From: Ascidia mentula
Lineage: Eukaryota > Chordata > Ascidiacea > Phlebobranchia > Ascidiidae
DNA: 64,000 nt
Assembly (NCBI GenBank): GCA_947561715.1
Contig: OX387205.1
Coordinates: 10,607,001-10,671,000 of the forward strand
Direction: 5' to 3'
A program made the position numbers and the translations under genes. Positions 1 to 64,000 of this stretch are shown here, piece by piece (position 1 is the stretch's first letter; every line of letters starts with the position of its first letter). Under the pieces are notes generated by a model. That model made no database searches and had not been told where the DNA came from. It was given only the letters and a program-made list of their open reading frames with translations.

Positions 1-589
1 GTTAGTGGTTTCATTTTTTTTTCGATTAGTAGCTGCCAAGAGATGTATTGGTGCCACTTTGCACATTGCATCAACAGGCCATAGCAGTACTAGTGTCAAC
101 ATTAAAACATGTTCAGAAGGTGCACATCTCTGTTATACTGAGACCACCATGTACCACAGTTTGTTATTTATCCCAATCGGGCAGTTACTCATTAACATCG
201 GAACTCGATACTGAATTGCCCACTTCAACTAATGCTGACCGATGCTAAAAATTGCAAATTCTTGTTTGCTTTTAATTAAACATATGGAAAACATTAGCTT
301 AAATTTTTTTTTTAATGTTTTTTTGTGTAAATTGTGTAAAGAAAAGTATAGTCTGTATATGTTCAATTTGACATAAACGTTTAATGTTACTGGATGAGTA
401 TGTCCTTGCAGAAAATTACAGTGAAAAAATATTTTCACTGGCTCAAAAGCATACTACATAACAGCTGTAATGCTGCTGTGCATTTTCTAAAATTCATAAC
501 ATGTTAGTAGCACCGCTGCAGACATGACAAGCTGTATACATGGTGCTTGTTGCTGGGGTATGTCAGAAAAAATGAGGTGTTGTGTGTAG

Positions 590-671
590 TGAATTTCGTG
601 ACCTAACTCATAAGCAGGAAGCAGCCATTCAGAGTCGACAAATTATGCTATGGCTAAAACCAGGTTTTTGA
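590..671 (+). CDS. Possible terminal coding exon of an unrecognised gene
   Basis: After a good splice acceptor (pyrimidine/G-rich tract ending TGTAG at 589) the frame reads 26 residues, including KQEAAIQSRQ and MLWLKPGF, and stops at TGA 669-671. AATAAA signals follow downstream, for example at 1033-1038. The composition looks protein-like, and the layout fits the last exon plus 3' UTR of a plus-strand gene whose other exons lie left of the window. I do not recognise the family. With one short exon a chance reading is possible. Confidence 0.3.
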
Positions 672-3600
672 TTATTTGTCACGGCGGTGGTTGTTTTCTA
701 TTTTTTTTAAACTTAAATATGCCTTAATAAGTATTTTGGTGTTTGTTAATGTCCAAAATGTCTTACTGTGTATTTTCTGTTGCAACATTAGCATAAAATG
801 TGGGTTTTTTTTTATGGGAAACAACCCTATCAGGCTTTTCCAACCCAAATTGTTTCCGGATAAAAATGTTGCTTAAATGTATATTGACAGGTCACTTTCC
901 ATTTTCCTACAATAAAATAAAGTTACAGCTTAATGAAATGTTACCAAATTGTGGTTGTTTAGTCAGTCTTGACTTTATCCCAAACTGATTTCAAATTTTT
1001 TTCTGTAACACTATCAAATTTACAAGTTGTGTTAATAAAGCCTAAATTAAAAAAGATTGGAAGATATTTTGATAACACAGTGTTGCAATCATTGATGTGC
1101 TTTAGGGCCTTTTCCCACATTGCACTAATGGCTTAGAAAGACCCAACGTTGGCATATGTTTGTAAAAGTCAGATCATAACTCTTACTTGACAGCTCATGA
1201 CCTTTGGTGGTATTGGTGATTTGTCTACCCTTAAAGCTCTCCATGCAACATGCATATGACAGGACCGCAATGTTGTATTACTCGAAGTCTGCTTGCTCTT
1301 TGTGTCTAAGCTGCTGTCTGTACAGCATCCTATTAGTTATTGTGTCCTAATAGCAACTCCAGTTTTAGAATGGATGTATAAATTTACTATCTTGTATGGT
1401 GTGAATTGAATTTCCTCAGATTTTTTTATGAAAGTTGTTTTATAGAACAAACATTTAATCTTCTAAAACTTATTTTTTATTTCTATGCTTGGTTACAGCA
1501 AATAGTGGGCACCAGTGGATCATTAAATCGTGTCATAGTTTGTAGACATCTGCCCAACTTTATTGACTCGCCTATCGTCAAGTTAACGATTTACAACGAA
1601 AAACCTTTTCCTTTTGCAGGTAGCATTCTCTGACAGCATCAAGAATTCACTACCAACCAACAGATTTTATGCAGCGCCTCTATCCGTGTAAGTTTCAATG
1701 GAATTATGCTCCGTATTCAACGAAGAGGTCGCACGCTCTGCCGTGGCCGGTAAACTAGAGTGACCTCTTCCAACCCGCCCTACGTCCAGTACGACCCTGA
1801 GTAACCTCCGTGATTCGGATGAGGCCTTTAATTGACTACCTTGGACAGAAGCTTCCATTGAGATCAAACAAAAACGGGTTTGTTTTTTATTTCCCACGTT
1901 TTTGCCTTCACAATACCGGCTCCGCAAATTATTGGTGCTCACCTGCTGTAAAGGCAATGCTTTCACTAGCGGGCAATGTACCTGTGGTGGTTCAATAGGG
2001 GTACAACGACCCTCGTCATTTCAAATACCTCGCAGTTGGCCTTAAATTTGCGAGATTTCAAGGTGTTGTGACTTTTAAGACATGTCATTTTCCTGTACCG
2101 CGCATTTAAAAAAATTTCCTGAAATTTAATCTATTTTTGTCATGTCCCCCTGTTTTCAACGTATATTAGTGACAGGGCGCATTGCAACATGTCAAAAAGT
2201 TCAAACAAGCCGTCCGTAAGTGAAAAAAACAGCATATAAGACTCAGGCCCGGCAGCAACTTTCTGTGATGCAGTGCGCCTAACTTTATGTTTAAGGGTGT
2301 CTTCGCAAGCGGCCTAAACTTTAATAAACAGCTTTTCTCAACAAATGTTGAAATGGCGACAATGTAGCTGATTTTTTTGTAATTAAAATAATAAATTTGT
2401 TTTATCTTGGGTCACGTGCAAAATACGCGGTTGTGATTGGCTGCTAAACTGTTCGCAACAAAGGTTTTGTCCATAACCAGTCATGGTTGCGGCGCAAACA
2501 CCTTTAAACCTTTTAACTGTTTCACGAACCACGGAAAAGTGGCCGCTAACATCCCATTGTAACGTCACAACGGCTGGCATTGTTCTGGTCACGGTTGCTT
2601 AAGCCCTCTTGCTTAGTTCACCCTTGAATGCGTTTGTCTCTACGTCACGAAATGTGCCTTACACCCAAACTCTGCCTTTTTTGTTCAATGACGTCAAAGT
2701 CGCATCCGCCGCTTTGCGATGTTGAGATTTTGTGTTTTCGCGCTCTCGTGCGCCTCATAGTGACGAATATCTTGATCAAGTGAGATACGCTCCACTAGCG
2801 CTCGTTCATTTTGATTGTGTACGGTTTTAAACCATTTTATATCATCGGTTCACATTTTAAAAGTTTTTAGATCACAAATGATTTTGTAGGGGTTGAGTAA
2901 AATAAAAATACAAAGAATAAACGATTTTAACCCTTTTTTATTCACGGAGACGTGAAAAAAACGGCTTTTTGAAGCACTTAATTCTTCTACTTTCGACCGC
3001 TCAAGTGAAACAACAGTTGTCCTGTTCCTCTCTTTATTGTATTTTGTTGCCTTTCTCCCGTTTTCGTGTGTTCGCCCTCGCCTCACGCTATATTGTTTTT
3101 ACATTTTTCACCCGTGCCATGTGGCTGGCGTTGCAGGCTACAGTCGCTGCCACGTGTCACTGACTTAAGTCTCGCGGTCATATGCCAGTCAACAGTGTCT
3201 TCCACGGTAGGAGAAAATTGCCCGGTGAATTAAGCGGACTAAAAATTATTGCCTCAAAACACGCAGCCCAATTAACAAGTATTAACCTGCTCTGCCCGCT
3301 ATTGCCGCTTCATGTTTTGCATGGAACAAATTTAAATCACTTTGTTTACAGTTAAAAAAATTGAGAAAAAAAATATCAACCTGTTTTGAGGCACGAACTT
3401 TATTTGTCGCACCGACCGTGTCACCATGCTGCGGACGTCAGCATCAACAATGTATCATAACAAACTTTGCTTGTCCCAATCGATACCACAACCTCGGAAA
3501 ACCCATCCAGGCGAAATCTCATCACCCATTTCCAGCGATTACACGGGATGCTAAGACTAGATTTACGCAGCAGACTCGCCTGGGGAATAAATTATGCATT

Positions 3601-5455
3601 AGGGATTTTAATAGTGGTTTACCTTAATGTGATAGTGCGGCGCTCGACGAACAATGGTAATCGAACGCATGAACAAAGCGACGTCGCGCGTTCACGATAC
3701 TGATAAACGCAATGCTGGTAGAATTTTCTACTATTTTTTTTCATAGAAGAGCAAAACAAACCACTTAATAACATAGAAATAATAATATTAAATATCCCCA
3801 AGCAATATTATTTCTATCTGTCGCAAGTTTTTTTGCATTCGTGCGGTGGCACTGTGGAAAATTTCTTCGTGCGGAAAACGTTTTCGTTGTACCAAATATT
3901 TTTAAAGATAGAGCCTGCCCATACTCTGCGTTATATACACCCAATGGTATCTCCGCCTGTTTTCGGGGCACTTTATGCAGCAATAAATGCCAAACAGTCG
4001 AGAATGCGAATGTGCAAACCTGTAGCGGTCACGCGTTTTCTGCAGTCTGTATTCAAATGTTGTTTCGCCAAAGTGTTCAATACCCCACCAAACCCTTGTC
4101 ATTGTCATTCCCAAATTAAAGCACAAGTTCTTATCACGGATTCTGTACCCGTTGTGTATTTTTCGCCAAAGATCGCATAACGGTAAGTCTACAAATGCCT
4201 TACGAATCGTGTGAACTCGATTGTCTCTCGCTGTATTTTTGTGCGTTTTACGTGTTGCCACTTTCTGTTCGCCCGTTAGTTTCCAATATCCTTTGCGCCT
4301 TGTTGATGTATCTCGTGACTTCTATTACCACGGTTGTTTGTTGCCTTGTTTTTACATTTTGTTCGTTCGTGCGCTCGCGCTGAACAAATTTGTTTTGTAC
4401 AAAATATATAATAGCTACGACCGAAAGAGTGTTGGCGTCTCAGTTGTGGCCATAAGCACCTCGTTGCAATCAGAAACCCCATAGCGCCACTTTGCGGAGT
4501 GCCAACATTGCAAAGCAGGCGAGTTGCAGTGCGGGCGTGTTTATACGACAGATAACGCGCCAGTATTTATTACATTGAGGTGATTGCACTTACTAATCCT
4601 ATTATTTTCGACAATTGTATTATTCGCTAAGAGCGCTTAAGTGGCTTTTACTTCTTCTGCAGCTTTCACGTGTTACTGCAATCATACAAGGCATATCAAT
4701 TTTAAAAGATGGATTTTATTTTAAATGAACATAAAAAAAATTAAAAAAAAAAAATTGATTGCCCATATATACGCAATCACTCACAAACACGAACCTCTGA
4801 CGATAAGAAAGTGTTGCAGTAATCTCCGATGCCAAAAAAACAGTCGGTATTAAGTCCTTGTTAGATCATCGCAGAGCTTGCTATTTGGCAAAAGTAAATT
4901 ACGTGCGAACCTCACGTGTCAGGGTGTGTCTGGAAAGTCTATCTTATTGCAACATAAATGTTTCATTAACGTCTGCACACGTATTTGCACAATATGTGCG
5001 AATTCCCATACCCAAACGGTTCATTGCAATAGACGTAGCTTGTGGCTTTGTGCCTGGCGGGTAAAAGGCCAATGTATCGTATGATCGGTTTCGCAAAACC
5101 AGGCATGGTTTTAACCGACCCTTTGCGAATATTAATTCTCTGGATTTTATTTTGCATTTATGTATTGTGTATTTTGCGGAAAATGACGAAAATAAAATAA
5201 ATTAAATTGAGGCTAGAAAAAGGTACCGTTTTGTTTCACAATTAACGAAGCCTATGCTTATTTGTTTGCATACACGCCTACCGATCAAGACGCGACGTTC
5301 TCATATCATAGACAACCAAAAAAAACTTTTGGATGCTCAACATTATTCTGCAACTCATTAACTTGAATGTTTTAACGCTAAGGTAGCAATTTGTTGTTGA
5401 CACAACAGCTTACAATCAACTCAATAGAATCTGCAGCATTTGAGACATTGCCTGG
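672..5455. other. Region without a recognised gene
   Basis: AT-rich sequence with several short open frames on both strands that cancel each other out. The only stretch with some coding character is 1499-1690 on the plus strand. An acceptor near 1500 leads into a frame reading QIVGTSGSLNRVIVC. A second acceptor at 1619 (TTTTGCAG) leads into a 71-nt frame that ends at a GTAAGT donor near 1690. These could be exons of an unidentified gene, but I could not extend them in phase. Nothing else stands out apart from A/T runs near 4735-4760. Confidence 0.4.
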
Positions 5456-5461
5456 TTTATT
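5456..5461 (-). promoter_or_regulatory. Poly(A) signal of EndoU gene 1
   Basis: AATAAA on the minus strand, 18 nt past the TAA stop of the EndoU gene. The 3' UTR would be very short. Confidence 0.5.
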
Positions 5462-5478
5462 GGAATGTAACTTGGCGC

Positions 5479-8400
5479 TTAAATTCTGAAATAAGCAGAG
5501 GCGACATACTCCAATCCGCTTCCGGGGTTGCTGTTGGCCCAGGTGTACGTCTGAATCTGTCTGGTCACTAGAGACCCGTCTTTATCCACCAAGGCCACGT
5601 TGCAACTGTACAAGAAACATATTTGTAAAAATACCTTTGAAAGAATATATTTTGATAGAAGGCGATTCGCTCGTCGTGAGCGAACTTAAAAGTTACCGCT
5701 TTCATTTAATTTATTTGAGGAGATATTTGAAAAGAAAACTCAGTTGTTTATGAAAAAACATGTAATTTTTTATATATGAGTTGTTTGCTGATATGTAAGT
5801 TGACATATTTAAGATCTGTGGATATTTTTACGTATAGTTTGTGATCAAATTGGTTTGTTGCCTTATATTATAATCTGGTAAACTGAGGCAGCTGAAATTT
5901 TTCAAACCAAAGAATTTCACCGGTACTATAGAAGAACTATGACGTCAAATCTAATAAAATGTTTATTTAGCGAGTACTGTATATTTTCTTTTAAAGTCAC
6001 ACTTACAGACTGCCAGGGCGAGCCATGTGGCACAGGGTAAAGAGAGCAATCTCAAGCTCAGGGCTTGTCCCCACTGCAATTCCACCAAGTCCCTTCATGA
6101 AACCGTCCCAGAAAAAGTGGTTGCCATAGAGTTCCGGCTGCAATAAACACCTCATAAATTGATTGAAAAGATCACCAATTAAATAAATGCCGTACGTCGG
6201 ACTTGGAGACGTATCCGTAGTAGTCAACCTCTCCTGTCAGTTCAAGGTTGTAAAAATGAACCCAATTGTGGAATCCGGACACATAGTCGACCTTGATCTC
6301 ACCGACAAAAACATGTTCAAACCTAAAAACAAAACAACTTTTTATTGAGCGGTGATTGCAAACTTTATCCACTGCATTTGCCAAAAATCCGGATTAAGTC
6401 GACAAGGAGTTTAAGTTGCATAAAAACCACCACAAAAGGACGTACAGACAACGAACTAAGCTACACGTAACGTTGTAATTTGAAATATGATGTGAATGCA
6501 TGAAAAGCAAACGGTTATATTACAATATGCCCATAGTAAAAAGCTCAATAAACTCTTGAAGGTTGTTTATACCCGCTTGTGTCCATTGCCCCGTTTCTGC
6601 GGCTGTACATTTCAAACCACATCTTCTTCATGTAGGTTTTGAAAAGTTCGAGATCTCCGCAACCGGCCATGTCTATAGGTTATATGGTTTACGTAAGAAC
6701 TAAAAATTGGTAGAAACTTTTTCTAAATCATGAATCATCATATTCTAATGGATTAATGTAATGTTCTCAGTCGATTGAATTTTATTTAGCGTTTGACAAT
6801 AATGCAGCCACCCTATTCCTTTTTACTCTACGGCAAATTCTCGCAAAATAAACGAACTTCTAATTTCATTTTCTCAGAGAAACAACAGTGTTAAAAATAT
6901 TGGATAAATAAACTGGAAAGAGGTCAGAATTTTACATCACTCTTCCTAAACCTAACTCCTCAACTGAAACATAACTTACTTTTGCTGGTAAGGAAATCGT
7001 ACAAAAATTGTCCAACGGAGGTGGAAAACACAAGGTCGAGGAAGTTATCCTGTTCGGCCTCTTCAGATGCTGGAGTGTATTCGTTAATTCCTTGAAACTT
7101 TTCATAGTTGTCTTGTAGAGCTTGGAGGGCTTGGAACGTGGGTCGCTGAAGAACTGCCGGGTCCACGTAGGTAAAAAACCTTAAAAAGTAATAAAATATT
7201 GCGAGAGACAAAACACAGATTACTAGATTTTGAATGTATGAAAAAAGTTTTTTTCTGTCCAAGTGATCTTAAGACTGAAAAAGGGGAAATTCGGAAATGG
7301 ATGAAATTGGATATCGGACCATCTATCTCATGACTTTGTATAGCTTCAACCCATTTACGCCTTGCGCAATCTTTGTCTATCATTAACTGTCGTAACTATA
7401 CGTGAACGGTTGATGATAAAACACGAAAGACGCGCATGCAAATAACACTAAACTTTAACTTTAGCTTACGGATTGGGTGCCCCATCTGTGGTAGACGAGT
7501 CGCTTGTTACATCCTGTTCGTCAACAACCACCTCAGAAGCACTGGCACGGTTAACATCCAACCTCCAAAGCTCCTCCGAAATCTCCAAAATCTCGCTGTT
7601 GCTGATAGACAGGGGACCTGCAAAATTCGTTAAGGTTTGGTCCTGCTGCTATTTCTGCTGCTAAAAACCAGCGCAAACAACTTACTGCTGACGTTACGCG
7701 TGCTATTTAGTCCATGTTGAAGCTCTTTGAGGTAAAGGAAACTATGTATTCGATTGACGGCAGACCGTGTTGTGTGCACTCGCGCATATTGTCCTAATGA
7801 AGGTCGATCATATAGCGGCCATTACGTCGATCAAATAAACAGTTTCTTTTGCCAGAAGAGCTTTTAAATTAACGAACACGAATGTTTAAACCTCAAAGAT
7901 CAAAGATAAAGTTCAACTAAGTTACACAAAGCTTTGCGATAAATGGGTGTATAAGAAAGTATATTATTATGCAAATGACTACTGACTATAAATGATCAAA
8001 ACAAAATGTATAAACCTTACCATTTCAACTACAGACCGAACACCAATGTTTTCATATCGCTATGTACCTGTATATGTCGTTCATATATTAACTTACTACA
8101 GCTTCCGCCACCTCCCGCTGAGTTACATACAGTGTCATAATCTGGACAGCAATCACCGTAGTTGAGACACGCGGTGTTGCACTGACATGACTGAGAAGTG
8201 TCCAATGGTGAATCGCATCTTCCAGAGCATGAAAGGCTGAAAAAACGATAAATTTGTTGCCTTTTGCTGTTCGTATACAGCTTGCTTTCTTTCGTGTAGA
8301 GCTGTACTTTTAATACTAGTGTCATGGCATGAAGTGGGGGTTTTGACGGCACATACGTTATGTAGAAAAATGATTAAAATGCAATACACAAAACCAAAAA

Positions 8401-8761
8401 GTTATGTCACAATAAACAATGCTTAAAATATTACAAACTTGTTGACCCAAAACGTACCTGGCAGGTGAACACACGGAAACGTAATCGCTGCAGCAATCCC
8501 CGTAGCCATCACAGTAGCTGTTGCACTGGCAGGTGTAGCTGTGGTCAACGTAGTCTTCACATCGTCCCACGCAAGAGGACAGGCCTACAACCATTACATT
8601 ACCGATTTGTGCTTTACTAGTATGTACATAATGCTTAGAACTTGTCAGTCATGCGCTCACTCATATTATAACGTAAGAGGTTATTATGACGTAATAAATA
8701 ACCAACCTTGTCCGTGGGTGACACCAGCGACGAACGCCAGGAAAGCAATAATTTTTAACAT
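5479..8761 (-). CDS. Secreted EndoU endoribonuclease with two somatomedin-B domains (copy 1)
   Basis: Nine exons on the minus strand: 8761-8707, 8584-8458, 8236-8097, 7617-7470, 7179-6980, 6672-6573, 6322-6196, 6137-6007 and 5605-5479. All introns are GT-AG and the phases join to give 384 residues. Residues 1-18 form a signal peptide (MLKIIAFLAFVAGVTHG). Two somatomedin-B domains with eight cysteines each follow (about 20-58 and 62-105), then an EndoU domain (about 110-384). Probable catalytic residues by family analogy are His260 in FEHVFVGE, His275 in GFHNW and Lys314 in WDGFMK, followed by VGTSPELE. EndoU (XendoU/ENDOU) enzymes cut RNA at uridines and leave 2',3'-cyclic phosphates. The signal peptide suggests secretion. 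Vertebrate ENDOU has a similar SMB plus EndoU layout at about 410 residues. Divergent to a paralogue at 15.2 kb. Confidence 0.93.
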
Positions 8762-10084
8762 GTTTGTTATCGTCTTGAAACAAATTCTGTTTCCTAAAAA
8801 GACACAAGTTTATTCTCGTTCTTTGTTTACGTCATTTAAGAAATCTTAAGGACTGTAACAATATGCCAGTCGCTGGCTACAGCTAGAAATATATACTAGA
8901 TAAAGACAGTTTTTGATTAACTTTTCCATCTGCCCTAATTTCCTTTGCACCACCGACACACGTTTTTATGTAATAGAGACGAAAGCTTGAATAAATGCCA
9001 CATACCTATGAAACAGACTTGGTGAAGGCTAATTCGGCACATTTATATCTTACTGAACAGATGACTACTTTCCCATAGTTTTAATACGTCAATAGATGTT
9101 GGCACAGAGTGTGCGTATGTGGCAATATCGCGTGATGTTTCAAGAACTTTGTTCACAAATAGACTGTGTGGGCTTGCTCCTTGTCACGCAATGTAATACA
9201 TGGTAAAAGTACATACGTGTTGAGGTGGCAATATACGTACAACCACTAACAAGATTAAAATAAACCACTTTTCATATAGATCACTGAATTATTTTGTGGT
9301 GATACGCATTTTGTAAAAGTATAAAGTTAAAGCCAGACGTGCCTACACAAATTCGGTTGGTAACAATCCTACATTTGCACACATTAAACCGTTTGCAAAG
9401 CGATCTTTTATTTCAAAGTTGACAAAGATTTTGTTGTTGCTGGTTATTTGAATTTGCGATGCGTTAACAATGCCTTGTCATTGTGATGTTGGCTATGCAT
9501 AAAGCTTCAGTAGGAATTGCCACAAATATAGGCGTAAACACGTTTAGCAAGGCATGTGCAATTCTTTCACAGTGAGTATCAAAGATACTTCTCCAGGTCC
9601 ACGTTTGAGCTGCCAGACAAGGTTTATTGTTGCTAGAGGTGCGACTCAAACTGTGTCTTAAGTTGGGAAATAAAGTTTTTGTGTGTCACATTTCTGAAAG
9701 TTTCAACAACTGGAACAGGAAAATATGACAGTGCTGAATTTAGTTAGTAATTTTGCGTAGGCTTTGCAATGAGGTATTTTGACCAGGACTCGACTGGGCG
9801 TGTGTCACAGAACTGATAAAAAGCGGATACGCAAGTGTACTTTCGTGTGCAGTGCTGCAAACCAAGCCCTGGACGCGAACAAAATTTCGCTCGAGGCTAT
9901 GGTAAGATTTGATGAAGGACACTTGTTATACCAGTCTATTTTGCTGTCTGAGAATCTTTGAACCAGCATAGCAGTTATTCTGAGGAAGTTTCACGGTTAC
10001 ACACCAGTGGTTTGGATTGTTTGCTTGTTTTAAATGTGACAGGTATAATTGCAAGGGACAGTTATCCAAATTTGTCAAGCCTGT
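8762..10084. other. Intergenic region between EndoU copy 1 and the WSCD-like gene
   Basis: Holds the 5' flank of the minus-strand EndoU gene. A splice acceptor (CTTTTTAG on the minus strand, near 8797) just upstream of the ATG at 8761 suggests a separate 5' UTR exon. A TATAAAT box lies at 9047-9041 on the minus strand. On the plus strand an acceptor-like TGTGACAG ends at 10042, just before the WSCD-like coding start. No other gene was seen. Confidence 0.4.
9041..9047 (-). promoter_or_regulatory. Candidate TATA box of EndoU copy 1
   Basis: TATAAAT on the minus strand, about 280 nt upstream of the EndoU start codon. That leaves room for a small 5' UTR intron. Support is position and motif only. 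Confidence 0.3.
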
Positions 10085-13000
10085 ATGATATCTGTAATGG
10101 TTACAAATGCGTATTTTCGTGGAATGGTTTGGGTTTGTGTGGCGGTGGCAACATTCTGCATTATCGTGATATCTTCCAATACGCCGGTGTTTTCAAGGCC
10201 GACCACGCAGTATGCAAGAACAGTTGATGAACGGTGAGGAAAAATAAATAAAATATAAAATAAAATTATATTTTAATAATCTGTCCTTCTGGCACAATTA
10301 ACGTGACTTTTAATGTCCTACGTTTTACCTGCTATAGGCTTCATCAGGGTAAGGTTAAATATGTGGTACTTAATTTTTTCCTTTTTTGCAGAGTTCCACC
10401 ACCCGTTCGCGAAAATGCCATATATTGTGATAGTAAGTCGGTTCTTGATATACAATTAATGTGTCTGCTTTTAAATATTTTCCAATAATAACAATAATTA
10501 AAAACGAACTGCGTGTCCACAGCTTGAGCCCAAATAACATATCATGCAAATATTGTGTAAAATCCTTACAATGTATACCTTCTACAAAATAACGTTTTTC
10601 CGTACATGAAACCGAATACTGATTAAGACGTCTCTCTTTGCAGGCACCTATCTGGGATGCTATTCGTATATGAGAACCGCGGATGTTGTAATAAAGGCGA
10701 AAAATAACTTTATGACGGTCACGTGGTGTCTAAATCTTTGCAATTCCCAGTAAGTGTACAAATGGTGGCTATGCTAGGTACATGTATTGTATTCGATACG
10801 CACTTACCGAGTTGAAAAACTTAACGATTTTGTGATGTTGGATTAAGATTTTGTGATGTTAGATTGAACTATTATTCGCCAAAATACGATGTTTTAAATC
10901 AAAAACGGCGCACGTAATGCGAAGAAGCGTTCACAGATAAAGATAATACTGAGAAAACTGGCGACTTCATTTTATTACAAACAAAATAGCCAATGCAATA
11001 GTTAAACACTTCATGCTACAGACGCTTTTATTGTTATACTACCATTTTGCCGGTTCGCTTTCATGCTGCACTGAAAATGATAGTAGTAAAGCAGTTTAAA
11101 CGTCTGTAGCATGAAGTTTTCAGGTATAGCATTGGCTATTTTGTGTTTATTAAAGATATATAAAAACCGTCCGTTATGTTCAATTAAAATTAAATTTAGT
11201 GAAACATATTTTGCTGGGTTGGTTGGAACAACAGAGTGTGTTTGTACCAATGCATTGGATAAAATCACTCGCCCGGATATCAACGCCACCAATCACTGCA
11301 ACGTACCTTGCCCCGGCAACAAAGAAGAAAACTGTGCCGCCCATGGGAGGGTTCGGGCATTTTTGGTCAAATCAAAGTGTGTTAAAGGTAATTTATAGAA
11401 CATAAACGAATTGGGGAACAAATATATTGTTTAGAAACAAAATTGGACGCCTTACTGCGTTAACGCTGTAATGTTTCAAGCAATGTCATAATTGGCAGGA
11501 TCGCCCCACTGCTCGCAGTTCGCGAGTTCAAACCGCACCGGGAGCTTGATTTTACAAATCTCGCTTCGACTTGCTGATCAAACTAGCCCGCAATGCCTGC
11601 TGGGCTGCGAAGCCTGTAAACCTTCTGTGTTAAAGTAGAATTTTAATTGAAACTTCTGATACATATTTAAGCCTGCAAATTATTTTCCTTTGACACAATT
11701 TGCTGTTTTAGTAGACAGGTGTTTTGACAATAGCTTTTTCCAATCGGATATTGTATAAAATATTTGCACAGAGCCCATCACACAGAATGATGCAGAATTG
11801 CGCCATAGAGGCTGCTTCGAGGCTCCACAAAATCGGGAGGATTTTCAAATATTTTCTGTGACGTCATCAAGCGAGTGTTTAGAAGTTTGCGAGAGGTTGC
11901 ACCACCCGATGGCTCTGTTTGATGCAAAGAAAGAGTGTTTGTGCGGGAAAATGTATGAAAAGTAAGAGAAATATTATGATGTGAATATAAAATTTTATCT
12001 TAAAGTTTAACTCACCAAAGAATGTTTGCATGTAGGTTACAATGAATAAAACACAAAAACACAATATATAATGTGATTTTCATGAGAAACAAGATCATAA
12101 TAACAGGCAGTATAGTATTGTTTTGCAAATACTGTACCCTGAAAGCCACACATACACGATTTGCACACAACCGTTGTCACTTAGTTATTGACAGTTATTG
12201 TCACACAGCTTCAACCTCAAAGACAAAAGTGCCACATGCAAAGAACCAAACACGGTGCAGGCATACAGGACATGGACTGAGGATGTGAGGTGTGGGAATG
12301 TTAAACTTCTACCTGGACTAAAACACAATCGAACACTTCTGACGTCATACCCCGGGTCGGGCAATACGTGGATAAGATATTTGCTGGAAAAGGCATCTGG
12401 ACACTACACGGGTAGTCATTACAGCGATCGTAAACTGTACACCACAGGTAAGCATAGTTGCATTTTGGAGAAGTTACAAGTCGGAATGAAAATGAGGTGC
12501 ATTTCACAACCACAGTATATGTTTATGAAAGCACCATATTAAGAGCTGCAGGGTGTACACACTGTTTCGATCTGTAAGGTCTCATCAGTGCAGCTGTCGA
12601 CTGTGGCAATGGACTAGCTTTTACAGCAGCAGGCACACTAATTTCCACTTTGTGATACCTTTCGGTCAACGTCGATCTGTTGAGACCGTACATGTCGAAC
12701 TATAGTGTGTACAACCTATCTGCAACTCTCGATGAGTATTATGGCCTATTTTGCACATATATAAAAGCACAGTATATTTCATTATTACACAGTAAACAAT
12801 TTTGCATTCGCAGGATTTTTAGGTGAAATAGTTCCTGAAGATGACTATCGTGTCGATCTTATTAAAAACCATCTCTTCTTGGAGCTGAAACCTAACCTGG
12901 ATGCTACCATATTGATTATACGGAGTCCCTACAGAGCAATGATGTCTGATTTCAATTACAATGACGCCGAGGGGGCACATACCGGCTTAGGCGACCTTAA

Positions 13001-13710
13001 AAAGCTTATGACGGGTGGGCAAAAGTTTTTCATGGCACTTTATTTTCGAAGATTATTATCCGATTTTTTTTATTCTTAACTATTAAGGACAAAACATGTC
13101 CATTACATTAGGATCTAGTATTTTGGCCTGTATTGTTATTATATTTTCCCTTGTAGAAATTTTGTCGCAAATTATTGTTGTTTTCAGTGTTGTTGTAGTA
13201 GTTCCATATTGGCGTAAACTATGTAATCACAGAAATTAGTATGATACAATAACGCTTGTACAGCACTTAGCAGCATGTAAAGCAAAATAAACAGCTTCGT
13301 TTGTCATAATACACCGCTTTCGTGCAGCTTTTCGAGAACGTTTTGTCACGAATCATCTGAAATACTGGAACCGCATCATCACCAGTGTTTTGGAAAGCAA
13401 GCGTCCTTATCTTGTGATGTACTTCGAAGACATCATTCAGGATCCGATTGGAAGCGTTAGAAAGATGTTGGAGTTTACTCCTAATCCATTGCTGCATCCA
13501 ACGAACCTGGAAGATCGTCTCTTTTGTCTCAGTCAAGATACCACAGGTCTGCAGAAGCGAGAACACAGGAAATTGCATTTCAACCCTTTCGGTGAGGTCG
13601 TTAGGGGATTAATAAACAAGAATGTGGTAGAAATGAGAGAGGTATTGAAGAAAGCTGGTGTAGAAAACCCTTTACCTCCGTACGAAGATGATCCGGACTA
13701 CGCGCACTGA
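10085..13710 (+). CDS. WSC-domain sulfotransferase (WSCD1/2-like), type II membrane protein
   Basis: Eight exons: 10085-10233, 10392-10432, 10644-10749, 11200-11387, 11772-11961, 12209-12447, 12814-13014 and 13328-13710. Phases join without a break to give 498 residues. Residues 14-30 (MVWVCVAVATFCIIVIS) form a signal-anchor. WSC domain 1 spans about 68-152 with a GCY start and CPGN motif. A shorter WSC domain 2 starts at GCF (175). The C-terminal sulfotransferase domain has the PAPS 5'-phosphosulfate loop SYPGSGNTW (271-279) and the 3'-phosphate motif RSPYRAMMS (Arg341, Ser349). Vertebrate WSCD1/2 share this order (about 570 residues) and act in the Golgi, where sialic-acid sulfation has been reported. 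The substrate here is inferred only. The start is the first in-frame ATG after an acceptor-like site at 10042; a different first exon is possible. Confidence 0.88.
10285..10350 (-). repeat. Hammerhead-like relic, family 2, copy D
   Basis: Minus-strand reading: CTGATGAAG, a short stem (GCCT/AGGT), then AAAACGTAGG and a TTAATTGTGCC tail. The first core block of a hammerhead ribozyme is intact. The GAAA block reads AAAA, which would remove the catalytic G12, so it is probably inactive. It shares order and flanks with 21627-21713. Penelope-like and related retroelements are known to carry such motifs. Confidence 0.35.
10981..11144. repeat. Imperfect inverted repeat in WSCD-like intron 3
   Basis: Arms 10981-11024 and 11101-11144. 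The outer 16 bp (ACAAAATAGCCAATGC) and inner 16 bp (CTTCATGCTACAGACG) are exact inverse copies, separated by 12 unpaired bases in each arm. The 76-bp spacer also contains partly complementary tracts. This suggests a small foldback or MITE-like element lying wholly inside the intron. Confidence 0.7.
11490..11600 (+). repeat. Possible tRNA-derived SINE fragment
   Basis: The tract contains GCGAGTTCAAACCGCACC, which resembles a tRNA/SINE B-box (GGTTCGAATCC type). It lies in intron 4 of the WSCD-like gene. No convincing A-box or cloverleaf was found, so it is not called as a tRNA. Confidence 0.2.
12543..12598 (-). repeat. Hammerhead-like relic, family 1, copy A
   Basis: On the minus strand the tract reads CTGATGAGACC, then ATCGAAACAGTG, then a TGCAGCTC end. 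Both conserved hammerhead blocks, CUGAUGA (12588-12582) and GAAAC (12568-12564), are intact. Helix II has a mismatch and no clear NUH cleavage site was found. It shares core and tail with the copy near 45.7 kb and is arranged in inverted orientation to copy B, 74 bp further on. Confidence 0.4.
12672..12730 (+). repeat. Hammerhead-like relic, family 1, copy B (degenerate)
   Basis: Plus-strand CTGTTGAGACC, TGTCGAACTATAGTGTGTAC and CTGCAACTC line up with copy A read on the other strand. The core is mutated (CTGTTGA, GAACT), so a functional ribozyme is not expected. It sits in WSCD-like intron 6. Confidence 0.35.
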
Positions 13711-13716
13711 TTTTCA

Positions 13717-13722
13717 AATAAA
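13717..13722 (+). promoter_or_regulatory. Poly(A) signal of the WSCD-like gene
   Basis: AATAAA six bases after the TGA stop at 13708-13710. Confidence 0.5.
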
Positions 13723-14768
13723 CAAACACAATATTTTCAGTGCAATTCGTAGGAAATTGTGAATTAAGTATGGATGCACAATACTTACAGTAAATTTACT
13801 TGTAGAGAAATACCAGAAAACTGCTGACCAATATTATGCAATTGCGCAATTATTTCAAACACAACTACATACGTTCATCATCAGTTCAATGTATAACCGC
13901 GGACAGATGGGTTGTAATAATCTTTTGCAAAGTTATTTTACGTTTAAGAGCTGCATCCAGTCTAATGTCGCCAAATCATTTAAAGGAAGTTAGCATGAAA
14001 TGCAGAACGTCGTTGTGGCACGGAAATGTGTTTCTGCCGTCGTAAGCAAATATCGCAAAACCACCAGTATTTTCCTTCATATTTGTCAACAAATTTTGCT
14101 ATAGCCTGCGCAAACCAAAGCATTGCTTTTGTGTTCCTATTATGTTTGAACTGTTTGACTAAGGCAAATATACTACGTTTTGAAAATGTGTACTCAGAAT
14201 GACTGTTTTGTGCAAGGATTTAGAAGCGGTATAATCACAACTTTTCCAGAAGATTCGAATTGAAGCCGGCAGACAAGAACATCACGTGATCACCGATAAC
14301 ACAGAGCGCCGACAGGGGAATTCCCGTGTTGTACGTGCGAGGTAGCACACTGTGCACCTGGCTCACATTTCGAATAGTTTGCAAAATACCGAAAAACTTC
14401 GATGTACTATAAAATTTATCGGTGTCGCATTAGGCCAGCTTAATACTTAACTATTATTCAGCCAAGATATAAATATGTTTTTTTGGTGGCTCTGACAGAG
14501 TAAAAACAGCTTCGTTTGGCATATTTCAGTGAAAATATGCACCCCTGGCTTTGGTTTGTTTGTCTCTTCATAAATTTTTGGTCATTTATAGGAATGGATC
14601 CATTTCAATTGACAACTGAATAAAATAATGTTTAGTCCAGCCTAGTCATGCGCATTTATGACGTCACAGTGTCTACGTGCTGCAAAGAACGTTTGAAACG
14701 CGTCGAACAATCGAGTTGTATTGGTCTGTGTCTATCGACACGAGAAAGTCTGGCGTTCTGTGATTTTG

Positions 14769-14776
14769 TATAAAAG
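14769..14776 (+). promoter_or_regulatory. TATA box, probable promoter of EndoU copy 2
   Basis: TATAAAAG, a near-consensus TATA box, about 430 nt upstream of the EndoU start codon. The acceptor near 15160 would remove most of the distance as a 5' UTR intron. Confidence 0.45.
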
Positions 14777-15199
14777 GACGAAATGCTGTAACACGCCCAA
14801 CTCACTTCTGGTCAGGCGAGGTTGAGTGTCAGTGGCAGCTGTTAGATTTTTTTGTACAAACGTAACTTACAGTTTAGATGTTATGACGTGGGTGCAAAGA
14901 AGCAAGTTGCAAACCTTGCTTACATTTTGACGTGATTTTTTACATCTTTTCGAAATAGATCACACGCTTATGGTATGATTACTTATTTTAGTGGGTACTT
15001 ACGAAGAGGGTCATTCTTTAAAGTGGTACTCGTGCTAACACAGCTAGTGTGATTGTGTCAAACTCGCAGCGTTTACTCAGGCCGAGCATTCAAATTTTTA
15101 GCTTTTGACAATTAATCCACATAGAACGTATGCCTAAATCTAAAAGTGAATGTTTCTTACAGCAAGAGGCAAAAGGTCATTAACATAGGATTACTAAAC

Positions 15200-17966
15200 A
15201 TGAAATTGTTGTTGTGGTTAATATCTGGCTTGCTTGTAGCAAGTGTGTTTGCCGAAGGTAAGTTTTTATTCCTTACAACTTAGTATCACTAATCATCACC
15301 CGAATTTGAGTGCAAGTTTTAACACCTGCTATGTTTCTTATATTTTGTGATGTATGTATTCTTTAATTACTTTAAGCAAGTGCGTTGTGTCAATTCACTT
15401 TGCCTGAGGGTAATGTTTATGGTCACGTACGCTCATTTCCTCCTTTGAGTCATTACTGACGCATCAGCAGCTCTTAGTGATCACGCTTCATATGTGTGTT
15501 CCTCCAACTGAAAAACTGTTTATTGTTGGTAATTCATCATTGCACCGAATTTGAAGGGACTGAAGATTCTTGTGCTGGGAGGTGTAACCAACGACCTGAC
15601 AGCAGCAAATCGTGTCAATGCAATCGACCCTGTCTCCGATTTGGTGATTGTTGCAGCGATTATGTCGATATGTGTTTACAACCACGGTGAGAAAACAAGA
15701 TCTATATTTCGGTTTCATTAAACCGTTTTGCGCTGTGTACATTTTTTACAGCAGTTTTTGTGTTGAACAAAAATAAACACAACTGCTCCTTGTGATTTAG
15801 GCAATCAGCAAATTCCGTGGTTAAATTTAATTTATTTGCAATGCTTGTTTTAGACCGACTTGCGAAAACCGTTGTGGAGAACCATACGACCCCAGCCATC
15901 CGTGCCAGTGTACTGCTGACTGTTCTTCTCGCCACAACTGCTGCCCAGACTACGTGCGTCTGTGTGGGTCCCATCACGACAAACCTGATATTGAAGACGG
16001 AGTATGCGGTAAGTGTTGTATAGGGGCTGCCAATCATAAACAGGAATTGCTGTTGCGTTTCCTTTAACCATTAAAATGAACTTTGTTCGTGGCGATGAAA
16101 TGAATTGTGCAAATGAATTGATGAATTGAAAAAAGTAATCGAACATGAAATACATTAAAATTAGTCTAGGCAAAATTACCTATTTTTAGCTTACATACAA
16201 CTTAAATGCAGTAATTAAATTAATTACAATATGCCTGGCAGCAACATGAAATTACCTATTTTTTATCGGCTGTGAATGCAGTATGACTTGGTTATTGAAA
16301 CAGTTCCATCTTTTATCTTCAATAGCCAAAATATCTGTGACTAACGAAGACATCAGTGAAGTTTCTTTGGAGCTCTGGAGGCTCGACGACAACCGGGCTG
16401 GGCCTGAAGATATTGTTGTGAAACCACAGTCGGTCACAGAGGACGGAGCAAATGTGGATTTGTCACATGAACCGTGAGTACTGGTATCACAAAATCATAT
16501 GATTCACTTTCAAACCGTATGTTTTCAAATGATGCATGTGTCGATCGCGTTGGCTCGAATAAAGAATATCAACGCGATTTTTTTCAGGTTCTTCGCCTAT
16601 GTCAACGAAGACGTGTTACAACGTCCAACATTCCAATCCCTCATTTCCCTTCTGGACAACTACGACCGTCACCAAGGTCAACATGAATCCTTCACGGATG
16701 AGGAATTCGCGGAAGTGAACCGCTTTTTGGACCTCTTTCTGTCCACCAGAGTAGGGCAACGTCTTTACCGATTCCTTGACAGCAAAGGTAAACACGTCCG
16801 CCCTTTGGTTTCTGTTTAATGATTCACAAGATAATTTTATCTTTTAGTAAATGTCGGGCTAGATAAATAAGAAGGCTGAAAATATATACTTATTTCAATT
16901 ATATGCATATTAGTTTTTTTTGTATTGTGGCAATACTTTTAAACTAAATAGTTTCCAACGAGATACGTGGTTACTCAGTATTTACCTATTTTCAGTAGAA
17001 ATGTTCTTGTATCTTTCTAATTAAATAAATTTGTCATTGTTGTTTACTTAGGTCTTGCCGGATGCGGCGACTTGAACACATTCAAAGACCAACTGTACAA
17101 GATATGGTTCCAGATGTACAGCAGAATGCACGGGGCCACCGACTCGTCGGGGTAAAACTTAATTAATGACAGATCGGTAAACCTAAATAAGCCAATTTGT
17201 TTTGGTACATATTTCATATCGGCCCTACAGCTTCTGTATCTTGCTTCAATCACATTTTTGCTCAAATCATATTCCTTTGTTTTAGATTCGAACACGTGTT
17301 CGTTGGCGAAATTAAAAAACGGAAAGTCTCTGGTTTTCACAATTGGGTTCAACTTTACTTGCTCGAGAAGCAGGGCAAGCTGGATTACTACGGATTTGTT
17401 AGGCGAAGCGAAGTAAGTGGACTATGTATTTTATATGTTGTAATAAAGGGACTTAGTATATTTTGTGTTAAAAATCGTATGCGACACGATTTTTTAATGT
17501 TTACACAATCTTTGTAGACATACCCTTCTCAACCTTTAAGTATTGGTATAAAAAGTTCAACAAATGTTTTTTTAAGCCGGAAATTTACGGAGCCAACTTC
17601 AACTGGGACGGCTACGTGAAACCGCTAGGTGGCGTAATGGTGGGAAGCAGTCCGGAACTGGAATTTGCTCTCATAACTTTGTGTCACTTGACCAGGCCCG
17701 GCTCGAAGTAAGTTTACATGGGTGGATTTCCTAAGATCACGAGATTCGCGCATTTTGCAAATGAATACATGCTGTTAATCAATAAACCTTAAAAGTGTTG
17801 CTTTTAGGTATACATTTTTGACTAGTCTGTCATTCTTAGGTGCTACGTGACGCTGGAGAACCGTTCCGGCACGTTGGTCAACGTGCCCATTCAGACGTGG
17901 ACATGGTCACGTGACAGTCCTGGCAACGGTCTCAAATACCTTTCATCGGGATATTTTGTGACATAG
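15200..17966 (+). CDS. Secreted EndoU endoribonuclease with two somatomedin-B domains (copy 2)
   Basis: Nine exons: 15200-15257, 15557-15686, 15854-16008, 16326-16473, 16588-16787, 17052-17151, 17286-17412, 17577-17707 and 17840-17966, giving 391 residues. It has a signal peptide ([18 protein letters not shown]) and two eight-cysteine somatomedin-B domains (about 23-61 and 65-102), one per exon. The EndoU domain follows, with probable catalytic His267 (FEHVFVGE), His282 (GFHNW) and Lys321 (WDGYVK). The role should match copy 1: a secreted, Mn-dependent, uridine-specific RNase by family knowledge. Exons 4 to 9 have exactly the same lengths as in copy 1 (148, 200, 100, 127, 131, 127 nt) and all phases agree, so the genes arose by duplication of an intron-containing gene. 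Confidence 0.93.
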
Positions 17967-19542
17967 AAAAGCGTGAAGAAACAATACAGTTGATATCGAG
18001 CATACTATATGAAAAACTTTCAGCACTTTATGTATTGTGTGTCGTGTGTACATTTTGTTTCGCTTGTTACTTCGTAAATTTGCGTAGACTTTTACGTTGT
18101 TACTTTTACACGTGTTTGTGTGGTAGTGACCATTCCTTTGTACTAATATGCACAATATATTGTGTCTTCTATATTTACTATTACGCAGTAAAATGCTCCT
18201 TTTTGTATCGAGTGTAGTTCATCCAAAATACAGCATATTATATTGCAATGTCTTTAAATATATTTATCGGCTGTATGAGTGCCATGAAACCTCCAAAGCC
18301 GTAGCATTTAATTCATAGAAAACAGGGTGGTATGCAAAAACCCAAAGCGTTCTAATGCTTGTACCCCTTTGGCTATTTTTTATACATTTGGATCTATACG
18401 CCATGAAGCGCAGCAAGAAGAATCATTTATTTCGAAGAACGAGTTTCGAATTGTTGAATGACGCGATGGGACAGCGAGAAGCGATACGAATCAAATCTCA
18501 AACAACGAAGAGGCGCGAAATGGGGGTAGTACGAACGAACGTGAGCAGAAGGCAATAAATAAACAGGCGTAAACACTGAAGTAAATATGTGCACAACGGT
18601 TAGCTCTAGCTAAGTACGTCAAAGTGTAATATAAGATAGGAAACGAACGGTAACTGTAAACAACCATTGGTCCAGGTTGGTCAGGAATGAAATGTTCTGT
18701 TAAAAAGGGACATCGTTACAACTCGTACCTTAACCAGGTCGCTCACAGACATTTAGCAGTCTGTGGGTTCGTTTAAATTGTGTCACTATAGTCCCCGTTA
18801 AGACTTTTGATATCATGACTTTCTGCTATGTAAGTTTGCAACAAACAAATTATGCCTTGAGAAGATGTTCATTTTCTGTACTTTATAACGGCATCTGTAC
18901 ACATAAACATGAAGAACTAAAAATCGACTATAAGTAAAAGTCAGGAAAGGAGTTCGATTAAATCTATTGCAATTCGTAACTGACTTGGGGTCAAACCATG
19001 TAGTACGTGCGGAGTGTATATGAGTACGTTGTCGGGTGGTGTACAAAATGTTACAGTCACATTCGGAACATTATTGTGCGATAAGCAAAAAAAAGACGAA
19101 GAATTGTTGATGCCAATATAAACCTTGCAAGGTCACGGTCACACGGTCACGTGAGAGGTTGCGTTTGAGCCGCCAGCAGCCATCAGTTATTTAGCTCTGA
19201 AAGTGTATCTTTAATCTTCCTCTGTTTCGTGGCAAGAATGTAGCGCCGCATGGTGTTGTAATTATGAGTGTTTCGCAGTTGTCGTACTTGGGCACACTAG
19301 AATGTCTTGGCTATCCACAAGATCAGTATTTGAATGCTGACACGATGCAATACTTTCCATCTTGGCAGAAAACCACGACCGAAACCGGTTTTAGAGTAGA
19401 CACAGCGTGTCCCAGGAATCCACTTGTAGTTTTGCTACACTGATCCTCTTGTCGAAATGGCCAAAGCTCGGGCAAACCTCGTCTGTCCGAACACTTTTGG
19501 GTTTCCCAGTAATTTGCGCTCATGCAATTAACATTTGACCTC
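17967..19542. other. Intergenic region between EndoU copy 2 and the Wnt gene (tail to tail)
   Basis: Both flanking genes end here. A small plus-strand open frame at 18397-18558 (start ATG in GCCATGAAGCGC) is rich in Lys and Arg and unsupported by splice or homology signals, so it is not called. An AATAAA lies at 18554-18559. Confidence 0.35.
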
Positions 19543-22500
19543 CTACAGACAGTAGTGTCGATTTTCTCGCCTCACGCATTCGTCACATTTTAGCTCGCAG
19601 CAGTAGACAAAGCGACAGTTGCACTTCTCAGTAAAAGTGTATACTTGCGTCCTGTAGCCCCGCCCGCAGCACAAATAAGAACAGCTGCCTTGTCCGGCTG
19701 TGTTCGGATCGCAACGGCGTCCAAAGGTCCCCAAACTGCCCTTGGATTTGTTCGGAGCGCAGTAAGATGGCGAAGACTGCAAGTAAACCAGGTCTTCGGG
19801 TGTCACCCTCCGCGCAGTCCGCCTTTTGCGCTCTATCGCTCTCACGCGGTTGCCTCCATGGATTCTAGTTTTCGTACGGTGGCGCGCAAGCTCAAAACCG
19901 CTTTGGAGGTGGTTTGTGGCCGCAGAATGGCGCGGAAAACGAGATCTACCACGCGTTCGAATCCTAGAGCGCATTAGGGACACGCCGTCAGCACCCGCCT
20001 GTACTCGAACCGCGTGGTCGTACTTAAACCTGAGACGTTGGCGCACTTCGACGAAACGCGGCATGATCGGCCAGCAGGTCCAAACCGTACAACTTCCAGA
20101 CAAACCGTGGCACTGGCAGTTGTTGCGCATGTTGTTTGTGATGGTCTGAAAACAATAAAAATATGTAGAGTTTGAGTTAAGTTGCATTTCACAAATGGGA
20201 AATAGGTTCTTTCGGTAACATGCTGGCCACAATATAGGAATACCTCTCTTCATTAGTTTACATTTTTATATTCAAGAAAGTAAACCTAATGCGTTTCGAA
20301 CGCACTGTTTGGTATTTACATTTTATTCGCGTTTCGTTGTTCCTTGTTCTTTTTTATTGCCAATAAATTGTCATTCTTAATTCCGACAAAAAAACTTACA
20401 AAAATTCCTCAGAGAAATACTTTCCCAGTTGCTTATAGCTGAACTTATTATGTGCTCTGGCGAGCGGTTAAAAACCTATGTCGACCGCCTTATTACCTAC
20501 ACCGGAACAGCTGTGCACCCCGACATAACCGCGGCATGAGGTACTATCTCACAACACATCTATGCGGTTTTCTTCCGTTTTAAATAGGCCGACGCTGTGC
20601 GCACACTGCTTGCACGGGTGATTTATGCTGTGTGATTGCAAAAGTTTTCTGCGATATTAGGAGGAAATAAATTACCTTTGAATCTTTAAAAAAAATTCCT
20701 CTGAAATAAGAATTCTTCTGATTAATATTTGGCCAAAAGTCTATAATGGTTTGAATGTAATTGAACTCGCGTATTACATAAGATCTACACGGATGTTGCG
20801 GTTCTTGAATTTGATTCGTATTCAGTTTTGAGTGTAAAGGTAATATTGCGAACAAATTCGCTTCGGTTCTGAAAAGATCTGTTGCTGAACTTGCGCAATT
20901 ATTTGCAGGGGGATCGACGCAATCTTAACTTTACATTCAAAACCTTTTTCGAGCAGCCAGAAATAGACAGTTTTTGGCTGCCAAGAGAAATAAGATTTTT
21001 GAGGAAGGCCCACCTACGTTTGGCACCTGTCCGTCTCCCGGCCTTTAAGGTAACCGCATTTTTCGACAAATTTGGGATTGCCATTAGTCGGTTGAGCGCG
21101 CGGTCGCCATTAGCAGGCGAGCAAATTCCTCGCGAAACTCTGTTTATAATCAGATAACAATGCGTTAAAAATGTAGTTGCATGCGGTGCCGGCAATTACC
21201 GCTTGGTGTGCACCCTTTGCATACAAGTGGGGGGCTTTACAAGAAGAAATTCATTTTGTATGTTGTTTGGCTATTACATGTGCTATCGTCAAATTATATG
21301 ATAAGCCGTATTAGACTTGTGACACTAAACTGTGACGTTGCGACATTTATTAACACATGATGAAGCCAGACGATCTCGCGAAAGTTCGTGTGTTTCAGAA
21401 AGTAAAAATCAGTCTTTTTAAACACTGCTAAACCAGTGTGCTATGTTTAGCCCACATTTTGTATAAAAAGGCCAATTTGTCGTTTTCTGTCGAATTGTGT
21501 TATCTGCAACAGATTTTTTGGGGAAAATTGTGCATACACATGTAATTTATGACAAAAAACTGTCTTGTTTTACATTTCGCGTTCCCTGTCAACTTATTCA
21601 GATCATTTCTAAGAAACTAACCGTCAGGCACAAATAAAAAGGTGATGCCCTGGTGAAGAGTGGTTGTAAAGCAGACAAAACGTCGGTTAATAAAATCTAC
21701 GCTTATTTGTGCCGTAAGATGAAATTTTTATTATGCCTGTAGCAGGGTCATATTCTTTATCCGGATTGTTCCGCCTACAGAATGCCATTGAGGCGGCGAA
21801 TACGCCACAACGGACATCACAAAGCCCTACGTTAGTCACAATACGTTATTAGTCTTTAACAACATGAGTGTTTGAAGAAATGGAGGCGTATTAATATCAA
21901 TGAATCATAAATTCGTGAATAATCAAACCACCGATTTTAAAATATATCGTTTCAAGGCGATTTTTTTGAAAAACAACTTCATGCAAAGTGTGTTTAAGCC
22001 CCGGTACGTTTGTCCCGATTTAGTATTGTTCCAAGGAAAACTAAAAATCTATGATAACCTACACAGACTGAATTATTTTACACGCAATAAAATAACCCAT
22101 GCAATTACTTGAGTGAAAGTGAGTAAGGATAATGTTATATCGTTTACGATTGACTTGTTTGACAAAAACTGTTGCATGCTGGGCTTTACTGACAAAAGGG
22201 GATATTTTGGTTATATATCCACACTTCAAACCTCAAAATATGATTTTCGTTGTTATGCGAATTAGATAATGGGCGATTTTCGTTTTGCTGGCTTCCCTTT
22301 TTTATTTGGCGGACACCGACAATTGTCCATTTTGACGATGTTATCGTTGAGGTTATGAACATTTAGATGCCCTCTTGGCGCAGGTCCGAAGTTAATAAAA
22401 TCCCGACCACCTAAAGTAGCTCTGCTGGGTATTTCATGGAAACTGAGTTAATTGTACGTCGGAAAAACAAATATACCAGTTTTGACAAGTTAAATTGCAA

Positions 22501-25500
22501 ACCTACAGAAGAGTGTAGACCTGAGGTTGCGGAGAAGAGCCCGATAAGCGATCGACTGATGGTACGGGGCATGCGCGCGAAGTGTTTACGGCAACTATGC
22601 CTTTGCTCGTGCTGGCTCCGACCTCAGAAAACACGTGGACGAAAGACCACCGGGCTATAATTAGCGCCCGCAGTATTAACTGATTGGAATCGCGACACTG
22701 GCTCTCGTAACAGAGCCCAGGGACCTCGCGCAGGAGCTTTCAAGGCGGCCCCAATGCGGGATTCGCAATTTCCAAAGCTCGTGTCGGAATTTCGCCTCCC
22801 AAAGACCGTGTTTTGGAGTCCGCGTTTAGTGCAAACGACTCTTGAAGATTGGTTAAGATAATGCAGCCCAATGCAAACATAGCGGCGTCTAAAGAGACGA
22901 TCAAGGTTCGACCGGAGTCGGTCATAATCCCGACGCTTAACAGGAAAAAAGGGCTAGGCTCACACATAACGAGCTTTGCATATATGTGTTGGGTTTCGTC
23001 GGAAGTACAAAGCCGCGTGTGTCGGTCCCTAACGGGATAAAGAACCGTGATACATAAACATTGTGTAGAACGTCCAGGCGTATGTTCTCGGGGGCGTTGA
23101 AGTTCAATTAATCGTTTTAACTTTGTTTACAGTCGGATTTTACGCAATGCGATTTTCGTGATAGTTCAGCATCCAATAGATATTGGTGTTGGCAAAAGCT
23201 GACTTGGCGATTAGTGGCATTTGATGTATTTCTAAGAAAGAGTCGCTTTCTGTTTTCTATTTAGTTTTGTTTAGACGACTTGACTTACACAGACAAACAA
23301 ACTTCTTTGGCGTTCCACAAGTATACCTCAATAAGGACACGAGATACGGCAAAACGTACGATAATTACCCCCGTAGCACGTTGTGCCGAAATGGAAACTT
23401 TGTGACTTGGGTTCGTTAAGATAGTTGCATTTCACTATCAACGAGTTTGTGACGTCAAACCATGAATAGCAAGACACGTCAACATGTGGTTATTCACCTT
23501 CAAGCCCGCTTCGAAGTTGTGGACGTATAAAGCCTCTGTAATATTTCCCTTTGCCGCTTCCTTCTTCCTCTGGTTGATATTCATAAACTGGATCGCTTTC
23601 CTGCTCCCAAAATCCACGTTGTCTCCGCATCCTCCCCACTCAAACTGATCCACCAGCTCATCCAACTTCTCTTCAGTCAGAGTCGTGTGCCTCTTTTGTG
23701 CCTCCTAGTGTGCAAGAGGAATATTTATAATTATTCGTTTATTAGTTCGGAAATGAAGGATTTTTACTTAGTGACAGATTTGGAACCAATATTCGGTATC
23801 TTTTCGCTTCCATGCTTTTAAATACGGGTTGCCACATTAAAGTCAGATTATTGGAATGAAACTGTATGTAGAGTTATGTGATGTTTGAGAGTGAACACAT
23901 TTTTGCTTGAAGCAAATTATTGCAAAATATAATAATTTGCTTCCTAACCTTGATTAGGATGTTTCTTGTTTGTTGCCTGGCGGCCTCCGTACAGCCGCAA
24001 TCCACACGACCTTTGGTACAGGCCAATGTTAGTTGATAAGTAACTGATGCTGCTGTTAACGCTTGAACGTAGGCAGTTTCGCGAAGGTCTGCAAGTAGAA
24101 GGAACAAAGATTAAGTACAAACAGATACATAGTACTGATAAAAGCCAAGTGATGTGTAAAACGAACATGATAATAATTTGGAAACGATTTAACATTTCTT
24201 ATAATATGTAAAGGTACAACACGGATTTAGAAAGGCTGGAAGCAACTGAACCGAACGTCAATCTTCTTGCAATATCACTAAAGAAGAATCCTCTGTTTGT
24301 AAAACAACCTTAGGTTCGCCAGCAGGAGCCTACGCCTCGACACACCTAAACCCGCTTCCGACTGTCTGCCTAGCGCAAGGTACGATTTTGTTGCTGGCCA
24401 TTTGGCGGGTTAAAAGGCTAATCGTCAGTTCTTTGATCGTAGAAGTCACGACTGGCTTTATAGAAGAGTCTGAGACGCGGTTGGCGACTTGGATTACTTT
24501 CTGCTAAGGTGCTTACAACGTCCGTGCGACGACAGGTGATTGTCAGCTATTAAATTCGAGTCTATTGTGTGGCTTCCAAGACGGACGGATATTTTGCCAC
24601 AGATGGCGTCGCGGTTTTGACTTGCATCAATCCGGCGGTTCAAGAATGTTGTTATTTATGACGTATTTGAATTTCAGCCGTGAGATCCCGGCCATAGCAA
24701 CACGATTGGTCAAAAGTACACTTTGACTACAAAACGTTTTTGCACCGAATAAGTTTTATTAAATACACCGACTGCCTGCATAGCTGCGTTCTGAAGAAAC
24801 AAAATTTCCAGCTTTGAGGCTATATGTAACCCTTTTTGAGGTTTGAGCTGGAAGCTATCGGAGGATTAGCGCACTTTGCCTCGATAGCTGGTGAACAGAG
24901 AGAGTCGAAGCATTTTAATTCCGCCACAAGACGAACAAATTATTGTAAACAAACACGAGATTACTCTCAACCAGGTAGAGTACGCGGCCGAACAACTGAA
25001 AATAAGATCTATGTGCGTCGAGGTTTTGGAACAGTGGCTTAAAAACAATACATTTCCTGAATGTTTCAACAAAACTTGCTGATGTAAGGACTTATGTTTG
25101 CACTCGTTTGTAGGTACAACTATTTTGTATGATGGAAAAACATGTTTTCAATATATTTTCGACGAGTTTTTGCTCCTTATGCAGAGCAATAACAGATGCT
25201 TAAGTTTTACCGCATTTACTGTAAAATTATTGTGACTCGAATAAATCTTTGATTCCAATAAATTACCGATACAGAAAGTTTGTTTCTTACAATTGAACCC
25301 AACGAACAGTATCGTGTCCCAGTGACCCGCGCGCGTTTTCATTGCACACTCGTGACGTATGTGAGGGCAATCCACGCCAGTTTCGATAAACTCATGAAAC
25401 GCGAATATGGACTCGACCGGCAATCCGCGCGTTGGTACGATAAATATCGTGGCACCGCGATACAACATTCCGAGCTTATCGCATCACACATCGGCGCGGC

Positions 25501-28500
25501 AGAACGAGCGAAGGGAGTGGCGCCAACTAGCGGGAGAGTGAAATTTCTTTGATGTTGCGGCGTCAGAAAACGGTTTCCTCTTTTGGCGGGCAACGATCGA
25601 CGGTAATTAGTGGGGATACACAGCTCTGTGCACGCCAAATTAACAAAACCACCTCAACAAATAGTCGAGCGGGTATGCATGCATTTAGTCCTATCGCATT
25701 TTGCGGCGTGTGCTTTTTTTAACTCGGATCGAGACAAGACACTGCCTGGCACAACGAACTGGACCTAAACAATTGAGGCCGCAGCGGGAGAGCAGAAAGA
25801 AGCGGGCCCGAAATGCCAGGGCCACAACTTCACGCCGAATTTGGTTCGTCCACGCCCTGGCAAGTTATCGCAAGAAGCTCGATCTGTCTGGCAGATCCTC
25901 AAGACCCATAGTTGTAAATGTCGAATCCTTTTAACGTGTTCGCACGTGCGGTAAATAAACAGTCAGTTATCAAAGGGGAGATTTTTCAGGGCAACCTTTA
26001 CGATATCGCGCATTACTTCTGCGACACGTGAAGTATATTTGGATTTTTCGAAGATTGCTAAATGCGATCACTTTTTTTAATTTATCCGTCGGGAAAAAGT
26101 GGAAAAAGTGTTATTTAGGTAACTTGTACATTCTGTCTGCACAATAAAGCTGGACAATTTGCGCAATACGAGTTAAATATTTAAAGGTGGGAAAAGATTT
26201 TTCATATCTAAGACCTTTTTTCTAATTGTCATGAGAATATACATTGCAATGAAAAGATGCTAAACCATGCAATGTCCCACGTAATAAGGTTTATACGCAT
26301 CCTTCTGCCATTAACATGGATTTACAAAAGAACACGATGAGATACTCGAAGATTTGGCGGGTAAGTGGGCGCTGGCGATTGGTCAAATCTACGCTAATCC
26401 CACATCAGTCATCGTTGAAGTGATGCCTGTTGTCACAGGGCGACACACGGTTTGGACAACTCGACGCACAGCAGCAAATGATTTTCATTGTTGCTAATTA
26501 CATATCTCCACTTGCGCATAGTTACAAGCGGGCACTTGAGGTCAAACGGCTTCCAAATATTAAGTGTCAGTCAAAAACGTTTCTTAGAGTATTATAATGT
26601 TTTTCGTCAAGGTAAACGGTCCTATTATTAAAAAAATAAGGTTTTCTCATACACTGTTGATGGCTTTTTACACTGGTATTTCGTGAGCAAATGTTTGTGG
26701 ACTAATAAAGAAAGCAATTAGGAACACCTTCAAATGATCTTAAATTTACCATAACATAAAGAACACGTATGAATGTGTAGTTTTCTGTAATTTGTGACAA
26801 TTGTGATTTGTCGTCACACTAATTTCAATAGAAACAAATGCCAAACGGGAACAGAACAAAAACTATGATATAATCTTACCTTTGCGCATTACATTCCCGA
26901 AATACACTTTTTTAGCTTGCGAACAATTCCATCGGTTGTAACGCAAATCAATAGCACAATTCTTCAGGCCAAGGTCGATTCCGTCGCCAATCTAACAATT
27001 AATATATTGTAATATTAAAAAATGTCGACGTTCTTGTATTATAAGTGCAGATCGACCCGTTATTAACTGTTTGTACATAATGCACAACCTTTTAGGACAA
27101 AAAAGATGAGACAAAACACACCAAATGTCGATATCGTACAAATAGGACTACAGAGACACCAAAATGAAAAACATTAAACAAGTGTACAGGGATCATTGAA
27201 GTTGTACCTCGTTAACAGTTTGTCTGTCGTTCCTACACATTTTATCCGCTTCTCCACCGGTTTTCCGGGCCCATTGGCAAAGTCGACTGGTGTCTACTAA
27301 TTTTGAACGACTGGAAGGAGACCTGTACATAACAAATACTAAGCTTGATATGCGATATTTGTATGAATGCAATTATAATCGTATAACAACAAGCATTGAG
27401 TGTGCTATATGCGTCAAATAAATGACAACATTTTAACACATAAATCAATTTTGAAAAATCATTTTGTGAATCAGGTGTTCCCAACAGTTGCGCAATATTC
27501 CAAGGGTATTGCGTAAAAAGGAACATTATTGCACAATCGATTTCGAAATGCCGCTGATTCAGAAATCCGGATTTTTTTAAATCCTGCCCAAAATAGGTGA
27601 CAAAATGGACCCTTCTTCAAAAAAGGTTTCGAAAATCCCTTTATTGAATTCATTGCGTAACCGACGGCAACTTGATACAAAATTCCTTTTCATCAGTTAA
27701 GGATTACGGACATCCAAAAACAGGCATAACTGTCTTGGTGGAAACCGTAAAACCGTAACAACGTCTCAAAGTCAGGTGTGGATATACGAGTCATGCCAAA
27801 CGATGGCAGCTCGTCAGCATTCAATATTTCATATCACAAAGCATCTATTTGTGCCGTACTGGACAGCTGTAGGTAAAAGATGGATTACAATGACTTGTTC
27901 AACATCTCACACCAGTTTGAGTTATCGGTTTAAATCCACTACTTTGCCGCGTGTTTATTGCATGGTGACAGACTGATGGATGTCACCATGTCGACTTCAA
28001 TGGGTATTTCTTGCAAAGCCGACTTTGTTATTTACTGGCTGCTACAATCGAATTATGATCCACTAAGTCTAAGGATTGGAAAAGGAATGCAAATTCGTCA
28101 CAGGAAGAAGGAAGAAATGCATCACATATAAAAATGTATGACATCAGATCGTTTATAGTTTCATGGAAATGGACGTTTTTGCAGTTATTAAGATTCTACT
28201 CTAATAGTCCACAAATTAATACTTCTAACAACCTATTTTGCACACGTAGTTTGGATGTAACAAAAAAACAATTTAGAACAGGGACACTCAGAATGTAGGC
28301 TAATGAACCGCATGGTGAAGCCAGGTTTAACACAACCCCTGAGGTGTTTATTTCTGCGGGCACTCGCAGGCCTTCAAAGACGAGAGCGTATTTAATTATT
28401 TATTGCCAACACCAGCTTCCCATATTACCAAGGCGGTTGGCAAACGAGATTCATTCACAAATATTGCTTCAAGACACAAAACCAGTTTAAAGTTTTTCTC

Positions 28501-31453
28501 CTGTATCGGCAGTCCATTAATTAAATTTTGTTGAATTGAAAAAATTTTGGTGCGGATATAAGTGGTACATATTTACACATAGTTAGTGTCATTAAACGTA
28601 CAAATTTTCCATTGGTGAGAACAGATTATTAATATTTTTCAGTTACATTTTCATTTACATGATTTAAACACATTACCTTCCAGCGCTCAGGATATTTTGG
28701 TATGTTTCCCGCCTTTTATGTAGCAGCTGAGAGGCAAAACAAAATCTACTGTTTTTGCACAATAGAAGGTTGTTTGTTAGTTTTCTGGAGATATGTAGGT
28801 ATATATGCGACAAACAGCCTAAAGGGGTGTGACTTGGACATTAAAACAGCTTTGTGGGGTAAGTACGTCAATTTGTCCAAATTACCAAGGATTGCGGCAA
28901 CAGAAAATAAGTAAAATAAAACCAAGCGGACTTTACCGTCTGCACCACAAATCTGATAGATATTTTTTGTATTTCTATTATCCTGCGGGGCAAATGACTC
29001 ACAATTAGATTCGTCCCTGTGACGTACATTAGGTTGCAGAAACTTCTAGGCCTTTAATATTTTATGACCAAGTACCGGTCTCTTGACATTATCACTGCGT
29101 CAATCTTGAAATGTCACTGGGGCATCTCCCAGACGGCCAATGTCGCGAAGCCAAGCGACACGCGCCAAGCGGCTCAGTGCGTAATCTCTTTCTAGTTTTA
29201 ATGGACCAAGCCTCGCCAAACGCATGAGAAATTGCCGACTTTAGTTTGTTTATCGCTACTTGCCAATGCGCGGATAAGTCCCACGATCATATTTAGCTAG
29301 CAAGCAAATCGCTCTGTGGCGTTGTTTGGCGCAGGATCGTCATCGGAAGTGCATCGGTGCGCATTAATCCGCGAAAAATGCGCTCGAATTTTGCATTGCT
29401 GAATGTAATGTGCGGGTCAGCATGCTGTGAGTGAGAAGCTGGGGCAACGTTTATATGGTAAGATTCTGTCATATCTCAAACACAACAAAAAATTGTGAGA
29501 GTTGATCACAATATTTATACCCACTTAGGCAAGGTGCGTGAATTTTTTTTACAAAATCCAAAACAATAATGTTCACACGAACTCAGTTGACTGTGACAAA
29601 TATACAAGGATACCATTGGACTGGGCCAAATAATACGCACGCATTTTATGCTGCAGTTGAATAAAATTGAATATTTTAGTCACTTTTATCTATTCTGGAG
29701 GGTATCTTTTTTACCTTTAGATGATGACCTTTTGGGGGCGCTGTACAATGACATGTGCGTCGACAAACGCACACTGCGCCATATATAAATAACAATCTTG
29801 ATATAAAGTGAGCACGTATAGATAGGTATCTTAGCAATAAGCACGGCCTGGAAACCCTGGAAATATATTTTAGGCCTTCCTGATTTCGCAGACAGCACGG
29901 TTTCAACGGATGAGCGAGGAGTTCATTGTTTATAGGTGATGCGAGAACGCCAAAACAGTCCCGGGCCAAGAGTGTGAGAGATGGGACGCACTGGGCATCT
30001 CAGGTCAGTCGCTGTTCGCCAACAGGTGCAGTGAATTTTTTTAACCGCACGGAACCCTTGCCGAGACACGGCAGGCGACAGGTTCACGAATTTCCGGTAT
30101 GGTCGCGTTGAAGTTGATCGATCACATTCGTTTTTCGGCCGACTGTGATTCACAGCCGTATGGACAGGTGCTGATCACTGCACTGTCTCTCAGCACCTTA
30201 GGTTTATGCATTGGTAAACTTGGGTCGTTTATGTGAAGGTAACGGTTCGGCCGAGATGTGACGGCGGAGATGGCTTCGCTGTTTACGAGTTCGATTTTTC
30301 ACGGTGGTCCGCAAGCGGACTTTCTTTCTGTGGCAAAATTAAGTCCTTGCAGTGCGCAGGCGATATCGGTATGCAATAACGTGTCGACAGCCAGGTGTAA
30401 TGTCGATTGATGCGAAATTATACCCACAAGTCCTCTTTGCAGTTTCTAAAGTAACTTATCCGCACGTTTGAAGTTGTAGAAGTTTAAAATTCAAAAACAA
30501 ACCCATTGATTAGAATATTGGTGTTGCTTTTTTTAACGTTTTATCCAGCCATGAATTGTTTATTCCAGAAAATTCCGGATGCACTTAATTAAAAAAATGG
30601 CTGCGTAATAAGGTTATTCCTGTCTCATAATTACCCTTTTTCGGGTCCAAGAATGTTACTTGATGGCGCCTTTGTAGTGCTTCTAATGCGCTAAATCCAC
30701 AGCTAACTTACAATAACCTCTAATCCGCATAAGGCGATGTTTGATTATTGATGTTAAAGGCTCAGCTTCCGCCTGTGCCATGCATTGCGGTTGTGTAGAA
30801 GCTGTATGAGGTGGTGCAAAACCAAACTAGCTCTGCACCTGCATCTATTGTTGACAAGCGTTTCAGTTTGTTTTGGTGTTAGGTTGAACTTACAGGCATC
30901 AGGTCGATCTAACTTCTTTATATGCCTTGGCATGCGATGAGAGGCGCTGAATACGCAAACTACCCGGACCTATTTCGCGCAAATATTGGAATTTTTGATT
31001 TGCCTACAGTCGATTATTGGCATCGCATGACGAACCGCGACGCAATTTCGAACGCGCATTTCTGAAACTTGAAATGTATCAAGTTATGTGCCGTGGCTTT
31101 GAAAGATTCGGACGCGTTTGCGGAGTCAAAATGTAAAAGAAGCTAAGATCGGACTCCGCAACCTCAATGGTTCAATATTATCAGCCACAAACCGGGAGTA
31201 GCTCTCACAGGTTTAACTTTAATAGGAAACTATACAACTTCAACAGTATTGTTCATCTGAACATATTGCGCAATTTTCGGAAAAGTATAGTAAACATCAC
31301 TTACCACCACATGGCTGACGTCCCGGTTAGGCAAATCATCAACAAAACAGCAAATAAAGGCTGACGACAACTGCTGCTGCTGGTCTTGTGAATGTTCCGA
31401 TGCTTTCTAACCCTCGATATAGTCAGTGATGACGTGCAGTCGTCTGATGTCAT
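19543..31453 (-). CDS. Wnt6: Wnt ligand, best matched to Wnt6
   Basis: Six exons on the minus strand: 31453-31305, 27310-27208, 26991-26880, 24088-23949, 23704-23498 and 20145-19543. Phases join to give 437 residues. A hydrophobic signal (PLFAVLLMICLTGTSA) precedes the Wnt core, which has YNRWNCS, FEWGGCGDNVDFGSRK and the lipid-attachment motif CHGLSGSC (Ser253). The C-terminal cysteine block contains APNKSKGSLGTFGRRC, LCCGRGYRTQ and a final YCL. WEWGGCGDDVDFG and the CAPN motif are typical of Wnt6, but Wnt1/3/10 are not excluded without a tree. Wnts are secreted, palmitoleoylated and bind Frizzled. Oddities are an Arg-rich insertion of roughly 45 residues in the last exon and a frame that stays open far upstream of the chosen ATG. 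Introns hold no second recognised gene. Confidence 0.9.
21627..21713 (+). repeat. Hammerhead-like relic, family 2, copy E, inside an 11-bp inverted repeat
   Basis: GGCACAAATAA (21627-21637) and its inverse TTATTTGTGCC (21703-21713) bracket CTGGTGAAG (from 21650) and ACAAAACGTCGG. The order matches copy D in the WSCD-like intron. Core bases are altered (CTGGTGA, AAAAC), so activity is unlikely. It lies in the last intron of the Wnt gene. Confidence 0.35.
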
Positions 31454-32128
31454 CCCACTGGCAGTCGGCAAAAATCGGGTTGATTTTTTGCTCACTAGTT
31501 TTTTATTGGAGGTATTCGAATCTTCCCGGAGACAACTCGTCGGAAAGTCGAGTAGATTCGGCGTTGCAGAGGAGGTTGAAGCGCTACTGTGCGTTGTTGA
31601 GTTGGAGGTGGCGTCCCGTGCGGGGATATTGCCGTATTTGTCAGCGCCAAACGAAATCACCGCGTCAACGCCGCTTTCAGTTGATCTAACTTCAATCGTT
31701 TTTCGCGTTCGGCAATAGGTTGCCGGGTAACTCTCGCGCTTCGACGAGGTGGATGTTGATTGCACACTGCGCCGGTGGCAAATTTGCTGAGCGCGGTCGA
31801 CGTCGCCAGTCGCGCGTCTCAGTCTCATAATCCTATGGTAAATGTCCATCGAAGCGGCGGTGGCTTCTCCTTGGTTCCCTGGTTGATTCGCAACTGTTGA
31901 CATCGCGCTTCTGCTGGCAAACATATGGAAGTTGTTTTTGCTTCCGCGCCGAGACTTTCCTATAAACAACCGCGGGGCAGCCTCTGTGTCTCTGATTTCG
32001 TCACCTCGCGCCTCGTTAATCGATCCTTGAATTGCGCAACTTCGTTTGGCGCTCTGAGACGCTGCTCCTCGTCGCTTACTTGCAGGTAATCCACGCCTTA
32101 ATTGCAACCCTTTGCGAGACGCCTGTTG
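31454..32128 (-). other. Open frame upstream of the Wnt start codon, in frame with exon 1
   Basis: The Wnt exon 1 frame stays open 5' of the chosen ATG for about 220 codons. It includes an in-frame ATG at 31924-31922 that would add 157 residues rich in Ser, Arg and Thr. A TATA-like tract (minus strand, 32225-32213) lies further upstream. If translated, the signal peptide would become an internal hydrophobic segment, which is unusual for a Wnt. I therefore treat this as 5' UTR or an alternative N-terminus. The frame is too long to ignore. Confidence 0.4.
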
Positions 32129-32212
32129 AAGGTCCTAGACACTATGGTCCTTATAGCCACCTGATAAGTTTTTCTGCAGGCATAAAATAAACTTGCGAAC
32201 ACCTTGTTGCCC

Positions 32213-32225
32213 TAATATATATATA
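32213..32225 (-). promoter_or_regulatory. TATA-like tract, candidate Wnt promoter
   Basis: TATATATATA-type tract read TTTATATATATAT on the minus strand, about 760 nt upstream of the chosen Wnt ATG and at the 5' edge of the open frame. It is near-palindromic, so orientation is not certain. Confidence 0.3.
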
Positions 32226-35200
32226 AACAGCTGAAGAAGAAAAAAAAAACTACATAACCTTTCGTGCAGCATTTAAAGAACGCCAATATGTCTTACAACG
32301 CCCTCAAGTCATTTGTACCATCCACTTGTAAGCCACCGTATCTCCACATGTCCATCGAGCAAGAAACTAAGGCGGGAGTCGTGACGACGACGGCGAATTA
32401 GATCTAATACCCTTGTATTGACTGCGTCCCTGACACGGTCCGAGCCTCACGTTCAAACACCGCGCCTTTATAACCAAAAAACCTCAAGGCTTTACCGTGC
32501 CCCATCGTGGCTATTTTGTATCCAATCGACACGGAATTTTGCGTCTTTCAGATCTATAAACAACACCTATTTGTTCTTTCAAGAAAAGATTTCAGCCAAG
32601 AGAAAAGCATAAGAGTGCGTAGTTGGGCAACCTGCCGCGCCCCACGATGTACGCATTTGAACTTATACAACGTTTAGTTTAACATTTGTGGCAATAAAAT
32701 TTCCGGCCAGATTCCAGCTCCTGATACAGGGAAAGGTGATTGCGCATCGCTGGTGCTTTACTATTTTAAACAATTTCGGAGGGCGTTTTGTCGAGGTGTG
32801 GCAAAGGGTGAGATCTTGAATAAATACATCAACTGGTTTCCTTTTATACATTATTTAATATTTTCTTTTTAAAATCAACTTTCGAACGCCACTTGTTGTC
32901 GTAACACAGATGGAAACTTTATATTTAAAATAACAATACAAAATGACCTCGTGCGAAAACGCAGTTTTATTTAAAACATACTCTTATCTTTAATATCACC
33001 AGGGCTATACACATGTGCTTTCTCTACGACTATTCCTGTTTTTGTTCCTCATACATTACCACTACCGCTCTATCAGTGGATCTTTCTTGTGGCTATACCT
33101 GATATGATATACAAATCCATGTTATAAATGTAGACTTAGATCATATCTACATCACAACAAGCCTTATTATCGCGTGCTCATTACCGTGGGGCCGAAGTTC
33201 GGCCTCACACAGGCAGAACTCCGCGTTTACGATTCAAATTTCTTCAAATCCTGCAGATAGCTTGTGGGCATGCTTTGATTCAAGTTTCAGGTTCTCAATG
33301 GCGAGTCTGAAGCCGAATAAGTAAAAAAATACCCTAAAGCTCTAATACACGTCACAAGCGGCCCACCGATTTCATTACTGCAAAAACCCGCTAAGACAGT
33401 TGGATCATTGGTTTGCTTAAATGCCGTAATGGCCTCCTTGTGCGTTTGTCGCATTAACGAGCTATGCGTTGGCGAATCTTTTAGGGAAATTTGATCAAGT
33501 TCAAAATCCGACGAAATCTCTAATGCGTCACGAACACATGTAATTTCAGGCCTGACATTTTTCTTTAGGCTTAGACAACGCAAAACCCACACCCAACATT
33601 CCATGTGGATTTATATAACACATTAAAAATGACCCAATCACATTTGTTGTTTTTCTGACCAAATTTGCATTGCTTTCCACCACAATCAATATTACATCTG
33701 CTATATCAATAAAGCTATATATTTGCGATGGGGCAACTTTTAGTTTGCTATTTAAAGTGTTGTCTGCGCAAAACGCGATACCACTGTATTAGTTATATCG
33801 TGTTTAACAGATCTACTCTTTTTAATGTTAACTTCGCCGCCTTGACACAGAAACTCTGACCCATGCATGTTATAAAATTTCTGTCTGCATCAACGTCTAC
33901 TGCGTTCCTCCGTTCCCAGCGTCATTTCCGCATCCTCAAAATGCGTTTCGACCACTCCCCGACTTCCGGCACATATCAGCCTTGCAGGTGGTCCACGGAC
34001 TTCCCCCCGTTGACGGGGTAATTGCTCGCAAACTCCACTTTGGCTTCGGAAACCGTCGATTATCTTTATAACTTATCTTTTGCGTGCTCGGGACCGGCGA
34101 CCCCGACCCGTCGACGTCATTAGAATAATTGCATGCGCGAACAAGGGCGACTTTAGAACAAGAATAACAAGACATGCGCGCGAACGACAACACGGTCGGC
34201 TTCATTTAATTGCGCCCCGCACACGAATTATTCGCCTTATCAAAATAAAGCACGGTAGCTTCGGCTGTTTGTGGACGTCTGTATGTCGGTGACGTGTCGG
34301 ACTTCGCCTCGATACCGACTGCATTATCTCAACCACGAATCTCGTTGCAAATTCTGTCTCTCTGACGCACATGTTTTTCACATTTACACAAAAAATTGGC
34401 AAAATTTAAACAGAATTTCACCTCGCGATAAACTTTATCAAACGCTGCAGGATTGTAAACCACGAGACGCTCTTTTGCAAACGAATTTTGTTGCAAACAC
34501 AAATTTATTCGCTATCTCAGTTTAACCCACGACCAATGAATAGAAAAATATTTCCTACCGACGACCTCTGACTCTTGCAAAATTTGCCCCACGTAGAAAA
34601 TTAAACAACACATTTTTAGCCTAACCCCAATTTTCCAAACGACCATCTATAAATTTTAATTAAAAAAAAATCACGATACAACAGCGGTTACATGGTTACT
34701 GTCGTACACTAAAAGGGCGTCATAGAAATTCACACCAAACCGACGGCGCCGTCGTCAGGGCTCTGCGGGAATCCAACCCACTAAATCCCGCAAGATTTGT
34801 CACTTTTACATTACATGCTTGATCCCTTGCTGTGGGAATGTCAACTGTTTCGCCCCTTCCGCTTACATCTGCTAGTTTCAACCTTGGTTTCTCACAAACA
34901 ACAAGGATAATTTGTTTTCTGCAACTCAAAACTGTTTTTGAGTTTAATACGGCATTGGCGACGGTTTTCTGCCATAAAATTTACATACAGTATATTCTTT
35001 GATCTGAGCTGTCTGTATAGTCGTTATCTCGAACTTACATAGAAATACAAAAATTACATTTTTTGACATAAAGTAATGTGTTTATGAAAGCAAAGCGTCG
35101 ATTGTAACTTGATGTACATGTACATGGCAGTATATTTACCAACATAAGTCACACAAAAACACTATGATCTTTAGTGATGTAAATGACCTGATGCTTGAAT

Positions 35201-38007
35201 TTAATTTTTCAAAGCTCTCACAAAGTCCTCATGTACAATCGGACACATTTATCGTTACGTTTCATCTAACTCGCCTGTAGAAAGCTCTTCGAATATGTTA
35301 TCCTTCCACTCAATGTTATGGCCAACACTGCACAGCGCAGTGCAGCCCGTTTGGTCTTCGCTGCAGTCGAAATGTTCTTGCGACGTGATTGGAGAATTAT
35401 GCTCATTATGGGATTAGACGACATTCTCTGGAGCGAGCGAGTACCACCTATACTCATTGCAGTCGGGCGCTTGGTGTCGCTATCACACACAACTTAAGAC
35501 GAAAACATGGACGGCATTTTTCTTGTTTCACAAAGACTGCGACGGCCAACTGTTGGGTTCCAGCTTAAATACAAATTACAAAGCGCCTCCATATAGAAGC
35601 GTTGCGCATAAACATCTTCAAACAATAACTGTTATTTCTCCATAATACACACAACCAAAACCTAATAGGTTCCTTTCTCTTGTAACTAAAGTCACGTTTG
35701 TATGGCACGCGCATTTATCAAAAGAAAAGACTGCAAAGCGGACAGCCCTCTGTTATCTCCTCCGATTTTGTTGTGTGATGGTCATGCTTAATTGTAATTG
35801 CTCTGTACCTCGCTGGGTGACCTTTTCCAGGGCAGCGGGTACGCAGAAAAGTGTGTCTTTTCGTTAGAAATGTAGCTTTTATAGCACGATAGCAAGTTGT
35901 TTTTGCTTCGTTAGACGAGCGTGTGTGTTTCTACTGTGTTTTGCTGCGTTTTGTCGCAGGAAAACCGACTAGTAATGTGTGCCTACGTTTGTAGCCCATG
36001 AAGCTGACGAGTATAATCTACATTGGACTGTGGTCGTGCTTAATTCGTTCAAATGGAATCGCAACATCATCCAAGCTATTAAAAAGTAAAATGCCGACTT
36101 TTACGACTATGATAATACCTGAAAACTGGGCAAGTATGTAATTTACGTTACGGAAGTATAACGTGTAGTTTCTCCTTTTAATAACATCACGGCCCAACAA
36201 GCCAGCAGCCCGCAAATTAACTTTCCAACAAAACTTGATCGGCTTCGCCTATCAAAAGCCTCTTTGATCTCGAAGCCATTGTTTATGGAAGGAAAGCCGG
36301 ATCATAATTGTGACGTCACAGAGACACGTGACCTGGCGACCCGCGCGTTTCATGTTGCCACTACCTGGCGCCGGGGCTCTTGTTGGTTTAGAAAAGGCTA
36401 TTTCTGTACTATATCTTAAGTGTCAGAGGTATGTTATAATGTATTGAGCCTAAAGGTTTTAGAAAGTCTTACTTTTGATGAACAAAGTGAAGTATTTCCT
36501 ATACCAGGAAACGCGAAACATATTTTTTGTTCAATCAGACTCCTTACGTTAATCGTAAAATATACCCTCGATTTATCCCTTTTTCTCGAATAGACAGAAT
36601 ATAATTTAAAAAACATCATTTTTTTAACTCTCGTTTGAAAGCCCTTCCCATCCTGGCGACGGAGACTGTAGGCTGTGTTTGGATGGCGTAAGGACCCTCG
36701 TGTGCGAGCTAAGAGCAAAGGACTGTATCGTTTTTATCAAAACAAATCGAATCGATCCTGATACGCCAACTTATCCCCAGCCTTATCCTATATGTTAAAA
36801 CTTAAGTGACAATAATGAGTGTACAAATGCCCACAACACGTTTCATGGCGACTTATTGCAAAAATAACATTTATATCACAACTTTCAAACGGGTTTGTTC
36901 ACAGTATTCTAAAAATGATAATTTTTTTGTTATAAACCATAACATAGCAAATGGCAATTTACAGCCTTTTAACAAAACAAATTACAAGTTGATTATGTTT
37001 ACCGTCACGATACTGTGCGGAAGAAGCCGATTAAAATAGCTATAATAAGCCCAAAGAACTAAAAAATGCGGCATTGTCCTCTTGCTGTTACCAACGGCGA
37101 CCGAGTGCGTCACAGTCATGCGCTTTATGACGTCACGGCGGTGGGTCGGGAGTGCATTTCGCGGCAATCGGCCATTCATGATACTGGGGTGGGGATGCAA
37201 AGAAAACCCTCCTTGTGATGTGCCTGAATCGACCGCCTCCCTTTAATAACAACTGCTCGCCACTCGACATACCTGCCACTGTATCTATGGCGAAACTTCA
37301 TGACCTGGACTTTTATAAGGTCTGACAACCAGTGAATATTGGTATGAGTAATTGGACAGGTGCGAACGAGTGATGTAACCGCTTCCTTTTAAGGCTTGTG
37401 CTCGCCGAGAAAATAAGTTAAGTTCTGGACACCTAAGGGATTTTTCCATTGTTGCATAGGCACTGCCGAAAAAAAGCTAAATCAAACCGATCAACAAGTT
37501 AATCTCAATCATTCCAAAGCCGACCTGTATTACGTAAGGCGTTAAACTGGTGACATCACGTCACAAAAAATAATGCAATTGTCCCCCACACACAGTAAAT
37601 TGCCATTTATTTCCCAACCACTGCCTTATCAACAACAAAAAGCACACGCAATGCAAGACCAATCTCCGTCTGTATCTATAAACGGTGTAACCCGATTCCT
37701 GTGCTACTGAAAATCGCCTTGAGGGCTCCCAGAAGTTAAAATCGCCGCGAATTAAATCCGATAGCAAGTGTTGGGTTTTATAGCATTGATCTTACTGCCA
37801 AGTCGCCCTTCAATCATTCTAGGCAAAAATTTTATGACACAGAACATTTCTTACGTAATAAAGCTGTTTTGGAACTTGCTAAACTGAAAATAATCTAGTT
37901 TTTTGTTGAAAAATGTCGCTTATTCCCACGGGTTTGATACTTATTATGAAAGATATTCAGCATATCTGGGCTCCTAAATGATATTTCAAACGTTACGGTA
38001 GATGAGT
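32226..38007. other. Gene-poor region between the Wnt gene and the 38-kb gene
   Basis: Apart from the open frame at 33287-33604 (listed separately), only short overlapping open frames on both strands are present and none shows domain motifs, good splice boundaries or signal peptides. Confidence 0.35.
33287..33604 (-). CDS. Unrecognised 105-residue open frame
   Basis: Single open frame with ATG at 33604-33602 and TGA at 33289-33287. The composition is protein-like, including RPEITCVRDALEISSDFEL, HKEAITAFKQTNDPTVLAGF and a hydrophobic segment near the end. No known motif was recognised. A TATA-like tract at 33617-33609 lies only a few bases upstream of the ATG, too close to serve as the promoter for this start. 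It could be a lineage-specific gene, an exon of a longer gene, or a transposon remnant. Confidence 0.25.
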   Translation of the reverse strand: MECWVWVLRCLSLKKNVRPEITCVRDALEISSDFELDQISLKDSPTHSSLMRQTHKEAITAFKQTNDPTVLAGFCSNEIGGPLVTCIRALGYFFTYSASDSPLRT

Positions 38008-38908
38008 TGGCTGGGCTTCCGCCTTTGGAAACTGAGAAAATATTGCTGCATTTCACTCACTGTAGCAAAGCCTGCTGCCTGATACAATTTACCGCAAACT
38101 CGATCAAACACATTAGATAATTGGGATACTAAATAATTCGTTTTTTGTGGTCGCGAGTCTTCTACATCCCACAAACATAAGAAAAACAAAACTTATTCGT
38201 TGTAAACGAACAGCTGTTGAAAGCGGAAAAACTAAACGTTGCGTCGTTGATTTCTAGTAAAATTGCTAACGTGCACAAAAGTTTGCGAGTTGCTTGAACC
38301 ACTCGTAGTGAATCCATAAACTTCCTGCCAACACTACCTGAGGTTCTAATTCTGAAGCCATTAGCCTTTGAGGAGCGACCGCTTTATGAACTGTTACGGT
38401 GCATCTTCGCCTTTTGTACCACACCTTTAGCGCCGCTGGTGGGGTATATAAATTGCAGGTGCTTCCAAAAAAAATAAAGCTTGGTATAATGTTTCTTACA
38501 ATAGGATAATATAATATATATATACCGGTAGAGAATACTTTTATGTGGCTTTATGTTATCAAATGTTCTATGTTCACGAAAAGCATAAACATTTTTGCAC
38601 CTAATAGTTATTCTCAAAATTAGAACATAACCTTCACTGACTGTGTAATCAATATGAGATATGTTTAATTGAGACTTGCCCATTTGAGATAATCGCTCGT
38701 TTATGTCGCCGAGAAACACAGCCTCGTCCCAAGGTGGCACAGAACGATTAAAATAGAAGCCGGGCGTCGGTGCAAACGGCAACCAACATCCACAAGTTCA
38801 TAAAAATTACGCTTTCGGAATCTCTCGATTGCGATTCCACACCGAGCCAGCCACGTGGACCGGCTCAATGCACCATGAACGGTGAAAGCCCTTTTATTGA
38901 AACCCTCC
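38008..38908 (-). CDS. Unrecognised two-exon gene, possibly with a frame break
   Basis: The 3' part is well supported. An exon ending ...HIDYTVSE at donor GAAG|GTTATG (about 38633) joins in phase to an exon starting after GATGTAG (about 38162). That exon reads EDSRPQKTNYLVSQ, VCGKLYQAAGFATVSEMQQ and KPSQLIYRNV to a TGA at 38008. Upstream, the frame PPWDEAVFLGDINERLSQ looks coding but meets a stop near 38812. A different frame starting at ATG 38908-38906 (MEGFNKRAFTVHGALSRS...FYELVDVGC) also looks coding. Either a short intron was missed, there is a frameshift, or translation starts at the inner ATG of MGKSQLN (75 residues). No family was recognised. Confidence 0.4.
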
Positions 38909-41900
38909 ATATTTAAGCAAACAAATTCGCGCAAAAATCTTGTGTTTGTGGTGCGCGCACATCATTGCATCGTTTTTCAAAAACACGAACCTCTGTTAAT
39001 TGTTAATATTTTTATTTTTTCTGCCAAAAAAAAACTTAATGGTGCTTAAGAAGTTAGTGATACCATTTAGTTTCTTATTATAATTTCTTTTGAAGCCGAA
39101 CACATTCGCTTTCAATTTATCCTATGCGTTTGGACCATCAATGCTGGCAACAATGGGGACCCATTTCCAGAACAACGTTACCAGTATTCTTTATTTATTT
39201 TTAAACAAAACTGCAGACGTATAAATCACATATAGTTATTATACCCGCCTTTTCCATTACAAAAACCGTGGTTTTGAAGAAAAGATGGTGTTAGTGGGCT
39301 CCTTTGCAATTCAGAGCCCCTTTTGTTGTTCATGGCACCCTAGACCAGTGTTTTTCAACCTTTTTGGGCCACGGAACACTATTTTTATCAAAAAAATCTT
39401 GCGGAACACCAAATTGTTGGAAGTACTGCGGCATTGTACTTATCCAGCAACAGGCTCGCGCAATTACATTCTTATTATTACAAAACGAGTCTTATTGTTA
39501 CACAACATTGGAACATTGGTGATAGTGGATGATTACTTTCATAAAAAAGTGATTTTTGACCCGTGTTCCACGGAACATCAGTCAAACTAACAAATTTCTT
39601 GCGGAACACCTGATGATCTTTCACGGAGCACTGGTGTTCCGCAGAACACCGGTTAAAAATCACTGCCCTAGACTGTATGGGATTTGGTGTACCGAACCTG
39701 CTGCATCACCCCTCTTGTGAGGCGTAAATGCCACCATGGCACCGTTTTCTTACCATTGTGCGCTCTAGCAACGGTAACTGACAGCCTTTTAACACAACTG
39801 CCTTCCTTGCACCCCGTGGAATAAATTTCTTCTGATTCACAAAAACACGGGTCGAGAAACCTGAACGCAACGGAAACTTTATTTTCATGTTATTACACTC
39901 TATAGGCGCAAAAAAACGTAAAGGACGAAATAGACAAGAGACGAAGTAGTGCAAGTGGGCAAAGGAAAGAGCACAGCGCTACACCGAGGCACAGAGACCA
40001 ACAAAGTGTGTGAGTGTGTGCTGGGAAAAGGCAACAAACCCGAGTCTGTGTTGTGGTGATTCGTTGGCCGATTTTGCAAGGCAGGTTGTCCGAAACCAAC
40101 CCAAGTTGCGATATCAGGGCTTGGGCATTACATTAAACGACAAGCGTGTGTATTTGTGGAAAACGTCTGCTCGCAGTCAAAGATTTGTGTGGATGTATGC
40201 GTGAATGGGAATTGCAGGAAACAAATGGTGATAAAACTGGAAGACGCATATTAAACACTTTTATTAGTTCTACGATAGTAACAGTTGTTTTATCCAATGA
40301 GAGGAAGTTGTTTAACAGTATCGAAATTAGGTTAGTATTTTTGTGATAGTACATTTTGGGCAGAATGTTACGGCGGTCGTCGACACCGATTCCTCATTTA
40401 ATTTGCTGCAAATACGACGACATTTAAATAGTAAATGGGAAATAGGATAGGAATGCATAAATCGCACAGATGCAGGAGATGGTTTGCTACACGACGAACG
40501 GCTGCGAAAAAGGAAAAAAAAAACAGATGGAAAACAAACAACACTTGAGCTGGGGAATGGAGATTTTTTCAGCAAAAAACATCGCTGGCTTTCTTAAGAA
40601 AAATCGCGGAAAATCCATGGGGTAAAACAAACATCTGGTTTAAGGGGAAACTGCATTGATCGTGGATACAAAAGACCGACGTATGTTATAAGTTAACTAA
40701 AATGGCTGCAGTGGATAGAGGTTCTATAGTCAATACGACGGCCGACATGAACACGTTGGGTTTATGGTGAACCGGTTCTCGCAAAAAAACGCGCCCGGCA
40801 TTTTATATGGGAACGATAAAAGTAATAAAATAAAAATATATTTTGCCGCCTGTATTTGCTCTCCAACACTTGGTGTAAATAACAATAAAAGCGCCACCTT
40901 GTGACGGCGGAATAGCGCAAAGGAAGGAAATTAAATCACAAGAATCTCGAAACAGATACGTCAGCTCATAGGAATGTTCATTAAATTCCCAATAACCCTA
41001 TCTGTGGAGTGTCGTAAGTTAAATCGACAGCAAACCAATCTTGCTGCTTTTAACGTAAATATTAAGGTTTGCCGTCCTTTTCCCACCCAAAGCAGCCCCT
41101 CTAGCTTAAGACAAAGGAGCATTTGTGACCTTAAGTTAATAGAACGTGACTTAACATGTTTTAAAATTGCACATAGAATTGCAACGGGAATCTCAACGAC
41201 CAATTTCCTTCCTTTGGGTTGTAAAACAGGGAATAAAACGGGATGCAAGTAAAATGAGGAACGTGAGGGAGTTGTTCAGTCGTTGGAGATGCTGAAAAGC
41301 GAGCTGGCTTGGGTTACTTGATAGGGAAGAGAGCAGTACAGCTCAATACAAATAACACGAAAGATACGATCGTGATGGAAAAATGAATTACAGGGTGATG
41401 AAAGGATGATACAAAAATGCTGCATTTGTTTCGAAAGGAAAAGCTACACGCAGGTATTTGCATCGGCCATAACGAACCACAGAACTATCCGGATTTAATC
41501 CTTTTTACCAACTATTAGCACAGACGATGGGATGAAATGACGGGTTGAGAAAAATTGATATTTAGTTCATCTGTGCCACAGGCTTAAACACATAAAATGG
41601 GCAACTGCCATTGAAATGGGGGTCGCATTTTTCTGGAATGCACCAATTTATATTACACATATCAAAGAAAACTGTCCACGACATTTTATAATAACTTGTC
41701 AATGACCTAGACCACTTCGCGTGTTGCTCATGCCTGTTTTGAACTAAAACATCGACGGAAATGCTTAAAATTAAGACTGTAGTCTTAGCGTCCAACGATT
41801 AGGCCTCGGGAACAAATGAATTGCATGCAAATGGAACTTTCCGACAACGCTGGGTCTTCATAGGACCGTTACATCTTCTTATTGCAAGTTGAAAGACAGT

Positions 41901-42091
41901 TTAAGCAGCTTCAGGCACCGAACAATCAGCGAGAGAACATGGAAAAAAGGGAAACCTTCTTCGCTCGTTCTCTCGAACTCGCAACTTTCAAACGAGGCCA
42001 ATTGAACTTGGGGTGAACTTCCTCAGTCCCAGCGCATCCTTGGTCATTTCAGTCCAGGCCGGCGCCGCCACAATGCGACTCAAAACGACGT
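38909..42091. other. Region without a recognised gene, containing a MITE
   Basis: Holds the hAT-type MITE at 39346-39665 and otherwise short open frames on both strands. The open pair at 40961-41252 overlaps on both strands and has no recognisable motif. Confidence 0.35.
39338..39673. mobile_element. Non-autonomous hAT-type MITE with 8-bp target duplication
   Basis: Element 39346-39665 (320 bp) is flanked by the direct repeat CCCTAGAC (39338-39345 and 39666-39673). The ends are inverted: CAGTGTTTTTCAACC at the left and, read inward from the right, CAGTGATTTTTAACCGG. CAGTG ends with an 8-bp duplication are typical of hAT elements. The inside has repeated GGAACAC motifs and no transposase. Confidence 0.85.
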
Positions 42092-45000
42092 TTAAAAGTA
42101 ATTACCGCTGAACCACGGGTGTTTCAGAAGATCTCCAGCATAAGGACGACGGTCCTTGTCCACGAATATTCGGGCTAGGAAATCCTACGGGAAAGCAATA
42201 TGCAAAAGTTACTGAAAACTTGTTGGTACAAGGGGCATGATGCTAATAAAGCAATATTTAAACAGTTAAAAAAAATCGCTTAAACAAGCGCATCATTAAA
42301 GAGCTTCTTTGAAAAAAAATTAAGATACTCTTCTACCATGCCAACCCCAAAACAGGTTCCCCTTTATTTTGAAGGCGTTTACCTTGGCAGTTGGTGAAAC
42401 AGTGGGTGGCAGTTGGGGGTTGGTTGGCTGTGTGACAATTTTGAATAAGGCAGCCATTGCTTCGAACTCGTACCAAGGCGGTTTTGTTGTTAGCATTTCA
42501 ACAACCGTACACGCCAGACTCCTGTAAACGTTAGCAGATTGTAAGTCTCGTAAACATAGGGATATTGCCAGTAGAATTCTAAATAACTAGTGAAAATTTA
42601 AAGATCGACATTTACTGCGGTGCTTAAAGAATGAAAAATATGTGCCTGACTAGTTTATCAGCTAGTCCAGAGCCACAGTCACAACCGGCAAGGATGGGAC
42701 CTTGTATACATGTAGGTAAAAAGAGTGTGCACTGTCTATAGAGTGCGATTCAGGTTTTAACTTTTGGAAACCCTATTTTTACAACAAACCTGGTACCGAA
42801 CCCTGCTGGTTACCCGTACACGAGGCCAATAAGGTTGCGTGCTATCATTTCATGCACCACCTACGATGAAAATAGCGCAAAGGTCAAATAGTGAACTCAC
42901 CATATGTCAGCTCTTCTTCCATATCCCTTTCCTTCTATCACCTCCGGGCTCATCCAGTAAGGCGTACCTGTTCCAAGAAGGTGATGACGTCAAATAACCG
43001 CGATGACGTAATAAGCCGTTACAAAACAAGTGAACTTACCGACTACGGTTTGGCCTGACGAGGTTACGATGGTCTGGAGTCGCTTGGCGGCACCAAAATC
43101 ACCTGAGGGTAGATAGTGGAAATTGTGTAAGTTTCGTTTTTTTAATTTTGTCGATATGGATTATCAAATGTAGTTTAATCTGTGCATTACACTTTCGTTT
43201 GTAACAGTATAGCAACGGGAACACATTAAAATTAAGTTTTTTGTAACCTAACATTTTCATTTTTTGACAATTGATTAGCCTATAAGTGCGATTAGGACAT
43301 CCAAAACATAAACAGCTTTTGATACCAATCTAAAGACCCAACAAGCTCCGCATGTCCAAGTTGAGCAACAAGAACTTACCTAGTTTTACGTTGCCAGATG
43401 CGTCGCGCAATACGTTGGCGCCTTTAATGTCCCTATGTACGATATGGTAGGTATGTAGATAAATGAGGCCATCCAGGATTTGTCGGGCGTATTTGCAAGT
43501 AACCGGTTCGGTGATGGCTCCGTACGACTTGATTTCGTCCTTAACTGAGCCCTGGTAAAAGGAATTTGTCCTGGTTTAATTTCAACTTGTTGAAGCACTT
43601 AAAAGTTTTTTGTGATACAATCAACTACTAGTTTGATTTTACAAGTTATGCTTGTTTTAGACCAGCGATTCTTAACCAGTGGAAAATTAGTCCGCACCAA
43701 AACATACAAAAGTAGATGTCATGCAATGCCGTCAAACAGATATAGCGCAAATGCAATAATTAAATTCTAACTTTAAGAACTTACATGTGACTAGTGGGAA
43801 AAAAGGATTCACTTTACACTAAAAGTGGGAAATGAGAGCCACTGTTTTAGACGATAAATGCATTGCAAATAAACTACTGCACTTCGTAGAAACAATTAAA
43901 ACAGGTAAAAAAAGAGCCATCAAATGCAATATACATGTTTATAAACCCAACAAACACTTCCAGCTCCACGCCCACTAAAGATCAGGTGATTAACGTGTCA
44001 CAACATTCCCAAACCAGCCGATTACGCCATCTTAGCTGAGCCTACAATTCAACATTCCAGGGGCGACCGCACAAAATGATCTGCACACTTCCATTATTAC
44101 GTCACAAGAGAGGTTGTGAGATAACAATGCTCCCGCGTGGAGCTATAATTAGAAACACGCAACATTGGATAGGCGGCAACCCTCGTGTGTTGACATTACA
44201 TCATTGCAAAATAATGGGAATACCCCGCGTTTTAGGGTTGCTGCTTGCGTGCCTTTGGATTTTTTTTTATGGAAGAGCAGTGGGCATAGGGCCTTGGTCG
44301 TTGCTAGAGAAATGCAACGAGGCGTAAATGGTTAAAAACCGCATAAATTTTTACTTAAACAACAATCGTAAAAAACAATGATAATTACCCCTGGCATGTA
44401 CTCCATAAATATCGAAAGTGTGTTGGAATCTTCAGAACAGCCGTAATAATGTACTATCCGCTCGTGGTTCAAGGTCCTCAGGAGGTCAATTTCAGTCTGC
44501 AAAGCTTTGATTTCCTGTCATAGATAGAAATAACGTTATCTTACCCACACAGCATTACGTTGGGTTACAAGTTGATGACCTGCTAATCATCACCATGACC
44601 ATAAACCCAGTTCAAGTCAGCGCCTTTTATAGAACGATGCTGCAGGCTGCGGGTCTCAGCAGCTACCAAGTTTTTATTGTTCGATTTCGTTCGTAAAGTA
44701 GCCTGGCGCAAGCGAAATTGTCTGTTGTCAAAGCATGGCTTCGATTCACCACCAGTATACATTCGTTTGGAATTTAGTACCATCTTTACAGCCCAGTGTC
44801 AGTGCAATCATTCACACCCCCGTTATTAAACCTTGGCATTCTTGTTTGTTAAAGCGCATAACTGGCCACGATGGATGTTAAACGTGATATCGTGCTACTG
44901 ACACACGAATGCAGCATCATTTAACATTATGTTTTCTCTCACAGCTTGCACACCTCCGTATGCCGGTGTGTGATTGATTTTAAACACAATACGCACTGCT

Positions 45001-48000
45001 CTGTATTTATCCATCTATTGTTACATTCAACACAAGCGCTTGTGACGTCTGTTGAAATACTACGTCATGTTTAACTGAATAAACAACAACAATAAACTAA
45101 AATTATGCAGATTTTGCCTAAGTTTATTGCAAACAATGAGAATTTGTCGAAATCCGACAGAGGCGGATCATTACGCCACTTCAAACAAAAAACGCATCCC
45201 ATATTTAATTATTAGGTCCAAACATATAGCATTGATTGTGCAGTAAATTATGCAAAAGTACCACATGCGAAATGCAGGTACTATTGCATGGTTTCATATG
45301 AGGTTAACGACACCACAGACAAACAGACACCTCATGGTAAATCATTTACACTGCGCTGGCGTCACAACAACATTGTACGCTGTTAACCAACGATGTATGG
45401 CCAGTAACGTATAACGTACAGTTACTTCCAGGGTTTCGCTGCCTCATGATTTTACGATGCTTTAGGGCTGATGTAAGGTGTTTGCGCTGTCTCTGGTGAT
45501 AAAATCTATTCTGTGGTCGTTGGGTTTCGCAGTCGTAAGAACACATAGGACATGTACTGTGGTTGCGATGATCATTAATTCCCATGGAATTTCGCGGTCA
45601 AATTTTTTATCTTTCGTTTTCATTTTTCAAAAACACTGAGTTTTGGGCCTTAAATGCTAAAATAGCATGAAGCCTACGTAGATTGTGTGAGCTGCATATA
45701 GATGGCCACTGTTTCGACCTTTTAGGGTCTCGTCTGTACTTCTGGCATGTAATGTACTTTTGTGTGCAATGGTTTATCAAAACACAGACCAGAGTTAGTA
45801 AATAAATGGGGAAATAGTGAGTCTGGCACCAACTTTTACAGGGATTCAAAGGTTGTGTTGTGATAATGGAAAACACACATGTAATCACATGACAGGGAAA
45901 TGCATGGTTGCATGTATAACAATACAAGGCCTCGACATACTGTATAGTTGTGTGTGAAAATGATACACTTTTGTTGCAACCGTGTCAGAGGAAACGGAAT
46001 TGCATGTGACTCGAAAACGGAAAAGTTTCGGCCCTATTACTGAAGTAGGGTGCGGCTTTAATTCGGCCCATTCTTTGCATTTGATGTGAATCGAACTGTG
46101 CAACCAACAACACCACCCAAACCACAAGGGTGATATTAAAAAGAGCTATACTTTAGGTGCTATGATTACAGGTTACCTTACAATTGCTTTAGATGATTTT
46201 TTGGCTTTTTGATAACAGCACTGTCCGTTCAACGTCCACATTTCGTAACCCATATAGCCTACTTATAAAACTATACAGAATTGGTACCTCACTGTACATT
46301 TTTTACAAATTTACGTAACTTTGTCAAACTTGAGGTGTACCACCACTGCAAAAGCATCGTATTCCTATTTATTATGTAAAACGGAGAATTATTCCATTTT
46401 TTGCAGCACGCCCTGCAACATTGCATCAGTAATTACGTCAACACCCTTTCATATGATAAAAGTTACTAAGAATAGCATCCGCAACCTCGGCAAAAAATCT
46501 TGTTTCGGCAAGATCCAGTCGCGGTCAAAATGATGAGAAACAGACACTTTACGCCCCATTGCAACGCACAGATATTTTAAGACGGTGTCGACGTTTGGTT
46601 GATGCAAAATAGCAGCATGCTCTAACGCAGGAAAACCCCCAGAGCTATCACTGGGGCGTAAAGTGTCTGGTTAAGATAGCAGACCCCAGCCAGTAGCGTG
46701 CGTGCCGTTGGAGTAGATTATCAGCGTGGGCAAAAATAGCCTTCACGTAAAAGCGAATTTGTCTCAATTATCTTGCACAAACAGAGACAAAATTAGCAAA
46801 ATCTAAACCTTCGGCGTGCCCTACTTACAAACAAAGGAGAAAAATACATGCAAAGTGGGAATCGCAACCAGAAGTTGTACCTTTGAGGCATCGTGGCTGT
46901 CAGCGTGTATTTCAACTTGCTTCACCGCCAACTCGCGTCCGGTGTCGGCGTCGTACGCAAGATAAACCTTCCCGAACGCTCCGTGCCCCAGTACCTTGCC
47001 CTTGCGCCAATTGGCGGGCGCTTTTGGTGCTGTGAGGAACACAAGTAATGTTAACATACTTTCCAAGGCTTTAAATATAGATTTTATGATGTACATTTGT
47101 AGGAAAATGACAAACGTGAACATTTGTATAAAATAGGATAAATTGGATTTGGTCACTTTTGTATTCCAAAATGTCTCAGTATATGTTTTACTCCTAGTCA
47201 GTTAAAAATGAATTGTTTTAACAGTGATAAGCAGACCAAGAGATACAGAACATCTTAAACTTCTTTCCCACGACTAATTTACCAGATCCAAGGTTTGACA
47301 CACAACCAACTTTGAAAATCCATCTGTAGTGGGAAAGAAGTTTAAGATGCATCAAGTCATGATACGTTACAATCATATACCATGGATGTTACCATGGAAA
47401 ATCGGAACATGTCAGATAGCGTTGCAAAATATATTCCTATTTTTAGAAGACACACACATATTTATGCTGCAATGGAAATATATGCTTACATTTGACAAGG
47501 TGGGATATTAGTTGACCGCCCTGATCCACCGTCGTTACGTCACTGGCCGTTCGTCGGTGTCTTCCCGCGCTTGCTGGACTCGAACCTTGACACAGTAAAA
47601 AAATAACTTTCTCGTGACGTCATGTAAGTCGGTAATTGCCAGTTTCCTATGATTTACCAGCAGTTTAACTGGGTATAATGCAAAGTGAATAATTGGTCTA
47701 CAGCGTGGCGCTTATTTTGAGGGAGACCGTTGTCCGGAACGTCAGTAAACGCACAAAAAGTATGTTGCAGTTGGAATGTCGGCCTTGCAGGCTGAAAAAG
47801 TTGCACAAAATTGTTTGTTGCTCCACGAACATTCGCCCACAGAGAATCGATATGAGTTATTTGAAGTTTCAAATATCCCTCAGCAACGCAAGAAAATACT
47901 TTTTGTTTAGGTCAAATTCGGTGTTATGAACCATATGATATTTGAAAATCGCACGGACCCATATGACTAAAAACGTGAGAATACGACATATGACTAATAT

Positions 48001-51000
48001 TGCGTTACGCACCATATGCTGGCGATAAATAGCATAAGTTTATACCAGGAAAATTTTCAGTTTAGTTTCCATCTTCAGTTCGCTGCCGTTCACTTTATTA
48101 CGTCACAATTTATCAACGCATGTTCATGGAAAACTTTCACAGAGCCCAAAAACTTCGCACAGCTTGGCAGGTACAGTTGAACAGACGTGTTTGAGAAGCT
48201 GCGCTACGAAAACCACAAAAATGCGGCGATTATGTACGTTAACCGACGGATGAGTGCACGCGCTGTTTGGAGAGTCATACACCATCTCCACTGCGTTATC
48301 TGAGCGTGTTGTGTTTACGCACGTTCTACGCACAGTTTCAAGGAAACGTCCAGCGATGTGACGTTAAAATCTTGGTTTATGTCCATCTCAGACCCGATTT
48401 TAGCGTTGTGTTGTTACGCAGTTTTGTTGGTTGTGTGCGTTGGTATCTCACGATGTGGGCCGTCCGTTTTACGCGTGGGCAATTTAGTACATTTGTCAGA
48501 GAATCGTTTTGTTTTGGAAACAACCGCTTTTACGCACAAGCAACTGCATTCTTTAACCATTTAGAATAGTTTTACATTTTGATCACTGTAGTTAAAAATA
48601 TGTCAAGCTTTGTGGTTATAACTTTATACATGGTGTACAATTTTCTTTTAACAATATGGTTATCGACAAATAACCACCGGCTAAACACACACAGGGCCAC
48701 CAGACATTTCATTGATACATACAAACTTAACTTGGTTATTGATTTATAACCACACCTGCAACTGATGTTGATGACACATTAAACTGGTTGTGCATTTCTT
48801 CCAAATCCAATCCACTACTGCAACTGCTGCAGTTGGAAGACCTGGTAAAGAGGTGGTGTTAAAGCTCAATTGTTTTTGGCTGCGGTTAAACAAGGAAGTA
48901 AACCTGTTACTGACAGTCGTGCACATGCCAAATGTATTTAATTGTATCATTACGATCATGTTAACAGTAATACAAGAACATTTTTAATACAAGACACAAT
49001 GAAATAAAATTTTATTCTTATAAAATGGGTTCAGCTATATTCAGCACCATTTATAACATTGCCATGCATAAACTAGCTAACAGGACAGGATTAATCAACT
49101 TTACGTTGAGGCAGCAAAATACCTGTGGGCTGGTAGCAAGAACTATCAGACAAATGACAAACTCATATAATGATTCATTAAGTATTTAGCCAGTTTCAGC
49201 CCCAGGGCTTTATATAAATGCATGTAGTTGATAACATTACAACAAGGTACTTGTACCACATTCTGTGTCATGTTGTTTGGAAAAATATCATTGCCACAGA
49301 CTTGTTTTACATAACAGAGGTTTTCATGCTTAGTTTGCCTATATACTGTGTTTAGACAGCCAAACAACTACATTTATTTCTATAATTGTTACCTACAGCT
49401 CAATGCCAATTTTAGATTTTTAGGAAATGGTTACAGAACCAATATTGTTTTAGTGTAGTTACTGTCATTGATCTTTGACGCAGATAAATATATCAATCAC
49501 TATGTATATATGTAAAATGTTACAAAAAATAATAATAATACCGATACAGCTGAGCCAATGTTTTACTTTATTCAATTGAATAACATGGACAAGAATGGAA
49601 ATCAAATGCTGCCACAAACTTCTAAAACAACATTACTTATGGCACACTTACAGATTGTTGCTTGAGGTAAAGTTGCTGGGCAGAAAGCGGGCATTTTGAA
49701 CTGATGGACGGATACGAGGAAATGTTCGGGCATCTGAATGTAACAATAAACTGATGAGGAACAAACTCACATATGACATACATTGGCAGACTTAATGACT
49801 TGAGGAAATAGGTTATAATTTCAAAACAAGGCCAAATATTTTATAATGTGTTGGCACACTGTACAACAGATGTACATGAATCTAACACAAAAACTGCACA
49901 GTTTGAGTTGTTTGCTGAAAAGCATATGTATATATATTGAACATTGCACTTCAAAATGTCAAATTTTTTGATAAAACCTGCAATTATTATTGTACTTTAA
50001 TCAAATGTTGTATTTAACAGCTTATAACCAAGCACAATTCATAAACAATATTCCAGCTTGAAACACATCATGCCACAGGCTCTGAAACTATTGGAAATCA
50101 ACACTCACTTTCTAACTTTCTCTCTTCAGTAGAAATGTTTGCAGCCGAGTGTAGCCTTCTGGGGTAAGTGCCCCCTTTTCTGTGTGGAGTGGGTGACACA
50201 TCCATTTCTTCATCAGGATACCCAGCACCCCTTAATTGATGGTTCCATGGGTCCCTGGGGGTACATAAAGTATTCAAGTTAAACTGGAATGAAACATTCT
50301 TTTACTGACATAATTTTCTTTAACACTATCAGCAAATTATGAAAACACAGGTTTCTGACATGTATACATGTTGGCCTTTAACATGATATTGTGTAGAGAA
50401 AGATTAAATTGTAAAAATACTACTGGAAAAAAATTTGCTATGTTATTTGTGTTTTTAGTGACTGGGCATATGGATTAAGGCCTTTAGATTGTCTTGTCAA
50501 TTCAACCATGTCCTTTTTATTCACAAACAAGTAATATTATAATATGTTTGCACTAAATCAGTTAAATCTAATTTGTACTGGCAATGTAGGGCATTACTAT
50601 GTAATTAGATTTGCATAAATTCTTCAACAGTTCAAATAATTTGATAAAGTTTTTCACTTACGACCCAACATGTGGACTGGACAGACTACTGTCAAGTGAT
50701 GTTGAACTGCTATACTGGTGAGGACTGAACATCTAAAAGGAAGCAAAACAATCCATCAGTGCCATGCACATTGCCAAAATTTTTTTCCATTTTGTTATTA
50801 TCTTTCATAGTATCCAAGTACAAAAATAACTTCATGAATGATTCCACAACAACAAAAAAAACAGACAAGGAAGCCAGTTTAATTACACACCCAATTGAAC
50901 CTACAACTTTTTAGAGGTAAGCAGTCTTACCGAATCGGGGATAAATTCTCCTTCACTGTTTAGCGATGTTCGGGAACCCCGATGTCTCTGTATTTCCTTT

Positions 51001-52646
51001 TCGTCTATTGTACCTGGAGGGGGAGAGTACCTGCCCGGAGTCGACTGATTCCCCCCATTGTGACGCTGTGAAATATTAATGAGCAAAAAGTTTGCTTCGA
51101 GCATGCAAACTTGGAAAACAAAGACTTTGGTCTTTAGTGAAGAAAACACGGGGATGTTTGTGTGAATTGGGTTCGATATCTTAGTTTTCTAGTGAACGAA
51201 ACCATGTGTATACTGAAGGAAATATTGCCATTTGTCTATTGCAGTAGGTTGCCTAGATATGATAAGAACACATTTCCAGCATCCACTATGTGCTAATGAA
51301 CATACAAATTTTGAATCTAATTCAATTTTCTGCAAAATCCTACATAGTATTTTACAAGATAGTGCCAAAGAACAAGTATATACATCATCAAGCACATACA
51401 ATACACACCACACTATGCTGCCAATCAGTCTAAGAGGAGTGACTGACAGTTAATCGGGCACTTGAAAACCAGTGGCATTCAGACGAAGCTGTAAAAATGT
51501 GAATTCCGCACAGTTAAAAGCACTCAATTAAGTACCTGTGATGATCTAAGGCCTGGTGGCTGTGGTTCAGCGAAAGGGGATGACTGCTTAGATTCGTACG
51601 ACCCGCCACCAGAAGATGTACGACCGTGCGTATCGTTAGACCATTGTGAATCATTTGCTGATACCAACTAATGAGAAAGTGGTACTTTTTTATTCAGGAG
51701 CTTGTGTTACAAATGCCTGATTTTGTTACTCACAATGCCATTCAGCCTATTGTTCACAGCTACACACTGCACTTTAACATGAATTTGAATCAATTATAGT
51801 AGTCTTTTATTACTTTCTATAATACACAAATTTTAAGCAATGTATAAAAAAGCACCTTTTCAACAAGAGTAATCCTTAAGTTGTGTAGCAAATGACGGTC
51901 CATTAGTTGGATCACTTGATCAACATCTGCTTGATTTTGGATAGGAATTCTCAACTGCAAATGATGGTTTAAATATGACAAATTTTTGTTTATTTATTAA
52001 AACTAATAAATATTCTTTTACTTTTAAACAAAGTGTTTAGGGTGTACTGGTAAGTTAAATTGATGTATATCAACAGTAATTGGAACAAACATGTTGTGTA
52101 ATATAAGTTTGTTTTAAAATGTTGAACTCTTATAGGGAGTAAAAAAGTTTCTTACATCGTTGTTATTTCCAGTTGAAAACAGCATGGCTTTCGGTTTTCG
52201 GCAAATTCTCTTTGCCATGTTTTGTAGATGGTCAAAGGTGAAAGGTCGGGGTAGTTGCATACGACGAAGTTCACCTTGGTATTCAAACTTTACCCGAATT
52301 TCCTATTGAGATATATAAATCATTAGACCCATTTGACAGGTGCATATTTGTCCAAAACAACTCCTGTAAGTAATCCGAAGTCATTTATTTGACATTGTTC
52401 ATGATATGTATATAATTCACCTGTTTTACAGGCATCATAAAATCTAATAATGAGCCTTTGTTGGCCAGAAAGACAACAGGCGATTCAAAGTATACAAACT
52501 TTTATATGTCTAAAACAATGTTTTGTACAAAATACATTAAAATATGGTTAAAAGCCATAACTACTCACGCGTGGTTGAGAAGCCTCGTGCTGGAGAGCTG
52601 ACAAGTCTGCCAAGATTGAATTTAAAGGATCATCCATGGGATTCAT
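42092..52646 (-). CDS. MAP3K2/3: MAP kinase kinase kinase of the MEKK2/3 type
   Basis: Sixteen exons on the minus strand: 52646-52569, 52302-52157, 51954-51856, 51667-51536, 51065-50931, 50732-50662, 50254-50109, 49733-49652, 48841-48756, 47029-46881, 44514-44389, 43551-43380, 43102-43040, 42967-42901, 42521-42383 and 42184-42092. Joined, they give about 594 residues (human MEKK2/3 about 620). The N-terminal [15 protein letters not shown] matches MEKK2/3 and is followed by a PB1 domain (about 27-108). A Ser/Pro-rich linker leads to the kinase domain from about 333. The domain has the glycine loop GHGAFGKVY, Lys362, likely helix-C Glu383, HRDIKGAN (Asp458), DFG (Asp476) and GTPYWMSPE. The family activates MKK5-ERK5, JNK and p38 pathways, with PB1 binding MKK5. 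Exon 2 must be 147 nt for the frame; my boundary count there may be off by one. Confidence 0.93.
45689..45745 (-). repeat. Hammerhead-like relic, family 1, copy C
   Basis: Minus strand: CAGACGAGACC, loop, AGGTCGAAACAGTG, then ...ATGCAGCTC. Helix II (GACC/GGTC) and the GAAAC block (45715-45711) are intact, while the CUGAUGA block carries two substitutions. The TGCAGCTC end is shared with copy A at 12.5 kb. It lies in an intron of the MAP3K gene. Confidence 0.4.
47251..47349. repeat. Perfect 21-bp inverted repeat in a MAP3K intron
   Basis: CATCTTAAACTTCTTTCCCA plus C at 47251-47271 is the exact inverse complement of 47329-47349, with a 57-bp loop. It lies in the intron between the exons at 48756 and 47029. 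It could be a small foldback element or a transcribed hairpin. Confidence 0.75.
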
Positions 52647-53337
52647 TTTGTTCCTTCCAAATTACTTTTATGGTGTGAAGGGGAACACTTTGTAGCAGAA
52701 GATAGAAGGAATAGTTTACATGCACATGTCTTTTTTGAGATTGAAAAGGTCACCAGCTAAAGTCTGAAAGAAAGCCTGCACAATCCAAACAACAGTAATA
52801 AGGCATCTGGGTGAAGAGGACTGACTATAAATAATGTTATCGCAAGAGTAACAAAGGCAAGGGTAAAATAAGCTCACAACTGTTTGCAACAAAAAGCTCG
52901 CAATAAAATGTCAAACAACAAATGAGCTTCTATCATAAATGACAACAGTGTTTTGATGAACTATTAAATGATTTTCAATTCAGTGGCAAGATGGGTGTTT
53001 TTCATTTATGCTCATGTAACATCTGACAGAATTTTTTATGCAAGCCTATTAAACATTGTTCTACAGTGTATACACAGACGTAGAACAATTTAAAGTAAAA
53101 CAGAGATGTTTTGAGCTTCAAACAATGGTGTTTAAATAAATATAGCACCCGCACACTTAAATATATAGGTGGATTTCTTAACTGCATAGGTAATGAGGTA
53201 TATAAAATTTTTGCCTAAACATGATATGTCATGAAGTATTACATCGGCATTTGCACACATAATTGTGTTGCTTCAGATAACCCTACCAACAACACATGTA
53301 ATAATCCAGTAAAATATAAGACTTTTCAGTTAAAGTG
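52647..53337. other. Intergenic gap between SLC17A9-like and MAP3K genes
   Basis: Both genes are on the minus strand, so this is the 3' flank of the transporter and the 5' flank of the kinase. At about 690 bp it is too long for a typical tight operon. No further gene was seen. Confidence 0.4.
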
Positions 53338-54648
53338 CTATACAATTCTTTTAGCAGACCCCCACAGTATATATATAACAGCACCGATTAAATTTACAAT
53401 ACCCATGTACAAAAACACAAAGCTCCAACTATCTGTAGCATTTAGGATATAGCCAGTAATATAAATTCCAACAAAGCTTGGAATACAGCCAACTGCATTT
53501 GAAACCCCAAAAACAGACCCAGAGTACTTCGGCGTCAAATCTTGAGGATTCACCAGCACACCACTGTTATGAAAAGTCTGCAGAGAAACAGCCAAGCCTG
53601 CACATATAAGTGCCGAAATGAATGTTCTGCAAAATGGTAGAAGAATACCAAACACAGCAGTTCCACCCATTGCTATAATCTGCATAGTTTTTCGTGTAAA
53701 GGTGGTTGAATATTTGGATTTAATCATATTCTCGCTTAGCCAGCCTCCAAGAATACTAGCTGGAATTGACATGGACCATGGCACAACATTATATATCCAC
53801 CCTTTTTCACCCGGAAAGTTGTCATGGAAAAATGTTGGCAGCCACGATAACAAAATATAGTAGCAGTTATTCATACAGAAATGTGCTCCCATAAAAGACC
53901 ACACACATCGCTGTGAATAAATAAACTTCCACGGAATGCTTTCTGGCTTGGTGCTAGGTGGTTGTGTATATACCATGCTTTCAATTGAAATAACTTTATG
54001 CTTTGGTCTTTCAGCTAATGACCGTACCACATATGTCAAAAGAAGTCCGGATATCCCAGTGACATAAAATGTCTGCTGCCATCCATGATGCTCAAGGATG
54101 ATGGATCCGATTCCGCCACAAACAAGAGATCCAAAGTTGGCAGCAGCTGTCACTATACCGGATGGCAAAGACCTTTTCGTTTCACAAATTCGCTGACCCA
54201 GAAGACTCATCATCGATGGATAATGCACTCCTTGAGACACCCCCAAAAGTACCCTTGATACCATTAAAAGAAACATTGTGTTTACATATGGTGATGATAT
54301 GGCAGCAATATTTGGGGTGAAAAATGTTAAAAAGCTCCATAAAAGTGATGACATCCATAAAACTCTGTCACCACCTATTTTATCAGCCATGTAGCCACCA
54401 AGAATTTGCGTTGTGATGTACCCCCAGAAAAATGAACCCATTACTGCACCAAGATCAGCTTTATTCCAGCCAAATTCTTTGGCCATAGCGGTTGCACAGA
54501 CAGGCATGGCCAACCTGGCCGCAAACAAGGTTGCCGTGAGAACAAAAAGAAGCACCGTCCACAGTTTTCTCTCATAACTATTCCAATGATTGCTTGCATC
54601 TATACCAGTTTTTACTTTATGGGTTTCTTTGTCACTATAAATATTCAT
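53338..54648 (-). CDS. SLC17A9: Vesicular nucleotide transporter-like MFS protein (SLC17A9 type)
   Basis: One uninterrupted minus-strand frame of 436 residues with its first ATG at 54648 and TAG at 53340-53338, close to the length of vertebrate SLC17A9. It has about twelve hydrophobic segments. The conserved features are FAARLAMPVCATAMAKEFGW after the first segment, FFWGY in segment 2, the MFS loop GGYMADKIGGDR, GVSQGVHYP, WLPTFF followed by KGWIYNVVPW, and NPQDL near the end, all as in SLC17 organic-anion transporters and closest to SLC17A9. That protein loads ATP and other nucleotides into secretory vesicles, driven by membrane potential. The frame stays open upstream without another ATG. 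An acceptor (TTGACAG) just 5' suggests a non-coding first exon. The lack of introns contrasts with its neighbours and might reflect retroposition. Confidence 0.9.
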   Translation of the reverse strand: MNIYSDKETHKVKTGIDASNHWNSYERKLWTVLLFVLTATLFAARLAMPVCATAMAKEFGWNKADLGAVMGSFFWGYITTQILGGYMADKIGGDRVLWMSSLLWSFLTFFTPNIAAISSPYVNTMFLLMVSRVLLGVSQGVHYPSMMSLLGQRICETKRSLPSGIVTAAANFGSLVCGGIGSIILEHHGWQQTFYVTGISGLLLTYVVRSLAERPKHKVISIESMVYTQPPSTKPESIPWKFIYSQRCVWSFMGAHFCMNNCYYILLSWLPTFFHDNFPGEKGWIYNVVPWSMSIPASILGGWLSENMIKSKYSTTFTRKTMQIIAMGGTAVFGILLPFCRTFISALICAGLAVSLQTFHNSGVLVNPQDLTPKYSGSVFGVSNAVGCIPSFVGIYITGYILNATDSWSFVFLYMGIVNLIGAVIYILWGSAKRIV

Positions 54649-55428
54649 TTTCAACAGCAACCACCTACAGCCTTTAAGCGTGGTTAAATCCAAAAGTGTG
54701 ACTGAATCCCTCTCAGTACTTTGTATTTTCCATCAATTCAACATTATGCAGAAACATTGAACTGTCAACACAAACTACATTCTTCAGCAAACACATGCAA
54801 AAACAATAGACTTACTTTTTAAAATATATGTATTCTCTGGCTTTTCTAAGCGTGGCTACAGTAGAGCTGGGGTTCATGCGCTCCTTCGCTGCAACAGTTT
54901 GCAAACTCGGAAAAACCTAATATAAAAACACAGCAAAAAAAATACTTTTTTTCTGTCTGCTTTGAATGCCAATACGTGTTGACTATTTACCGTGCGATAA
55001 CGTCACTTTTATGCTTAGCCATCCGTATCGTTTATTTTCCAGCCAGTCAAAGACCAAATAACAAGCAATATTACAAAAATTATAAAGCCACATGGCATTT
55101 TTTGCATTGCCACAGGCTTCGTCATAAAAAATTTTTTACAATGTTAATCATCTCCGTGAAGTTCAAGATAATGAATGTAAATTTTTGCTGTGCAGTTCTT
55201 TGACCTCATTAAATCATACGAGTGTCGTGTACATGTACTAGTTATCAATCTTTATACGGCTCGAATTTCGTTCGCAAAACATTTTATGTAAACAGGGCTA
55301 GTGTAGCAAATCCGCTAAAAGAATTCTGGTTTCTGTGTTTGGCATGAAAGTTTTATCAGCACAACCAGACAAACAAAATAAAGGGTTTTAATTTTTAAGA
55401 ACAATATCCAATACGAATCTGAAGGTAA
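54649..55428. other. 5' flank of the SLC17A9-like gene
   Basis: A donor-like site (AAAAG|TAAGTC on the minus strand near 54816) pairs with the acceptor near 54767 only if a very short intron exists, so the 5' UTR structure is unclear. No other gene was seen. Confidence 0.3.
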
Positions 55429-57501
55429 ATAGCACCATAGAATACTAAAACATGGAATGGAAACTCCGCTGAAAGTGCGCCGTCACGCATGAGTAACACT
55501 TTACGCGAAATGAAAAATGCATTGGGTTAAATGCGATTTTGGTGTTTTTTAAGGGGCTTAAAAACCCATTAAATAGAACAAAATTTAAAACTTTTTTGAA
55601 GTGATAGGAAGTTTGGTCCCTCGTCTTTTGAAATATGTGGATGATTTTGAATAAATCGTGTCGCATCATCTTTTAAGGCGATTTGCTGTCTACTGCCTTT
55701 TGGGTCAAACTATAAACAAATAATTGCGCGCTTTTGCTGTTTGCAAGCAGTGGGAGGCTAAATCGAGTAATATTATCAACTACTATGCTTGTTATGTAAA
55801 ATCAACTACTTGCTTATTATGTTTTTTTTCTAGGACAGTATCTCTGCACACAGTAATGCGATTGTTTGGGAATATTTATTTTGCAAAAACAGGGCATTTG
55901 ACAAACAGTTGACAAACGATAGTATGACTGCTTTTTTCAGTATCTTGATGAAGATGGAGATGAAGATATTATAATGAGCCAAATTATTAAAATCAGTTGA
56001 TATCAGGAAATACCTCACCAACACCATGTTCATACTGCTGAGTGCAAATGTTGTCAGTAAAGTCCAACACAAAACAACATTTTAGTGCATAATATGGGTT
56101 TGAAAAAGCTAAGCCCTGACAAAATATTTGTTGATTGCTTGCAAATACTCAAGGGCAGTGGGAATACTTCCAATATAAACCAACTATAATTTGTTTTTAA
56201 GTGTTTGCATACGAGCAAATTCTGAAAACTTTCATCTTTTTCTTCAACATGACATGTTTCCTCAGAAGCATTTTAATACATATCTAAATCAAATTCTGTT
56301 GTGTTTTACTTAAAAATAATCTGAGAAGAAAAAAAATGACAAGTGAAAAAGGTTGTTAATATATTAAGGTCCAATTTTGCTGAAACAAAAGGCAATTATG
56401 TTTAGTTTAACAAAACATACATATTTTCAACTGTGTCATGAGCATTCAACCAAATGTTATGATAAGAGTAAAAAAAATACTTCTGTTATGTGTGCAATAG
56501 TTTGACAAAAATAATTTCCATCAAATTTGTTTTCTTCTCAGGGATATCGGACTAATCAACACTTAAAAGGCAAACTTTCGGACAAAAATGCCAATATGCA
56601 ACCAAATATTTACAATGAAATCAAATAGAAAACTCAGTGATGTGTGGGAAAAATGTATAAGGTAGATTACTAGTACAAAAAAGCAAGTTCATTAATATTC
56701 ACAGAGCATCGGCTCATATGTGGCATGAATTGCTCAAAACCAATGGAATATAAAAAACGACACAAGAATTTATTTGATTATGTCAATATGTTTTAGATAG
56801 TTACCACTATTTATTTATTATTTAATATTATTTGCATAAAAGATGAAAAACGGCCAGATTTAAGTATGGTTAACCAAGTAAATACAATCTTTAAAATTAA
56901 GCAGCTAAATTTGGCCCTATCTTATCTGGTTTACAAAGGCTACAATCTGACATTTTGGACCAAAAACTACTTCATGTAGTACTGCACTATCTGTCCAACA
57001 TATGTCTTTACAAAAAGAGGAGCTATGAAACATTTTGATACATACCCAATAATGACTGCAAAAATGTGACCTCTGGGTTCAGACTGTTTTGTTCAAATAT
57101 TAGGTTTCTGAATCCCATGATTGCTTTTTAGGCAGATACGCAAATCTAAAACATTACGTCATCACTTGAATGACGTAATTACATGTCTTACGTCATCTTT
57201 GAGGTTGACGCGATGACGTATTAACATATTTTTAGTCAGTAAGGTGACTTGTAACAGACGGTTAAAAAGTGTATTAGAGCGCGTCATAATTAAAATCATC
57301 CACATATTTTAAAAGATTAAGGATGAAACTACTTGAATTACATTTAAATAAATTCTTATGGTTACATTAACTTGGAGTTTTTCGCCGCCGAAAAACGCCA
57401 AAATCGCATTTAACCCAATGCATTTTTCATTTTGCGTAAAGTGTTACTCATGCGTGACGAAAAGAGTTTCCATTCCATGTTTTAGTATTCTATGATAGCA
57501 C
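55429..57501. mobile_element. Transposable element with long terminal inverted repeats and 7-bp target duplication
   Basis: Element 55436-57494 (2059 bp) is flanked by ATAGCAC on both sides (55429-55435, 57495-57501). Both ends begin CATAGAATACTAAAACATGG when read inward. Similarity between the ends continues for roughly 250 bp with gaps, for example CGTCACGCATGAGTAACACT and AAATATGTGGATGATTTT in both. No transposase frame was seen, so it is probably non-autonomous. A third copy of the same end starts at 63725. Confidence 0.85.
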
Positions 57502-57599
57502 TAATAAGAAAAAAATATTTGGGTTGCACCCCAGATAATAGCTAAACCCGTTTGCTATCGGCTGCAATTTTTCAAATAAAATGTTAGTTGTGGATCAAT

Positions 57600-59260
57600 T
57601 ATGAAATGCTTTTCGGGCGTTATTTTTCTTTGGCGGCAATTTCAAAGAAACATGCACTAAAAGCTGTAGGCTGAACGGAATAGCAATCGGGCCTATATCG
57701 TTCCAGCCTGGTAAATTCTTCTTTCACAATATTATAAACAAGTGTTATTATCCAAAAAAGGAAAAATATTTCCCGAGTAAAAGCCGTCCCCGTTTCGGTT
57801 GACAAAACTTGTTAAACTGGGTAATGAGCTCATAGGGCACACGGGCATCTTGGGGTATATGATTAATATTCGATTAATTTTACAAGGCAAACCGTCGCTA
57901 TTGAAGTAAAGGTTGATGTCGTATTTCTGGGATGTCATCCAAAAATACACCTACACCCGGTACACCATGTGTGATGTCGTTTATTAACTTTTGGAAGTAG
58001 CCCGGTGCCAACAAATTCCGAATGGCAGAACATTTTAATAAAAAGCAGCTCGATGAGTGCTAAGAGCGAACCTCTATCAGCTTTCAGAGCCAAGTCTGGC
58101 CTGTTTGTATGCATCTGCCGGGTCTATCTTGGTAAAACCTCCCAATTGCTTCATCAAATCACTCGGTAACGACAAAGGCTGGCGATGTGTGTCTAGTTGG
58201 GGATGAAACCGTCACTGAATAATCGTTACACACACGCACTTTACCAAATGTCAGACCTGGTAATGGAGACTTCCATACTGAAACTGCCGGTGTTACTCAA
58301 TCGTACAAGGGGAAATGGTGTCCATATTCCTGCTTCGTATAACATTGGTTCAAATCGTAAATCAAGGCAAACGGCCATAGGAAATATTTTTCCAATCTAA
58401 TGCGAAACAAAAACATTGGTTCAAATCGACAAGCAGAGCAAACGGCCTTTGCGAGACACTAACTTTGCAGACAACCTTCTTGTTTCATGCAAAATGAAAT
58501 CTTCAGTTATTTGTATTTGGAACGTGACGGACCTTCAACCGACAAGAACCAATGTTTTTCAGGGGATGACCAGAGGCGGATCGGTAAGCAATGCTGACGA
58601 CTTCAAACTTCGGCCGCCGAATGTTTTCCAAACGTTAGTTGACAAAATGTTACCACCTGCAGCGGTATGGAGTTCCATTTTTTTAGTCGACACGACGGTA
58701 GTTTAATGACCAGTTTTGGCTGCATTTGCAGTTTCCACAGCAATTTGTATTGCTCTTGCAAACTTCAGTGCGTCATCCTTGACCTTGAACAGAGCCTTTT
58801 AACACTTGCCTTGTTATTCACGGTACAAATGAATCTTGTTCACAGTGCTTCGTCTAGTGGATTCTTGGTAGAAGCAAAGTCGCAGGTAGTAGCATCTTCG
58901 CGCATTCTAGCGGCCAATTCTTGTACGTTTTCGCCAGGCTTCCTTAGCTCGTCACTCCAGAACTTAAACCTCTGCATGGACGGCGAACTTAAAGCAACAA
59001 GTTTGGAGATGAACTTGTATATCGTCGAAGACTGGTTGGTGAGAAATACTTGGGCGTTTACAAAAGTCGTTATCCTACCACAATTCCGTTGACGGTTCAA
59101 AGCAAGCAAAATTTCGCACAACAGAAACCGAAGACGACGTTTCAGTCCAAACATTAATCTTCTTCATAAGCTTTAGCATTGCATCCATTTGCTTCTGGTG
59201 ACGTCGCTCCTGGCGTCCATTTGCTTGTGTACATTATCATTTCGGCACAAGAATGCTGCA
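57600..59260 (-). pseudogene. Decayed Ty3/gypsy-like retrotransposon fragment (gag, protease, reverse transcriptase)
   Basis: Read on the minus strand, three blocks appear in the order expected for gag-pol. About 59260-58700 is a gag-like region rich in charged residues, with motifs such as KFWSDELRKPGE and REDATTCDF, broken by an in-frame TGA near 58829 and a later frameshift. About 58680-58560 is a protease-like segment (TAAGGNILSTNVWKT) in which the usual catalytic Asp is His. About 58160-57930 has a reverse-transcriptase segment FTKIDPADAYKQA and, in another frame, VFLDDI. Several stops and frame changes show that it is dead. No LTRs were identified. Confidence 0.75.
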
Positions 59261-59322
59261 AATGCAATTTCACCACAGGGTACAAATTAAACACAGAGTG
59301 CGAAATGAGTATTTTGTTACAC

Positions 59323-60454
59323 GGAAATCACTAGAACCCAGCCTCTGTGTTAAAACCAACTCCAGATTTACGTCACAATTGTGCGTCACTATCGTGCGTG
59401 TTGCCTCACAAACGACATTGTTTGCATTGTTTGAATCAATGACTAAATTTGCTGAGGACGTAAGTTGTGTATGCATTGGCCCTTAGGTGAAGCAAAGTTG
59501 AAGTCAGAAAAGTAAGCATTAGCACTAAAATGATTTAAATGTAAGAATTTGCATTGTTTATATTTTCTCTCAATTGCAGGATGAATTTCTCTCATTGTAA
59601 TATGGCTAATGCCAATATTGTATATTGGATGGGAGAGCAAAACGTTAGTTTTTTTAGTTTTTGATGATAATTCAAATTTTTTGGTAATGTGTGCGTTTCG
59701 TAGAAAACAAAACGAAAAGCTGACGAACATGTAAGTCTTTATTTTAATTTTTTTTGCAATATGACAATATCAAGTGTAAATTACAACATTTATGCAAAGG
59801 AGATAAGCAGAAAACGTAAAAGGCTGCCTGGGCCAAGGTTTGTTTGGGACATTGGTACATTAATTAATAATGTTTTGACCACTGCATGTGTTGCCTTTAA
59901 AGGTATCTTTCCAGGCAGCAGTTTCAGAAAAAGCAGAGGTGATTTGTTTTAAACTGACTTTAATTGTGTTCATCTCAGTTTTTTGCATTTTTTTGGCAGT
60001 GAAGGACTTATTTCAGCAACAGCGAGGTAAGGGTAATTTTGTGGTAAGTCAAACTGCAACAATATTGTGATTTCGAATACTTCTTAGATGGTTGAACCAC
60101 AAAACGTGGAAAGACTACCAGGTATATACAAGTTTAACAACCTATTTAAATTTAAAACAATACCTTCTCACATTGTTGACATTTCTTTATTGTTATGCAG
60201 GACCGCAAAAGGAATGCAGAGGTAGTGTGTACTATATCCATTACTGCCATAATGCAAAAATAATGTGTAATTAAAAATCTATTTATTTTGTTTTTAGAAG
60301 GAAAACTCACAAAATAATTTAGTAAGTATTGAATAAAACCTGTTACATAATCCTTTACATTACACTGTTTTATTTTCAGGATGACAGCGCACCAAAAAAA
60401 GGAGTAAGTATTGAATAAAACATGTTGCACATATCTTTGCATTACACTGTTTTA
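59323..60454 (+). repeat. Left inverted arm of the foldback element
   Basis: 1132 bp, inverse copy of 62576-63707 with no indels by coordinate pairing and identical translations in every shared open frame. It includes nine micro-exons read on the plus strand. It ends in the middle of what would be the next intron, after ACACTGTTTTAT. Confidence 0.9.
59439..60403 (+). CDS. Micro-exon gene in the left arm (lacks an evident end)
   Basis: Nine candidate exons join in one frame: 59439-59459, 59580-59596, 59704-59730, 59915-59938, 60000-60026, 60088-60121, 60201-60221, 60298-60321 and 60380-60403. Lengths are 21, 17, 27, 24, 27, 34, 21, 24 and 24 nt; introns are 58-184 nt with GT and AG ends. It starts with an ATG (MTKFAED). 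The exons then encode a hydrophilic, Lys/Gln/Asn-rich chain including QQFQKKQ, RWLNHKTWKDYQ, DRKRNAE, KENSQNNL and DDSAPKKG. The total to this point is 73 codons. No acceptor follows before the PHD-like frame, so this copy looks truncated at the arm edge. No family is recognised. Frame continuity across nine tiny exons is the main evidence. Confidence 0.55.
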
Positions 60455-60458
60455 TGTT

Positions 60459-60578
60459 ACTGACCCCTTTCAACTGGACTGGATTGAATGCACTCGATGC
60501 AAACAGTGGTTTCATATCAAATGTGTTGCTACTTCACTTGAAAATGCTAAAGAAAAATATTTTGTTTGTCCACTGTAG
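60459..60578 (+). CDS. PHD-finger-like partial open frame
   Basis: A 39-codon frame ending at TAG 60576-60578 reads DWIECTRCKQWFHIKC and ends YFVCPL. It matches the second half of a PHD finger (W-I-x-C-x2-C-x2-W-[FY]-H-x2-C ... Y-x-V-C). The first zinc-binding pair would lie upstream and the last cysteine is missing. There is no splice acceptor between the end of the arm and this frame, so it looks like a truncated exon. PHD fingers of this type occur at the ends of several transposase and retroelement proteins, and also in host chromatin readers. Confidence 0.6.
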   Translation, partial: TDPFQLDWIECTRCKQWFHIKCVATSLENAKEKYFVCPL

Positions 60579-60635
60579 ATCAATGGTTGCATCCTAATTA
60601 TTCATCCAAATAAATATGGTCAACCAACCAAATAA

Positions 60636-61116
60636 ATCTAGGTAAATGCCAATTGAGTGTGGTTAACCCAAAAAGCCACTTTTTGCTTCAAATTTAAATA
60701 CTGACCAGTGCAATTGACCCAATTTGGTTTATGGCAATGGGTCAAATTCCCCACGAATAATTAGCATTGGTTGGTGAGGGTTAACCGAATCAGTGGAAAC
60801 ACTGAAGCGCTAAATACCAATTGGTTACTTTTTATGCGAAGTGTTTTGGACAAACTAATTTAAAGAATTACCAATTTTATCCACAAAAATTATGTTTTAT
60901 TTTTTGAAATGTAAATAATGAAAATCTAGGTAAATGCCAATTGAGTGTGGTTAACCCAAAAAGCCACTTTTTGCTTCAAATTTAAATACTGACCAGTGCA
61001 ATTGACCCAATTTGGTTTTTGGCAATGGGTCAAATTCCCCACGAATAATTAGCATTGGTTGGTGAGGGTTAACCGAATCAGTGGAAACACTGAAGCGCTA
61101 AATACCAATTGGTTAT
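60636..61116 (+). repeat. Direct duplication of about 193 bp inside the foldback element
   Basis: 60636-60828 and 60924-61116 are near-identical (offset 288 bp; for example TTTATGG versus TTTTTGG). Each copy begins TCTAGGTAAATGCCAATTG and ends ACCAATTGGTTA, and has GGTTAACCC and GGGTTAACC as internal inverted motifs. This suggests a nested small element that was itself duplicated. Confidence 0.85.
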
Positions 61117-61390
61117 AAAAAATATCCCAGTTTTGTAGGGCTACAGGCGAGGGCCTTCTGGGGAAAAAAAAGGCCAACGGCCATATATGAGGAACCCCCT
61201 GGGTGTGGCAGAAATCCTCATTTTATTTTGATTATTTTATATTTTTTCACATATTTGTCTGCTCGCTCTAGAAGCCACCCACAACAGTAACAAACTGACA
61301 AAAAAAACACTAACAAAAATTTTCTCTTTATTTTTCTGAAAGAAAAACACACATTTACCCATAGGAAGATATGTTAATAAACACTCACAT

Positions 61391-63591
61391 TTATGTGCTC
61401 TCACTAACAGACACCTTCAAAACAAAATAAAACAGTGTAGTGCAAAGATATGTGCAACAGGTTTTATTCAATACTTACTCCTTTTTTTGGTGCGCCGTCA
61501 TTCTGAAAATAAAACATTGTAATGCAAAGATATGTGCAACATGTTTTATTCAATACTTACTCCTTTTTTTGGTGCGCTGTCATCCTGAAAAAAAAACAGT
61601 GTAATGCAAAGATATGTGCAACATGTTTTATTCAATACTTACTCCTTTTTTTGGTGCGCTGTCATCCTGAAAAAAAAACAGTGTAATGCAAAGATATGTG
61701 TAACATGTTTTATTCAATACTTACTCCTTTTTTTGGTGCGCTGTCATCCTGAAAATAAAACAGTGTAATGCAAAGATATGTGTAACATGTTTTATTCAAT
61801 ACTTACTCCTTTTTTTGGTGCGCTGTCATCCTGAAAAAAAAACAGTGTAATGCAAAGATATGTGTAACATGTTTTATTCAATACTTACTCCTTTTTTTGG
61901 TGCGCTGTCATCCTGAAAATAAAACAGTGTAATGCAAAGATATGTGTAACATGTTTTATTCAATACTTACTCCTTTTTTTGGTGCGCTGTCATCCTGAAA
62001 ATAAAACAGTGTAATGCAAAGATATGTGTAACATGTTTTATTCAATACTTACTCCTTTTTTTGGTGCGCTGTCATCCTGAAAATAAAACAGTGTAATGCA
62101 AAGATATGTGTAACATGTTTTATTCAATACTTACTCCTTTTTTTGGTGCGCTGTCATCCTGAAAATAAAACAGTGTAATGCAAAGATATGTGTAACATGT
62201 TTTATTCAATACTTACTCCTTTTTTTGGTGCGCTGTCATCCTGAAAATAAAACAGTGTAATGCAAAGATATGTGTAACATGTTTTATTCAATACTTACTC
62301 CTTTTTTTGGTGCGCTGTCATCCTGAAAATAAAACAGTGTAATGCAAAGATATGTGTAACATGTTTTATTCAATACTTACTCCTTTTTTTGGTGCGCTGT
62401 CATCCTGAAAATAAAACAGTGTAATGCAAAGATATGTGCAACATGTTTTATTCAATACTTACTCCTTTTTTTGGTGCGCTGTCATCCTGAAAATAAAACA
62501 GTGTAATGCAAAGATATGTGCAACATGTTTTATTCAATACTTACTCCTTTTTTTGGTGCGCTGTCATCCTGAAAATAAAACAGTGTAATGCAAAGATATG
62601 TGCAACATGTTTTATTCAATACTTACTCCTTTTTTTGGTGCGCTGTCATCCTGAAAATAAAACAGTGTAATGTAAAGGATTATGTAACAGGTTTTATTCA
62701 ATACTTACTAAATTATTTTGTGAGTTTTCCTTCTAAAAACAAAATAAATAGATTTTTAATTACACATTATTTTTGCATTATGGCAGTAATGGATATAGTA
62801 CACACTACCTCTGCATTCCTTTTGCGGTCCTGCATAACAATAAAGAAATGTCAACAATGTGAGAAGGTATTGTTTTAAATTTAAATAGGTTGTTAAACTT
62901 GTATATACCTGGTAGTCTTTCCACGTTTTGTGGTTCAACCATCTAAGAAGTATTCGAAATCACAATATTGTTGCAGTTTGACTTACCACAAAATTACCCT
63001 TACCTCGCTGTTGCTGAAATAAGTCCTTCACTGCCAAAAAAATGCAAAAAACTGAGATGAACACAATTAAAGTCAGTTTAAAACAAATCACCTCTGCTTT
63101 TTCTGAAACTGCTGCCTGGAAAGATACCTTTAAAGGCAACACATGCAGTGGTCAAAACATTATTAATTAATGTACCAATGTCCCAAACAAACCTTGGCCC
63201 AGGCAGCCTTTTACGTTTTCTGCTTATCTCCTTTGCATAAATGTTGTAATTTACACTTGATATTGTCATATTGCAAAAAAAATTAAAATAAAGACTTACA
63301 TGTTCGTCAGCTTTTCGTTTTGTTTTCTACGAAACGCACACATTACCAAAAAATTTGAATTATCATCAAAAACTAAAAAAACTAACGTTTTGCTCTCCCA
63401 TCCAATATACAATATTGGCATTAGCCATATTACAATGAGAGAAATTCATCCTGCAATTGAGAGAAAATATAAACAATGCAAATTCTTACATTTAAATCAT
63501 TTTAGTGCTAATGCTTACTTTTCTGACTTCAACTTTGCTTCACCTAAGGGCCAATGCATACACAACTTACGTCCTCAGCAAATTTAGTCAT
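61391..63591 (-). CDS. Micro-exon gene of the right arm, with the DDSAPKKG micro-exon repeated 15 times
   Basis: Minus-strand mirror of the left-arm gene. Exons: 63591-63571, 63450-63434, 63326-63300, 63115-63092, 63030-63004, 62942-62909, 62829-62809 and 62732-62709. Then come fifteen 24-nt exons every 82 bp from 62650-62627 down to 61502-61479. Each repeated exon is bounded by TTTTCAG and GTAAGT and encodes DDSAPKKG (the last copy reads NDGAPKKG). After the array an acceptor (TTTTGAAG, ending 61415) leads in phase to a terminal exon 61414-61391 coding VSVSEST and TAA. If all exons are used the protein has about 192 residues, 120 of them from the array. It is charged and repetitive with no signal peptide or known domain. 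Because every array exon is a multiple of three, any subset could be skipped without losing frame. Confidence 0.55.
61423..62705 (-). repeat. Tandem array of 82-bp units, each one complete micro-exon plus intron
   Basis: The marker TGCAAAG recurs at 61441, 61523, 61605, 61687, 61769, 61851 and onward, exactly 82 bp apart, with 15 copies of the exon core. Read on the minus strand each unit is acceptor TTTTCAG, a 24-nt exon, donor GTAAGTATTG, and the rest of a 58-nt intron. Units differ at a few sites only: three have a pure pyrimidine tract before the CAG (GTTTTTTTTTCAG) and the others GTTTTATTTTCAG, and GTTGCACA alternates with GTTACACA. Each intron contains AATAAA. There are no spacers, so this is not a CRISPR array. 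Confidence 0.95.
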
Positions 63592-63707
63592 TGATTCAAA
63601 CAATGCAAACAATGTCGTTTGTGAGGCAACACGCACGATAGTGACGCACAATTGTGACGTAAATCTGGAGTTGGTTTTAACACAGAGGCTGGGTTCTAGT
63701 GATTTCC
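62576..63707 (-). repeat. Right inverted arm of the foldback element
   Basis: Inverse copy of 59323-60454. It contains the first array unit next to the arm, then micro-exons 8 to 1 on the minus strand, and ends ...GTTCTAGTGATTTCC at 63707, next to the 9-bp target duplication. Confidence 0.9.
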
Positions 63708-63724
63708 TTGTTACACACTACAAC

Positions 63725-64000
63725 CATAGAATACTAAAACATGGAATGGAAACTCTTTTCGTCACGCATGAGTAACACTTTACGCAAAATGAAAAATGCA
63801 TTGGGTTAAATGCGATTTTGGCGTTTTTCGGCGGGGAAAAACTCTAAGTTAATGTAACCACAGGAATTCATTTAAAAGAAATTCAAGTAGTTCTATCTTT
63901 AATCTTTTAAAATATGTGGATGATTTTAATTATGACGCGCTATAATACACTTTTTACCCGTGTGTCACAAGTCACCGAACTGACTGAAAAATTGTTAATA
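63725..64000 (+). mobile_element. End of a second copy of the 55.4-kb element, cut by the window edge
   Basis: Starts CATAGAATACTAAAACATGG and follows, on the plus strand, the right terminal repeat of the 55436-57494 element read inward (57494 to about 57225), including TGAAAAATGCATTGGGTTAA and AATTATGACGCGCT. It begins 8 bp after the foldback element's target duplication and runs off the window. Confidence 0.85.

Follow-up and report, generated by a model that had tools for sequence, protein, structure and literature searches.

A tandem repeat near the transposase gene is a known theme in Mutator-like elements (MULEs), and the excerpts available of those descriptions make no mention of micro-exons. 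According to the accessible part of the source, Rehavkus elements are MULE-related, have a 9-bp duplication, a PHD finger, one ORF, terminal inverted repeats (TIRs) of 26-400 bp and a mini-satellite ahead of the 3' TIR; their hosts are arthropods and annelids (PMC6446971). Phantom MULEs, whose hosts include Tunicata, contain 1 or 2 ORFs, with a mini-satellite following the transposase ORF in the aphid elements (same part of PMC6446971). Exon content of the Rehavkus minisatellite and micro-exon content of Phantom are not described in that part, and Phantom is likened to our element by description only.

Some MULEs combine a transposase gene with an accessory gene, namely MuDR of maize (mudrA and mudrB) and VANDAL of Arabidopsis (VANA and VANC), and such a pair is also predicted here. 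VANC contains tandem peptide motifs, and VANC targets are tandem DNA repeats (PMC5735166, in part). Micro-exon arrays are not described for the plant accessory genes in the accessible text of that paper, and their likeness to the gene predicted here is one of layout. In excerpts of three reports, the micro-exon genes of schistosomes have short symmetric exons and introns of 100 to almost 5000 bp, encode secreted proteins, and are host genes in transposon-rich regions (PMC8293314, PMC10526429, PMC4015677).

Our predicted gene resembles these schistosome genes in having many short symmetric exons that could be skipped without loss of frame. It differs from them in that the introns of intact array units measure 58-81 nt and that it lies inside a DNA transposon, not in a host gene; we use the schistosome genes as an analogy only. 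Tandem 81-base repeated exons in a schistosome were reportedly described by Davis et al. in 1988. Homogenised tandem exon-intron units that vary in number and undergo concerted evolution are found in spider flagelliform silk and in kringle IV-2 of LPA, but those units are far larger, belong to ordinary host genes and contain no micro-exons. A literature search, mostly outside subscription papers, found nothing on micro-exon arrays in Mutator or other transposon minisatellites.

The transposon and its tandem array

The window is the 64,000-nt stretch of Ascidia mentula DNA that was analysed (contig OX387205.1, 10,607,001 to 10,671,000, forward strand), and positions are counted from its first letter. 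Tandem Repeats Finder detected a single strong tandem array in the window, with a period of 82, 15.7 copies and 98% matches, at 61424-62709. The initial annotation had placed this array inside a transposon, and the ends of that transposon could be located. Inverted ends starting GGAAATCACTAGAACCC at 59323 and 63707 are identical over 1,133 bp, and the same 9 bp, TTGTTACAC, stands directly outside both. The identical ends and the 9-bp duplication therefore indicate that the 4,385-bp piece was inserted as one element, with the following parts.

59314..59322, unstranded: target-site duplication TTGTTACAC, left copy (identical 9 bp at both ends)
59323..63707, unstranded: complete non-autonomous MULE copy, 4,385 bp (inverted ends and 9-bp duplication)
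59323..60455, plus strand: left TIR of 1,133 bp, with the same sequence as its right counterpart (end comparison)
60456..60578, plus strand: 3' remnant of the transposase gene (PHD-finger end and stop), convergent to the micro-exon gene (PF00628, E 2.2e-8, profile 12-45 of 47)
62575..63707, minus strand: right terminal inverted repeat, 1,133 bp (end comparison)
63708..63716, unstranded: target-site duplication TTGTTACAC, right copy (identical 9 bp at both ends)

The target-site duplication flanking 59323-63707 falls within the 8-10 bp typical of MULEs, the TIRs are long and identical, and relatives of the element encode a MULE transposase. Because of the 9-bp duplication and the PF10551 MULE domain in these relatives, we classify the window element on sequence grounds as a non-autonomous MULE that retains only a PHD remnant of its transposase. 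Direct repeats of 194 bp (60634-60827 and 60922-61115) and a 276-bp flanking repeat were also considered as element ends; both were rejected because the target duplication sets the ends at 59323 and 63707.

The left TIR contains an inverted copy of the 5' exons of the gene described below, of its exon E9 and of one array unit; it stops in the following intron and is joined there to the final part of the PHD-finger gene (60456-60578, plus strand). In the family of the window element, called family A here, the array lies between the 3' end of the PHD gene and the TIR, and the micro-exon gene is antisense to the transposase gene. The element thus shares with Rehavkus, as far as the accessible description goes, the 9-bp duplication, a PHD finger with the transposase and a tandem repeat between transposase gene and TIR. 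Set against the same description, it differs in the 1,133-bp TIR of this copy and in a second, convergent gene that is predicted to be spliced.

On the minus strand, each of the 15 array units reads TTTTxTTTTCAG, a 24-nt exon and GTAAGT, which agrees with the acceptor, exon and donor originally proposed. The exon is GATGACAGCGCACCAAAAAAAGGA, translated DDSAPKKG, in 14 of the 15 units and AATGACGGCGCACCAAAAAAAGGA, translated NDGAPKKG, in the last. All copies keep phase as claimed, with 24-nt exons and 58 nt in each of the 14 inter-exon introns. The units had further been said to repeat exactly; the 82-bp repeat is real, but its exactness is not, since most units read by eye differ from the consensus at 0-3 bases and the last one at 5. 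Read in phase, the consensus intron begins GTA AGT ATT GAA TAA and so meets an immediate in-frame stop; the array could therefore be coding only with splicing. In the 82-bp unit the best combination of acceptor, exon and donor gives an exon of 24 nt, and none of 500 dinucleotide shuffles scored as well. The in-frame terminal exon with a stop that had been expected just past the array was recovered at 61414-61391 (VSVSEST*).

The predicted second gene and its copies

Exons around the array were predicted with a chain search, which scores splice sites using weights set by us and consensus frequencies. It demands a donor after each exon, so that a terminal exon lies outside what it tests. The predicted gene, in 5' to 3' order on the minus strand, consists of the following parts.

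63571..63591, minus strand: exon 1, belonging to the second gene native to this family (MTKFAED, then GTAAGT), common to L051; doubtful in the window copy, where the next intron would be 27 nt
63519..63543, minus strand: predicted exon E1b, 25 nt (copy alignment, chain search)
63387..63450, minus strand: predicted exon E2, 64 nt, with a candidate start ATG (copy alignment, chain search)
63300..63326, minus strand: predicted exon E3, 27 nt (copy alignment, chain search)
63193..63230, minus strand: tentative exon E4, 38 nt by phase, with weak splice sites; the exon that the chain search picked between E3 and E5 is another one, of 17 nt
63092..63115, minus strand: predicted exon E5, 24 nt (chain search)
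63004..63030, minus strand: predicted exon E6, 27 nt, with length and phase as in family C (L061) and family D (L066) (chain search, comparison)
62909..62942, minus strand: predicted exon E7, 34 nt, with length and phase as in family C (L061, L058) and family D (L066) (chain search, comparison)
62809..62829, minus strand: predicted exon E8, 21 nt, DRKRNAE (chain search)
62709..62732, minus strand: predicted exon E9, 24 nt, KENSQNNL, a diverged array unit (TIR alignment, chain search, shuffles)
61479..62650, minus strand: 15 predicted tandem 24-nt exons at 82-bp spacing, DDSAPKKG in 14 and NDGAPKKG in one (Tandem Repeats Finder, unit reading, chain search, shuffles)
61391..61414, minus strand: predicted terminal exon VSVSEST*, in frame with the array (VSVEST* in the copy C52a), read by eye
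61315..61335, minus strand: alternative terminal exon starting at 61335 (KNKEKIF...), its end being the donor picked by the chain search

Upstream of the array the chain search returned five exons in one frame (24, 27, 34, 21 and 24 nt) with a score of 63.7. Elsewhere in the window, 268 overlapping control windows of this length, which may contain real genes, all scored lower (closest score, 63.1). With laxer settings, the interval 63560-61300 scored 361.6 (25 exons) on the array strand vs. 17.0 on the opposite strand. Exon 1 is seen in L051, an array-free relative, where by our own reading MTKFAED continues into another exon. Together with the shuffle test, these searches support the frame-preserving micro-exon array of the initial annotation at the sequence level.

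Just upstream of the array, E9 (62732-62709) is also 24 nt long. Its intron shows homology to those of the array (none of 1000 shuffles did as well), and its exon shares 14 of 24 bases with the array exon (24 of 5000 shuffles as good). From both similarities we conclude that the KENSQNNL exon is a diverged array unit.

No Pfam domain was found in the predicted second-gene protein, and none of six candidates scored as a homologue in a protein search. A six-frame protein search with the gene gave four matches to its own copies (E 0.14-0.25) and one other (E 0.58), in frames resembling another protein; this search is insensitive, because the gene's own copies were barely found. Capture of a host gene, as in Pack-MULEs, was considered and judged less likely, since the gene's 5' half occurs at four genome places only, all within these elements (two are the arms of the window element), and a donor gene was not found.

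The genome searched comprised 195.8 Mb in 79 contigs. The family A array region recurs at C52:9497443-9498249 (copy C52a, locus L015) with 9 units, and a decayed copy with 1 unit lies at C52:9605782 (C52b, L016), so that the three copies hold 15, 9 and 1 units. In C52a the chain search scored 244.5 vs. 24.5 on the other strand, but the frame was lost after the first array unit, and the last unit has GTTAAG as its donor. C52b has lost the E1b acceptor, the end and donor of E9 are deleted, and it lacks a terminal exon. A second MULE family with 126-bp inverted ends adjoins C52b; it was rejected as carrier of the gene, as by our own reading its outer end faces the gene.

Among these three close copies, substitutions are not depleted in E3-E8 relative to introns (5 of 160 vs. 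27 of 571 variable sites, Fisher p = 0.51). In E1b and E2, read by eye in the three copies, all six substitutions affect the third base of a codon in the predicted frame, and one of them creates a stop in C52b. The three indels inside predicted exons of these copies are all 3 nt long (two in E2, one in E11), the larger C52b deletion aside.

Beyond the array gene at L015, the opposite strand bears two ORFs with Ulp1 (PF02902), PHD (PF00628) and SWIM (PF04434) domains, all exceeding the curated cut-offs. These ORFs, at 7150-9012 of the locus, are longer than the window remnant, and reverse-transcriptase-like ORFs stand directly upstream of them. Seven database proteins match the transposase ORFs at 40-60% identity; in the five that were scanned, Ulp1 was present in every one, PHD was below the Pfam cut-off and SWIM was matched in two. 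The PHD exon, whole or in part, has 33 further matches in the genome, and nine of them have the PF10551 MULE domain on their own strand, 1.7-2.9 kb upstream.

Predicted tandem 24-nt exons in other MULE families

Tandem Repeats Finder was run on 27 PHD-transposase loci (L050-L076) with about 1.5 kb on each side. Arrays with a splice-flanked exon were present at nine loci (L058, L061, L062, L063, L064, L066, L067, L068 and L074), L053 and L069 had short arrays without such an exon, and the remaining 16 had no array with a period of at least 50. The family A layout is repeated in all nine exon-bearing arrays, which are antisense to the PHD gene and located past its 3' end. The family C unit is 99 bp, with a 24-nt exon AGGCAAGTAGAGAAGGAGGACGAT (RQVEKEDD) or AGGCAAGTACAGAAGGAGGACAAT (RQVQKEDN) followed by GTGAGT, and that of family D is 104-105 bp, with a 24-nt exon AGTCAGGCAGAGAAAGGAGCAAGT (SQAEKGAS) followed by GTGAGT.

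Genome-wide, the family C exon pattern gave 35 matches at 8 places (2-8 units each) and the family D pattern 47 matches at 7 places (2-21 units each), compared with none for either reversed pattern. The largest family D array has 21 units (C67:8326490-8328611). The patterns were preset to a 24-nt exon, so these are unit counts only and do not test length. Mismatches to the pattern were present in 12 of the 35 family C and 6 of the 47 family D matches and include the donors GCGAG, GTGAC, GTGAT and GTCAG and the acceptor TTTTCG; because of them we regard part of the family C and D copies as decayed.

Exon length was also approached by other means. When single units were scanned, the best exon was 24 nt in all three families, with 0, 2 and 37 of 500 shuffles as good for A, C and D, respectively; the splice score of the family D unit alone is thus weak. 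Three control arrays with periods of at least 50, taken from 147.8 kb, had best exons of 43, 38 and 13 nt. Under loose anchoring, a length of 24 nt was obtained for 29 of the 30 family C exons, and one, in L068, is cut; L074 has a unit with a 23-nt exon outside the loose anchors, and an in-frame stop interrupts another L068 unit. In family D, loose anchoring set 12 of 17 exons at 18 nt, since the donor pattern accepts GCAAGT, and the other five at 24 nt; all 17 fit 24 nt when this length is preset, and the unit spacing varies from 103 to 105 bp. Indels restricted to introns were also seen in the arrays, too few for proof.

All 7 units examined in each of L062, L063 and L064 have intact splice sites. 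Intact array units have introns of 58-81 nt and are symmetric (phase 0-0), and the consensus introns of the array families contain in-frame stops. Comparison of family A introns with those of the other two families gave no similarity (of 1000 shuffles, 760 did as well for C and 538 for D), and exon similarity between A and C or D was not detectable. C and D exons are alike (14 of 24 bases, 44 of 5000 shuffles as good), and similarity of their intron interiors is not clear (101 of 1000 shuffles).

Exons flanking the arrays were compared as well. E6 (27 nt) and E7 (34 nt) recur with the same phases in A, C (L061) and D (L066). In L061 and L058 the chain search placed an additional 21-nt exon ahead of the array. 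After the family C and D arrays we read a 21- or 18-nt exon, an 18-nt exon (EDDQTV or EDDQTT) and, last, a stop-containing terminal exon. The chain search agreed on the 21- or 18-nt exon and added a 75-nt in-frame exon in L062 and L058, and in L063 and L066 a 35-nt exon that shifts the frame of the next one. A single 24-nt exon occupies the place of the array in L059 (RNEGNNDV; the locus begins 138 nt before the exon), L071 (SQIEIEQN; our own reading, as the chain search took another path) and L072 (SKIEIQQN). A 400-bp stretch behind the family C array was matched 29 times in the genome, so the predicted second gene is widespread whether or not an array is seen.

Because unlike units share place and strand and each hold a 24-nt exon, E6 and E7 are kept, and some relatives have the 24-nt exon singly, we infer that a micro-exon of constant length underwent repeated amplification. 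The likely history, as judged from these comparisons, is that the second gene of this MULE group had an ancestral 24-nt exon, which expanded into arrays, intron included, in families A, C and D. Our preferred reading is thus that the array is very probably an amplified part of a real second gene with many micro-exons, present in a group of MULE DNA transposons of animals. The pattern is more general than the single array first noted, as it extends to a transposon-borne gene family with recurrent predicted tandem 24-nt micro-exon arrays.

A different outcome would be that only the ancestral second gene was functional and that the present arrays are dead relics, silent satellites homogenised by recombination, which overlaps with the preferred reading on the origin of the arrays. 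The low copy number of family A, the disrupted transposases, of which L015 with its reverse-transcriptase-like ORFs is an example, and the decay of C52b, L067, L068 and L074 would fit such relics. The identical 1,133-bp ends, however, imply a recent event, and the units of L062, L063 and L064 keep their splice sites; we consider this outcome rather unlikely.

Equally, the array might be an ordinary transposon minisatellite, like those reported close to the 3' ends of Rehavkus elements and of Phantom elements in aphids, which is structural or protein-binding if it does anything, its exon content being a by-product of duplicating a decaying gene. The described mini-satellites, before the 3' TIR of PHD-encoding Rehavkus and after the transposase of aphid Phantom, do match ours in position and PHD finger (PMC6446971, in part), and the close family A copies show no exon-specific conservation. 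This explanation would leave unexplained that dissimilar units (A vs. C and D) contain an exon of the same length on the same strand, that single-unit relatives (L059 and L072) retain it, and that E6 and E7 hold length and phase across families, whereas the three control arrays lack such an exon; we judge it improbable. The initial annotation would have given up the array if splice sites or exon length decayed as fast as the rest of the unit. On this point the close copies lend no support (p = 0.51), whereas the deeper families favour the array, as the 24-nt exon recurs despite unit turnover, though decayed copies do lose splice sites.

Proposed mechanism and role

If the second gene is real, it would start near one transposon end and head towards the MULE-SWIM-Ulp1-PHD transposase gene, with the 34-nt exon followed by the 24-nt exon. 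The predicted 24-nt exon and its short intron were tandemly duplicated in several families, and the arrays would expand and contract through recombination between units or slippage. Transcription would begin near the TIR, and splicing would proceed by intron definition across the 58-81-nt introns. Given the phase 0-0 units, the short introns and the in-frame intron stops, we propose that the pre-mRNA is spliced unit by unit. The protein tail would then consist of n copies of a polar, charged octapeptide, open at any unit number. Symmetry of the units means that the frame would survive exon skipping as well as DNA expansion, and the broken GTTAAG donor of the last C52a unit would cause loss of that unit alone if it were skipped.

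By comparison with MURB of MuDR and VANC of VANDAL, the most likely role of the product would be that of an accessory protein whose disordered octapeptide tail is tuned in length. As a first guess from the same analogy, it may be an anti-silencing or accessory factor. The arrays could instead act mainly as DNA, with repeated intron motifs bound by an element-encoded anti-silencing protein as in VANC and VANDAL of Arabidopsis and the peptide repeat secondary; VANC targets are often fast-changing tandem repeats, some in VANC21 and VANB21 introns, VANC variable regions often have tandem peptide motifs (accessible text of PMC5735166), and the broad layout is alike (a MULE, a second gene and a tandem repeat inside it), but DNA binding has no need of a fixed 24-nt exon and this role seems very improbable.

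A combination of peptide and DNA roles is speculative and unlikely. In this animal MULE clade the array might be a self-renewing device, in which unequal exchange alters octapeptide number and intron DNA motif number together. The two may then co-evolve as a VANC-like anti-silencing pair, with gene and target in the same array, while the unit sequence turns over and the exon length stays fixed.

If the preferred reading of an amplified second gene is true, these MULEs would carry a class of transposon genes that changes protein length through duplication of whole exon-intron units with the frame kept safe, and that arose or was renewed repeatedly within a single genome. The arrays, with 1 to 21 near-identical micro-exons and short introns, would offer a natural, replicated test bed for the action of the spliceosome on tandem 24-nt exons, and also for the diversification of MULE accessory genes. 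The finding further suggests that the "minisatellites" of Rehavkus and aphid Phantom elements be re-read as possible exon arrays.

Inverted ends and repeats of the MULE element

The two ends of the non-autonomous MULE copy in the window (59323-60455 and 62575-63707) are 1,133 bp each and identical in sequence. Both of them contain, in inverted orientation, the 5' exons of the predicted micro-exon gene. Read-through RNA over these inverted ends could form a long hairpin, as with Mu killer of maize (PMC3440606). Between the two convergent genes of the element lie 194-bp direct copies (60634-60827 and 60922-61115, 99% alike), which were also found in its family A relatives C52a and C52b. A 276-bp repeat (57219-57494 and 63725-64000) flanks the element as an inverted pair beyond its target duplication; this repeat was present in about 38 of 41 scored matches (40 scored of 220 genome-wide candidates). 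Exons of host genes were located elsewhere in the window.

Host-gene exons in the window
13291-13707, + strand, sulfotransferase-like exon (match below the curated cut-off)
19543-20262, - strand, Wnt exon (identifies the genome as that of an animal)
46821-47198, - strand, protein kinase-like exon (match below cut-off)
53338-54729, - strand, major facilitator transporter exon

The longest array and neighbors of the family A copies

The longest array seen, with 21 units, belongs to family D, another MULE family (C67:8326490-8328611). Its two exon variants, SQAEKGAS and RQTEK[E/G]AS, alternate in part, and this partial alternation is a higher-order repeat.

A second MULE family is represented beside C52b by one of its ends, 126 bp long (L016:5758-5883). 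This end occurs as inverted pairs across the genome, five of which, read by eye, enclose a match to the MULE transposase domain (PF10551). ORFs adjoining the C52a transposase gene (L015:9815-11401 and L077) look, by eye, like a reverse transcriptase and a retroelement polyprotein.

An array-free relative

A relative without the array was found at L051:60-560, and its second gene starts with MTKFAED. From the sequence, the MTKFAED exon seems to be spliced to an exon reading ESPVN... Because of this apparent junction, the ancestor of family A may have carried a different second gene at this position, which the micro-exon gene then replaced.
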